Shown: positions 1 through 48,266 of the stretch, piece by piece
How positions within the stretch are numbered: position 1 is the stretch's first letter
Layout: the number at the start of each line of letters is the position of its first letter
Source of the DNA: Sulfuritalea hydrogenivorans sk43H
Lineage (GTDB): Bacteria; Pseudomonadota; Gammaproteobacteria; Burkholderiales; Rhodocyclaceae
Reading direction: 5' to 3'
Assembly (NCBI GenBank): GCA_945870205.1
Contig: CAMBRI010000005.1
Location: 1 to 48,266, forward strand
Length of the DNA stretch: 48,266 bases
Program-made: the position numbers and the translations under genes
Notes under the pieces: model-generated
Told to the model about the DNA's origin: nothing
The model's database searches: none
What the model saw: only the letters and a program-made list of their open reading frames with translations

Positions 1-93
1 GCGGTCGACCGCCGGATCGAAGCTGATATAGTCGAGCAGACGGCGCAGCGGCTCGTAGCAGCCCTGCAGGTCACCGATTGCATATGTACTCAT
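1..93 (-). CDS. apaH: ApaH, symmetrical diadenosine tetraphosphatase, N-terminal fragment
   Basis: Only the first 31 codons are inside the window; the gene runs off the left edge. Reading the minus strand from ATG at 93-91 gives a start like [16 protein letters not shown]. The GDLQGC motif is the first metal-binding block of ApaH-type metallophosphoesterases, and the following [16 protein letters not shown] fits the family N-terminus well. ApaH hydrolyses Ap4A to two ADP in the cytoplasm. The start codon is only 16 bp from the start of the divergent GT9 gene, so the two must share a very short control region. The catalytic remainder is not visible, so intactness cannot be judged. Confidence 0.85.
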
Positions 94-109
94 AGCGGGC
101 GAGTTTACC

Positions 110-1135
110 TTGAGCCTTGATGCTGCCCCCAAGATACTGATCATCCGCCGCGACAATATCGGCGACCTGGTGTGCACCACGCCGCTGATCCATGCCTTGC
201 GCCGGCGATTTCCAGATGCCTGGCTCGGCGCGCTGGTGAATAGCTACAACGCCCCGGTGCTCGACGGCAATCCTGACCTCGACGAAATATTTGTCTACAC
301 CAAGGCCAAGCACCGTGGCGAGGGTCAGTCCCTGCCCGCCATCCTCTGGCAGCGTCTGCTCATGATGCGCCGCCTGCGTGAACTGCGACTCGATGACGTG
401 GTCATCGCCACGACCTCACCGCAACCGCGCGTGGTCAAGCTGGCACAATGGCTGAAGCCGAAGCGGATCATCGGCTACGGCGCCGTCAAGGGGCTGGACC
501 TTGCGCTACCGCTCGACGACGCCGGCCGCCACGAAGTCGAGGACGTTTTTCGTGTGGCGTCGATCTACGGCATCGAAGGCCCACCACCGCCGTGTCGTGT
601 CTTCGCGCCTGGCGCGCTGGCGCCGACTCCGGCGAAAGCAAGCGCTGCCTGCCTCACCATCGGCATTCACATCAGCGCCCGCAAGCCTTCGCAACGCTGG
701 CCGGCCGACCGCTTTGCCGAAACCATCAAGTCCATTGTCGCGCAGGGTCCGGTGCGCTTCATGCTGCTGTGGTCCCCCGGCGCGGAAGACAATCCTCTGC
801 ATCCGGGTGATGACGCCAAAGCGCAAGAGGTCCTGCAGCTATCCGGTGCCGAGGTGATTGCGCGGCCGACACAGGCGCTGGCACAACTGATCTCCGCCCT
901 GGCCGAATGCGATGCCCTCATCTGCGCCGATGGCGGCGCCATGCATCTGGCCGCCGGCCTCGGCCTGCCCGTGGTCTGCCTGTTCGGCAATTCGGGCGCG
1001 CAACGCTGGCGCCCATGGTCGGTGCCCTATCGGTTGTTGCAGAAGCCGTCTTTCGATGTAGCCGATATCGGGGTAGCTGAAGTTGTCAGCGCATTCAATG
1101 AGCTGAGGGCTGGTATTCCGGCACGCGCGCCTTGA
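110..1135 (+). CDS. Glycosyltransferase family 9 (heptosyltransferase-like) protein
   Basis: The 341-residue protein has the GT9/ADP-heptose:LPS heptosyltransferase pattern. An N-terminal [18 protein letters not shown] block (about residues 9-26) gives the first Rossmann half, [16 protein letters not shown] is near residue 187, and [20 protein letters not shown] (about 272-291) is the donor-site signature. GT9 enzymes add sugars, often heptose, to lipid A-core in the cytoplasm. The start chosen is TTG at 110; no closer ATG fits the conserved N-terminus. It is divergent from apaH, and its last 41 bases overlap the 3' end of the convergent dehydratase gene. Whether it acts on the core or on the polymer made by the adjacent operon cannot be told. 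Confidence 0.85.
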
Positions 1136-2915
1136 GCCCCTGCTTCACCTCGGCCTCGATGCGAGCGGGTGCCGTCAGCCATTGTTCAAGATCGGCGAGC
1201 CACCGATCATCGGGCACCGCTGAAGGTTTCGCTATACGCAACTTGGGATGCGGCGTCGGCAAGGTCGACTCGCCATCGGCAAGCAGTTCCTCGTAGAGCT
1301 TCTCGCCGGGGCGCAAGCCGGTAAATTCGATCTTTATCTCGTCCTCGGCGAAGCCGGAAAGACGAATCATGTCTCGCGCCAGGTCGACTATCTTCACTGG
1401 CTCACCCATGTCGAGTACAAAAATTTCACCGCCCGCCTTCTGCCGACTGGCAATCAGACCCGCTTGCAGCACCAGTTGTGCCGCCTCCGAAATCAGCATG
1501 AAGAAGCGGATGATCTCCGGGTGCGTCACCGTGACCGGCCCGCCCTTGGCGATCTGTTGGCGAAAGCGCGGAATCACGCTACCCGAAGAACCCAACACAT
1601 TGCCGAAACGGACCATGACGAAACGCGTCGCCGAACTCTGCGCCTGCACTGCCTGACACACCACTTCCGCGAGGCGCTTGCTGGCCCCCATGACATTGGT
1701 GGGGTTGACCGCCTTGTCGGTGGAAATCAACACGAAATCCCCCGTACCACTGGCCAGAGCTGCACGCGCCACGTTCAGCGTCCCCAGCACGTTGTTCCTC
1801 ACGGCCTCCCACGCATTGGCGCACTCCATCAGCGGCACATGCTTGTAAGCGGCCGCATGAAACACCACATCGGGCCGGTATTCGGCGAACACTGCATTCA
1901 TTCGTGCGGGATCTTTCACATCGCCGATCACGCAATGGACCGACTGCCCGGCAAACTCCTGCTCGACGCTGTAGAGCGCAAATTCGGACTGCTCCAGAAA
2001 CACCAGCTTCTGTGGAGCGAAACGGGCGATCTGGCGGCACAGTTCGGCGCCGATGGAGCCACCGGCACCAGTCACCAGCACGGTCTTGTGCTCCAGCAGT
2101 CCGTGCAAACCGGCTTCATCGAGTTCAATCCGATCACGTCCGAGCAGGTCTTCCAGTTCGACCTTGCGAATGGCCGATATCGCCACACGGCCCGTGAGAA
2201 GATCGTCGAGCGAGGGCACGGTCATCACCGACAAGCCAGCCGCCGCTGCCAACTCCGTGGCATGACGGCGTTCGGCTGCCGAGGCTGCTGGCATGGCGAT
2301 GATGGCGTGGAATGCCTCGGCGCGCCGCGCATGTTCCGCGATCGCCTCGACTCCACCTAGAATCGGCACGCCGCCCAACTGACGGCCGGTCTGAGCCGAT
2401 CCTACATCGACGAAACCGACGATGCGCCAAACCTGACTGGTTTCCAGTTCCTTGATCAGGCGCATCGCCGTCTCGCCAGCGCCGACTATCAATACAGGTG
2501 TGCCGACGCCCGTACGCTGAAGGTAGAAATGGCCATCCTTCCATGCCCGGTAGAAGAAACGCACGCCACCCATCAGCATCACCAGCAGCAGTGGATCGAG
2601 CAGAAACACCGAGCGCGGAACCATATTCAGTTGCTGCACCATCACCAACGCAGCCGGCGATGCCAGCGCTGCCATGCCACACGCGAGCAGGATGCGCTTC
2701 AAGTCGGCAACACTGGCGAATCGCCAAAGCCCCCGATACAACCCAAATGCATAGAAAATGAGTCCCTGCACCGGAATTACGACCACCAGCGCGGACCACA
2801 TTGCCTGATGGAATTCGCCCGGGATGTCGAGATTGAATCGCAGCCAGTAGGATCCCAGCCAGGCGAGCACCACCATCGTAAGATCGTGAAGAAAAATCAA
2901 CGTGCTGCGCGTCAT
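1095..2915 (-). CDS. wbpM: Membrane-bound nucleotide-sugar 4,6-dehydratase, WbpM/CapD/PglF family
   Basis: A 606-residue protein starting at ATG 2915, which overlaps the previous stop as ATGA. Four hydrophobic segments occupy about residues 1-130, then a nucleotide-binding domain (PVLIVGAGETAMRLI), then an extended SDR domain with TGAGGSIGAELCRQI (cofactor loop), KHVPLME, STDKAVNPTNVMGASKR (the MxxxK variant of YxxxK seen in WbpM) and GLRPGEKLYEELL. WbpM-type enzymes convert UDP-GlcNAc to UDP-4-keto-6-deoxy-GlcNAc at the inner membrane. With the 4-ketoreductase at 4068-5018 and the WbpL-like phosphotransferase between them, it probably makes the first sugar (D-QuiNAc or D-FucNAc) of the repeat. 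It is the last gene of the operon and runs into the convergent GT9 gene. Confidence 0.93.
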   Translation of the reverse strand: MTRSTLIFLHDLTMVVLAWLGSYWLRFNLDIPGEFHQAMWSALVVVIPVQGLIFYAFGLYRGLWRFASVADLKRILLACGMAALASPAALVMVQQLNMVPRSVFLLDPLLLVMLMGGVRFFYRAWKDGHFYLQRTGVGTPVLIVGAGETAMRLIKELETSQVWRIVGFVDVGSAQTGRQLGGVPILGGVEAIAEHARRAEAFHAIIAMPAASAAERRHATELAAAAGLSVMTVPSLDDLLTGRVAISAIRKVELEDLLGRDRIELDEAGLHGLLEHKTVLVTGAGGSIGAELCRQIARFAPQKLVFLEQSEFALYSVEQEFAGQSVHCVIGDVKDPARMNAVFAEYRPDVVFHAAAYKHVPLMECANAWEAVRNNVLGTLNVARAALASGTGDFVLISTDKAVNPTNVMGASKRLAEVVCQAVQAQSSATRFVMVRFGNVLGSSGSVIPRFRQQIAKGGPVTVTHPEIIRFFMLISEAAQLVLQAGLIASRQKAGGEIFVLDMGEPVKIVDLARDMIRLSGFAEDEIKIEFTGLRPGEKLYEELLADGESTLPTPHPKLRIAKPSAVPDDRWLADLEQWLTAPARIEAEVKQGLKARVPEYQPSAH

Positions 2916-3883
2916 GTCTGCTCTCCGTGGCTCGCCCGGCTGTCGGCCCACCGGCGATCAATGAACAGCATTAGACCTGAATAGACAACAACCCACACCG
3001 ACAGTCCCATCATCTGAACCACAAAGTCGGCGTATGCCAGAAGAAGCGCTGAACCGCCGCAAGCCGCCATCAGCGCATATTCAGTCAGCGCCAACTTGCG
3101 GTGCGACCATCCCATGCGCACCAAGCGCTGATAATAGTGGTCCCGATGCGCCTGCCAGAATCGGTCCCTGCGCAGCACGCGCTTCAGCAGGGTCACCGAG
3201 GCATCCACCGCGAACGGGGAAAACACCATCAATGGAAACCATACCGGCCATGCATCCTGCAACCATCCCGTCAGCCCGATGGCTCCTGCCAGGAATCCGA
3301 GGGGAACGGATCCTGCATCCCCCATGAAGACCCGCGCCGGCGGAAAGTTGAGACAGAGAAATCCCGACGCCGCGGCCGCCACGGAAAAGGCCAACAACGC
3401 CAGCGCGCCGTCGCCCGCCAGCCAAGCAGCCACCCCGTAGGCGCCAAAGCCGAACACCGCCATGCCCCCGGCCAAACCGTCCGAACCGTCCATGAAATTA
3501 TAGAGATTAGCCATCCACACCAGCGCAAACACGGCCGCAAAGCCCAACCACCAACCTTCCGGCACCTGAACAACGACCCAGATGATCATCGCCAAAAACT
3601 GTGCGCCCAGCCGAACAGGAATCAACACGTGACCTCGATCATCAAACCACGATACGGCCGCCAACAACAACAGCACCCCGGCCAGGAGCCACTGCTCCAG
3701 CAGAACCGTTGTCAAAAGCACGCCCGCCACGATACCCAGACCACCGACCCGCGGCGTCGGCTCGGTATGCAGGGAGCGATGGTTGGGTCGATCCAGCGCC
3801 CAACGATGTGCGCGCCCGCTCCGCAGCAGCCAGGCGAGCAGGCCGGCAGTTACGGCAAAAGCCATAAAGGGCAGGAGCGTCAT
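2912..3883 (-). CDS. Undecaprenyl-phosphate HexNAc-1-phosphate transferase (WecA/WbpL type, MraY superfamily)
   Basis: A 323-residue, almost entirely hydrophobic protein. ATG 3883 is chosen because MTLLPFMAFAV begins the first membrane segment. MraY/WecA motifs follow in order: PNHRSLHTEPTPRVGGLGI near the start, WFDDRGHV (about residue 85), NLYNFMDGSDGLAGG (about 130) with the catalytic Asp residues, FMGDAGSVPLGF (about 190), and a His-rich HRDHYYQRL loop (about 250). The family transfers HexNAc-1-P from a UDP-sugar to undecaprenyl phosphate and so starts repeat-unit assembly. Its position between a WbpM homologue and a 4-ketoreductase mirrors Pseudomonas loci in which WbpL uses a 6-deoxy-HexNAc. 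It overlaps the wbpM-like start by 4 bp. About 180 bp upstream carry no convincing gene. Confidence 0.92.
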   Translation of the reverse strand: MTLLPFMAFAVTAGLLAWLLRSGRAHRWALDRPNHRSLHTEPTPRVGGLGIVAGVLLTTVLLEQWLLAGVLLLLAAVSWFDDRGHVLIPVRLGAQFLAMIIWVVVQVPEGWWLGFAAVFALVWMANLYNFMDGSDGLAGGMAVFGFGAYGVAAWLAGDGALALLAFSVAAAASGFLCLNFPPARVFMGDAGSVPLGFLAGAIGLTGWLQDAWPVWFPLMVFSPFAVDASVTLLKRVLRRDRFWQAHRDHYYQRLVRMGWSHRKLALTEYALMAACGGSALLLAYADFVVQMMGLSVWVVVYSGLMLFIDRRWADSRASHGEQT

Positions 3884-4067
3884 GCTCGGATTTCCGCCAT
3901 CAGACTTTCCATTCCGGATCGATGGCCACAATCCTCGTGCGCCCGATGCCGACCGGGCTGATCTCTTTCGCGTCCATGTGGGTATTGCCGCGCCATCACA
4001 GACCCATCCAGCTTGCCGGCGCTGCCATCAGGAACTCCTCCAGTGCGATGCCACCGGTTCCGGCCCG

Positions 4068-5018
4068 TTATCCTGCTTCATGCGTCAGGAAATAGTCGGC
4101 GGTGTTCTGCAAGCCCTGATCAACCGTTAAAGGCGGTTGCCAGCCCAACAGTTGCCGCGTCTTGCTGATATCGACCTGAAGGGAACAGCAGATCCGTTGC
4201 GCAACGTCACGCTTCCCGAGAAGGTTGGCCCCTGCTTCAAGAAGAGACTGCCGGATTGGAATCAGGCGAACCGCTCGATTCATCGCCGCTGCGGTGCGCC
4301 GCAACAAGTCGGGAGTGGAAAGATCATGGCCATCGCTCACAAGGAAGGTCTGATTCGAGGCGGCCGGATGGCGCCAGCAAGTGAGGATCAGATCGACGAG
4401 ATTTTCCACGGCGACGATGCTGCGAAGATTGTGCAGCGAGCCGAATGGAAGGGGAATCCCCCTGTCGAGCCACTTCATCATGGACAGGAAGTTGCCCTTC
4501 ACGTTGGGGCCATAAACCAGCACCGGACGAATAATTACTACCTCGAGTCCCGTCTCGGCAGCAATTTGCCGCAAACCATTCTCCGCCTCCCATTTTGAAA
4601 TTGCATAAGGATCAACCGGCTTCGGGATATCGTCAGGACCAAATGCGCTTTCCTCCGAAGTCCATTCCCCATTGACCTTGATCGAACTTATGTAGACGAA
4701 ACGCTTAACGCCATGAAGAGCAGCCTGACGCGCCAGATTGAGCGTTCCAGCAACATTGACCTCCCGAAACTCGGATAATGGATCCGGGGCCGAATCCCTC
4801 ATTACGTGCACCCGAGCCGCGAGATGAACGATGCTGCTCACATTGCCCAGGTGGCTCTCCCAGGCGGTGGTGCCGCTGATAGCGGGAACAACGACCCAGC
4901 CATCAGCACCGTCGGCATTCCCTCGACGATAGACCGGCCGAAAACGATGGCCGCCTTGCCTCAGTGCGGCCAGCAAAGCAGTCCCGATGAATCCGCTTGC
5001 CCCTGTTACCAATATCAC
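4068..5018 (-). CDS. SDR reductase/epimerase, likely UDP-4-keto-6-deoxy-HexNAc 4-reductase (WbpV/WbpK/WreQ-like)
   Basis: A 316-residue extended SDR. ILVTGASGFIGTALL is the NAD(P) loop at the N-terminus; FVYISSIKVNGEWT (about 110) supplies the catalytic Ser and YAISKWEAE (about 142) the YxxxK pair; RPVLVYGPNVKGNFL follows. The AARVHVMRD and SSIKVNG blocks are typical of the WbpV/WbpK/WreQ group, which reduces the 4-keto group made by WbpM-like enzymes to give UDP-D-QuiNAc or UDP-D-FucNAc. Sequence alone does not tell me which epimer. The start is GTG 5018, overlapping the previous stop as GTGA, which supports translational coupling with the upstream glycosyltransferase. A plain UDP-HexNAc 4-epimerase is a less likely alternative. 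Confidence 0.82.
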   Translation of the reverse strand: MILVTGASGFIGTALLAALRQGGHRFRPVYRRGNADGADGWVVVPAISGTTAWESHLGNVSSIVHLAARVHVMRDSAPDPLSEFREVNVAGTLNLARQAALHGVKRFVYISSIKVNGEWTSEESAFGPDDIPKPVDPYAISKWEAENGLRQIAAETGLEVVIIRPVLVYGPNVKGNFLSMMKWLDRGIPLPFGSLHNLRSIVAVENLVDLILTCWRHPAASNQTFLVSDGHDLSTPDLLRRTAAAMNRAVRLIPIRQSLLEAGANLLGKRDVAQRICCSLQVDISKTRQLLGWQPPLTVDQGLQNTADYFLTHEAG

Positions 5019-6268
5019 TGGCCGTTGATCCGTCGTTGCGCCTGGACCGGTCGCCGGGCAATATCGATCAGCCAGCCTTCAAGCCGGTCGATAAGAACGC
5101 TTCTGCCAAACTCGCTTTCCGCATACCCGCGCCCATTTTCGCCAAGGCTGATGCGCTGCGACTTGGGCATTGCAGAAAGCTCCAATACAGCTTTGGCGAG
5201 CCCTGCTGAATCACCTGCCGCGCAAGTCAATCCGGCTTTCGCCTTGCGGATTACCTCCGCCCCCTCCCCATCAAGCATCCCAAGCACCGGCACGCCGGCC
5301 ATCAAGTAGGATTGAACTTTGCTTGGTACCGTCAAAGCAAACACCGGATCCGCTCTGAGTGAAACCAGCAATGCGTCCGCCCGGGCATAAAACGAGGGCA
5401 TCCGGTCCGAGGGAAACCGTCCCAACATCAAGACGCATTGATCCAGTTCGCGCCGCGCGACTTCAACTCGCAACCAATCACTTCTTCGTCCATCGCCGAC
5501 AATAATCCACCGAATTTCCGTGCGGTTCTTGAGCAACTCGATCGCGTCAAGAATCGCGGGAAAGTCTTGCGCCTCTCCTATATTCCCAGCAAACAAAATA
5601 TCGAACGTATCGCCCTTCGGGGGTATCTCTGGCGCCGGTGTCACGTCCGCGGTTGCCGGCGCGTCTTCGGCCCAGTTCGGAAAGTATCGGATCTTTGCGG
5701 TATCGTCACAGTAGGCTGCGATCCGGTCCAAAAACCCGTGTGACTGGCCCAGTACCAGAGCGCATCGCTTGTAAATGAATCCAACCATCGAACCGACGGC
5801 CGCCAGAAGCCGATGCGATGTCACCGCATTGACCGCGACAAGCGTGTCGGGCCACAGGTCCTGAACCCAGAGAATCACCGGAGCATGCTTCAATTTACCA
5901 AGAAGGATTGCTGGCAGGCCTACGGTAATCGGCGATGGTTCGAATACAAATACCACATCAAACCGCTTTCCGAGCAGACGTACGGGCGCGAATACGCTCG
6001 CGCCCACCACGAAGCTAAGATAATTGAGCATCAACCGTAGACCGCCGGTTCCCCTCGCGAGCATGGGTACCCGGCATACGTCCGCACCAAAATAGTCGCT
6101 AAATGCGTTCGGCGCCGACTTGAATTCCGCAAACACCTTACCCGATGGATAGTTCGGCTTCCCTGTTACTACCGCGACATAGTGCCCGCGCGCGACGAGT
6201 TCTTTGGCCAGATCGTTGATCCGAAAGCTCTCCGGCCAGAAATACTGCGATACGAGGAGCACCCTCAC
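5015..6268 (-). CDS. wbuB: Glycosyltransferase family 4, WbuB-like (L-6-deoxy-HexNAc transferase)
   Basis: A 417-residue GT-B protein. It begins RVLLVSQYFWPESFRINDLA with PNYPSG near residue 40, which is characteristic of WbuB and relatives. The C-terminal half has FAGNIGEAQDFPAILDAI and MLGRFPSDRMPSFYARADAL, with the donor-site region around PSKVQSYLMAGVPVLGM. WbuB homologues sit directly after fnlABC in E. coli O-antigen loci and are thought to add the L-FucNAc-type sugar made by those genes. Here too it follows the 2-epimerase by 7 bp. The start is GTG 6268. The donor is inferred to be the UDP-6-deoxy-L-HexNAc(m) produced by genes 6276-11869. Confidence 0.88.
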   Translation of the reverse strand: MRVLLVSQYFWPESFRINDLAKELVARGHYVAVVTGKPNYPSGKVFAEFKSAPNAFSDYFGADVCRVPMLARGTGGLRLMLNYLSFVVGASVFAPVRLLGKRFDVVFVFEPSPITVGLPAILLGKLKHAPVILWVQDLWPDTLVAVNAVTSHRLLAAVGSMVGFIYKRCALVLGQSHGFLDRIAAYCDDTAKIRYFPNWAEDAPATADVTPAPEIPPKGDTFDILFAGNIGEAQDFPAILDAIELLKNRTEIRWIIVGDGRRSDWLRVEVARRELDQCVLMLGRFPSDRMPSFYARADALLVSLRADPVFALTVPSKVQSYLMAGVPVLGMLDGEGAEVIRKAKAGLTCAAGDSAGLAKAVLELSAMPKSQRISLGENGRGYAESEFGRSVLIDRLEGWLIDIARRPVQAQRRINGQ

Positions 6269-6275
6269 GGCCGCG

Positions 6276-7415
6276 TTACCCGGATTTTGACCAAACCGTC
6301 CGATTCACATAATCGACATAGCTCAGGACAATCCTGAGTACTTGCTTGGATACCGGCCCAACCTCGTAATCCGGCACCGGGCGCATGACGCGCTGTGTCC
6401 GGTCATGCGGCTCAATGACGACTTCGACTGCGTCCAATACACGGTCTTTCTTCAAGCCGCTCATTATCAGCGTGCCGACGTCCATTCCCTCGGGGCGCTC
6501 ATGCGCATAGCGGATCGTAATTGCGGGCAGGTTCAACAACGACGCTTCCTCCGTGATGGTTCCGCTGTCGGACAAGATGCACAGTGCCTCCATCTGCAAT
6601 TTGACATAGTCGCAGAATCCGAAAGGCTTAAGGAATCGAATGAGCGGACTGACATTTCCAAGATCCAGCGCATCCAACCGCTTTCTGGTACGTGGATGCA
6701 TGGAAACAATCACGGGAAACTGATATCGCTCAGCCAATGCATTCAGGGTGTCGGCGATGCTCAGCAAATTCTCCGGCGCATCGACGTTTTCCTCCCGATG
6801 TGCGCTTACGAGGAAGAACTTTCCGGCAGTCAGCTCCAAGCGCTTCAGCACATCAGACGTGCTGATCTTCGGCATATAGCAATCAAGCACTTCCCTCATG
6901 TGAGAGCCTGTCTTGACGATGGTCTCCGGGCGAATGCCCTCCGCAATCAAATAACGCCGGGCGTGTTCAGTAAGAACCAGATTGATGTCGCTCAGATGAT
7001 CAATCAGTTTGCGGTTCAATTCCTCCGGGACGCGTTGATCAAAACAGCGATTGCCTGCTTCCATATGGAAGACCGGGACCTTGCGGCGCTTCGCCGCGAT
7101 AATCGCCAAACACGAATTCGTGTCCCCATACAGCAGCACCGCGTCGGGGCTTTCCTTTTCCAGCACAGCATCTGATTTTTCGATTACACGCGCTATCGTC
7201 TGAGCCGCATTCTCGCCAACGGCGTCAAGAAAGTAATCCGGCTTCCGGATTCCCAGGTCTTCGAAAAAGATCCCGTTTAGCTCGAAGTCATAGTTCTGCC
7301 CGGTATGCACGAGAATATGTTTGGTGTGCCGATCGAATTCGGCAATCACCCGGCTCATCTTTATCAGTTCAGGCCGGGTACCTATAATGGTCATAACCTT
7401 AAGCATTGAGCTCAT
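6276..7415 (-). CDS. fnlC: UDP-HexNAc 2-epimerase, non-hydrolysing (WecB/FnlC/WbjD family)
   Basis: A 379-residue protein of full family length. Family blocks are VMTIIGTRPELIKMSRVI at the N-terminus, HTGQNYDFELNGIFFEDL (about 37), YGDTNSCLA (about 95), HMEAGNRCFDQRVPEELNR (about 116), SAHREENVDAPENL (about 204) and SDSGTITEEASLL (about 285). FnlC/WbjD inverts C2 of the UDP-6-deoxy-L-hexosamine in the last step of the L-FucNAc or L-QuiNAc pathway. It overlaps the fnlA stop by 17 bp, and the WbuB-like gene follows 7 bp later. The family resemblance is to WecB, but the neighbouring dehydratase and reductase point to the L-sugar branch rather than to ManNAc formation. Confidence 0.9.
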   Translation of the reverse strand: MSSMLKVMTIIGTRPELIKMSRVIAEFDRHTKHILVHTGQNYDFELNGIFFEDLGIRKPDYFLDAVGENAAQTIARVIEKSDAVLEKESPDAVLLYGDTNSCLAIIAAKRRKVPVFHMEAGNRCFDQRVPEELNRKLIDHLSDINLVLTEHARRYLIAEGIRPETIVKTGSHMREVLDCYMPKISTSDVLKRLELTAGKFFLVSAHREENVDAPENLLSIADTLNALAERYQFPVIVSMHPRTRKRLDALDLGNVSPLIRFLKPFGFCDYVKLQMEALCILSDSGTITEEASLLNLPAITIRYAHERPEGMDVGTLIMSGLKKDRVLDAVEVVIEPHDRTQRVMRPVPDYEVGPVSKQVLRIVLSYVDYVNRTVWSKSG

Positions 7416-8409
7416 CCTGAACGTAATCCAGCTTCAAGAGCAGCGTTTTGATCTGAGCAACACTAAGACGGGTAGTGTTGTGGGATGTGTAATCCTCGAA
7501 AGCGGAAATCTTTTCCTCACCTTCGCTGAAATATTTCGCATAGTTCAGGTCACGGTTGTCTGCCGGGATTCGATAGTAGCCGCCCATGTCCTGCGCATGT
7601 GCCATCTCTTCTCTTGAAATAAGAGATTCATACAGTTTTTCGCCATGGCGGGTACCGATTATGCGGATCCCGCCATTCGCCGGGAAAATCTCCGACAACG
7701 CCTGCGCGAGGTCCGCTACAGTGGAAGCAGGAGCCTTCTGGACGAAAATGTCTCCCTGCTTCCCATGTTGAAATGCATGCAGGACCAAGTCTACCGAGTC
7801 TTCCAGAGACATGAGGAACCTGGTCATATTGGGGTCTGTCAGCGTCAAAGGCTGGCCGGATTTAAGCTGTGACACAAATAAGGGAATCACCGATCCACGG
7901 GATGCCATGACGTTGCCGTATCGCGTCGCACATAGCACCGTTTCCCGGTCCCTCTGCGTCCGGGATTTGGCGATCATCAGTTTTTCCGCCATCGCCTTCG
8001 TAATGCCCATTGCATTTATCGGATAAACCGCCTTGTCGGTGCTCAACACTATCAAACGGCTTACGCCGCATGCGGTTGCCGCATTCATGACATTCTGGGT
8101 ACCCATTACGTTGGTACGAATCGCCTCCATCGGATAGAACTCGCATGACGGAACTTGCTTCAGTGCGGCAGCGTGGAATACATAGTCAACGCCTTTCATT
8201 CCCTCGGACACGCTGTCGTAGTCCCTGACATCGCCGATGTAGAACTTCAACTTGGGGCTATTCAGTGCGATGCGCATTTCCTCCTGCTTCTTCTCGTCGC
8301 GGCTGAATATTCTTATCTCACGAACATCAGACGAAAGAAAGCGCTTCAGGACGGTGTTCCCGAAGGAGCCTGTTCCGCCTGTAATCATCAATACCTTCTG
8401 GTCAAACAT
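7399..8409 (-). CDS. fnlA: UDP-GlcNAc 4,6-dehydratase / 5-epimerase (FnlA/CapE/WbjB)
   Basis: A 336-residue soluble SDR close in length to FnlA/CapE. Motifs seen are MITGGTGSFGNTVLKRFL (cofactor loop), FHAAALKQVPSCEFYPMEA (about 83), LSTDKAVYPINAMGITKAM (about 124) where MxxxK replaces YxxxK, and RYGNVMASRGSVIPLF. FnlA/CapE dehydrates UDP-GlcNAc and inverts C5, giving UDP-2-acetamido-2,6-dideoxy-beta-L-arabino-hex-4-ulose. The same intermediate is the product of PseB in pseudaminic acid synthesis, and no separate PseB is seen in this window. It follows the RmlD-like reductase by 9 bp and overlaps the 2-epimerase gene. Confidence 0.92.
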   Translation of the reverse strand: MFDQKVLMITGGTGSFGNTVLKRFLSSDVREIRIFSRDEKKQEEMRIALNSPKLKFYIGDVRDYDSVSEGMKGVDYVFHAAALKQVPSCEFYPMEAIRTNVMGTQNVMNAATACGVSRLIVLSTDKAVYPINAMGITKAMAEKLMIAKSRTQRDRETVLCATRYGNVMASRGSVIPLFVSQLKSGQPLTLTDPNMTRFLMSLEDSVDLVLHAFQHGKQGDIFVQKAPASTVADLAQALSEIFPANGGIRIIGTRHGEKLYESLISREEMAHAQDMGGYYRIPADNRDLNYAKYFSEGEEKISAFEDYTSHNTTRLSVAQIKTLLLKLDYVQDELNA

Positions 8410-8418
8410 TGAGCATTC

Positions 8419-9273
8419 CTATCGATACTTGTTCATCAATTCGACCATCTCATCCCATTCCGGAGGAGAGTAGCCGGTAGCCGCCAGGAGTCGCCCGGGA
8501 TCGAGTGACCGGTCAATTGCAAGACGATTGCCGGGAACGATTTCGATCTTCTTTTGATAGATTCTGGCGATCAGCTTAAGGAGTTCGTACTTTGATATCG
8601 GCATTGCGGCGAGATGATAAACGCCGCTCAATTCGGGATGAGGAATAATTACGTCACGAATAGCCTTTGCCAGCACGACCGCAGGAACACCCGAGAATAT
8701 TACTTTCGCATATCCTTCACAGCGCTCGTTTTGAGACAAGAACCACTCAACCAAACCGTGTGAGCTATTCAGCTCATGGCCGATAATCGACGTGCGCAAG
8801 GTTACCGCATGCGATTCGGACACTTCGCCAAGATGCTTTGACCGGCCATATAGATCCCTGGCATCCGGGAAATCCGACTCGCGGTACAGCCCCTTCTCGC
8901 CGGAAAATACGCAATCCGTGCTTATATGAATGAGCCGGGCGTTCGTCAATTCGCACAGCTTTGCGAGCCGGTGCGGCAACATTGTATTGATCGGTATTAC
9001 CCGCAATGGGTCATTCACTTCCGCTAGTTGCTTGACCAGGCCGATACAGTTAACCACGATGTCCGGGCGGGCATGAGTAAACGCCTGCAGCAATGAGTCC
9101 TGCTGCTCGACATCGACACCGGTGATCAGGTTGTCGGCTATGGATGCCTGAAAAGACTTCTTTGCGCCCTCGGAACGCAAAGTCCCATATACCCGCCAGC
9201 CGGTCATCTCGCTGAGGACGCGAATTACGGCATTTCCAAGCATGCCGCTCGCGCCGAAGACCAGTACGTTCAT
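8419..9273 (-). CDS. RmlD-family 4-ketoreductase, short (cupin-less) counterpart of FnlB
   Basis: A 284-residue SDR. ATG 9273 is chosen because GAGGGG sits about 10 bp upstream and MNVLVFGASGMLGNAVIR starts the cofactor fold. HISTDCVFSGEKGLYRESD (about 118) and YGRSKHLGE (about 142, YxxxK) are the RmlD catalytic blocks. FnlB/WbjC/CapF are about 370 residues and carry a C-terminal cupin domain that epimerises C3; this protein ends at about the end of the SDR domain with no cupin. It is therefore more like WbvR/QnlB, which simply reduce C4 to UDP-L-RhaNAc before 2-epimerisation to UDP-L-QuiNAc. That choice of pathway is inferred from domain content. Confidence 0.85.
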   Translation of the reverse strand: MNVLVFGASGMLGNAVIRVLSEMTGWRVYGTLRSEGAKKSFQASIADNLITGVDVEQQDSLLQAFTHARPDIVVNCIGLVKQLAEVNDPLRVIPINTMLPHRLAKLCELTNARLIHISTDCVFSGEKGLYRESDFPDARDLYGRSKHLGEVSESHAVTLRTSIIGHELNSSHGLVEWFLSQNERCEGYAKVIFSGVPAVVLAKAIRDVIIPHPELSGVYHLAAMPISKYELLKLIARIYQKKIEIVPGNRLAIDRSLDPGRLLAATGYSPPEWDEMVELMNKYR

Positions 9274-9324
9274 GCGGTCCCCTCGATCGGTTCGCATTTG
9301 GTTTGCCAACAATAGATCGATGCG

Positions 9325-10110
9325 CTAGGTACGGTCATTGGATTTCACTCTATCTGCCAGGGCTTGGCGTTCGAGCGTATTCGGATAGTTTATCAATACC
9401 GCCTTATAGGGTCCCTTGAATACGAACAAGCTACCTGCAGCGGCGCCAACCACTCCGCACGTTTCTATCAACCGCCCTATATCATCCAGCGAACCTGCTC
9501 CGCCCAGAACCGACATGGGCAGCGCGACCGAATCACGGATCCTTTGAGCCAGGTCCAGATCGTAGCCCTTCATCTCTCCGTCCCGATCGACCGAGTTGAT
9601 GACAATCTCTCCGGCACCCATACTTTCAGCTTTCCGCGCAGCCTCCCACGGCGACAGTCCGGAGCCGTTCCGCCCATTGTGAGTCACCACCTCGTAACGT
9701 CCGAATAGCGATCGCCTGACATCGAGCACCACCACCACGCTTTGGCTGCCGATTTCTCCGGCAATACCTTCAATCAATTCCGGATTCCGCATAGCGGCGG
9801 AACTGATTGCCACCTTTTCAACCCCCAAAGCGATGATCTGCCTTACCTGATCCATGTCTCGGATACCGCCGCCGTAGCATAACGGCATGCGACATTCGGC
9901 AGCCAGTTTTCTGATCATCGCATAGTCGGGGTCAGTACCATTGACGGTGGCATCGATATCGAAAACGATCAGCTCGTCCGCTTCCTTCTCGTTGAATATC
10001 TTGACGGCGTTTATCGGATCTCCCACGTACTTCGGGTTGTCGAACTTTACGGTTTTTACCAGCCCCTTATTTCGCACCAGCAAACAGGGGATGATCCGGG
10101 GACGCAGCAT
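9325..10110 (-). CDS. wbuZ: HisF-like cyclase subunit of an N-acetyl-sugar amidotransferase (HisF2/WbuZ type)
   Basis: A 261-residue (beta/alpha)8 barrel. RPRIIPCLLVRNKGLVKTVKF opens the protein, VFDIDATVNG is near residue 48, LCYGGGIRDMDQVR near 77, and ISVDR-like phosphate-site blocks and VLGGAGSLDDIGRLI occur later. In histidine-pathway HisF the first catalytic acid lies in IPCLDV; here the block reads IPCLLV, so that Asp is missing, while an Asp remains in VVVVLDVRRS. That fits the sugar-modifying paralogues (HisF2, WbuZ) that work with HisH- and WbpG-like partners. It lies 2 bp after the HisH-like gene and upstream of the L-sugar genes. It is proposed to channel ammonia for acetamidino formation. 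Confidence 0.88.
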   Translation of the reverse strand: MLRPRIIPCLLVRNKGLVKTVKFDNPKYVGDPINAVKIFNEKEADELIVFDIDATVNGTDPDYAMIRKLAAECRMPLCYGGGIRDMDQVRQIIALGVEKVAISSAAMRNPELIEGIAGEIGSQSVVVVLDVRRSLFGRYEVVTHNGRNGSGLSPWEAARKAESMGAGEIVINSVDRDGEMKGYDLDLAQRIRDSVALPMSVLGGAGSLDDIGRLIETCGVVGAAAGSLFVFKGPYKAVLINYPNTLERQALADRVKSNDRT

Positions 10111-10112
10111 CT

Positions 10113-10727
10113 CTAAAAGTCCGAAAAGTTTTTCAAGAGTTGACTACCGAAATGATGGCTCTTTTCAGGATGAAACTGGACCCCGTAGATATTGCCCCGC
10201 CTCACCGCCGCGCTGAACCGGCCACCGTAATCGGAAGTCGCCAGGACATCCTTCGGATCATGGCACGCGAAATAGTAGCTGTGGAGAAAGTAGAACCGGG
10301 CGTCATCTTCCAGGCTGCTAAACAATCCGCCGCCGACCACGGGCCTTACATCATTCCACCCCATGTGCGGCAGGTGTGTGCCTGGCAGCATTTGTGAAGG
10401 ATCGAATCTCTTCACTTCCGCATCAATCCATCCCAGCCCTGACAGCTTTCCTTCCTCGCTCGACTTGGCCAGCATCTGCATGCCAACGCAGACGCCAAGA
10501 ATTGGTATCCCGCACTGCAAGACCAGATGTTCCACCTTCTCTCGCATGCCAGAGCCATCGAACTGCCTCATTGCCTGGTCGAAGGAGCCAACGCCAGGCA
10601 GAATAAGTTGGGTCGTCCCCGCCAGATCTTCAGGCGACCTGGCAACCGCGACTTGAATGTTCAGGCGGTTGAAGACATTCTTGAACGCGAGAACATTGCC
10701 CAGCCCATAGTCAATCACTGCGATCAT
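10113..10727 (-). CDS. wbuY: HisH-like glutamine amidotransferase subunit (HisH2/WbuY type)
   Basis: A 204-residue class I glutamine amidotransferase. IDYGLGNVLAFKNVF is at the N-terminus, LPGVGSFDQAM (about 44) forms the oxyanion region, GVCVGMQMLA (about 79) holds the nucleophilic Cys, and YGVQFHPEKSHHFG (about 183) holds the His and Glu of the triad. It would hydrolyse glutamine and pass ammonia to the HisF-like partner encoded next. The start ATG 10727 overlaps the stop of the WbuX-like gene as ATGA. The context (no other his genes, and sugar genes on both sides) argues for the polysaccharide-specific paralogue rather than the histidine enzyme. Confidence 0.9.
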   Translation of the reverse strand: MIAVIDYGLGNVLAFKNVFNRLNIQVAVARSPEDLAGTTQLILPGVGSFDQAMRQFDGSGMREKVEHLVLQCGIPILGVCVGMQMLAKSSEEGKLSGLGWIDAEVKRFDPSQMLPGTHLPHMGWNDVRPVVGGGLFSSLEDDARFYFLHSYYFACHDPKDVLATSDYGGRFSAAVRRGNIYGVQFHPEKSHHFGSQLLKNFSDF

Positions 10728-11869
10728 TTGTACAGTCTTTTTTCCAAGCCGAGAAGGCTCATTGCCCTTGACCCGACCTCAATGAGCGCTCGATTGCTCT
10801 TGTAATCATAGCTGGACCGTCCAGGTGCAAGGAATATCGCTCGCAACTCGTCCACCGTAAGGTCCAGTTTGTGCGCAACATATTCAAACTCACAGTCGAG
10901 GAAGTGGTCGTCGAGCTCGGGCTTGGCGATCCTGTTCAGGGCTTCCTGCCGGGTCATTTGCTCCGTAAGTATCAGGCTCGAAAAGTGAGCGCGACGCCTG
11001 TCGTAGCCAAACTTCCGCGGTAGCCAGTAGTCCTCGAGGAATCTGGTAAATCGCGATTCGTGGTGCTTGTGCAAAAACTTTTTCCACCCGAACCGTCGCT
11101 CCAGTTCCTCTTCTGCCTCCCTTTTCTTATACCGGATCAGGTCCAGGGGTTTAAACACGTTCATCCCCAAGACATATTTGTAATAGATCTTTGACGTAAA
11201 GACATCAACGAGTGGAAATGTTCTAAGCGGGCGCTTTCCATATTGGGAATGTATGCCCAAAATGAACTTTTTATCGATACCGGGATAGGCACCCCACTCT
11301 TCCGGCTCGCGGCAACATTCAGTGGAGTAATTTCCCCCGGTCAATACGTACTTTATCTTGTGCTGCCGAGCGAACTCGTAGAGTGCCGAAAAGAATGCCG
11401 TATCTTGCGGGATGTCTTGATGGGGAATCTGTGACTTCAGGATAGCGACCTGAAGGTCTTTCATCTCCTCCCAATCGATGACTTCCGTGTATAGATCCAG
11501 GCCCAGCCCATCAACCAGGATTTCGATATTCCCAACCGCCTGGTCGGTGTTCCAGCCGGCGTCGACATGAAAAAGCAGCGGACGAAGCCCAAGCTTCTCC
11601 TTTGCGATATAAGCGGTGTACGAACTGTCGAGACCGCCGCTTAATCCGATGATGCAGTCGAAATCGCTGCCAACACCCTGCGCCTTGATCTTTTCCGCGA
11701 CTTCAAACAATTTCCTTTCGCTGGCGGCATCCGGATGCCAGGCCGGAAGTATCTTGTTATGGAAATTGCGACAGTAGTCACACCATCCACGCTCGTCGAA
11801 CGTGATCTTCGAATCCGTCGTATCCATGACACAGTTGGAGCAGGCACGGTATTCGGATATCTCTTTCAT
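10724..11869 (-). CDS. wbuX: N-acetyl sugar amidotransferase (WbpG/WbuX/LfnA/PseA family)
   Basis: A 381-residue protein. CSNCVMDTTDSKITFDERG with CDYC (residues about 10-35) forms a probable zinc site; IIGLSGGLDSSYTAYIA (about 72) is the PP-loop ATP pyrophosphatase motif SGGxDSS; LTGGNYSTECCREPEEWG is near 173. Members replace the carbonyl oxygen of an N-acetyl group with ammonia-derived nitrogen, giving an acetamidino sugar. LfnA of P. aeruginosa O12 and WbuX of E. coli O145 do this for the 2-amino group of an L-fucosamine-type sugar, and the gene order WbuX-WbuY-WbuZ followed by fnl-like genes is the same here. PseA on pseudaminic acid is another family role and cannot be excluded, because a Pse module is also present. 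Confidence 0.92.
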   Translation of the reverse strand: MKEISEYRACSNCVMDTTDSKITFDERGWCDYCRNFHNKILPAWHPDAASERKLFEVAEKIKAQGVGSDFDCIIGLSGGLDSSYTAYIAKEKLGLRPLLFHVDAGWNTDQAVGNIEILVDGLGLDLYTEVIDWEEMKDLQVAILKSQIPHQDIPQDTAFFSALYEFARQHKIKYVLTGGNYSTECCREPEEWGAYPGIDKKFILGIHSQYGKRPLRTFPLVDVFTSKIYYKYVLGMNVFKPLDLIRYKKREAEEELERRFGWKKFLHKHHESRFTRFLEDYWLPRKFGYDRRRAHFSSLILTEQMTRQEALNRIAKPELDDHFLDCEFEYVAHKLDLTVDELRAIFLAPGRSSYDYKSNRALIEVGSRAMSLLGLEKRLYK

Positions 11870-11967
11870 GTTATATGATCAGCATTTGCGTTTGGCAGCG
11901 GCGGTTGGACTTTTTTAAACCAAATCCATGCGGGAACGGAACCCTGTCTGGGGCGATTGTGGACCGC

Positions 11968-12930
11968 CTAGGCATCGATTGCGCGATTTCCAAAAGAAGA
12001 TACGACGTTCTGCACGATCTGCTCGACTCCGAACGCCAATCTGAATCCCTCGGATTCGATCCTTCTGGCGGAATACCTCACGTCACCGCGATTGGCCGGT
12101 CGGCCAGACATGAATCTCAAGGCGTACGGAATGAAGACCGGAAGGTGCGGGAACCCAAAGGCTTTGCCTGGTCTGCTTCCGGCAGTCACCGTTTTGTATA
12201 TGCGCCAAAGATTCGAAACAGTATTCAACGGGTCGGCGTCGCATGAGACAAAGTAGGTCCGCGGGCTTGTGGATATAGGTCGTTCGATAAAGTGAACCGC
12301 CGCTGAAGCGACATCCTCAGCATGGATCAAGTGAGCGCATTCTCCTCCCTTGATAAACGCCTTGATCATGCTGATGATCGATCCATCAACGGCAAGGCCT
12401 AGGTCGCCAAGATGATTGCTGTCCACAACATTGGTCGGCCTCAGGATTACTACCTTGCAGTCCTCGATTCCTTGCCGGAACAGCTGCTCGGCCTCGAACT
12501 TTGACTTCTCATAGGCGTTCTGAGGGCAGCACGGCGTATCTTCATCAACGACGGTCTGCGCGGTCTTACCGATCACGCCTGCACTGCTGATGTGACAAAA
12601 GTAGCGGACCTTATGCCGGATCGCCAGTTCTATCAGGCGGCTCGTCCCGACGACGTTCGTCTCATGCATTCTGGCTTCGTCGCTCAACTCGGCGGCGCAA
12701 TGAAATATCATTTCAGCGCCGCGAACAAAATGTTCCAACTGGGTTACATCCGCCAGGCCGGCCTTGAATACCCTGACATTCGCCAGCTCACACCTGCCGC
12801 GGGCAAGGACTCTTACCAAATAGCCCTGGTCCGCCAGTCTTCTTGCAATGAGCGAACCGATCATACCTGTCGCTCCCGTTACACAGACGATCCGTTGCGT
12901 CTCCTCGAAATTTTGCTGGCTATCCGTCAT
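11968..12930 (-). CDS. NAD-dependent epimerase/dehydratase (extended SDR), substrate unknown
   Basis: A 320-residue protein. VCVTGATGMIGSLIARRLA (about residue 15) is the dinucleotide loop, FHCAAELSD (about 76) and FCHISSAGVIG (about 111) hold the SDR core with Ser, and NAYEKSKFEAEQL (about 138) gives YxxxK. All catalytic residues appear intact. It lies 6 bp after a GT4 gene. A GDP-mannose 4,6-dehydratase is encoded upstream in the same operon, so this gene could be the reductase that completes a GDP-6-deoxyhexose; nothing in the sequence proves that. About 100 bp separate it from the WbuX-like gene, with nothing recognisable between. Confidence 0.8.
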   Translation of the reverse strand: MTDSQQNFEETQRIVCVTGATGMIGSLIARRLADQGYLVRVLARGRCELANVRVFKAGLADVTQLEHFVRGAEMIFHCAAELSDEARMHETNVVGTSRLIELAIRHKVRYFCHISSAGVIGKTAQTVVDEDTPCCPQNAYEKSKFEAEQLFRQGIEDCKVVILRPTNVVDSNHLGDLGLAVDGSIISMIKAFIKGGECAHLIHAEDVASAAVHFIERPISTSPRTYFVSCDADPLNTVSNLWRIYKTVTAGSRPGKAFGFPHLPVFIPYALRFMSGRPANRGDVRYSARRIESEGFRLAFGVEQIVQNVVSSFGNRAIDA

Positions 12931-12936
12931 GGGGAA

Positions 12937-14124
12937 TTATGAGTCAGGTTCGCCAAGATGGCTCTCGAACAGTCGCTGGTTGGATGCCAATACCTCCGGA
13001 TCAAAAAGCCGGGAGCTTATGTTCCGCAGCACCGTCGCACGATCTTCCATCCTTGTTCCGGGACTCAAACTTGAGAATTCATCTATTACGCGAACAAATT
13101 CATCCGGTTCGCCGAGGTCCAAGTCCCACCCGAGACCATCGGGCCGAAGGCTTCGCCAGGGTGTCTCCGTGCTGATCAATACCGGCGTACCCGCAATCAA
13201 CGACTCCGCAATTACATTGCCGTATGCCTCGCCTCCGGTAGGAAAAAGGAACAAGTCGTATTGCGCAAAGATCCGAACGACCTCATCCGGACTGACCTTG
13301 CCTTTGTAACTTACGACAATATTGGCGGGCAGCCCGGCAGCAATTTTTTTGCATTCATCCCAGTAGGCGACATTCTCTGCCGGGCCGTAGATATCGAAAT
13401 AAATTTTCGCGTTGACCTTTTTCAGAACCTTCAGGGCGTAGTCCAGATTTTTTTCGCGTGCGATTCGAGAAAGAAATATCACCCTTAGACCATCGCATTC
13501 CGGCCTGGAGCCGGAAGTCGACTGATTTGCGAGCTCCGGCCAGGAGCACTTGGTCGGCAGATCTCCGGTGATGGCGATTGAATCAGGACTGACTCCCAGC
13601 ACCCGGATCAAATCCTCGGCCTCGTAGCTGCTCGAAACTCGCCAGGTGACGTCACGATACAGCCCCGCGATTTTCGCGAATATTATGAACGCAAGTTTTT
13701 TCGCGTATTTTTGAGTGAGCGAAGCGCCGGCAAACTCGCCAAAAGGCGCAACAATTACGCGCGGATGTCGGCGGCCGCGCAGCCTTCTGTTCAAGAGTGT
13801 GCGTATCGTCAGCGGATCGAAGTAGCTCGACAAGAAGAGCAGGTCATGGGGCGTGTCGGCAAATAGCCTGCCCAGCCTCCCCAAGCTCTCGGCCTCGGAG
13901 GAAAGATAGTAAACCGTTGCATTGCCTACTGGCAGCCAGACTTCCGACTGAATATCCGGGAAAGCCATCTCGTCGCCCAGGTCGCGGTCGCGCGTGATGA
14001 TCCTGAACTCGAATTGGTCACACAAATTGTCTACGGTATTGAGGATGTTACGTAATACTCCGCCAGCCTTGAAGCCGGGAGAGTAATAACCGGTAACCAC
14101 CAGAATGACAGGTTTGTGATTCAC
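12937..14124 (-). CDS. Glycosyltransferase family 4 (GT-B)
   Basis: A 395-residue protein of GT4 length. The N-terminus PVILVVTGYYSPGFKAGGVL is the acceptor-side fold with the PGxxxGG-like loop. RVIFLSRIAREKNLDYALKV (about residue 229) is the typical GT4 hinge block, and DLFLFPTGGEAYGNVIAESL (about 310) is the donor-binding ExxxxxxxE region. It probably adds one sugar of the repeat unit at the cytoplasmic face. The start is GTG 14124 with GGAAAT upstream. About 110 bp before it (14125-14237) hold no gene. Donor and linkage cannot be read from the sequence. Confidence 0.88.
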   Translation of the reverse strand: MNHKPVILVVTGYYSPGFKAGGVLRNILNTVDNLCDQFEFRIITRDRDLGDEMAFPDIQSEVWLPVGNATVYYLSSEAESLGRLGRLFADTPHDLLFLSSYFDPLTIRTLLNRRLRGRRHPRVIVAPFGEFAGASLTQKYAKKLAFIIFAKIAGLYRDVTWRVSSSYEAEDLIRVLGVSPDSIAITGDLPTKCSWPELANQSTSGSRPECDGLRVIFLSRIAREKNLDYALKVLKKVNAKIYFDIYGPAENVAYWDECKKIAAGLPANIVVSYKGKVSPDEVVRIFAQYDLFLFPTGGEAYGNVIAESLIAGTPVLISTETPWRSLRPDGLGWDLDLGEPDEFVRVIDEFSSLSPGTRMEDRATVLRNISSRLFDPEVLASNQRLFESHLGEPDS

Positions 14125-14237
14125 GCTATTTCCGCGAACAAGAATGGGTTGTGGGCGATCCGCTCAGTTCGCCATCCGCAACGCATGGACAACAGATCTA
14201 TTTGTGTTCCGATTGGGGGCGCGGGAGCAAGCCTTGT

Positions 14238-15020
14238 TTAACGCCCAAACCGGTACAGGAATGACATCAATTCTCTTGCAACAATCATCAGGCTGTACCC
14301 CAGCCCCTTGTATTGGCGTCTGATTCGAAAGCCTTCGTGCAATCTCGTCAACAGGGTTGCCGGCGAATCTGAAATTCCGCCTGCCCGCATTTCCGTCAGC
14401 ACTTCCGGGATAAAGCGAATTTCGACCTTCCGATCCAGAAGCTTCAGTACAAAGTCATAGTCCGAACATATCTTGAGATCTTCGCGATATAAACCTGTTT
14501 CCGCGTAGATTGAGTTCGCCACAAACAGCGCGGGGTGATTTAGCGGCATGAATCTGAACTTGTTGCTCAAGGAATTCACGCCCACCATGTCTGTCGCTAC
14601 TATTTTGTCGGATTTATCAAGCATGGCGACACCACCCGCGATCACGGCGTCGCAGTTTGTCATATTCCGGATCTCATCAAGGACCCGGGTCAGGGCGCCC
14701 GGCACATAACGATCGCCACTATTCAACAGCCCGATGAAGGCCCCCTTCGCGGCCTTGATGCCCTTGTTCATCGCCTCGTATATTCCGCGGTCCGGCTCCG
14801 ATATCCAATAGTCAATATCTTCTTGGTACTTCCTTATGATTGCCAAAGTCCCGTCGCTCGAGGCGCCGTCGATAATTATGTATTCGACGTCCTCAGTTTT
14901 CTGGGCAATGACGCTCGATATCGTTTCTTCGAGGAAGGGCTCGCCGTTGCGGACGACGGTGACGATGCTGAGGAGTGGCCTTCGCTCGGCCAGGTTCGCG
15001 CTACCCTTTTCGGACATCAT
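14238..15020 (-). CDS. Glycosyltransferase family 2 (GT-A)
   Basis: A 260-residue GT-A protein. LLSIVTVVRNGEPFLEETI opens the fold, EYIIIDGASSDGTLAIIR (about 47) is the nucleotide-sugar block, WISEPDRGIYEAMNKGIKAA (about 75) holds acidic residues typical of the WcaA/WcaE-like subgroup, and LNSGDRYVPG follows. It begins with two Met codons (15020 and 15017); the first is listed. It follows the GDP-mannose dehydratase gene by 9 bp. It is a cytoplasmic-face transferase for one repeat-unit linkage; donor and acceptor are not determinable here. Confidence 0.88.
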   Translation of the reverse strand: MMSEKGSANLAERRPLLSIVTVVRNGEPFLEETISSVIAQKTEDVEYIIIDGASSDGTLAIIRKYQEDIDYWISEPDRGIYEAMNKGIKAAKGAFIGLLNSGDRYVPGALTRVLDEIRNMTNCDAVIAGGVAMLDKSDKIVATDMVGVNSLSNKFRFMPLNHPALFVANSIYAETGLYREDLKICSDYDFVLKLLDRKVEIRFIPEVLTEMRAGGISDSPATLLTRLHEGFRIRRQYKGLGYSLMIVARELMSFLYRFGR

Positions 15021-15029
15021 TGGTGAAGA

Positions 15030-16016
15030 TTACTGCCCGACACGACCCGATCCATCGCCCACGCCATGAAATTGCTCGCACATTCCCGCGATCACGCCGT
15101 CGATATCCCTACCCGGCGTCCATCCCAGTTGTTGTGCCGCCTTGCCCGGGTTACCGCGGCTGACGTGAATGTCCGAGGGACGTAGCAGGCTGTCGTCGAT
15201 CTCCGTGTGCATTTTCCAGTCGAGCCCGTTGTGTTCGAAAACGCGTTCGACAAAATAGCTCAGGGACTCGCTCCGCCCCGTGGCGATGATGTAATCGTCT
15301 GCATTCTTCTGTTGCAGCATCCGCCACATGGCTTCGACGAACTCCGGCGCCCAGCCCCAGTCACGCGCGATTCCGATGTTGCCGAGACGAAGTCGCTCCT
15401 GACTGCCGGCGGCAATGCGGGCAGCCGTGCTGACTATCTTCTGGGTCACGAATCGCTCGGGGCGCAGGGGGGATTCGTGGTTGAAAAGAATGCCGGTACA
15501 AGCGAAAAGGTTATAGGCCTCGCGATAGTTGGCAACGAGGTAATGGGCAGACGCCTTCGCCACGGCGTAGGGACTGCGTGGCCGGAAAGGGGTTGCCTCG
15601 GTCGCGGCAAGTTCGCCCGTATCGCCGAAGCACTCGCTCGAACCGGCATTGTAGAAACGGATGTTCCCGCCTTCGAAACGTATTGCCTCGAGCACATTCA
15701 GGGTCCCGAGTACCACGCTTTCCATGGTCTCGACCGGCTGGTCAAAAGACAGCCCCACGGAACTCTGTCCGGCCAGATTGTAGATTTCGGTCGGCTGGTA
15801 TTTGCGGATGGTCCCCAGCACGCTGCGGAAGTCGGTCAGCACCGTGGACACCGTCAGCACCTTGTTGAAAATTCCGAGCCGGTGCAGCCCGAAAAACGTG
15901 GAGAGTCCGGCGTCTCGCGAAGTGCCGATGACTTGATACCCCTTGTCGAGCAGCAACTTCGACAGATAGGCGCCGTCCTGTCCGCTGACGCCAAGGATCA
16001 GGGCTCTCTTGCTCAT
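15030..16016 (-). CDS. gmd: GDP-mannose 4,6-dehydratase
   Basis: A 328-residue extended SDR. ATG 16016 gives MSKRALILGVSGQDGAYLSK, the family N-terminus, and overlaps the previous stop as ATGA. NLAGQSSVGLSF (about residue 75) and NAGSSECFGDTGEL (about 121, with the catalytic Ser/Glu) precede RSPYAVAKASAHYLVANYR (YxxxK, about 146). FNHESPLRPERFVTQKI (about 176) and GNIGIARDWGWAPEFVEAM (about 208) match Gmd closely. The product GDP-4-keto-6-deoxy-D-mannose leads to GDP-D-rhamnose, 6-deoxy-talose, L-fucose or perosamine depending on the next enzyme. No dedicated Rmd, FucS or perosamine synthase is evident beside it, although the SDR at 11968-12930 could act as reductase. Confidence 0.88.
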   Translation of the reverse strand: MSKRALILGVSGQDGAYLSKLLLDKGYQVIGTSRDAGLSTFFGLHRLGIFNKVLTVSTVLTDFRSVLGTIRKYQPTEIYNLAGQSSVGLSFDQPVETMESVVLGTLNVLEAIRFEGGNIRFYNAGSSECFGDTGELAATEATPFRPRSPYAVAKASAHYLVANYREAYNLFACTGILFNHESPLRPERFVTQKIVSTAARIAAGSQERLRLGNIGIARDWGWAPEFVEAMWRMLQQKNADDYIIATGRSESLSYFVERVFEHNGLDWKMHTEIDDSLLRPSDIHVSRGNPGKAAQQLGWTPGRDIDGVIAGMCEQFHGVGDGSGRVGQ

Positions 16017-17131
16017 AGCAGGCTTCGGTAGATCTTCATGGTTTCCTCCGCACAATTTGCCCAGGAGAACTGCCGGATTCGAGTCGCGCCTCTGGAAACA
16101 AGGTCGTGCCTGACGCCCTCATCGAAGGCGGCCCGCTCGATCGCATCGCGCATCGCCTCGACGTCGCCCGGATCGACCGTGATGGCCGCGTCACCGACAA
16201 CTTCAGGAATGGAACTGGTGTTGCTGCTCACCACCGGACAGCCAAAACTCATGGCCTCCAGCGGCGGAATGCCGAAGCCTTCGTACATCGACGGATAAAC
16301 GAAGCAACGCGCGTCCCTGTAAAGGGCGCTCAGAACGTCGTCCTGCCCCCCCGTCTGAACGACCTCGCCGGATTTCAGGCCCAGCTCCGCGATCCGAAGA
16401 TGTTCCTTTTCGGAAAATCCGCCACCGCCGAAGGCCAAAAGGGAAAAGTCCGCGCGCAGTCTGGCGGAGGAGGCAAATGCCGCCAGCAGGGTATCGAAAT
16501 TCTTGTAGCCGTCACGCTTCCCGACATACAGCAGGAACGGCCGACGAGTCTCCGCCTGGCGCTCGGCCGCAGGCAGGGCCGTAAGCGTAAATCCAAGATG
16601 GACGACATGCGTCTTGGCTTCGGGAACACCCAGCAAGTCGATCAAGTCGCGCCGTGTGTGCTCGGAGATGCAGATCACGGAATCCGCACGCGCAACCGAC
16701 GCACGCTTTGCCCGCGTCAGCTTGTCTCGATCGGACGTCTCGGGCTCCAGCCTCTCGTTGATCATATCGAAGACCGTGACGACCCGGGGGCAGTCCACTC
16801 CGATGCGGTTCGATTCAAGGTAATAGGTTTCGTGCAGGATGTCCGGAGCGTAGTCACGCAATTGCCAGGGCGAAATGAGCTGATTGGCCATTCGCATCAA
16901 CTTGCCGGCAACACGACCGGCCGGGTTGAAAAGAACGCCCCGATTCAAATCTTTCGAGTCGAGCAGATGCTGGTTGCGATGCAGCGGTGCCACCACGCGG
17001 CTGTCGAAACCGGAAGCCTGCGCCACGCATTTGGCCAGTTCGCAAAAATAGCGCGAAATGCCGCCGAATTGCTGTTGCGCAAATATCTGCGAATCGTAGG
17101 CGACCCTGGTCACTTGGCGCCCGGACGTCAT
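16013..17131 (-). CDS. Glycosyltransferase family 4 (GT-B)
   Basis: A 372-residue GT4 protein. YDSQIFAQQQFGGISRYFCE at the N-terminus is the acceptor-side loop of a common O-antigen mannosyl/rhamnosyl-transferase subgroup. CISEHTRRDLIDLLG (about 155), FLLYVGKRDGYKNFDTLLAA (about 199) and CFVYPSMYEGFGIPPLEAMS (about 285), with the EGFGIPPLE donor motif, are all intact. The start ATG 17131 overlaps the preceding stop as ATGA, and its own stop overlaps the gmd start. Linkage to gmd makes a GDP-sugar donor a reasonable guess. Confidence 0.9.
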   Translation of the reverse strand: MTSGRQVTRVAYDSQIFAQQQFGGISRYFCELAKCVAQASGFDSRVVAPLHRNQHLLDSKDLNRGVLFNPAGRVAGKLMRMANQLISPWQLRDYAPDILHETYYLESNRIGVDCPRVVTVFDMINERLEPETSDRDKLTRAKRASVARADSVICISEHTRRDLIDLLGVPEAKTHVVHLGFTLTALPAAERQAETRRPFLLYVGKRDGYKNFDTLLAAFASSARLRADFSLLAFGGGGFSEKEHLRIAELGLKSGEVVQTGGQDDVLSALYRDARCFVYPSMYEGFGIPPLEAMSFGCPVVSSNTSSIPEVVGDAAITVDPGDVEAMRDAIERAAFDEGVRHDLVSRGATRIRQFSWANCAEETMKIYRSLL

Positions 17132-18117
17132 GTATTCCCGAACTCGACCTTCCGGCCCTCAATCCATTCCGGCGAATATATTTCTCCCCAGGACGCCAGA
17201 TCGCCAGACACGCCGCTTACCGGATCCAGCAGCGCAAGGTGGTCGATGAGCGTGCGCCGCTGTTTGCCGTTTGTGAAAAGCAGACCTCCGGCGGCGTCGC
17301 GTGCTTCACGGAATTTGGACGGAAACGCACAAATCTTTTCCACCGCGGAGACGATTGAATCGGCGTGGTCGTTTCTCACGAAAAATGCGTTGCAGCCGGT
17401 CGATGTCGTGCCGACAAACGAGTAACCCTTGCTTTTGCCGAGTGCGACCAAAGCCCGGATCGAAGCTCCAAAATACAGGTTCGAGTGATGTTCGCGGGTA
17501 CGTTGAAAATCTGCCCGATAAGGTACGGTAAGCGCGCAGCGATCACCCAGCACCGCGTTGTATTCGCACGCCACGATGACCGGGCTCACCGCATCGATTG
17601 CCTGCCATATCCAATAGTCGTTGCCGTCTATATCGATGCTGAGCAGGCCGATATCGCCTTGGAGGCCCGACGCCGCGATTACCTGATTGATGTTGTCCCG
17701 GTCGATAAACGCGCATCGGGCCGTCAGGTCATGGCGCCAATACAGGTCCTGCGCCTGAATGCTCCGGATATTCGCCTCCGATCCATCCATGACCAGCCCG
17801 CGCCAATTGCGGAGTTGCAGCAACAATCGAGTATTGGCCTCGCGGTAGTCCGAAACGCCGAACTCGATAAATGTCTCGGGAATTCCCGGTAGGCGTTCCA
17901 CTAGCCAGTCGATAATCCCATCCTCGCCCCACTGTGAAAAACCTCTGAACTCGACGTCCGCAAGGCTACTCAGCCGAGTCATGGATCGGTTGGACGTCGC
18001 GATGCCCTGACAAATCATCGCGGTTGTCGATTCGAAATATCCGCTGTTCCTGGCTGCCGTTGCCATATCGGTGCTAAAACAACGCGCACGCAGCCATTTG
18101 ATGAATCGCGCCATCAT
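17128..18117 (-). CDS. FkbM-like/SAM-dependent methyltransferase-like protein of unknown substrate
   Basis: A 329-residue protein. ATG 18117 is chosen because AAGGGA lies just upstream and it removes an overlap with the previous gene. The central FSQWGEDGIIDWLVER (about residue 56), FIEFGVSDYREANTRLLL (about 77) and GDIGLLSIDIDGNDYWIW (about 138) form a Rossmann-like core with an acidic DIDGNDYW motif, as in a widespread FkbM-related group found in glycan loci. No signal peptide or membrane segment is seen. It may O-methylate a sugar of the repeat, but the classical SAM loop is not strong, so the enzymatic role is tentative. Confidence 0.6.
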   Translation of the reverse strand: MMARFIKWLRARCFSTDMATAARNSGYFESTTAMICQGIATSNRSMTRLSSLADVEFRGFSQWGEDGIIDWLVERLPGIPETFIEFGVSDYREANTRLLLQLRNWRGLVMDGSEANIRSIQAQDLYWRHDLTARCAFIDRDNINQVIAASGLQGDIGLLSIDIDGNDYWIWQAIDAVSPVIVACEYNAVLGDRCALTVPYRADFQRTREHHSNLYFGASIRALVALGKSKGYSFVGTTSTGCNAFFVRNDHADSIVSAVEKICAFPSKFREARDAAGGLLFTNGKQRRTLIDHLALLDPVSGVSGDLASWGEIYSPEWIEGRKVEFGNT

Positions 18118-18136
18118 GCAATCTTGTCCCTTAACA

Positions 18137-19051
18137 TCACTTCCCCCCGGCAGCATTTCTGGGCGCACCGCCCACGGGCTTGAATACCGCACGATAGACG
18201 AGACTCAGGACTGACCTTATCTGGCCATAGGCCACCGACACATTAAATCGTGTCAGGATCACAATCATTTTGGCTCGGCATAGTAGTGGCAGCCCTCGCG
18301 TCAGGCCGAGCGCATACCAAGTCATTGCCACAAATGGAAACAACAATTCAATTTTGCTATTACGAAAAGCTTTGTAGGCATCGCTGCCGTTGCTCACTCC
18401 GTGGATGCCAAAGACGGCAAGCCCTTCGCTGGTGCGGTAAATCTCTCCTTGGCGGGCTAAATAAAGATCGATCGCCCAATCAGCCGCAATGAACGAGCGG
18501 CCGATCACGTCACAGCCACGCAATACGTCTGTTCGAATCAATGAATAGAATATCCCATGTGAAAGCCAACAGTGATCAAAAAATCGGTGCAGTCGGTTGC
18601 AAACGTCGCCTTCGAGAGAGAATCGAACCAAATCCGCATAATCAAGACTACATCCATCAAACCCATTCGGTGACGTTGACGCCACGTAGCGAGGATTCGC
18701 TCTAAGAATCTCGTAGTTGACTTGAAGCCAATCAGTAGAGCGAATGTCATCGGCAGCGGCCCACATGAAGTAAGGACTCAGAGCCTGATCCAAGACGAAC
18801 TTAAAATTAAGGCTCGAACCAATATTCACTCGTTGCCGAAAATAGCGAACCCTTGAGTCTGTTTTCGCATAACCGAGGCAAATCGCTGCAGTATCGTCGG
18901 TCGAATTGTTGTCAGAAATTATGAGCTCGAAGTCTGTAAAGGATTGGCGCGCCAAGGATTCAAGGACACGTTCGAGTGTCTCTGCTCCGTTATAAATCGG
19001 CATACCAATTGAAACTGCTGGGATGTTATTCGGCACTGACCCCTTCATCAT
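18137..19051 (-). CDS. Glycosyltransferase family 2 (GT-A)
   Basis: A 304-residue GT2 protein. PAVSIGMPIYNGAETLERVL (about residue 12), FTDFELIISDNNSTDDTAAI (about 38) and YFMWAAADDIRSTDWL (about 92) form the GT-A nucleotide-binding fold with an ADD-type metal-binding acidic motif. The C-terminal third has hydrophobic stretches (about 225-290) that may anchor it at the membrane. It begins with two Met codons, with GAGG about 9 bp upstream. Donor and acceptor are unknown. It is separated by 19 bp from the FkbM-like gene and by 16 bp from the CmcI-like gene. Confidence 0.86.
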   Translation of the reverse strand: MMKGSVPNNIPAVSIGMPIYNGAETLERVLESLARQSFTDFELIISDNNSTDDTAAICLGYAKTDSRVRYFRQRVNIGSSLNFKFVLDQALSPYFMWAAADDIRSTDWLQVNYEILRANPRYVASTSPNGFDGCSLDYADLVRFSLEGDVCNRLHRFFDHCWLSHGIFYSLIRTDVLRGCDVIGRSFIAADWAIDLYLARQGEIYRTSEGLAVFGIHGVSNGSDAYKAFRNSKIELLFPFVAMTWYALGLTRGLPLLCRAKMIVILTRFNVSVAYGQIRSVLSLVYRAVFKPVGGAPRNAAGGK

Positions 19052-19067
19052 TCAAGCCTCGGAATAA

Positions 19068-19841
19068 CTACGGACTGACTCTTTTTAGATAACCATCAGG
19101 TGCCACGGTGATCATCAGTTTGTGCTGGATGGCTTTGTCGATCTCGAACTCAGGATGTGTCTTGAGGAATTCCCAGACCGCGGTTTTCGGATTATCGGCG
19201 GGTCCCCAAGGGCGATCAGAAAAAACCTCAGCCGGCAAATCCTCAATCACGGTATCGAAGACCACACAATAGCTGCCCTTGCTTGTGAGCGGACCATAGG
19301 CTTCCAGTTCCGCCAATACATGATCGTGGGTATGGTTCGAGTCGAGGCATACCAACACAGTGCCAAACCCCGCAGCGATCTTGCGAACCTCGGCCTGGAT
19401 CGCCGGGTCGACGCTCGAACCCTGAATCATCTGGATACGTGACGCCATGGGGTGGGCCTCAATTGCCGCGCGGTTGTGGGGCCGGATATCGATGTCGATA
19501 CCAAGCACCTTGCGGCGCGGCCTCACGGTTGCAATGCCGGTCTCCGCATCGCAGATATCAAGAAGAGCCAGCATGGAAGCACTGAAGATCAGGGAGCCTC
19601 CATGCGCAATACCGGTCTCGATGATCAAGTCAGGCTTCACCTGCCAGATGATTTCCTGCATCGCCATCATGTCCTGCGGGTACTGGATGACTGGACGGCC
19701 CAGCCAACTGTAGTTGTAGGAATACATGGAGGAAATGGACGACCGCATGAAGGCTGTCGCACTTGTACACAAAGGCTCATTGTTTCGATTCGCGGCTACT
19801 CTTCCAGCTACTTCCTTATTGAAGTCAGTCATGATCGACAC
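19068..19841 (-). CDS. CmcI/RhmI-family SAM-dependent methyltransferase (cephalosporin hydroxylase family)
   Basis: A 257-residue protein of typical family length. LIIETGIAHGGSLIFSASML (about residue 74) is the SAM-binding loop, VLGIDIDIRPHNRAAIEAHP (about 112) the next strand, and VLVCLDSNHTHDHVLAELEA (about 160) the metal-binding acidic region. Despite the family name, relatives in glycan loci are thought to O-methylate deoxysugars, for example in rhamnose-containing glycolipids. The start overlaps the previous gene by 17 bp, with an alternative Met three codons in. It is a likely decorating enzyme for one sugar of the repeat; the target position is unknown. Confidence 0.82.
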   Translation of the reverse strand: MSIMTDFNKEVAGRVAANRNNEPLCTSATAFMRSSISSMYSYNYSWLGRPVIQYPQDMMAMQEIIWQVKPDLIIETGIAHGGSLIFSASMLALLDICDAETGIATVRPRRKVLGIDIDIRPHNRAAIEAHPMASRIQMIQGSSVDPAIQAEVRKIAAGFGTVLVCLDSNHTHDHVLAELEAYGPLTSKGSYCVVFDTVIEDLPAEVFSDRPWGPADNPKTAVWEFLKTHPEFEIDKAIQHKLMITVAPDGYLKRVSP

Positions 19842-20880
19842 TCATATAGCGATAGGCGTTATTGGACATTTGCTTAATCTCTTCCAGATAGTTTGAATTC
19901 ATGACATGAATCGTCGATCCCGTCGGCAGCCTTGCTAGGCCCTCCTCTGGAGATAGAACCTTGAGGCCGGTGGCGGGAAGAAACTTCCCCTGCTTGGCTG
20001 GATTGATATCGATGACCAACTCGACGGAGCATCCTAGCCTCTCTCTGAGTAGCGTAAAAGTGACGCCTTTGGATGCCCCGCCCCATACCGCTGATATCCC
20101 GTTTGTAGCGCCGTCACTCAGGCTAAGCAAGAAATCGGCCGGGAAAACTACCGGGGAGCGGCTGTCGATCTGCGGCGCCTTAAGACTGGAAAGATCCGCA
20201 ACCACGTAAAGGTATTGCCCGCCGAAGATTCGCCCACTTTCGATGACGCGATCGAACATGCGCCCGAAATCGGCCAGGCGAAAATAGTTGACGTGCTCGT
20301 AAAAGATGTCGAACCAAGCCCGATGCTCGCATATCCAGTCGAAGCAGGGCACCTCGATGTAGATCAGCCCAGAACCGGCATTGGCCGCGCGCAAGCGTTG
20401 AAGGAACGGCAAGGGGTTCTGTATGTGTTCGAGAACGTGCCGAAGAATTAGGGCTTGCGCGGTTAATCCGACTCCTGGCTCGAAATAGTGTCGTTTGACA
20501 CGGGGATTGGATCCTTCATATGTGGGATCGAAGCCGGTGATTTCGAAACCGCTGTTAGATAAAACCTCCAAGAAATAACCCTTGCCGCACCCCACTTCAA
20601 CCAAACCGGAACGCCCGATGGTTCGCTCAACAATTTTCGCAACACTGTCGAGATGGCCTCGAAAATGCGGGCTTACGGCTTGCTCGTTCTGGTACCGATC
20701 ATCATAGACCATGAGTTCGGGACAAAAAGCTGCGTTACTGACCAACCCGGTCGCTAGGTCCTGAACCAAGCGAACGGTGCCACGAGGGCAGGCACGTGCT
20801 TCTTCGACGGAGTCGTACATCCGGTTCTGGAAGATCGGCAATTGCTCGACCCGATACAACTCGTGCTCGTTCAAAATCAT
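19825..20880 (-). CDS. C-methyltransferase-like protein (SAM domain plus C-terminal Methyltransf_14-type domain), zinc site absent
   Basis: A 351-residue protein; ATG 20880 overlaps the upstream stop as ATGA. LVEVGCGKGYFLEVLSNSGF (about residue 92) is the SAM loop; LRHVLEHIQNPLPFLQRL (about 146) and YIEVPCFDW follow. The C-terminal part, around VWGGASKGVTFTLLRE and INPAKQGKFLPATGLKVLSP, matches the C-terminal domain of the tylC3-type enzyme encoded at 21783-23009 (YGAAAKGNT, AGKQGKFMPG). The N-terminal Cys cluster of that enzyme is missing. It is therefore a diverged paralogue, possibly methylating a second position or acting on a sugar already bound elsewhere. Function is inferred from this resemblance only. 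Confidence 0.78.
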   Translation of the reverse strand: MILNEHELYRVEQLPIFQNRMYDSVEEARACPRGTVRLVQDLATGLVSNAAFCPELMVYDDRYQNEQAVSPHFRGHLDSVAKIVERTIGRSGLVEVGCGKGYFLEVLSNSGFEITGFDPTYEGSNPRVKRHYFEPGVGLTAQALILRHVLEHIQNPLPFLQRLRAANAGSGLIYIEVPCFDWICEHRAWFDIFYEHVNYFRLADFGRMFDRVIESGRIFGGQYLYVVADLSSLKAPQIDSRSPVVFPADFLLSLSDGATNGISAVWGGASKGVTFTLLRERLGCSVELVIDINPAKQGKFLPATGLKVLSPEEGLARLPTGSTIHVMNSNYLEEIKQMSNNAYRYMSVDHD

Positions 20881-21749
20881 CGATCTTGACTGGCCGCGAT
20901 GTCGTCCATCGAATGCACGGGCTGCCAACCAAGCTTTCTCAATTTCCCGCTGTCGCCAAAAAGTATTCCGGGCTCGCCAGGACGCTCCGTCGACAAGTCG
21001 AGGACGATGCGAGGATTGCCGTTGAATGCATCCGCTATCCTCTTCACGATGTCGGCTATTTGCGTCGGTCGGCCTGATGAAATGTTGTAGCTTCCCTCGG
21101 CGTTGGATAAAAGCAGCCGGATGAATCCACTGGCGACATCGTCCGCATGCAGGAAGTCCCGGTAGGCGTTAGCGTTAACTCCAAAGGAGGGGTGCCTCCC
21201 CCGAAATACCTCAATCAACGAGGGCACAAGGCGCCGACTATCTTCACCCTTTCCATAAGGAAGGAAGATCCGGCCCCAAGCAAAAGCTACCTGATGGGAA
21301 TCACAAACTGCGGAGACAAGGCGCCGGGTCGCATCCTTGGTCGCCCCATAAACGCTGGCCGGACTCAGCGGTGTGGTGTCCTCACGGCAGTACCCAAATG
21401 ACCAGTCGTATTCTGCGCAGGTGCCGGCCGCCACGACCCTTTGCCCGCCAGCAGCGCAAAAGGCTTCGACTAGGCGAACCGACGCCTCTGCCCAGCGAAG
21501 ATTCAGAGGCGAAGTCCAATACTCGCCATGCTCCGCATACCACGCCAAATGAACCAGGTGGCTAGCGCTGGCACGCTGAATCATGTTCGTGCAGTCACCT
21601 GTTCGCAGAAGATCGACCTCAATGAAGTCTCCCATGTAGCCCGCTGGACGCGACCGACCGACGATGACATGGTCAACACCGCCTTTTTCAAGATGGTCGA
21701 GGACATAGCGTCCAATGAATCCGCTGGCTCCGGTGAGAAGTACTCTCAT
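20877..21749 (-). CDS. NAD-dependent epimerase/reductase, likely NDP-hexose 4-ketoreductase
   Basis: A 290-residue extended SDR. RVLLTGASGFIGRYVLDHLE is the cofactor loop, HLVHLAWYAEHGEYW (about 64) is typical of reductases beside C-methyltransferases, VVAAGTCAEYDW (about 103) carries the catalytic Thr/Ser position, and SVYGATKDATRRL (about 131) the YxxxK pair. It lies between two C-methyltransferase-like genes in the CDP-hexose cassette and is the best candidate for reducing the 4-keto group after C-methylation. Its stop overlaps the next start as ATGA. Confidence 0.82.
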   Translation of the reverse strand: MRVLLTGASGFIGRYVLDHLEKGGVDHVIVGRSRPAGYMGDFIEVDLLRTGDCTNMIQRASASHLVHLAWYAEHGEYWTSPLNLRWAEASVRLVEAFCAAGGQRVVAAGTCAEYDWSFGYCREDTTPLSPASVYGATKDATRRLVSAVCDSHQVAFAWGRIFLPYGKGEDSRRLVPSLIEVFRGRHPSFGVNANAYRDFLHADDVASGFIRLLLSNAEGSYNISSGRPTQIADIVKRIADAFNGNPRIVLDLSTERPGEPGILFGDSGKLRKLGWQPVHSMDDIAASQDR

Positions 21750-21782
21750 GCTGGTCGAAAGTCGGTGCTGGTGGGACGGCGT

Positions 21783-23009
21783 TCAATCGAGAATTTGTAG
21801 TGCAGGAACCGCCGTCACGAACTTGCCGCTCCACTCGCATACAGATACATTCTGCTGCCTCACCTCTACTGCAATGTTCCAGGGCAGGATCAGGACAAAA
21901 TCAGGCTTGCGCTCGATCAATGCGGCCGGTGGCAGAATTGGAATGCGGCTGCCCGGCATGAACTTGCCCTGCTTTCCGGCGGCCGCGTCGCAGACGAACG
22001 GCAAAAGGTCGGGCTTGACGCCGGCGTAGTTGAGCAAGGTGTTGCCCTTGGCGGCGGCGCCGTAGGCGGCGACCTTCTTCCCCGCGCGCTTCTGCTCCAG
22101 GAGAAAACCCAAAAGATCGTCCTTGACCCGGTTGGCGCGGGCCTGGAAATCGTTGTAGACGGCGATGTCCTGCATCCCGCGCCGCGCTTCTTCCGCGAGC
22201 AATTCGGCCACGGCATCTGTCGTCTGGCGCGAATCATCGGCATGGCAGCCGAATACCCGCAGGCTGCCACCGTGCGTGGGGTGCTGTTCGACGTGCCAGA
22301 TGCGCAGGTTTGCGGCCTGGAAGATGCGATTGGCGGAGTAGAGCGACAGATAGGAAAAATGCTCGTGGTAAACCGTGTCGAACTGGGTATGTTCCAGCAG
22401 TTGCATCAGGTGCGGGAATTCCAGCGTGATCGTTCCGCCGGGCTTGAGGACGGCCTGCAGGCCCCGCGTGAAGTCGTTAATGTCCGGCACGTGGGCGTAG
22501 ACGTTGTTGCCGGCGATGAGGTCGGCCTGTTTGCCTTGCGCGGCCAGTTGGCGGCCCAGCTGCTCACCGAAGAATTCGAGCAACACGGGGATGCCCAGCT
22601 TGCCGGCGGCGGCGGCGGTGCTGGCCGTCGGCTCGATGCCAAGGCACGGAATGCCGGCGGCGACAAAATTCCGCAGCAGGTAGCCATCGTTGGACGCGAC
22701 TTCGATCACGAAGCTGCCGGCGCTCAGCCCGAGCCGGGCGATCATGTCCCCGGCGTAGCGGGCGGCATGGGCCAGCCAGCCGGTTGAGGTGCTCGAGAAA
22801 TACGCGTAATCGGGGTGGAACAGCTCGTCCGCCCGGGCATGGTCTTCGGTCTGCACCAGCCAGCAGCGATCGCAAACCACTATCTTGAGCGGGTAGTACA
22901 ACTCCGGACGCTCGAGGTCGGCGGCGTGCAAATAGGCATTCGACGGCGGCGCACAACCAAGATCAAGAAAAGTGTGGGTCAGCGGGGTTCCGCAGTGGCG
23001 GCATTTCAT
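21783..23009 (-). CDS. NDP-hexose C-methyltransferase (TylC3/zinc-dependent class)
   Basis: A 408-residue protein with the complete three-part architecture. An N-terminal zinc-binding domain carries CRHCGTPL at residues 3-10 and CDRCWL at about 46-51. A SAM domain has SFVIEVASNDGYLLRNFVAA (about 98), NVYAHVPDINDFTRGL (about 168) and YHEHFSYLSLYS. The C-terminal domain has KVAAYGAAAKGNTLLNYAGV (about 302) and AGKQGKFMPGSRIPILPP. Relatives transfer a methyl group to C3 of 4-keto-6-deoxyhexoses. The H-E-H residues near the substrate site are present. It is coupled (ATGA) to the 3,5-epimerase and follows the CDP-glucose dehydratase, so the product is predicted to be a CDP-3-C-methyl-6-deoxyhexose. 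Confidence 0.9.
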   Translation of the reverse strand: MKCRHCGTPLTHTFLDLGCAPPSNAYLHAADLERPELYYPLKIVVCDRCWLVQTEDHARADELFHPDYAYFSSTSTGWLAHAARYAGDMIARLGLSAGSFVIEVASNDGYLLRNFVAAGIPCLGIEPTASTAAAAGKLGIPVLLEFFGEQLGRQLAAQGKQADLIAGNNVYAHVPDINDFTRGLQAVLKPGGTITLEFPHLMQLLEHTQFDTVYHEHFSYLSLYSANRIFQAANLRIWHVEQHPTHGGSLRVFGCHADDSRQTTDAVAELLAEEARRGMQDIAVYNDFQARANRVKDDLLGFLLEQKRAGKKVAAYGAAAKGNTLLNYAGVKPDLLPFVCDAAAGKQGKFMPGSRIPILPPAALIERKPDFVLILPWNIAVEVRQQNVSVCEWSGKFVTAVPALQILD

Positions 23010-23569
23010 GCGACGTCCATTCCCTTGAATTGCGGCGTCAACAAAGGGTGTTTCCGATCGCGCGCCGAAAGCTCGGCGATCGGCAGCGGCCAGGCAACGC
23101 CGAGGCGCGGGTCATCGACGCGCAGCCCCGCTTCCGCATCGGGAGCGTAGGCTGACGTATGCAGGTAGAGCATTTCGCAGTCGTCGGTCAGGGTCTGAAA
23201 GCCATGCGCGAAACCTTCCGGTATCAGCAGCGCGCAGCCGTTGTCGGCCGACAGGGTTTCGGCGTGCCATTGCAGGAAAGTGGGCGAACCGGCGCGCAGG
23301 TCGACGGCCACGTCGAAGACCTTGCCGCGGATGCAGCTCACCAGCTTCATCTCGGCGTGCGGCGGGGTCTGGTAATGCATGCCGCGTACCGTGCCGCGCT
23401 TTGCGGTGTAGGTATGGTTGATCTGGGCGATCGGCTTTTGCCATCCGGCAACCGCGAGTTCTTCGGCGCAAAACAGGCGGGAGAGAAAACCCCGTGCATC
23501 GCCCAAATGCTGGCGCGTGACGCGCTTCAGTCCGGCAAGCGATAAGTCGGCGATGGCGATACGGCTCAA
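23006..23569 (-). CDS. rfbC: dTDP-4-dehydrorhamnose 3,5-epimerase family protein (RfbC/RmlC-like)
   Basis: A 187-residue cupin. I place the start at TTG 23569: it overlaps the upstream TGA as TTGA and yields a protein of normal RmlC length beginning [33 protein letters not shown] (about 25), QINHTYTAKRGTVRGMHYQT (about 48, catalytic His region), KLVSCIRGKVFDVAVDLRAG (about 74) and LIPEGFAHGFQTLTDDCEML (about 112) are the family blocks. In this CDP-glucose cassette it probably inverts C3 and/or C5 of CDP-4-keto-6-deoxyglucose rather than a dTDP-sugar, since no rmlA or rmlB is present in the window. Confidence 0.9.
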   Translation of the reverse strand: MSRIAIADLSLAGLKRVTRQHLGDARGFLSRLFCAEELAVAGWQKPIAQINHTYTAKRGTVRGMHYQTPPHAEMKLVSCIRGKVFDVAVDLRAGSPTFLQWHAETLSADNGCALLIPEGFAHGFQTLTDDCEMLYLHTSAYAPDAEAGLRVDDPRLGVAWPLPIAELSARDRKHPLLTPQFKGMDVA

Positions 23570-24630
23570 ACGGCGGCCTCGCAGGCGGCAATGTCCAGTT
23601 CGCAAAGTTGGCGCGCCTCGGCGCCGGACTCTTGCGATCGATACCACGTCATGGTGAGGCGAACCGATTCCGCCAGCGACAGCCGCGGCTGGAAACCGAG
23701 TGTCTGCCGGGCCTTGGCAATTTCCAGCGCAAGCCAGCCTGCTTCGTGCGGCCCCTCTCTGCCGTCGCCATAGCGCGCCTCACCTCTGCCGTAGGCGGCT
23801 CGCGCCAGTTCGATCACATCACGCACGGTGGCGGCATCCTGGGTGAAGGGACCGAAGTTGTAGGCACCCGCCAGATCCGCGTTTGACCAGAGCCGCTGCG
23901 CGAGAACGAGATAACCCGCCAGCGGTTCCAGCACATACTGCCAGGGACGTACCGCATCCGGGCGGCGGATTTCCAGCGTGTCGCCCGCCTGCCACGCTCT
24001 CACGGCGTCCGGGATCAGGCGATCGACCGACCAGTCACCGCCGCCGATCACGTTGCCGGCGCGCGCACTGGCGAGGGCAACGCCCTGATCGGCAAGGAAA
24101 GCTTTGCGATAGCTGTCGATGACGATCTCGCCTGCGGCCTTGCTGGCGCTGTAGGGATCGTGCCCCCCGAGCGCATCGTCTTCCCGATAGGGCCAGGTCC
24201 ATTCGTTGTTGCGATAGACCTTGTCGGTGGTGATCATCACGGCAACACGCGGCGCCGACTTCCCCCGCAACGCATCCAGTACGTTTGCCGTGCCCATGAC
24301 GTTGGTGGCGTAGGTGCCCAGCGGATCCAGATAGCTCGCGCGAACCAACGGTTGCGCCGCCAGATGGAAAACGATTTCCGCTTCGGCGGCGGCGACTTGC
24401 CCGGCCAGCTTCGTCGCGTCGCGAATATCGCAGTAGCGGCTGTCGCACAAGGCTTTGAGCCCGGCCAGTTCAAAAAGACTGGGCGAGGTATTGGGCGGCA
24501 GGCTTATGCCGGCCACGCTGGCTCCCATCCGGTGAAGCCACAACGTCAGCCAGGCGCCCTTGAACCCGGTGTGCCCGGTGACGAGGACGCGCTTGCCGCG
24601 CCAGAAGTCGGAATCGGGGATCGCTGTCAC
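23566..24630 (-). CDS. rfbG: CDP-glucose 4,6-dehydratase
   Basis: A 354-residue extended SDR. GTG 24630 is preferred over GTG 24645 because it overlaps the rfbF stop as GTGA and places [20 protein letters not shown] at the usual distance from the N-terminus. [20 protein letters not shown] (about 86), [20 protein letters not shown] (about 125), [17 protein letters not shown] (about 152, YxxxK) and [20 protein letters not shown] (about 184) are diagnostic of RfbG/DdhB. It converts CDP-glucose to CDP-4-keto-6-deoxyglucose, the branch point for dideoxy or branched sugars. No rfbH (3-dehydrase) is nearby, so deoxygenation at C3 is not expected. Confidence 0.94.
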
Positions 24631-25400
24631 TTCCAGATCTTCCACGGCGCCTCGCCGCTGTCCCAGAGTTCTTCGAGCTGGTTCTTGTCGCGCAGGGTAT
24701 CCATGGGCTGCCAGAAGCCCTGGTGCTCGAATGCCATCATTTCGCCCCGGGCCGCCAGATGGCCGAGCGGTTCGCTTTCCCAGCTGGTGTGGTCGCCTTC
24801 GATGAGGTCCAGCACTTTTGGCGACAGCACGAAAAAGCCGCCGTTGATCAGGCCACCGTCGCCGCGCGGCTTTTCGGCGAAGCCCGTGACCTGGTTATTG
24901 GTGCGCTCGATCGCACCGTAGCGTCCGGGCGGCTGCACGGCGGTGATTGTGGCCAGCTTGCCGTGCTGCTTGTGGAAGGCTAGGCTCTTCGCGATATCGA
25001 CGTCGCTGACGCCGTCGCCGTAGGTGAAGCAGAATGCCTCTTCATTCTGGATGTAGGGCGCCACGCGCTTCAGCCGTCCGCCGGTAAGCGTGTCGTCTCC
25101 CGTGTCCACCAGCGTGACCCGCCACGACTCTGCATTGCGCTGGTGCACCTCCATCTTGTTGGATGCCATGTCGAAGGTGACGTCCGACATGTGCAGGAAG
25201 TAGTTGGCAAAATATTCCTTGATGATGTAGCCCTTGTAACCGCAGCAGATCACGAAATCGTTCACGCCATGGGCGGAGTAGAGCTTCATGATGTGCCAGA
25301 GGATGGGCTTGCCACCGATTTCAATCATCGGCTTCGGTTTCAGGTGGGTCTCCTCGGAGATTCTTGTTCCGAGACCGCCGGCGAGAAGAACGGCTTTCAT
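24627..25400 (-). CDS. rfbF: Glucose-1-phosphate cytidylyltransferase
   Basis: A 257-residue protein, exactly the usual RfbF length. ATG 25400 is chosen because it has GGGGAAA upstream, gives [20 protein letters not shown] at the N-terminus, and overlaps the upstream stop as [21 protein letters not shown] (about 24), [16 protein letters not shown] (about 49), [14 protein letters not shown] (about 122) with the metal-binding Asp, and [20 protein letters not shown] (about 160) follow. It makes CDP-glucose from CTP and glucose-1-phosphate, the first step of the CDP-hexose module that continues with rfbG, the epimerase, the methyltransferase and the reductase. Confidence 0.95.
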
Positions 25401-27037
25401 TGTTTCCCCAAGATCGATTGGACGCTGAGTTCGCGTCCATAATGGCTGTAGTCCATTCGAAAGTCCCCGGATTGAACAAATCTGCTCAGGGCCGCGAGAA
25501 TAGCGTTGTGCTTTTCCTGCGACCATTCGTCCAGCCATTGTTCGTAGACGGCCGGTGTAAATTGCCCCTTGTAGCCTCCGAGCGCCTTTACCGTGGTTTC
25601 GTAACTGTTGAAGAACAGATCCTCGGTATTGTAGATGTAGCGCATGAAGTAGTACTCATAGACTTGATCCGTATCGATGCTGAATTCCAGCGTATCAAGG
25701 CCAAGGAGCAGGCGGCGATAATCGTTCTCATCCTTCGAATGCAGGTTGAAGCCGTAGGCGATGTGCGGATTATTCAGCGAATTGTTGATGACCGGTATCC
25801 CGAGCGCCGCGTATTCGAATGCTATCGTGCCGTAGACCGTCAGCGCGACATCGACTCCTTCCGCAATGATCTGGTGATGGGAGGCGTCCGCCGGCAACAA
25901 GGTGAAGCGCGGATATCGGGCGATGAAGTTCTCGATGATTTCCCGCGTGCCGGCCAGATAGTCGGGGTGGGTCTTGATGTACCAGTCGTAGTCCGTGACC
26001 TCGCTGATCTTGCCGAGAAACTCCAGCCACTCGTAAAAATCGGGGAAGACGTTCTTGCCGTAGCTGTGCGGACTGTCGAAGAAGCAGTGCGTTGCGATGA
26101 GTATCTTTTTTCGCGGCGACTCGCGAAGCAGCCGGGCATGGCGATTGGCGCCGTAAGCTGATTTTGTCGAATAGGCCATATCGACTCCGACTTTTCCGGC
26201 AAAACGCCGCTCGATGCGGCGTCGCGCCTCTTCGACGCCTGCCTGTCGCACCGGTTGCGGCTGGGCCGCAAAGCGTTCGCGAAAATAGTGAAAGTCGTTG
26301 TAGGCAAACAGCTCGGTTTGGCTCATTCGATACATATGGGTAGTGCTGGCTTGAAATGCGGGGATATTCCGAGCAACCGCCACACGCAGCGGTATGGCCA
26401 AGTCGTAGACGCAATGGCTTACATTGACTGCCTGCACATCGTGGGTATCGAAATACTCCTGCCAGAACGCAAACAATTCGAGTGACTCCAGCAGGGAGCG
26501 CTGGAATTCGGAACTGCTAAGTTCGATCGTCGGCTTACTGAAGCGCCTCAAATATGTATCGTAGATCAGGTCGCCGAGCCAGACGCCACTTATGGTCAAT
26601 TCCTCTATGTCGCGTTTTGTGTGTGACTTGGCCAGGATATCTGCCGCCAATTCACTGGCCTTCATCCTATTTGCAGCGGATACGTAGACGATTAGGAAAT
26701 CAGTGGCGCCGAACGATTCGTAAACACCAATCTCTTCCAGCCGCAGCAGTTTCTTCAGGGAGAACGCTAAGCTCTTCCATCGGTTGGCTGGCGCTCTGGG
26801 CACATAGGCCGTGATCCTGGCGCCGAATTCGGCAGCTAGCACGTTCGCAAAATAGCTGTAGGTAACGTGGGCTGACTGCATGTCGTTAAGTTCCATCAGC
26901 ACGACACGGTCCTCCTTTGGCAGCATATCTTGACGTGGGAACACCCGCACGTTATGCCGAATGAATCTAACCACTGACGGATGCTGTCGCAACCGTCTTA
27001 GATTGCCCAAGAATTGAGCAAATAAGTTCTTTGGCAT
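25397..27037 (-). CDS. Large unassigned protein, probably a GT-B-type glycosyltransferase
   Basis: A 546-residue soluble protein that I cannot place in a named family with confidence. It has no signal peptide. [20 protein letters not shown] (about residue 45) could be the acceptor-side beta-strand and helix; [20 protein letters not shown] (about 308), [19 protein letters not shown] (about 350) and [20 protein letters not shown] (about 400) resemble the donor domain of capsule/CDP-glycerol-type GT-B enzymes, with a THPDY block and a Gly-Thr-(I/V)-A-x-E-Y-A donor loop. It precedes rfbF with an ATGA overlap. It may transfer the CDP-derived branched sugar or the nonulosonic acid; that is a guess from position. 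Confidence 0.6.
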
Positions 27038-27068
27038 TTTGCTTTTTTCGGGAAAATTACATGCCTTA

Positions 27069-27084
27069 CAGCGCTTGAGCGCTG
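27069..27084. repeat. Short inverted repeat between two glycosyltransferase-like genes
   Basis: CAGCGC, a 4-base TTGA loop, then GCGCTG, in the 74-bp gap between the genes ending at 27112 and starting at 27037. There is no T-run on either strand after the stem, so it is not a convincing Rho-independent terminator. It could be a pause or processing hairpin. Confidence 0.4.
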
Positions 27085-27111
27085 CAGGTACTCCAACAAC
27101 AAATCCTAATG

Positions 27112-28008
27112 CTACGCGCGGCTTGGCGGGATCAGGAGACTCATATCCTCGATATCGGCCTGCGGAAGCGGTACAGCTTTTCCGTTTGGCGGTACGCAGC
27201 TGACCACGCGCTTGCCGGCCAATAGGCCCACTACCATCGCCATGGTGGCGCAGCCGGCCACGATGTCGCAGGCGGCTATCTGTTCCAACAAAGTTTTCGT
27301 CTCACCGCACACCAGCGGCAGATCAAACTGCTGCGTTGCCCAGTCATACTTGTCCCGAGGCTCCTTAGGGTGAGGGCGCACGACTATGCGGGCAAGATTG
27401 TCGCCCAGACACCGCACGTTCGACAGGAAGTAGGACAGTGCTTCTTCCTCCGTATACCCCCAATAGCGTTCGTCGCCATACAGGGCGATGCCGTCGTCGC
27501 GCAGAGGTTCGCAGACGTACAGAATATTGAGGCCGCCGCCCAGCGCGCGCAGAGGCACGTCAATGGTCTTGATCTCCTCCTGGATATCCAGAAAGTAGGC
27601 ATTCGGCACCAAGGTCTGCGCAAGTTCGGGCAGCGTCGCGCGCGCGATGCGCGCAGCGATTTCATCCCCGACCCAGACCTCGTCGGGCCAGCGCCATTGT
27701 CCGTGGCGCGTGAAACGCTGGCGGTAATTGACCCAGTGGTCCAACACGACAGTGCAGCGCTTGCCCGCCCGTCGGGCCAAGCCAATAGCCCGCCACTCCA
27801 GATCAGACCTGGAACTGGTGCCGCACAGCAGCCACTCGCACCGCTCCACCAGCGCCTCCAGCGGAAGCAATGGCACTGCGCCGAGCTTGCGAGCGACGAC
27901 ATCAACGGCGGCGCCTTCGAGGCAAAAAACGCAGTTCAGCCTCTGACGGCGGATATAGCTGGAAATAATTTCAGCCCCGCCAGCGTCATGGGCAACCACA
28001 CCGATCAC
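27112..28008 (-). CDS. Unassigned protein with GT-B-like C-terminal region
   Basis: I take GTG 28008 as the start; it follows the stop of the GNAT gene by 4 bp and opens the first recognisable beta-strand, VIGVVAHDAGGAEIISSYI. The open frame extends further upstream, but that part is only the shadow of the GNAT gene. The 298-residue product has CTVVLDHWVNYRQRF (about residue 90), PDEVWVGDEIAARIAR (about 113), NILYVCEPLRDDG (about 164), IVVRPHPKEPRDKYDWATQQ (about 210) and AGCATMAMVVGLLAGKRVVS (about 250). The RPHPKE block and the following nucleotide-like loop resemble NeuC/GT-B donor domains, but I do not recognise the family. It may act on the sugar made by the adjacent Gfo/Idh, DegT and GNAT genes. 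Confidence 0.6.
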   Translation of the reverse strand: MIGVVAHDAGGAEIISSYIRRQRLNCVFCLEGAAVDVVARKLGAVPLLPLEALVERCEWLLCGTSSRSDLEWRAIGLARRAGKRCTVVLDHWVNYRQRFTRHGQWRWPDEVWVGDEIAARIARATLPELAQTLVPNAYFLDIQEEIKTIDVPLRALGGGLNILYVCEPLRDDGIALYGDERYWGYTEEEALSYFLSNVRCLGDNLARIVVRPHPKEPRDKYDWATQQFDLPLVCGETKTLLEQIAACDIVAGCATMAMVVGLLAGKRVVSCVPPNGKAVPLPQADIEDMSLLIPPSRA

Positions 28009-28012
28009 TTTT

Positions 28013-28552
28013 TCAAACTCGACCGCCCTTGAAGCCTTCGCGGAGCAAGCCGTATTCGACCATGTCCTCCCACTGGCCATTGAGGAAGAGGTGCTTGCGG
28101 CGACGGCCTTCCTCGACCATGCCCATCTGCAAGGCCAGCTTCTGCATGCCGATATTGGTGCCAGCGGTGCCGCAGTAGACGCGTTCCAGGTTGAGGCTCT
28201 CGAAACCGTGGCGCAGCAGCGCCAGCGAGGCATTGAGGCCAACCGACTTGCGCCAGTGCTTACGGTTCCCAATCAGTATCGCGTATTCGGCGTTGCGGTT
28301 GATGAAGGAGATGTTTTGCAGGCTGACGTTGCCGATATGGCCGTCGTCCTGGTGGCAGATCGCCCACACCACATGGTCTTCACGGTTCAGGTTGTCGTAG
28401 TACTCGCGAAACCAGTTTGCATTCTTGAAGAACTTTCCGTGGGAGTTGTACTTGCAGACTTCCTGATCTTCGAACCAGGATTGGTAAGGACCGTTCAGGT
28501 CGCTTTCGCGCAGACTGCGCACGAAGTAGCCATCGGCAAGTTCGTGGATCAT
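28013..28552 (-). CDS. GNAT-family N-acetyltransferase (RimJ/RimL/PseH-like)
   Basis: A 179-residue GNAT protein; ATG 28552 overlaps the DegT stop as ATGA. YFVRSLRESDLNGPYQSWFE (about residue 8), VVWAICHQDDGHIGNVSLQN (about 61), AEYAILIGNRKHWRKSVGLN (about 87, the acetyl-CoA loop is Q/RxxGxA-like but reads NRKHWRKSVG) and LALQMGMVEEGRRRKHLFLN (about 138) are typical. It directly follows a DegT aminotransferase, as expected for an enzyme that acylates the new amino group. PseH is one member of this group; a second GNAT domain is fused to the aldo/keto reductase at 39564-40952. Confidence 0.85.
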   Translation of the reverse strand: MIHELADGYFVRSLRESDLNGPYQSWFEDQEVCKYNSHGKFFKNANWFREYYDNLNREDHVVWAICHQDDGHIGNVSLQNISFINRNAEYAILIGNRKHWRKSVGLNASLALLRHGFESLNLERVYCGTAGTNIGMQKLALQMGMVEEGRRRKHLFLNGQWEDMVEYGLLREGFKGGRV

Positions 28553-29841
28553 CTCAAAGCCTCCAGATTGCGCCACACCTTGTGGAACGCCGCAATGATC
28601 AAGTCGACTTCTTCGTCCTTGAATTCATGCGAGCAGATGCCGAAGCCCAGGAAGCTGGACTCGTGAAGATCTTCGGCGACCGGACAAATGCCCTTGGCGT
28701 AGCTCACGTTGCGCTTGCAGATGTCCGATGTCCATGGGAAACCTTTACTGCCGTAGGCCATCTTCTTCTGGTACATGGGCAGCAGGTGCAGGTTCTGATA
28801 GCCGACGCCCAGGGCCGGCACACCTTCGGCAGTCAGGGCATGGTGGAGCCGCTGGCGGCTGATGCCGAGCACGGCGATATCCAGGGTCATCGGATAGACG
28901 TAGTAGGCATGGGTGCAGCCCGGCATCACTGCCGGGATATTCAGGCCCTTGAGACCGGCCAGCCCTTTGTTGAGTATTCTGGCGATGCGCTGACGAGATT
29001 CGACTTGCGTCTTCAGCTTCTTGAGCTGTTCGATTCCCATGGCGCACTCGATTTCGCCGAGGCGAAAGTTGTGGCCGATCATGTTACTGAGATTGGTCAC
29101 GCCCTTGGCGTCCACCACCACTTCGGCGTGGTTGCGGATCAGACGCAGGCGATCGGCCAGATCGTCGTCGTCGGTGACGGCAATGCCGCCTTCGCCAGTG
29201 TGGATGTGTTTGTGATAGTTGAGGCTGTAGCCGCCGATGTCGGCCAAGGTGCCGGCAAACTTGCCCTTGTACATGGCGGCCGGCGCCTGGGCAGTGTCGG
29301 AAATGATCTTGAGCTTGTGCTTGTCGGCGATCTTGCGCAGGGCGTCCATGTCGGCCGAGTGGCCTGCGATATCCACCGACATGATGGCGCGGGTCTGCTC
29401 GCTGATATTGCGCTCGATCGAGACAGGGTCGAGGCAGAAAGTCTCGCGCTCGATGTCGGCAAATACCGGTATGGCGTTCCAGTGCAGGATGGCCGTGGCA
29501 CTGGCAGCCATGGTCCAGGGGCTGACGATCACCTCGTCGCCGGGCTCGATGCCCACGGCGCCGACGGCAGCCACCAGGCCCGAAGTCCAGGAATTGAAGG
29601 TGACAGCGTGCTTGACGCCGAAATAGCTTTCGCACTGACGTTCGAATTCCTGCACCTTGGGGCCGCCGAAGAAGTCAGGATCCCAGCAGCCGAGGAATTG
29701 CGACAGCACGCCGCTCTCAACCACATTCTTGGCGGCCTCGACCTCTTCCAGGCCAAGCGAGTTGTAGCGGGTGAATGTGTTGTTGAGCAGCTTGGGGCCG
29801 CCCAAGACTGCAAGTGTATCGTTGGAACTTTGATTATTCAT
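28549..29841 (-). CDS. DegT/DnrJ/EryC1/StrS-family sugar aminotransferase
   Basis: A 430-residue PLP enzyme; ATG 29841 overlaps the Gfo/Idh stop as ATGA. VTFNSWTSGLVAAVGAVGIE (about 76) binds the cofactor phosphate, EVIVSPWTMAASATAIL (about 99) and IISDTAQAPAAMYKGK (about 180, the Asp that contacts the pyridine N) follow, and YSLNYHKHIHTGEGGIAVTD (about 205) carries the Schiff-base Lys before GEGG. It is longer than PseC. It most likely aminates a keto-sugar generated by the dehydrogenase encoded just before it, with glutamate as amino donor, and the GNAT encoded next may then acylate it. A DegT enzyme acting on the nonulosonate skeleton is an alternative. Confidence 0.88.
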   Translation of the reverse strand: MNNQSSNDTLAVLGGPKLLNNTFTRYNSLGLEEVEAAKNVVESGVLSQFLGCWDPDFFGGPKVQEFERQCESYFGVKHAVTFNSWTSGLVAAVGAVGIEPGDEVIVSPWTMAASATAILHWNAIPVFADIERETFCLDPVSIERNISEQTRAIMSVDIAGHSADMDALRKIADKHKLKIISDTAQAPAAMYKGKFAGTLADIGGYSLNYHKHIHTGEGGIAVTDDDDLADRLRLIRNHAEVVVDAKGVTNLSNMIGHNFRLGEIECAMGIEQLKKLKTQVESRQRIARILNKGLAGLKGLNIPAVMPGCTHAYYVYPMTLDIAVLGISRQRLHHALTAEGVPALGVGYQNLHLLPMYQKKMAYGSKGFPWTSDICKRNVSYAKGICPVAEDLHESSFLGFGICSHEFKDEEVDLIIAAFHKVWRNLEALR

Positions 29842-30803
29842 AGGGCTGCTTTCATCTTCAAAAGCGATTTCAAGGTTTGGAGCGCATCTTCGCCCGTGCA
29901 CAAGCTTGAAGGTTTGCCGCGTAAGCAGGCGCCCACATTATCGACCACATGCCATTGCAGCTTATGGCCCTCCGTAGCAATCTTTTCTCCGGGCAGGGAA
30001 AGCACTGTGTATTCCGGAAAATCGGGGTCCGTGCCTACAGCCTGCCATAGGATTTTTGCACCGCCCTGCTCATAACGCAAACAACCGTTGGGAGCGACCA
30101 GCTGAACCTCGTGGTGGGAAAAATTCTCTTCTTTTGCCGCCAGGAAGCTCACTTCGCCGGCCGAAAGTTTCACCTGAATATCCGGTTCGATGTCCTCCTC
30201 GCCCCAGGGGCGGCCAGAATTGATAATCGCGAAGGATTCGACCGGGCCCAGCCAGAATTCGAGCAGATTCGAGAAGTGGGAGCCGTTGTGCAGCAAGCCC
30301 TTGCAGTACCAGAGGACGCCCTTGAGCGGCATGGCAATGCGCCCGTCCTGCAGGCGGCGCTTAATTTCCAGCACCCCCGGCTCGACCCGGCGCAGATAGT
30401 TCACATAGAGCAGGCAGCCGGCTTGGCGGCAAGCGGCCACCATAGTCTCGGCTTCTTCCAGCGTATAGGCCAGCGGCTTCTCGCACAGGATTAGCTTGGG
30501 CTTGGCATGGCGCAAGACCAGGCCCATGGACTCGGCGTGGTATCGCGTAGGTGAAGCGATCACCACCACGTCGGGTTTGAGCGTGCTCAGGCCCTCGGCC
30601 AAGTCGCTGCCTGCCCAGACCCCGTAGCGCCCGGAAAAGCGCTTACAAGCCACCGCATCGGGATCCACACCACCGGCCAGCTCGAAATCCGGATGGCTGG
30701 CGAAGGCCTTGGCGTGGGTAGATACCACTTCGGGGTCAGCTACGTCGAAATCGTAGCCCACCCCGACCTGACCCAGACCGACTAGGAGGACCTTGTACTT
30801 CAC
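29838..30803 (-). CDS. Gfo/Idh/MocA-family oxidoreductase
   Basis: A 321-residue protein. KYKVLLVGLGQVGVGYDFDV opens the Rossmann fold; VVVIASPTRYHAESMGLVLR (about 76) and LILCEKPLAYTLEEAE (about 103) with the EKP motif are diagnostic; the C-terminal alpha/beta domain has GSHFSNLLEFWLG (about 172). The start is GTG 30803, overlapping the previous stop as GTGA. Members in O-antigen loci (WbpB, WlbA) oxidise C3 of a nucleotide sugar before transamination, which fits the DegT and GNAT genes that follow. The substrate is not fixed by sequence. Confidence 0.88.
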   Translation of the reverse strand: MKYKVLLVGLGQVGVGYDFDVADPEVVSTHAKAFASHPDFELAGGVDPDAVACKRFSGRYGVWAGSDLAEGLSTLKPDVVVIASPTRYHAESMGLVLRHAKPKLILCEKPLAYTLEEAETMVAACRQAGCLLYVNYLRRVEPGVLEIKRRLQDGRIAMPLKGVLWYCKGLLHNGSHFSNLLEFWLGPVESFAIINSGRPWGEEDIEPDIQVKLSAGEVSFLAAKEENFSHHEVQLVAPNGCLRYEQGGAKILWQAVGTDPDFPEYTVLSLPGEKIATEGHKLQWHVVDNVGACLRGKPSSLCTGEDALQTLKSLLKMKAAL

Positions 30804-31540
30804 GTCGGGCGCGCGTCATTGCGCTGAACCATGTCGTTGATCTTTAGCACCTGAGGATTGGCCCGCAGGAAACGGATCACGTCGCCACAGCCGAACAGCA
30901 GATTGTCCTTGCCGAGGTTCTCGATCAGCGTACGGATAAGCTCGTAATCCGCCGGTTCATCGAGCGTCAGCCCCAGGCCCGGCCAATGCAGCGAGGGCGG
31001 CGCGACGAGATAAACATGCGGAAACAGCTGCGGATTTTTGACAATATGGCGCGACACGTGTTCGCGGTCCTGCGGATCGGCGGTCATGGAAAAAGATTTC
31101 TTCAGCGCCTCCAGCGTGAATACTTGCGTGTCCATGCCGTCCGGATAACTGCTGATGAAAGAGTTGGCGCAATAAACCGCGTTGTTGCGCTTGAATACTC
31201 GGATGGTCTGCTCGATCAGATCCGGATCGATGATAGGACAGTCTCCGGTGATCTCGACCACCACGTCTGCCTGTGCCGATTCAGCGGCGCCGATGACGCG
31301 CGCCATCACATCCTCTTCGCTGCCGCGGAAAACCTTGATGCCATCCTTCTCGGCGAATTCGGCGAGCACGTCGTCGGTCGCGTTGACAGTAGTCGCCAGC
31401 ACGATCTCGTCGATGGACTGCACCGTCTTGAGGCGACTCGTCAGATGTGCCAGCATGGGGCGCCCCAGCGCCGGCAGCATAACCTTGCCAGGCAATCGGG
31501 ACGAGGTCATGCGTGCTTCTATGGTTGCAACGATTTTCAT
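30800..31540 (-). CDS. SpsF-like cytidylyltransferase-family protein
   Basis: A 246-residue GT-A-type nucleotidyltransferase. KIVATIEARMTSSRLPGKVM opens with the CMP-Kdo/NeuA-like nucleotide loop in its SpsF form, AQADVVVEITGDCPIIDPDL (about 90) has the metal-site Asp region, and LTLDEPADYELIRTL (about 190) follows. SpsF-type proteins are common next to pseudaminic/legionaminic synthesis genes, but their activity is less certain than NeuA or PseF; a second sugar cytidylyltransferase role or a transferase role is possible. It lies 10 bp after pseF. Two cytidylyltransferase-like genes in a row suggest two activated sugars or a regulatory partner. Confidence 0.8.
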   Translation of the reverse strand: MKIVATIEARMTSSRLPGKVMLPALGRPMLAHLTSRLKTVQSIDEIVLATTVNATDDVLAEFAEKDGIKVFRGSEEDVMARVIGAAESAQADVVVEITGDCPIIDPDLIEQTIRVFKRNNAVYCANSFISSYPDGMDTQVFTLEALKKSFSMTADPQDREHVSRHIVKNPQLFPHVYLVAPPSLHWPGLGLTLDEPADYELIRTLIENLGKDNLLFGCGDVIRFLRANPQVLKINDMVQRNDARPT

Positions 31541-31549
31541 GGGTCGTCC

Positions 31550-32254
31550 TTACTTGGCGCGGGCACTACGGACGCGGTAGATCGCCTCTGCCAGTTGCCA
31601 GTCCTGTTCATCGTCGATGTCGATGGCCGTGCCCTTGGGCAGCACATAGCCGATAAAACCGCTGTCGGATCCCGCGCCGTGCGATTCGAGCACGCGCGCG
31701 GACGGGAAGGCGGCGAAACTGCCGGCATCGAAGTAGCGCTTTTCGATGTCCTGCGAGCGCACCGCAAACATGCCGGCCTGCACGGGGGTCAGCGCACCGT
31801 TGGCACCGCGACTGAAGGCCCACTCGATGGGCGCCGGATATTCGGAGACGGCGAGCAAGGGTTGCTTCGAGCCGGCCTCGCGGAACAGCGTGGCAGCCTT
31901 CTCCAGATCCTGCGCATCGATAAGCGGCGCGCAGGCCATCAGCAGCCAGATCTCATCGAAGTGCTGGCCGCGCTTGGCATATTCCTCGGCGACATAATGC
32001 AGCACCGGCATAATTGGCGTGTGGTCATCGGCCAGCTCTTCCGCGCGCGGGAAGTCCGGAGGAAAACCAAAATCAGCCGCCACCGCACGGATGCTTTCGC
32101 TTTCGGTGGAAACATGGATGGCGGAAAACAGGTCGCTGTCGCGCGCCACGCCCAACACATGAGTGATCATGGGCTGGCCGCAGAAATCGCGGATGTTCTT
32201 GTTGGGAATTCGCTTGGAGCCGCCGCGCGCAGGAATGATGGCAAGACGCTTCAC
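31550..32254 (-). CDS. pseF: Pseudaminic acid (nonulosonate) cytidylyltransferase
   Basis: A 234-residue NeuA-family enzyme; GTG 32254 overlaps the WbqC stop as GTGA. LAIIPARGGSKRIPNKNIRD is the CTP-binding loop, followed by FCGQPMITHVL (about 25), HVSTESESIRAVAADFG (about 48), FDEIWLLMACAPLIDAQDLE (about 97) and AIDIDDEQDWQLAEAIYRV (about 210), which holds the metal-binding Asp pair. PseF forms CMP-pseudaminate from the free nonulosonate and CTP. The SKRIPNKN form of the loop and the company of pseC, pseG and pseI point to the Pse branch. A legionaminic specificity is less likely because no NeuC-type hydrolase is seen. Confidence 0.88.
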   Translation of the reverse strand: MKRLAIIPARGGSKRIPNKNIRDFCGQPMITHVLGVARDSDLFSAIHVSTESESIRAVAADFGFPPDFPRAEELADDHTPIMPVLHYVAEEYAKRGQHFDEIWLLMACAPLIDAQDLEKAATLFREAGSKQPLLAVSEYPAPIEWAFSRGANGALTPVQAGMFAVRSQDIEKRYFDAGSFAAFPSARVLESHGAGSDSGFIGYVLPKGTAIDIDDEQDWQLAEAIYRVRSARAK

Positions 32255-32955
32255 GCACTCACCTCGACTCCGCTACGGATCAGGTCAGCGCTGCGGTCGC
32301 CGCAATTGAAGAGCATATCGATGACGGACATATAGGGAAGAAAGTCGCCAAACAACTGAGGGTACTCCGGATGGCGATAGTTGAAGTAGCACACTGGCAC
32401 GCCAATCTCGTCAAAAGCGCTGGATTCTTCCAGATAGTCCCTCGAACCGGGCACGGAAACGTACTCGGTCGCGCCGACTTCCTTGCACAGTGACGCCAGC
32501 AGATCGGCCTTGGCACCGCTGCCCTGCATCCGGCTCGAACGCAGCAGCGGGGTCGCTATGCCAAGCAAGACGCGGCAGTGCTCGATGATACCGATGTTCA
32601 GGTCCGCCAGCAGCGTCTGCGGCTGCTCGATACAGGCCAGCAGCCCGGGTCCGAGATCCTTGAAGCTCGCAGTCTTGACGTAATTAGCTTCTATGGTCTT
32701 GCGGTGCGTGCTGGCGAAATTGCTGGCGCTGTCGAGTTCAGTCTTGCAGATGATCTGCTCACGTTTACCTTTGCTGGCCACAGGCACAGTCAGCCACTGC
32801 GCGCCTTTCGCCGTCTTGATCTGATTGCGTTGCTGCCAAGAGCGCTTGGCGAATTGGACTGTATCCAGAAAGACGAACACATCCACCGCCTGCATTAGCC
32901 CGAAATATCCGCTCCAGGGCAGATAGGTGGGCTGCATGATCGCGACCCGGGTCAT
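32251..32955 (-). CDS. WbqC-family protein
   Basis: A 234-residue protein; ATG 32955 overlaps the previous stop as ATGA. VAIMQPTYLPWSGYFGLMQA at the N-terminus, FVFLDTVQFAKRSWQQRNQI (about 28), WLTVPVASKGKREQII (about 54) and YVSVPGSRDYLEESSAF (about 165) are the conserved WbqC blocks. The family occurs widely in O-antigen and nonulosonate loci, but its reaction has not been clear to me; a transferase-like acyl or amino-sugar function is often supposed. It sits between pseF and a beta-propeller glycosidase-like gene and is translationally coupled to both. I assign family only. Confidence 0.85.
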   Translation of the reverse strand: MTRVAIMQPTYLPWSGYFGLMQAVDVFVFLDTVQFAKRSWQQRNQIKTAKGAQWLTVPVASKGKREQIICKTELDSASNFASTHRKTIEANYVKTASFKDLGPGLLACIEQPQTLLADLNIGIIEHCRVLLGIATPLLRSSRMQGSGAKADLLASLCKEVGATEYVSVPGSRDYLEESSAFDEIGVPVCYFNYRHPEYPQLFGDFLPYMSVIDMLFNCGDRSADLIRSGVEVSA

Positions 32956-33869
32956 TCCGACACCGCCAGCCCGATGCCATCGAAGCCGTAATTGTTGCCG
33001 TTGTAGAACATGAAGCAACGATCATCGTGACGCACGACCGCGGCGTACTCGACCATTTCGCTGTCGAAGCCAGATGGACTCACGTCGATGCCAGCGAGAT
33101 GATCGAGGCGCTCCCAGTTCAGTCCATCCCTTGATTCTGCATAGCCTATGCGGTAGTCAACGCTCTTATAGGAGAACCACATGCGCCACAGTCCGTCCGC
33201 GAAGATAACGTAGGGTCGCGCCAGCGCATGTTCCGTGTCGTCTTTGAAATCGAGACAGACATGGCCTTCGCGCACCCAGTGCTTGCCATCCTTGGAGTGG
33301 CCGGTCTTGATGTTGTAACGCGGCAGATCCTTGTTCAGCCATTCATGGCCGGAGACATAGAAAATCCGATAGCCGTCGCCAGTGTGCACCACCCAGGGAG
33401 CGGTGTTCAGATAGGGGTCAGTGCGCGTGCGCTCCAGGATGGGCGCGCGCGACCAGCGTTCGAAAGTCTTGCCTCCATCCTTGCTGATAGCGAGACCGCC
33501 GAAGATGTGCATACGCACGGTCGAACCCGGATTCCAGCCGATGTAGTAGAGCCCGATCTCGCCGGACGGCAGACCTACGACGCAGGACGGCGTGACGCCG
33601 TTGTCGTCGAAACAGCCCAGCGCACCCGGCGCCAGCACCGCTTCAGCCGGGCAATCAACGACCCTGCCGTCGTTATTGAGATCCACAATCGCGTAGCCGA
33701 TATGCGAGCGGTTCCGGGCGTCACGGCCGGAAAAGAAGACGCGCACTAGACCATCGCCCAGGCTTTGCGGCGTCGGCACCATACAGTGCGTCTGCGCCCA
33801 AGGCAGGCGCTTGTCCGGCTGTATGATCAGCCCGAGCTTGCGCCACTGCTGCACCTTCCTGTCCTGCAT
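32952..33869 (-). CDS. Cytoplasmic beta-propeller protein, glycoside hydrolase/phosphorylase-like
   Basis: A 305-residue protein with repeated aromatic-rich strand motifs of a five-bladed propeller: DGLVRVFFSGRDARNRSHIG (about residue 39), GEIGLYYIGWNPGSTVRMHI (about 102), DGYRIFYVSGHEW (about 164), DGLWRMWFSYKSVDYRIGYA (about 226) and RCFMFYNGNNYGFDGIG (about 284). Acidic residues in blade positions (SGRDARN, DPYLNTAPW, SGFDSEMVEY) resemble GH43/GH32-type active sites. There is no signal peptide, so it acts inside the cell, which is odd for a hydrolase; it could process a nucleotide- or lipid-linked sugar, or act as a phosphorylase. It sits inside the Pse module, coupled to the WbqC gene. 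Confidence 0.7.
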   Translation of the reverse strand: MQDRKVQQWRKLGLIIQPDKRLPWAQTHCMVPTPQSLGDGLVRVFFSGRDARNRSHIGYAIVDLNNDGRVVDCPAEAVLAPGALGCFDDNGVTPSCVVGLPSGEIGLYYIGWNPGSTVRMHIFGGLAISKDGGKTFERWSRAPILERTRTDPYLNTAPWVVHTGDGYRIFYVSGHEWLNKDLPRYNIKTGHSKDGKHWVREGHVCLDFKDDTEHALARPYVIFADGLWRMWFSYKSVDYRIGYAESRDGLNWERLDHLAGIDVSPSGFDSEMVEYAAVVRHDDRCFMFYNGNNYGFDGIGLAVSE

Positions 33870-33874
33870 ACGTA

Positions 33875-34642
33875 TTATTCGATGATGATAAATGTACGGT
33901 CCGTCATGAACTGCGACTTCTTCACGCGGTACTTCATGTTCTTGAAGACTTCCTTGAACGCCCTTGTCTCGCCAGGGTAGTCCTTGTTATTCAGTTCGTC
34001 GAGCATGACCACGCTGCCAGGAACCAGGCTGGGCTTGATCGCATCAAGAGCGGCCCTGGTGGGTTCGTAGAGCGCCATATCGAAATATGCCAGCGCGACG
34101 ATCACATCGTCGTTCTTGGCAAACCAGGCGGGCGCGGACTTGCTTACGTCGCCTTGCACCAGTTCGTGCTTCTTGATGGCAGCGAGGACATTGTTCTTCT
34201 CGTGGTAGTCGATCAGTTCCTCCAGGTACTCGCGGTAGTTTTCGGCCACTTTGTAGCCGCCGATCTTGATGGTCTCGCTGCTGCGGTCCTTGTCCGAAAT
34301 CTCCGGATAACCCTGGAAGGTGTCAAAACCGATGACGCGTCGGCTCTGGTTGAAGGGCTCGTAGATGGCGCGCAGGTTCTCAAACAGCACTAGGTTCTGA
34401 CCCCACCAGGTGCCGAACTCGACGATGACTCCGGGTTGGTTCATGATCAACTGATAGGCTTCATTGACAAACAGGATCTTGGTCAGCGCGGAACTACGCA
34501 TGAACAGGCCCAGGCAGATGAGCAACTGGTCGTCTGGCATAGGACGGTCCTTGAACATCTGGTAGAGCAGTTCGCGGTGGGCAAGGTTTTGTGCGCTTGC
34601 CTTGGTTTCCATCGTGTAGCCAAAGTCTTTCTCGCTGGACAT
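33875..34642 (-). CDS. Class I SAM-dependent methyltransferase (TylF/MycF-like)
   Basis: A 255-residue protein. ATG 34642 has GAGAAG about 7 bp upstream and replaces a longer open frame that would run into the next gene. LIMNQPGVIVEFGTWWGQNL (about residue 64) is the SAM loop with EFGTWWG, RRVIGFDTFQGYPEI (about 100) is the second strand, and ALAYFDMALYEPTRAALDAI (about 182) and VVMLDELNNKDYPGETRAF (about 210) hold acidic residues typical of the metal-dependent TylF-like group. It probably O-methylates a sugar of the nonulosonate module. Its target is unknown. It is 5 bp upstream of the propeller gene. Confidence 0.78.
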   Translation of the reverse strand: MSSEKDFGYTMETKASAQNLAHRELLYQMFKDRPMPDDQLLICLGLFMRSSALTKILFVNEAYQLIMNQPGVIVEFGTWWGQNLVLFENLRAIYEPFNQSRRVIGFDTFQGYPEISDKDRSSETIKIGGYKVAENYREYLEELIDYHEKNNVLAAIKKHELVQGDVSKSAPAWFAKNDDVIVALAYFDMALYEPTRAALDAIKPSLVPGSVVMLDELNNKDYPGETRAFKEVFKNMKYRVKKSQFMTDRTFIIIE

Positions 34643-34662
34643 TGCGCTTCTCCCGTCTTTCG

Positions 34663-35349
34663 CTAAATTTTGAAGTACTTGCGTTTGAGCGCTTTTGCCC
34701 GGCGATCGTCTTCTTCGAAAACCTCGGCCGACGGCGCCAGTGCAACCGAACCATTGGGCATGTCGCGTGCAACCGCCGCCCCCATTGCGATGAAGCAATC
34801 ATCCCCGATCGTGCAAAAATCGCGCAGAGTGGCGTTCACGCCGAAAAAGTTGCGCTGCCCAATATTGCAATGCCCCGAGATCACGACATGCGAGGCGACG
34901 TAAGTGTGGTCACCGATCTGCGTGCCATGGCCAAGGTGATTGCCCGACCAGATCATCACATTGTGGCCGATGCGCACGCCCGGTTGTATGGTCTGGTTCT
35001 CGAGGATGAAGCAATTGTCGCCGATCGAAAGGTCGGGCCAGGTCACCGATTTGCTGCTGACATAGGAAGCCAGGCGATAACCGGCTGCCTTGGCCTGCTC
35101 GTACTTTTCCTGGCGCAGACGATTGAGTCGCGCATAGGAAAGCGCGACGTGCATCTCGAACTCCGCTGGCGGGAAGCGCTTGGTCACCTCGCTGAAAGGC
35201 ACCAGCGGCAGACCATGGAAAATGTCCCCCACTGCGAAACCGTCGTCCACGGTGAATGCGGCGACCCGATACTCGCTGTCGTTCTCGAAGTAGAACTTAG
35301 CGAGTTCGGCAATTTCTGCGGTGCCAAAGATGACGAGGGGTTTGCTCAT
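34663..35349 (-). CDS. PglD-like left-handed beta-helix acyltransferase
   Basis: A 228-residue protein. PLVIFGTAEIAELAKFYFEN is the N-terminal Rossmann-like nucleotide-sugar-binding domain typical of PglD/NeuD. From about residue 108 hexapeptide repeats build a beta-helix: SIGDNCFILENQTIQPGVRI, MIWSGNHLGHGTQIGDHTYV, with His residues (HLGHG) near the expected catalytic site. PglD-type enzymes N-acetylate UDP-4-amino-sugars and NeuD-type enzymes O-acetylate sialic acids, so either the Pse precursor or the finished nonulosonate could be the substrate. It follows a methyltransferase gene by 8 bp. Confidence 0.86.
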   Translation of the reverse strand: MSKPLVIFGTAEIAELAKFYFENDSEYRVAAFTVDDGFAVGDIFHGLPLVPFSEVTKRFPPAEFEMHVALSYARLNRLRQEKYEQAKAAGYRLASYVSSKSVTWPDLSIGDNCFILENQTIQPGVRIGHNVMIWSGNHLGHGTQIGDHTYVASHVVISGHCNIGQRNFFGVNATLRDFCTIGDDCFIAMGAAVARDMPNGSVALAPSAEVFEEDDRRAKALKRKYFKI

Positions 35350-35356
35350 TGCCGTT

Positions 35357-36055
35357 TCAGCGGCACAGCGCGATCAGGAAGTCGAGTGGCAGCTTGATCA
35401 GCTTCTCGGTCGAGCGGCCAGTTTCCACCGTCTCGAACACCTGCTCGCAGTAGTGCTGAAGATAGCGCTCGGAATCGCAGAAGAAGAATTCCTCGCCATT
35501 GCGGAAATCGAAATCGCGGATGCGGTAGCGGTGATCGCCCAGCACCTCGGCGCGCCGATAGATTTCGTGCTCGGGACCAACGGTGGAAATGTAGAGGCCG
35601 CCGCCCGGCTTGAGCACGCGACGGAATTCCTTCAGCGCCGCCAAGAAGTTTTCTTCGGTGCCTTCGTAGTGCAGGGTGTTCACCGAGAGCAGCAGATCGA
35701 AGCAGGCGTCGGGATAAGGCAGGGCGCGGTTGCTGCCGGCCCGGATCTTGGTCTTGTAACCGCGCTCGTCCATGATTTCCTGGACCGTCGCCGCCATTTC
35801 CGGATGCAGGTCCACGCCGTGGCATTCGCAGCCAATATCGGCAAAGGGGACCAGATTGTTGGCGAAGCCGCAGCCCACATCGAGCACTCGCCAAGAGGGC
35901 TGCGGTTTGAAAGGAATATTGAGGTAGGTGCTGCCGCCGAAGAGTATCTTCAGCATGACTTCGTTCGGCCACTTCGGATACTTCTGCTCTTTCTTCTCGC
36001 GTTGGATTTCCTTGTTCCACTTGTCGGTGGCGTGATTGGCATTCTGGGCGATCAT
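35357..36055 (-). CDS. Class I SAM-dependent methyltransferase (Methyltransf_11 type)
   Basis: A 232-residue protein. WRVLDVGCGFANNLVPFADI (about residue 54) is the SAM loop, ECHGVDLHPEMAATVQEIM (about 75) the second strand acidic motif, PDACFDLLLSVNTLHYEG (about 113) and LKEFRRVLKPGGGLYISTVG (about 136) the remaining class I blocks. GGAGG is 7 bp before ATG 36055, which overlaps the pseI stop as ATGA, so strong expression and coupling are expected. It is one of several methyltransferases in the operon; the acceptor is not identifiable. Confidence 0.85.
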   Translation of the reverse strand: MIAQNANHATDKWNKEIQREKKEQKYPKWPNEVMLKILFGGSTYLNIPFKPQPSWRVLDVGCGFANNLVPFADIGCECHGVDLHPEMAATVQEIMDERGYKTKIRAGSNRALPYPDACFDLLLSVNTLHYEGTEENFLAALKEFRRVLKPGGGLYISTVGPEHEIYRRAEVLGDHRYRIRDFDFRNGEEFFFCDSERYLQHYCEQVFETVETGRSTEKLIKLPLDFLIALCR

Positions 36056-37074
36056 TTGGCTCCTCCGAAAGTCAGCAAATCCCAGTTCAGGGGCTGGTCC
36101 TTTTCCACGGACCGGGCCAGGGTGGCGCCGACCACGGAAGACGCGTAGCGCGCGCGCAGGCCGACGGCCGGGCGCTTCGTGATGATGTCCGCCTGCGTGA
36201 TGGTCTCGCCCTTGGCCATATTGCGGGCGAGGTACAGGCCTTCGCGACGGCCCAGCTCCTTTTCCTTCGGTAGCATCTGCTTTTCGCCGGAGCCCAAGGC
36301 TTCGTGCGCTTCGCGAATCGCGACCACATAGGACTTGAGTTCGTCGGGTTCGAGGGCATAGAAGTGATCAGGGCCGGCCCCCTTCTTGTCCAGGGTGTAA
36401 TGCTTTTCGAAAACCGTGGCGCCAAGCCCAACAGCGGTAATGGCGGCGACTTGGCCCAAGGTATGGTCGGAGAAACCGACCGGGCAGTTGAAGCGCCGCG
36501 CCAGCGACTGGATAACGCGCAGGTTGACCAGTTCATTGGGCAGGGGATACATGGCGCCGCACTGCAGCAGCACGATCTGATCGTTGCCGACGCCGAGACA
36601 TGCGTTGACCGCCTCTTCGATATCGACCATGTCGCACATGCCGGTCGAGATGATGACTGGCTTGCCGGTCGAGGCCAGTTTGTGCAGGAAGCCGAGGTTG
36701 GTGGTTTCCGAGGAGGCCACCTTGTGTGCCGGCGTCTTGACAGCTTCCAGCACATCGACCGAGTCCATATCAAAGGCCGAGGCCATGAAATGCAGGCCCT
36801 GATCATTCGCATGCTTACTTAGGAGCGGCACCCATTCGGCATCGAGCTCGATGGACTTGAAGATGTCGTAAAGGCCGTCGCGGTTGGGATAGAGAGCGTC
36901 GGCGCGGAACAACTGGAACTTGACGGCGTTGGCGCCGGACTGCGCCGCCACGTCGATCAACTTGTGCGCCTTATCAAGGTTCTTGTCGAAGTTCGACCCG
37001 ACCTCGGCAATGATGTAAGGGCTTGCGCTGCAACCGACCGGCGTTTCGGCAATCTTCAACTCGTTCTTCAGCAA
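36052..37074 (-). CDS. pseI: Nonulosonic acid synthase (PseI/NeuB family)
   Basis: A 340-residue protein. [20 protein letters not shown] (about residue 20), [20 protein letters not shown] (about 48), [20 protein letters not shown] (about 100), [16 protein letters not shown] (about 140), [14 protein letters not shown] (about 196) and [20 protein letters not shown] (about 217) define the NeuB barrel; a C-terminal SAF domain has [15 protein letters not shown] (about 284). It condenses a 6-deoxy-diacetamido-hexose with PEP. The start is TTG 37074, supported by a strong AAGGAG 5 bp upstream; the start lies inside the end of pseG. The Pse assignment rests on neighbours pseC and pseG. Confidence 0.92.
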
Positions 37075-38114
37075 GATAACTCCTTCTTGATTTCGCTAAA
37101 CAGGCGCTCGGTGCCTGTGCCATCCACCATTGCCCTGCCCCGCTTTGCCATGGTGCGGCGCAAGGCAGCATTGTTCAAAAGCCTGGCCGCCTCATGTCCG
37201 ACGCGTTCTGCCGACACCCCAACGCCGAGATCAACCGACGTCTTCATGGCGGCAAAAGGGCGATTGACCGAATCATGATGCCCATCGATCGAGAACAGCA
37301 AGGCTGGTGTCGCGGTCGCCGCAAGCTCGTATTTCGTCAAGCCGTTCGCGCCTATGGCCAGATCGCACCACAGCATTTCGTTCAGAAGCGTCGGGGGCGA
37401 CGTCAAGAGCGCAATCTGATGGTGCGACCTTGCCACCAAGCGCTCAACTTCGGCGCACAATTGAGCGCTGAACAAAGGGCCGACCACCGCCCGGATCTCC
37501 AGGAACTGGGGTACGGTTTCTAGCCCGCGCAAAACTTCGACAGTGTACCCTTTCGGATCGCTGCCTCCGCAACTGACCAGTACCCGATTCGCCTTCGGAC
37601 GCTGCCGGCGGGGCGGCAAATTGGCGTATTCGGGGGCCAGCAGGGCATATTCGGCGCCCTCCAGGTAGCGCCAGCGTGTGTCCTTTAGTTCTGCGGCCGG
37701 TGCCACATAGGGGCTGATGACGATATCCGCATCGAGCTTGGGCAGTTGCCGTGAAATCGACTCCTCGCCCAGCACGTCGATAGCCACCAGGCGGCGGCCA
37801 ATGCTGCGTAAGCGGCGGAACAGCAGAGGCGGCGTGGCGGCGGCAAAGAATCCCGGGTAGAGCAGGTCAACAATCACCACATCCGCCTGCAGACCTCCGC
37901 CCCGGGGCCAGTCTACGGTGCTCATGGAGGACTCGTCAAGCAGGATGCAGCCGAGGCCGGCCGCAATGACCCGCGCTTCGGCAGCCATATTACCGAACAC
38001 CAGAAAGCCGACATCCGCGCCATGCTTTTGCGCATACGCTGCCAGCGCGAGGCAGCGGTTCAGATGCCCGAAACCGATCGCATTGCTGGCGACGGAAACA
38101 AAGAGTATGCGCAT
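37068..38114 (-). CDS. pseG: UDP-2,4-diacetamido-2,4,6-trideoxy-L-altropyranose hydrolase (PseG-like)
   Basis: A 348-residue GT-B-fold hydrolase. ATG 38114 begins [20 protein letters not shown], where GFGHLNRC carries the catalytic His of Pse[16 protein letters not shown] (about 65), [20 protein letters not shown] (about 90), [19 protein letters not shown] (about 188) and [20 protein letters not shown] (about 263) with the substrate-binding SGGSD-like and ANG blocks are present. PseG removes UDP to free the sugar for PseI. Its last 7 bases overlap the pseI start. It is slightly longer than Campylobacter PseG and resembles the SpsG group, so substrate details may differ. Confidence 0.85.
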
Positions 38115-38154
38115 GGCTCTCAGATCGTACTGAACGCCTGATTTCAACGGATAC

Positions 38155-39498
38155 TCAGTTCAGGCGTTTAAAACCTGCGTGGCAGACCGGACCCTTGAGC
38201 AGCGACATGACATCGCGACCTTCCTCACATTCCTTTATTTGGGCGAACACGGGATCGAGTGCATCGAAGTAGCCGTCAACAATGTCCGGCGTGTGGGCCA
38301 GGCTGGAAAAGATCAGATTGCTGGCAAGAAAGCCCTTGCCCAGCATCTCTTGGGTGATCAAGGTTTTGTAGGCCAGCGCATTCGGACCATCGAAGCCGAA
38401 GCTAGCGATCGCCGGCAGACCGGCCACATTTATCTTCAGGCCATGTTTCTGCGCCAGCGTCTGCCAGCGCGCCATGATGCCGGTGCCGGTCTGGGTGATG
38501 CGTTCCCAAGACTTTTCGCGCTCCATGACTTCCAGCGCCTTCAGCGCCGCGGTCGGGCCGATGCGCTCGGTCCAGAAGGTGCTACTGATGAAGGTCGATT
38601 GCGCACTTTCCATGATTTCGCGGCGGCCGATGGTGGCGGTGATCGCATAGCCGTTACCCAGGGCCTTGCCGAACATGGCCATATCAGGTTCGACGCCGTA
38701 CATTTTGTGGATGCCGCCGAAGGTCTGGCGGAAGCCCGAGGTGCACTCGTCAAAGATCAGCACGATGCCGCGCTTAGTCGCAAGATCGCGCACCTTCTGC
38801 AGAAAGTTGTCCTGAGGGCCCTGATTGCGCATCACTTCCATCTTGATCACACCGATGTCGTGCTTATTCACGATATCTTCGAGTTCGACGTAGTTGTTGT
38901 AGTTGAAGGGGTAGACGGTGCCGCGCAGGTTCTGCGGCACGCCCTTTGGCTCGAGGCCGGGTAGCAGGTGACCGGCCAGATGGTTGTCGTCTCCAAGATT
39001 GGCAGCCAGATACCAGTCGTGCCAGCCGTGATAGCCGCAGATAGCGACTTTGTCCTTGCCCGTGGCGGCGCGTGCGATGCGAATGGCGATGGCGTTGGCT
39101 TCGCCACCCGATCGTGCGAAGCGCGCCATGGCAGCCCAAGGATGCAGTTCCACCAACTTCTCTGCAAGATGGACCTCCTCTGGACAATTTAAGGTGGACA
39201 TATTTCCGGCGGACACGGTCTGATGTACGGCTTCGTCCACTTCAGGATGACCGTAACCAAGAGTGTTCGTGCCGATACCCATGATGCACATATCGATGTA
39301 TTCGCGCCCGTCCAAATCCCATACACGGCAACCTTTGGCTTTGCTGAAGTAGGCAGGCCATTGTTCAGGCAAAAACATCTCAGCCCGCTTTGAAAGCAAC
39401 ATATTCCCTCCAGGGATAAGCTGCTTGGCCCGCTTCCAGAGTTCTTGTCCAGTTCCAAACCGGGAACCATTGTTTTGTTGCAGAGATTGCTCGGGCAT
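38155..39498 (-). CDS. Class III (glutamate-1-semialdehyde-like) aminotransferase
   Basis: A 447-residue PLP enzyme with GGAGAAA 6 bp before ATG 39498. [20 protein letters not shown] (about 68), [19 protein letters not shown] (about 126), [15 protein letters not shown] (about 153), [15 protein letters not shown] (about 247) and [17 protein letters not shown] (about 278, Schiff-base Lys) are all intact. It is not hemL by context: it lies between pseG and the GNAT/aldo-keto reductase fusion. Class III transaminases are found in some nonulosonate loci, where they may aminate a terminal carbon of the chain or an aldehyde made by the neighbouring reductase. That role is inferred only from position. 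Confidence 0.83.
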
Positions 39499-39563
39499 AT
39501 ATTTCTCCAGCTATCGTTTCGTAAGATGGATACTTCGACCTCAGCGAAGTATCGGTACCAGCC

Positions 39564-40952
39564 TTAGTGAGCGTTCCAAAGGGATGGATTGATCAAACTC
39601 TGGTCTTCACTCATCAGAGTGATTGGTGGCACTACTGTCGGGTTCTTGGCGCACGCGAGAATCTCCCGAAACTGCGCAAGACTGTCCACACCAACGACCA
39701 CACGGGCAATTTCTCGCTGCGACAATGCAAAGCTCATGCAAGCCTGCAGTGGGGTTAGGGAATGCTCCGCAAGCCAACAGTCCCACTGTTTCCAAAGAGT
39801 ATCCCAACGACTGAAACGCGAAGGCCTGCTCGCTGCGTCCATCAAAAGCAGGCCCTGCAAAAACACTGACCGAACGTGAACTTCAGTCCCCGCCAGATGA
39901 AGCTTTGAAAGCCAACCAGAGGTTGCCAACCGCCGGTCAATGGCATTGAATGGCGCCTGCACCATATCGAACTGAAAATGCGGCCAGAGCGATTCAAGTT
40001 CTTCAGGGGCATAAACGGAGACCCCGATCTTCTCGACCTTGCCCTGTTCCTTCAGTTCAGCAAGTGCACGGAAAAGCGTCGCCCCTCCTGCCCCAAGAAG
40101 CTGCTGCGGACGATGCAATAGCAGTCCGTAGAGCTTCGGTATCCTCAGACGTTTCAATGCCCCAAACACCGACTCTTTCACCCACCCGGAAATATCTTCG
40201 GTGGATTCTGGAACCGCTGGCAATTTTGTAACGACTCGCCACGGATCCGCCATTGTTTCGCCAAGCCGCTCCTCGCTAGCGCCGTAGCCAATTGCGGTAT
40301 CGATCGTACCAACTCCGCTCGCCCAGCCAAAGTCCAAAATCCTCGCCGCCTCATCAAGGCCAACTTGACCTGTTTTATTGGCAACGCCATAGGGCAATCC
40401 GAATTGAACAGTGCCAATGGCAACACGATTGACGGATGAATGGTGTCGAACCATCCAGGGATTGTTAGATTCGCCCTCGGCGAAATTTCGTCCGTGGTCT
40501 GCTCTAAATCCGGCTTTAAGGTAAGCCCTGATACCTGCCGTGTTATTGGGATCAACGCCTAACACTATTTTTGCAATGCCATGCTCGTCAAATAGCCACT
40601 GCGCACAGGCTTCCAGGACCTCTACCGCTACGCCCTTACCGCGCCAACCTCTATTCCCAATCAGAATTCCCATTGTTGCAGAGCCACCCAAGCTATCACT
40701 CGGCTCAAACTTTATGTTGCCAATATGTTCATTGGTGCCTCTCACAAATATTCCAAAGAACACAACATCGCTTTTGTGTTCTCTTTGTGCAACATAACTA
40801 CGTAACGAGTCTAAATCATAGGTTGGGTCAGCAGCCTCTATGAATCGATTTGAATTCTGATCTCGAATCCAACTGAGATATTCGTCCGATACGTCAGCAA
40901 CGGTAAGGTGCCGTAGATAGAATCGCGACGTTTCAATCGAAGATTTCAACAC
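39564..40952 (-). CDS. Fused GNAT acetyltransferase and aldo/keto reductase (PseH-AKR type)
   Basis: A 462-residue fusion. Residues about 1-170 are a GNAT domain: SRFYLRHLTVADVSDEYLSW, FFGIFVRGTNEHIGNIKFEP, TMGILIGNRGWRGKGVAVEV (acetyl-CoA loop RGWRGKGVA) and NNTAGIRAYLKAGF. From about 175 to the end is an aldo/keto reductase: VAIGTVQFGLPYGVANKTGQ, GVGTIDTAIGYGASEERLGE (the Asp/Tyr active-site region), LYGLLLHRP and IGVSVYAPEELESL. The GNAT part resembles PseH (N-acetylates the 4-amino of UDP-AltNAc-4N) and follows pseC, as expected. The start is GTG 40952 inside the end of pseC. The AKR substrate is unknown. Confidence 0.88.
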   Translation of the reverse strand: MLKSSIETSRFYLRHLTVADVSDEYLSWIRDQNSNRFIEAADPTYDLDSLRSYVAQREHKSDVVFFGIFVRGTNEHIGNIKFEPSDSLGGSATMGILIGNRGWRGKGVAVEVLEACAQWLFDEHGIAKIVLGVDPNNTAGIRAYLKAGFRADHGRNFAEGESNNPWMVRHHSSVNRVAIGTVQFGLPYGVANKTGQVGLDEAARILDFGWASGVGTIDTAIGYGASEERLGETMADPWRVVTKLPAVPESTEDISGWVKESVFGALKRLRIPKLYGLLLHRPQQLLGAGGATLFRALAELKEQGKVEKIGVSVYAPEELESLWPHFQFDMVQAPFNAIDRRLATSGWLSKLHLAGTEVHVRSVFLQGLLLMDAASRPSRFSRWDTLWKQWDCWLAEHSLTPLQACMSFALSQREIARVVVGVDSLAQFREILACAKNPTVVPPITLMSEDQSLINPSLWNAH

Positions 40953-42142
40953 GAGAAAACAGCCTTCATGGCTTCGATAACTCGGTCTTGCTCCTGGTTG
41001 GTAAGACTGGGGTACAAGGGAATTGAAATGGCTGATTCTCCGTAAGCTTCTGCCTCGGGATAGTCTCCCGACTTGAAGCCGAGATTGCGGTAATAAGGTT
41101 GTAGATGAACCGGAATGTAATGAAGTTGCACGCCATAATTCCTTTGCCGCAACTCATCAAAAACTTGCTTATGGGTCTTGGCCGCAGACCCGCCCTTGAT
41201 ACGCACTACGTAAAGATGAAACGCCGACCGATTTTCGGACTGCACAAATGGTAGCCTTATCGGCAAGTCCTTAAGCGCTTCATCATAACGAGCGGCCAGC
41301 GCGTTACGTCGTGCCACGACCGCATCCAGCCGTTCAAACTGACTCAGACCCAGTGCCGCATGTATATCCGTCATGCGATAGTTGTAGCCTAGGAACTGCT
41401 GCTCATAGTACCAAGGTGCCTTGTAGTGATACGACGCGGAGTCGCTTTCTGGATCACTGCCATAACCTCGCATCCGGGTTCGGTCGCGAACAATGCCATG
41501 ACTGCGATACATTGCCATGCGTTCGGCAAGTTCGCTGTCATTCGACAACGCCATGCCGCCCTCACCGCTGGTGATAATTTTCACCGGATGAAAGCTGAAA
41601 ATTGTGATGTGAGACCAACGACAACTTCCAACCATTTCATCATTTCTTGATGCACCTATGGCGTGGGACGCATCTTCCAGCACCTTAAAGCCATATTCCT
41701 GAGCCAGCGCCCAAATCGCCTCCTGCTCCGTCGGCTGTCCAGCAAGATGTACTGGTACCACTACCTTAGGCAAACGCCCCAACCGTTTGGCTACCGCGAG
41801 TTTTTCACGAAGCGCTGTCACGCTCATATTCCAGGTAACCGGGTCGATATCGACGAAGTCGACCTCCGCACCGCAGTAGCGCCCACAATTGGCAGATGCC
41901 ACAAAGGTAATCGGCACAGTCCAAAGCCAATCGCCTTTGCCTAACCCAAGCGCCAGGCAAGCAATATGCAGTGCCGACGTCGCACTGTTAGCTGCGACCG
42001 CATGCTTTGCATTTACCTTTGCCGCCACCGCCTGTTCAAAGCGAGAAACTGTGGGACCCTGGGTGAGGAAGTCCGAGCGCAGGACCTCGACCACCGCATC
42101 GATGTCGGCTTGGGTTATTTCTTGTCGGCCGTAGGGAATCAT
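40946..42142 (-). CDS. pseC: UDP-4-amino-4,6-dideoxy-N-acetyl-beta-L-altrosamine transaminase
   Basis: A 398-residue DegT-family aminotransferase; ATG 42142 begins IPYGRQEITQADIDAVVEVL, the PseC N-terminus. AANSATSALHIACLALGLG (about 51) binds the cofactor phosphate, TVPITFVASANCGRYCGAEV (about 75) is highly PseC-like, EDASHAIGAS (about 156) gives the pyridine-N Asp, and IFSFHPVKIITSGEGGMAL (about 178) carries the Schiff-base Lys. It aminates C4 of UDP-4-keto-6-deoxy-L-AltNAc-type intermediate. No pseB is seen beside it; FnlA at 7399-8409 makes the same keto sugar. It overlaps the GNAT-AKR fusion by 7 bp. Confidence 0.93.
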   Translation of the reverse strand: MIPYGRQEITQADIDAVVEVLRSDFLTQGPTVSRFEQAVAAKVNAKHAVAANSATSALHIACLALGLGKGDWLWTVPITFVASANCGRYCGAEVDFVDIDPVTWNMSVTALREKLAVAKRLGRLPKVVVPVHLAGQPTEQEAIWALAQEYGFKVLEDASHAIGASRNDEMVGSCRWSHITIFSFHPVKIITSGEGGMALSNDSELAERMAMYRSHGIVRDRTRMRGYGSDPESDSASYHYKAPWYYEQQFLGYNYRMTDIHAALGLSQFERLDAVVARRNALAARYDEALKDLPIRLPFVQSENRSAFHLYVVRIKGGSAAKTHKQVFDELRQRNYGVQLHYIPVHLQPYYRNLGFKSGDYPEAEAYGESAISIPLYPSLTNQEQDRVIEAMKAVFSC

Positions 42143-42220
42143 GGATTCAGATCTTCCGGATTTTGTCGCGGCGGTGGGCACGCCGCAGGGTCGGTGTTTT
42201 GCCGCAAGTTTCTTGCATCG

Positions 42221-43987
42221 TCAGCCTTGGGTCGGACGTTCCACAATTTCCTGGTATGCCCCGGTCCGGCTGATGGTCCCGTTGCTCAATTCGACTATCC
42301 GGCTGCAGTTCTTCAGCGTGGTCAGGCGATGGGCAACGATCAGGATCGTGAGGTCGTCACCCAGGCTTTCGATCGCCTGCATCACCGCCAATTCCGTGTC
42401 GTTGTCCAGCGCGCTGGTGGCCTCGTCGAACACGATCACGTCCGCCCGCTTGTAGAGCGCACGGGCAATACCGATCCGTTGGCGCTGGCCGCCCGAAAGG
42501 CGCACTCCTCGCTCGCCGACCAGGGTGCCGTACTGCTTGTCCCACGATTCGACGGTTTCGGCGATTTGCGCCTTTTGCGCGGCCTGGCGCACGCGATCGT
42601 GGTCTATCTGATCCGGTGCCACGCCGAAGGCGATGTTTTCGGCGATGGTGGTATCGGCCAGAAAAATGGTTTGCGGCACGTGGGCAATATGCGCCTGCCA
42701 GGCGCGGTGGTTTTGCTCGGTGACGGCCACTGAATCAATCGCGAGGCTGCCTGCGGTAGGCGGCAGCAAACCCATGATGATGTCCAGCAGCGTGCTCTTG
42801 CCGCTGCCTGTGGAACCGATGAAGCCGATACGGCTGCCTTTTGGTATCTCGAGGTCCAACCCCTGCAGCACCCAGAGCCCCTGCGGCAAATAGCGGAACG
42901 CGAGATTCTCCAGCGTGATGCCGTGCTTGTACGGAAGGGGCGCCGGCAGAGGCTCGTCCGCATGTGCGGGCAGCGGTTGGTCGAGCAAGTCCAGCGCATC
43001 TGCCAGCGATTCCTGACCGCCGCGCAACGACGTCCAACATGAATAGGCTTGTTGTAGCGCGGGCAGCAGGCGCTGTGCGCCAAGGGCCAATGCGCCGAGC
43101 ACGGGAATGGCGCTGGCAATGCCCGTCGATCGTCCAGCCAGCATGAACGCCAGCATGGCAATGAGCATCATGCCGAGCGCCTCGATGCCGTAACGCGGGC
43201 TGCCGGCGATGATCTGAATGCTCGCTGTGGCGCGCCGCAGCGAAAGATCTGCCTTGCGATAGATGGCACAGTGCGCCGCCTGGGTGCCGTCGATCAGCAC
43301 ATCCCGAATCCCGCCCAATCCCTCCTGCAGTGCCTTGATGACCCGATTCTGTTCCACGCTGACGCGTTGACTGTTGCTTGCCATGCGTTTCCTGGTGAGC
43401 AGGATCACAAACCCATAGATGGCGCCAAACCCCGCAAACGCTGCAGTAGCGACGACTGGTTCGATGACGAGCAGCGCAAACAGGATGCTGGCCATCGTGA
43501 CGATGCTGGTCAGAATGGTCAGGATCGGCATAAGCGTGAAAAAGACAACGCCGGTCGCTTTGCCCGAGATTCCGGCGATAACCTCGCTGCTGTTTCGCGC
43601 CACATGCACTAAATAGGGTTGGTAAAGTGTGCGGCGATAGATGCTGATGCTCAGATCTGCTCCGATTGCATGGCTGAGGCGGGTTTGCGCCCACAGCAGC
43701 AAAAGGCGCATGGCGCCCGAGAAAAGCGCCGCGAGTCCGAAGGCGATGGTCAGCGGCAACAGGAGTTGCTCCGGCTGCGTAAACCCGAACATCTGGATGA
43801 AGGGCTGGGCACGCGGGTGCGCGAAGACCTTGTCCGGTGCGGTCAGCACGCCGAGAAACGGCAGCACCACTCCAATGCTGACAATTTCAGCGAACGAAGC
43901 CAGGATCATCAAAACCTGCAGCAGCCCGAACTGGACACGCCGCCGGGGGCCGATGTGGCGCCACAATCTTTTAAGCAGATGCGTCAC
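42221..43987 (-). CDS. ABC transporter, fused permease and ATPase (PglK/MsbA-like lipid-oligosaccharide flippase)
   Basis: A 588-residue half-transporter. Six hydrophobic helices lie in about residues 15-320. The nucleotide-binding domain has RIGFIGSTGSGKSTLLDIIM (Walker A, about 385), IAHVPQTIFLADTTI (Q-loop, about 425), RGVRLSGGQRQRIGIARALY (signature, about 495), VIVFDEATSALD (Walker B, about 519) and ILIVAHRLTTLKNC (H-loop His). It is the first structural gene after the ops leader. PglK moves a lipid-linked heptasaccharide across the inner membrane, so this may be the polymer-unit flippase. The start is GTG 43987. About 80 bp separate it from pseC. Confidence 0.88.
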   Translation of the reverse strand: MTHLLKRLWRHIGPRRRVQFGLLQVLMILASFAEIVSIGVVLPFLGVLTAPDKVFAHPRAQPFIQMFGFTQPEQLLLPLTIAFGLAALFSGAMRLLLLWAQTRLSHAIGADLSISIYRRTLYQPYLVHVARNSSEVIAGISGKATGVVFFTLMPILTILTSIVTMASILFALLVIEPVVATAAFAGFGAIYGFVILLTRKRMASNSQRVSVEQNRVIKALQEGLGGIRDVLIDGTQAAHCAIYRKADLSLRRATASIQIIAGSPRYGIEALGMMLIAMLAFMLAGRSTGIASAIPVLGALALGAQRLLPALQQAYSCWTSLRGGQESLADALDLLDQPLPAHADEPLPAPLPYKHGITLENLAFRYLPQGLWVLQGLDLEIPKGSRIGFIGSTGSGKSTLLDIIMGLLPPTAGSLAIDSVAVTEQNHRAWQAHIAHVPQTIFLADTTIAENIAFGVAPDQIDHDRVRQAAQKAQIAETVESWDKQYGTLVGERGVRLSGGQRQRIGIARALYKRADVIVFDEATSALDNDTELAVMQAIESLGDDLTILIVAHRLTTLKNCSRIVELSNGTISRTGAYQEIVERPTQG

Positions 43988-44121
43988 AGGCGGGATCGAC
44001 TCCGTTTCATCCGTTTATGGGCGCCGGGCCCGGAGCATAGCGTCCTGTTGAACCTGCAGTGGCTTCCGACGCCGTCCTGCCAGCGCCGACTCTTGATGCA
44101 AAATACGATGAAGCTTTCAGA

Positions 44122-44133
44122 CACGCTACCGCC
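44122..44133 (-). promoter_or_regulatory. ops element (RfaH recruitment site)
   Basis: The minus strand reads GGCGGTAGCGTG, an exact 12-base match to the E. coli ops element that pauses RNA polymerase and recruits RfaH through the non-template strand. It lies 134 bases upstream of the first structural gene and just downstream of a NusG/RfaH paralogue gene, the expected arrangement. The following bases (TCTGAAAGC) are not the E. coli U-rich ones. Confidence 0.9.
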
Positions 44134-44139
44134 ATGCCC

Positions 44140-44155
44140 GTGCATTTTGGTGCAC
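44140..44155 (-). repeat. Inverted repeat just upstream of ops
   Basis: The minus strand reads GTGCA, CCAAAA, TGCAC, a short hairpin 6 bases before the ops element. JUMPstart leaders of E. coli also contain stem-loops before ops. Function is inferred. Confidence 0.5.
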
Positions 44156-44268
44156 AGCACTTGCAGGTCACAGACCTCGCTTGTCTCGCTCACCCTTGGT
44201 GCCCGAATACCCCGCTGCACGGTCAAGGGACATCTTTAACGAACGTCTTTCTGCTGCCAACTCCGCCG

Positions 44269-44880
44269 TCAGTGGGCCACCAGCAACTGGTGATGGCTCA
44301 TGTTCACCCGGGTATCCTGCCCGAGCAGTTGCATCAACACGACAACCCGGTCCCGCGAAACGTCCGTTATCAGTCCCTCCAGCCCGGCCAGCGGGCCGTC
44401 GACGACGCGAACTCGTTCGTGGCACCGGAAGGGGCTGATGTCCTCGTCCTTTGCCGCGTTTTGACGGGCTTCGAATTCACGAATACCTATCAACGTTTCC
44501 GGTCGAATTACGGCCGGCTCCTGCCCGAAGCGAACGATGGCAGATACGCCGGAAGTCGAACGCACAGGTGCAATGGAGTGCGCATGAGATCCCGGTTGAA
44601 AAAAAATATACCGCGGAAACATCGCTTCCGTCTGTGCCTGCTGACGGCCACGGCGACGTTTCAGGACCTTGACTCGCGGGAAGTAGACGCCATAGCCTTG
44701 GCGAGCAAGGTTCTCGCACGCGGTCTGTTCCTGCCGAACCTTGGTATGCACCACATACCAAGGCAGACTTGCGACGGGGCCATTGACCGGGATCAACCCG
44801 GAGTTGGGCGGAAGCGCTGTTGCCAGTCTGGAAATCGACTGCTGACGGTGTTCTGGTGCCATGCCCCGTAGCTCGTTCAT
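44269..44880 (-). CDS. NusG-family antitermination factor, RfaH-like
   Basis: A 203-residue NusG paralogue. About 38 residues precede the NGN domain, which begins PWYVVHTKVRQEQTACENLA and has GYGVYFPRVKVLKRRRGRQQ and EAMFPRYIFFQPG (about 85-97). A C-terminal KOW domain follows (ERVRVVDGPLAGLEGLITDV, about 155-174). RfaH-type proteins bind RNA polymerase at ops and suppress pausing and Rho termination over long surface-polysaccharide operons. The ops element is in the leader just 136 bases after this gene. ATG 44880 overlaps the MarR stop as ATGA. The long N-terminal extension is unusual and may mean that translation begins further in. Confidence 0.9.
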   Translation of the reverse strand: MNELRGMAPEHRQQSISRLATALPPNSGLIPVNGPVASLPWYVVHTKVRQEQTACENLARQGYGVYFPRVKVLKRRRGRQQAQTEAMFPRYIFFQPGSHAHSIAPVRSTSGVSAIVRFGQEPAVIRPETLIGIREFEARQNAAKDEDISPFRCHERVRVVDGPLAGLEGLITDVSRDRVVVLMQLLGQDTRVNMSHHQLLVAH

Positions 44881-45209
44881 GCTGTGGCGTCTCTTTCCGC
44901 TTCTTGCCGCAGTTCTTCAATTTCATTGCGGATGACTTCATATTCGGCGAGTTTGTTCTTGAGGAAGTTAACCGTGAGGCGGGTCTTTTCCTCGATTCCG
45001 CTCGGGGTAAGCAGATAGCTATAAGCGAGCTTGTTATCGCTGCGACGAAAGTTATCCATCTTTACCAGCCCCTTCTGCACCAGCGCCTGAAGGCAGTAAT
45101 TGGCTTTGCCCAAGCTGACGCCCATCGCCTTGGCCATTTCCCGCTGCTGAATCGAGGGGTTGGCCTCGATGAGTCTTAGCAGTTTGTAATGATGGGGATC
45201 GGGAAACAC
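44877..45209 (-). CDS. MarR-type EPS-associated transcriptional regulator
   Basis: A 110-residue winged-helix protein. HHYKLLRLIEANPSIQQREM (about 6) and GVSLGKANYCLQALVQKGLV (about 29) form the DNA-binding helices, SYLLTPSGIEEKTRLTVNFL (about 64) the wing and start of a C-terminal helix, and the rest (to about 105) is likely a coiled coil (LKNKLAEYEVIRNEIEELRQ). Homologues stand at the head of exopolysaccharide operons beside a NusG/RfaH-like gene, as here. The start is GTG 45209; a stop codon lies 9 codons upstream, so little room for an earlier start exists. It may autoregulate through the tandem repeat at 45287-45306. Confidence 0.9.
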   Translation of the reverse strand: MFPDPHHYKLLRLIEANPSIQQREMAKAMGVSLGKANYCLQALVQKGLVKMDNFRRSDNKLAYSYLLTPSGIEEKTRLTVNFLKNKLAEYEVIRNEIEELRQEAERDATA

Positions 45210-45252
45210 GATGAACTGGACGTCGGCAGCACCTGTTCAGAGGTTGAACTGG

Positions 45253-45281
45253 AGTTTACCTGACTGCTCCAATAGTGGCAA
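45253..45281 (-). promoter_or_regulatory. Candidate sigma70-type promoter of the operon
   Basis: On the minus strand TTGCCA (45281-45276), a 17-base spacer, and TAAACT (45258-45253) resemble -35 and -10 boxes (5 of 6 and 4 of 6 matches to consensus). Transcription would begin about 35 bases before the MarR GTG. Seen by eye only. Confidence 0.45.
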
Positions 45282-45286
45282 GGTGT

Positions 45287-45306
45287 TGTTTCCGACTGTT
45301 TCCGAC
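45287..45306 (-). repeat. Perfect tandem 10-bp repeat upstream of the -35 box
   Basis: The minus strand has GTCGGAAACA twice in a row (one helical turn apart), ending 5 bp from the candidate -35 box. The spacing suits a regulator bound on one face of the DNA, for example the MarR-type protein encoded just downstream. No experimental support. Confidence 0.55.
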
Positions 45307-45462
45307 AGGTACTGTTGCCGCAGTAAACAAGGCCTTGCATTGACAACCCATAGCAAGACCCGACTTTGACACCGCCAAGTAACACGCCCCTCGGAAAGCC
45401 GCATGGCGCAAAGCATTCGGCGATATGACCGAAACGGGTGTGTATCTAGGCGGGAAAGGTGC

Positions 45463-45911
45463 TCAATCCAGATTCAGGATCGGCTTCGGTGGCTTGATTT
45501 TCCACGATTTCAATCGCTTAGCGGCATCCGGCGAAGGCTCGGTCACCTGCCGACAAGACCGTTGGGGCTGGGCAATAGCGCCAACTGGACCCGTTTCAGA
45601 TCATCCCGAATATTGCGCCACGTATCCTGACACGCGTGCTCGATGGTGCACTCAAGCAACAGGGACAGAACCGTGATGGCGATGTGCGCATGAAAGCGGT
45701 GGGGCGCCCAGTGGAACACCGGGCGCATCTTCAACCCGCTCTTCATCGTCCGCCAGGCTTCTTCCACCCGCTGCTGCTGTTTGTAGCACAGCGCCATGTC
45801 TTCGGCCGTGAGCGTGTCATCGTTGCTATGCACCACGAACTTGCCGTCGAAGCGCTCCAGTTCGGTGATCGCCTGGCGGTCGATGGCATTTGCCGCGTAT
45901 TTGATCACGCA
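45463..45911 (-). pseudogene. IS1634-type transposase, C-terminal fragment with frameshift
   Basis: The minus strand encodes FDGKFVVHSNDDTLTAEDMA, CYKQQQRVEEAWRTMKSGLK, HWAPHRFHAHIAITVLSLLL and TWRNIRDDLKRVQLALL, all from the C-terminal part of IS1634/IS4-class transposases, including the YK...E region of the DDE core. The frame then stops at 45543, but VTEPSPDAAKRLKS and KPPKPILNLD, the normal family C-terminus, continue in another frame to a TGA at 45463-45465, so a frameshift lies near 45546-45556. The N-terminal two thirds are missing. It is a dead remnant, not a functional gene. Terminal inverted repeats were not identified. Confidence 0.85.
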
Positions 45912-45918
45912 GCGTGAT
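45904..45918. repeat. Short near-perfect palindrome
   Basis: ATCACGC-A-GCGTGAT lies at the boundary between the transposase remnant and the plus-strand element, with a second stem GAGGGG/CCCCTC at 45923-45939. They may be insertion-element end or terminator structures; no function is claimed. Confidence 0.35.
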
Positions 45919-46018
45919 GGAAGAGGGGTGATCCCCCTCGGGGAACTTGAACAAACGAACCCTTTGGGGGAGTCTCCGGTTACCAAGCCAAGAGACCCGC
46001 AAAGCGTGCCACGCCTTA

Positions 46019-46576
46019 TTGCACGACCTCAAGTTTTTTCGACTGTTGCACCGGATTGATCAAGAGTTGGCGGCGCAAGCGCGTGCTGACGGATGTCTTT
46101 TCTGTGACGGTGTTCTTCACCGCGCCAACTATCCGCGCAAGCCGCGAGTTTGTCTGGCCGAGATTCGTGATGACTTCGACATGCGATTCAGCTTTTGCTG
46201 TAATCGTTGCCGCAAGCGTTGTACCGCAATGTCGGTGCGCTTTCTCGGGCGGCGGGTTTACCTTGGGTTGGCGGTGGTGCTGGTGTCTGCCCGGCATGCC
46301 GGGCAGACACCAGGGGCAGCGCGGCTTGGCGGGGGATTGGGAATTCCGATCCGCACCCTGGAACGCTGGCGCCAGTGGTGGCAGAGCGACTTTGCCCTGA
46401 CCCCGCTGTGGCAGGCGCAGTGCGCCCGTTTCATGCCCCCGGTCGCGACCAGCCGACTTCCCGGCGAACTCCTCGAACGTTTCACTGGCGAGGCGCAAGA
46501 GGTGCTGGCGCGACTGCTGCTCTTTCTCACGCCGCTCACCGTCGGCGCCCTGATCGTCGTCCGAGAGGGGCGGTAA
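46019..46576 (+). CDS. IS accessory protein with zinc-ribbon and helix-turn-helix
   Basis: About 185 residues; the open frame continues upstream to 45947, but LHDLKFFRLLHRIDQELAAQ is where the conserved-looking part begins, so TTG 46019 is chosen (uncertain). Cys residues in ADGCLFCDG and FSFCCNRCRKRC (about 35 residues apart) look like a zinc ribbon, followed by RFLGRRVYLGLAVVLVSARH and a helix-turn-helix with GIPIRTLERWRQWWQSDF. The C-terminus TGEAQEVLARLLLFLTPLTV is hydrophobic-helical. It stands immediately before a transposase gene and is probably its partner, perhaps binding element ends. A 34-bp palindrome lies inside it. Confidence 0.65.
   Translation: MHDLKFFRLLHRIDQELAAQARADGCLFCDGVLHRANYPRKPRVCLAEIRDDFDMRFSFCCNRCRKRCTAMSVRFLGRRVYLGLAVVLVSARHAGQTPGAARLGGGLGIPIRTLERWRQWWQSDFALTPLWQAQCARFMPPVATSRLPGELLERFTGEAQEVLARLLLFLTPLTVGALIVVREGR
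46280..46313. repeat. Perfect 34-bp palindrome inside the IS accessory gene
   Basis: The left half CTGGTGTCTGCCCGGCA is exactly inverted in the right half, with no spacer, in the codons for VLVSARHAGQTP. It could extrude as a cruciform or form a strong RNA hairpin. It may be a coincidence of codon choice or a transposon-internal binding site. Confidence 0.85.
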
Positions 46577-46672
46577 TCACCCGCAGAGGATGCAGAGAGC
46601 CAGCGTTGGCGGGGGCTTATAGCCTTCACTCCCAGTTGCGGTGCCGTCGGCGCCGCCCACCGGGAGACCCTT

Positions 46673-48190
46673 TTGAAACCTGTTGTCGATCCACCCCAAC
46701 GTGATCGATGGGCGCGCCTGCGCTTCTCGATCATTGGCCCACTACTGGCCGCACCGCCGCCCGAGGGTGAGTTGCAGGCCGCGCTCAAATCCCTGGCCGC
46801 CAAGTTCTGGCGCCATCCGCTCGCTGACCGGGAGATTTGCTTCGGCGTTTCGACCCTGGAACGCTGGTACTACACCGCCAAGTCGGCCTCCGATCCGGTC
46901 GCCGCCCTGAGGAATCGTTTGCGCGACGACGTTGGCCGCTTTCCCAGCCTCGCCGCTGGCGTCATCGACGTCCTGGCGGCCCAGTATCGCGAGCACCCGG
47001 GCTGGACCATGCAGCTGCATGTCGACAACCTCCGCGTTGCCTTGGCGGAGAGCGATGTCGCTGTTCCGTCCTATCCCACTCTCCGACGCTACCTCATCGC
47101 CCAGGGCATGTTCCGCCAGGCCCGGCCCAAACGCGCCACCGAGGGCGCACTCATGGCCCGCGACCGGCTCGAACGACTGGAGGTCCGCAGCTTCGAGGTC
47201 GATCACGTCAGCGCGCTGTGGCACCTCGATTTCCATCATGCCTCGCGCAAGGTGCTGGGTCGCTCTGGCCACTGGGCCAAGCCGCTCCTGCTCGGCGTCA
47301 TCGATGACCGCTCGCGTCTGGTCTGCCACCTGCAGTGGTATCTCGACGAGACGGCCGAGAGCCTGGTTCATGGCCTGTCGCAGGCGTTCATGAAGCGCGG
47401 ACTGCCGCGTGCCCTGATGACCGACAACGGTGCAGCCATGCTGGCCGACGAGACCGTGTCTGGCCTGGCCGCTCTGGGTATCGTGCATCAGACGACGTTG
47501 CCATATTCGCCATACCAGAACGCCAAGCAGGAATCCTTCTGGGGGCGTGTCGAGGGACGTTTGATGGCCATGCTCGAAGGCGAGGCGTCGGTCACCCTTG
47601 ACCTCCTCAATCAGGCGACGCAAGCCTGGGTCGAACAGGAGTATCACCGCACACTCCATTCCGAGATCGGCGCCACGCCGCTGGCGCGCTATCTGGCCGG
47701 CCCCAACGTCAGGCGCGACTGCCCTGCGACGGCCGATCTGGCAGCGGCATTTCGCATCGAGGTGGCGCGCCGGCAACGCCGTTCCGACGGTACGGTGAGC
47801 CTGGCCGGAGCGCGCTTCGAGATTCCCTCCGCCTACCGTCATCTGGTGCAGGTCCACCTGCGCTACGCGCGCTGGGATTTGACCCGGGTCGATCTGGTTG
47901 ATGCGCGGGCCGGCCGGATCCTCAGCTCACAACGACCGATGGACAAGTCCGCCAATGCCGATGGCCAGCGCCGGGCACTGGTGCCGTCCGCATCCAGCGC
48001 GAGCCAATCTCCTCCGACACCTCCCTCCGGCATGGCGCCGCTGTTGCGCCAGTTGATCGCCGAGTATGCCGCCACCGGCTTGCCCCCTGCGTATTTGCCA
48101 ACCCATCTGCCCACGACCCCCGATGGCCACTTCAAACTCCCCCACTTATGGCCACCCAAACTCCCCCAGGCAGGACGGTTGAAATTGTAA
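46673..48190 (+). CDS. DDE (rve-type) transposase
   Basis: A 505-residue transposase. The N-terminus has an HTH-like stretch (CFGVSTLERWYYTAK, about residue 57) and a second DNA-binding region (YPTLRRYLIAQGMFRQARPK, about 136). The catalytic core reads WHLDFHHASRKVLG (first Asp, about 184), LMTDNGAAMLADE (second Asp, about 250) and NAKQESFWGRVEGRLM (Glu, about 285), followed by HSEIGATPLARYLAGP and a beta-rich Mu-type C-terminal domain. The start is TTG 46673 with GGGAGA 7 bp upstream. All three catalytic acids are present, so it may be active. A companion ATPase, present in some relatives, would lie beyond the right edge if it exists. Confidence 0.9.
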   Translation: MKPVVDPPQRDRWARLRFSIIGPLLAAPPPEGELQAALKSLAAKFWRHPLADREICFGVSTLERWYYTAKSASDPVAALRNRLRDDVGRFPSLAAGVIDVLAAQYREHPGWTMQLHVDNLRVALAESDVAVPSYPTLRRYLIAQGMFRQARPKRATEGALMARDRLERLEVRSFEVDHVSALWHLDFHHASRKVLGRSGHWAKPLLLGVIDDRSRLVCHLQWYLDETAESLVHGLSQAFMKRGLPRALMTDNGAAMLADETVSGLAALGIVHQTTLPYSPYQNAKQESFWGRVEGRLMAMLEGEASVTLDLLNQATQAWVEQEYHRTLHSEIGATPLARYLAGPNVRRDCPATADLAAAFRIEVARRQRRSDGTVSLAGARFEIPSAYRHLVQVHLRYARWDLTRVDLVDARAGRILSSQRPMDKSANADGQRRALVPSASSASQSPPTPPSGMAPLLRQLIAEYAATGLPPAYLPTHLPTTPDGHFKLPHLWPPKLPQAGRLKL

Positions 48191-48266
48191 TGTAGAAGCG
48201 GTTGCGGATGTCATGCTTTGTGAGTAAAGCGTAGAGCTGTCAAGTGGACCGTGGAATAAATGGGTG

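Follow-up and report, generated by a model that had tools for sequence, protein, structure and literature searches.

The long polysaccharide gene cluster in the window (the whole stretch of 48,266 nucleotides analysed here) is preceded by what is quite probably a betaproteobacterial antitermination leader of the RfaH/ops type, the factor for which would be encoded in the same transcript. An exact ops, a hairpin at near-fixed spacing from it, linkage and co-occurrence with an rfaH-like gene, and a polysaccharide cargo are all found. The broader proposal, that in Betaproteobacteria an RfaH-like factor is encoded inside its own operon and recruited to a conserved leader, hairpin plus ops, that closely follows its gene, is favoured on balance, with less confidence. 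The features concerned are as follows.

45253..45281, minus strand: promoter-like match TTGCCA-17-TAAACT upstream of MarR_EPS, tentative and at chance level
44877..45209, minus strand: MarR_EPS (TIGR04176) winged-helix regulator, 155.1 bits against a cut-off of 88
44269..44880, minus strand: RfaH-like NusG paralogue of 203 aa (P0001), from profile matches and residue comparison
44135..44159, minus strand: hairpin TGCTGTGCA...TGCACGGGCA, its 3' end 1 nt before ops in the model, with compensatory changes among 31 sequences
44122..44133, minus strand: ops-type site GGCGGTAGCGTG, an exact match, with the same place kept in relatives
42221..43987, minus strand: first structural gene, a PglK/MsbA-like ABC transporter, from profile matches
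1095..43987, minus strand: polysaccharide gene cluster on one strand, 27 ORFs scanned

A 12-mer scan of the window found the site at 44122-44133 on the minus strand to be the only exact copy of GGCGGTAGCGTG; allowing up to two mismatches gives 7 matches where 5.6 would be expected, and the exact copy alone stands out. The 12-nt ops lies in the operon leader, 135 nt from the stop codon of the RfaH-like gene and 134 nt from the start of the first structural ORF (43987), which bears out the original observation of an exact ops on the minus strand between a NusG/RfaH paralogue and the first structural gene. Bases 3-8 of ops are intact; G4, G5, A7 and G8 are reported to be essential for RfaH recruitment, and the central bases to be dispensable for pausing (PMC5995543). 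The long polysaccharide cluster expected downstream of the leader is also there, covering about 43 kb on the same strand and presumably transcribed as a single unit. It contains PseC, PseG-like and NeuB/PseI-like proteins, glycosyltransferases, epimerases, a HisF/HisH-like pair, a glycosyltransferase 4 and a PseB-like end, and several of the 27 scanned ORFs gave no Pfam match at the threshold used. The HisF/HisH-like pair (9325-10727, minus strand) and the PseC/PseG/NeuB-like genes (36052-42181, minus strand) suggest that the polysaccharide may contain a nonulosonic-acid or amidated sugar. An IS481-like transposase lies beside the cluster (46673-48190, plus strand). On the other side of the leader, the MarR_EPS frame and the beginning of the RfaH-like gene share 4 nt, and MarR_EPS stands upstream of rfaH in all ten genus members that carry the RfaH-like gene. 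A promoter scan of 43700-46000 gave one match against 1.0 expected, that is, at chance level, and none between rfaH and ops.

Conservation was followed at three distances. Among 61 near-relative genomes searched with the RfaH-like protein (E<=1e-15), 14 had a match, the own genome included, and 420 nt after the stop codon were scanned at each locus (156 in L015). Absence of the 12-mer from this place in close relatives, set beforehand as the test of the reading, was in the main not what was seen: the exact 12-mer occurs 53-192 nt after the RfaH-like stop in 10 of the 14 genomes, and in an eleventh (L007) it has one mismatch, at position 10. No 12-mer within one mismatch was found in the region scanned after the stop at L012, L016 and L018. 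The RfaH-like gene of L012 (G035:C23) is 68-69% identical, and downstream of it there is neither an ops nor a match to R1, the hairpin-plus-ops model built from ten leaders of the genus. Within the genus, the RfaH-like gene is present in 10 of 31 genomes and R1 matches the same ten at E<1e-12 (Fisher 2e-8); the other 21 gave two weak R1 matches (G023, 2.4e-4; G022, 3.8e-4), at loci without ops (L089, L090).

The order survey covered 399 genomes, 44 of which were RfaH-like-positive (protein match at E<=1e-15). R1 matched 20 of these 44 and 10 of the 355 negative genomes at E<=1.2e-4, a cut that is where the retrieved loci ended and was chosen after the fact, and an exact ops lay within the R1 match in 18 positive genomes and one negative one. 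As R1 was trained on ten ops-bearing genus leaders, its matches are biased towards sequences with ops, nor do related genomes count as independent; because R1 contains ops, its association with the gene is partly a matter of construction, of which the 12-mer scan of the rfaH flanks is free. In that scan, 42 distinct RfaH-like loci were read (14 near-relative and 29 order-wide, less one duplicate, L069; 17 of the 47 protein matches of the order survey are outside the loci read). An exact ops lies downstream of rfaH, on the same strand and within 800 nt, at 20 of the 42, at 47-788 nt from the stop codon, where about 0.003 would be expected by chance at the genus background rate (800 nt per locus, 42 loci). 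Upstream of the RfaH-like gene, the flanks read contain no exact ops at any of the 42. The 22 loci without a linked exact ops include the one-mismatch site of L007 and three with less than 400 nt of downstream sequence; flanks this short are found at L015, L052, L056 and L078. Taken together, the RfaH-like gene and ops being kept as a pair in relatives probably reflects a working switch. At L073 (G281:C13) the RfaH-like frame has an internal stop codon.

Leader and gene are not always adjacent. In RfaH-like-positive genomes, leaders are found on another contig or more than 500 kb from rfaH at L021, L024, L027, L031 and L044, and 2.2 kb downstream of rfaH at L048, distances that are uncertain because the assemblies are in pieces. 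At L030 (G170:C9) the leader lies 5.7 kb downstream of an intact gene, and a damaged RfaH-like piece (1679-1951) remains just upstream of it; L033 (G047:C28) has two hairpin-ops leader copies about 1 kb apart, one of them preceded by an RfaH-like C-terminal piece. The leaders away from an intact rfaH at L021, L024, L027, L030, L031 and L044 are followed by MarR_EPS, above the TIGR04176 cut-off in five of the six (54 against 88 bits in L044). The order at these six unlinked leaders is therefore ops-MarR_EPS, in contrast to MarR_EPS-rfaH-ops in the window; at L048 MarR_EPS precedes the leader. As read from translations, the next genes look like an aminotransferase (L024), an ABC transporter (L031), GalE (L030, L044), nucleotidyltransferases (L021, L027) and a GDP-mannose dehydratase (L048). 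Exact-ops leaders also occur where the protein search gave nothing at the threshold used, in two genomes, at L039 (G099:C5) and L092 (G032:C19), and an ABC-2-permease-like ORF follows the leader in L039.

The hairpin just upstream of ops that was first noted, and likened to JUMPstart leaders, was located at 44135-44159 and is supported by compensatory changes. The common layout is TGCT-stem-loop-stem-n-GGCA, one nucleotide, then ops. In a model-made and hence favourable alignment of 31 leaders, taken from 30 chosen loci, 214 of 226 cells pair (94.7%) and 8 of 11 hairpin pairs show changes on both sides; the covariation score of 0.161 compares with 0.071 for shuffled alignments, none of 500 reaching it, and falls to 0.037 or less when the pairing is slid. 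The ten genus leaders by themselves covary more weakly (2 of 11 pairs; 3 of 500 shuffles reached the score). On free folding, 0-2 unpaired nucleotides separate stem and ops in 29 of 31 leaders versus 10 of 19 controls, and the spacing is 0-1 nt in 24 of 31 leaders versus 7 of 19 control 12-mers (P 0.007). Hairpin energy was rejected as a discriminator, being hardly different between leaders (-10.1 kcal/mol) and chance 12-mers (-9.0 kcal/mol), so that only spacing and covariation, and not energy, set the leaders apart from control 12-mers. Two other lines were dropped: a competing stem, GGCA...TGCC around ops, pairs in 90% of cells, has no both-sided changes and is equalled by shuffles, and base counts conditioned on GGCGGTAGC were set aside. 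The modelled stem stops 12 nt short of U11. Hairpin-stabilised pauses have a stem-to-pause spacing close to 12 nt, and a role in pausing may be proposed for this hairpin. For E. coli ops, the pause has been assigned to class II, with backtracking, and set apart from the hairpin-stabilised kind (PMC5995543, PMC11001881).

Like JUMPstart RNA (RF01707), the leader has a hairpin directly 5' of ops and belongs to a polysaccharide operon. The RF01707 match in the window spans the whole model but scores 17.6 bits (E 1.1), below the gathering score of 35, and the family gave no match in 13 related loci at E<=1 or in five second-class leaders at E<=5. No related Rfam family matched above threshold, the sole match above it being a tRNA in L026. 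When the 27 nt before ops of the E. coli JUMPstart were folded, the stem ended 1 nt before ops; when the whole 39-mer was folded, it extended into ops G1. JUMPstart is listed for gammaproteobacteria (PMC2864571).

The RfaH-like protein has NGN and KOW domains above cut-off (PF02357, PF00467) and is 24% identical to E. coli RfaH; TIGR01955 is its best NusG-family model, at 119 bits, below the cut-off of 144.5. The Rho-contact loop, IFG in the NusG of the same genome, is LLG here, and F56, which serves tight binding to the polymerase, is present. Other E. coli RfaH residues kept are K10, R23, Q24, E48, T72, G74, V75, R138 and L142, and those changed are H20 (N), N70 (R), R73 (S), R16 (T), F130 (I) and I93 (L). 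Among ops-contact side chains K10 and R23 are therefore kept and H20 and R73 replaced, two of four; among residues related to autoinhibition and to the alpha-to-beta switch of the C-terminal domain, E48 and R138 are kept, with I at F130 and L at I93. Over 41 distinct loci, Q24, T72 and R138 are found in all 41, K10 in 39, E48 in 38 and R23 in 30; at position 20, 36 have N; at position 70, 40 have R; and at position 73, 9 have R and 7 have K. Alanine at H20 or R73 is reported to cripple E. coli RfaH, a change at R16 to be a strong defect, and K10, H20 and R73 to be required (PMC5995543). Given that requirement, either N20 and R70 would substitute here or recognition would be weaker and, because two of the four contact side chains differ, ops recognition may be partly re-wired or ops may act as a pause alone. 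The claim that the full RfaH-ops system operates here is borne out in part, with K10, R23, Q24, T72, F56, E48 and R138 kept and H20 (N), R73 (S) and R16 (T) changed. A structure prediction of the C-terminal domain, obtained from a two-row alignment, reached pLDDT 36 and was set aside.

Under the preferred reading, RNA polymerase would start, probably at a promoter lying upstream of MarR_EPS, and transcribe that gene and rfaH. The leader hairpin would then form and the polymerase would pause at the ops position matching U11, as the exact consensus pause suggests; the non-template ops bases could be shown to RfaH-like protein from the message just made, which would join the polymerase, through contact residues that are partly different. 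By excluding NusG and Rho, to which the lost Rho loop and the kept F56 point, the protein would allow the polymerase to complete the cluster of about 43 kb. A cis-linked positive loop had been proposed and is not supported: because rfaH lies before ops, it is already transcribed when ops is reached, loading there cannot raise rfaH itself, and only the later genes gain. The arrangement is more likely one of feed-forward or supply in cis, in which a transcript reaching ops has just encoded its factor.

Three other explanations were considered. The exact 12-mer could have fallen in this leader by chance, being common in GC-rich genomes: counted at any location, it turns up in 22 of the 31 genus genomes and in 199 of the 399 surveyed across the order, and among all 28 exact copies listed for the genus 9 are inside this leader and 19 outside. 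Because it is so common, the bare 12-mer is weak evidence by itself, and the case for ops rests on position and context. A chance origin, which is hardly credible, is contradicted by the conserved position, the surrounding leader and the co-occurrence with the RfaH-like gene, and the ops observation is real. Even at any location, the 12-mer is found in 32 of 44 RfaH-like-positive genomes versus 167 of 355 others of the order (P 0.001). The sole other exact copy in the own genome (G000:C111) was discarded as a target in trans, lying antisense in a long ABC-transporter ORF without leader sequence, and is probably a chance occurrence. It could also be hypothesized that MarR_EPS uses the inverted repeat next to ops as its DNA operator, with ops incidental or in another role. 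The repeat GTGCGC...GCGCAC is near-palindromic, and MarR_EPS is encoded upstream of the leader in the genus and before or after it elsewhere. However, the stem sequence varies from one family to another, its pairing and its proximity to ops being retained, and in several leaders the stem has 5 pairs around a 9-nt loop, a form unlike that of an operator, which makes this explanation improbable.

Somewhat less easily set aside, though still unlikely, is a constitutively active, ops-independent paralogue that loads in cis, with ops kept only as a strong pause during which the ribosome or a NusG-type factor could join. Action without ops is reported for monomorphic RfaH proteins that lack a few ops-binding residues and are encoded close to long operons (PMC13015549); H20, R16 and R73 are changed here, and the C-terminal fold prediction is the one at pLDDT 36. 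Against this, K10, R23, Q24, T72, E48 and R138 are kept, the central ops bases are conserved even though they are described as dispensable for pausing (PMC5995543), and the leaders on other contigs or more than 500 kb from rfaH in several RfaH-like-positive genomes suggest action in trans.

As in the E. coli RfaH/ops system, an exact 12-nt ops stands in the leader of a long polysaccharide operon and the factor is a NusG paralogue with the Rho loop lost and F56, E48, R138, K10 and R23 kept. Unlike in E. coli, the factor gene is just upstream of ops on the same strand, and H20 and N70 have become N and R, with R16 and R73 also changed. UpxY, TaA, ActX and monomorphic RfaH (PMC13015549) resemble the window's arrangement in having the factor gene in or beside the operon presumably served, but their recruitment is given as unknown or ops-independent in the available text of the sources (PMC7593976, PMC7819879, PMC13015549), whereas in the window the gene is followed by a conserved ops. 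Bacillus velezensis LoaP, also a NusG paralogue encoded near its operon, needs a small hairpin in the leader RNA; in contrast to the window leader, that hairpin is of the UNCG type, is bound by LoaP without ops, and LoaP antagonises NusA (PMC12691694). RfaH cluster CL4 is associated with an HTH transcriptional regulator, a description that MarR_EPS would fit (Wang et al. 2020, PMC7593976); no ops is described for CL4 loci in the accessible part of that paper, and one is present in the window. Operon linkage of NusG paralogues is already known for TaA, UpxY and LoaP, and Wang et al. (2020) present E. coli RfaH as the only family member with a detailed recruitment mode, recruitment of operon-encoded paralogues as unknown, and DNA contacts as late in RfaH evolution (PMC7593976). 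Singly, then, RfaH/ops, JUMPstart hairpins, operon-linked NusG paralogues and the hairpin-dependent LoaP are all on record, as far as the available texts go (PMC7593976, PMC7819879, PMC2864571, PMC12691694, PMC13015549). A literature search, covering titles and abstracts and few subscription papers, found no report from Betaproteobacteria in which ops or JUMPstart adjoins an RfaH gene, and no earlier report, within the literature searched, of an operon-linked NusG paralogue combined with a conserved ops.

If correct, the broader proposal would explain how some operon-encoded NusG paralogues are recruited, and ops recognition would be tied neither to action in trans nor to the E. coli contacts H20 and R73. 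The ops signal would then include, as an integral component, an RNA hairpin that covaries and lies about 12 nt from where the pause is expected. With factor gene and ops often adjacent and sometimes apart, the clade would offer a natural series for asking which came first, ops reading or the move to trans, and the same ops DNA facing a protein with H20 and R73 replaced would be a direct test of the recognition model. Together, these features may provide a handle on the expression of very long polysaccharide operons in environmental bacteria.
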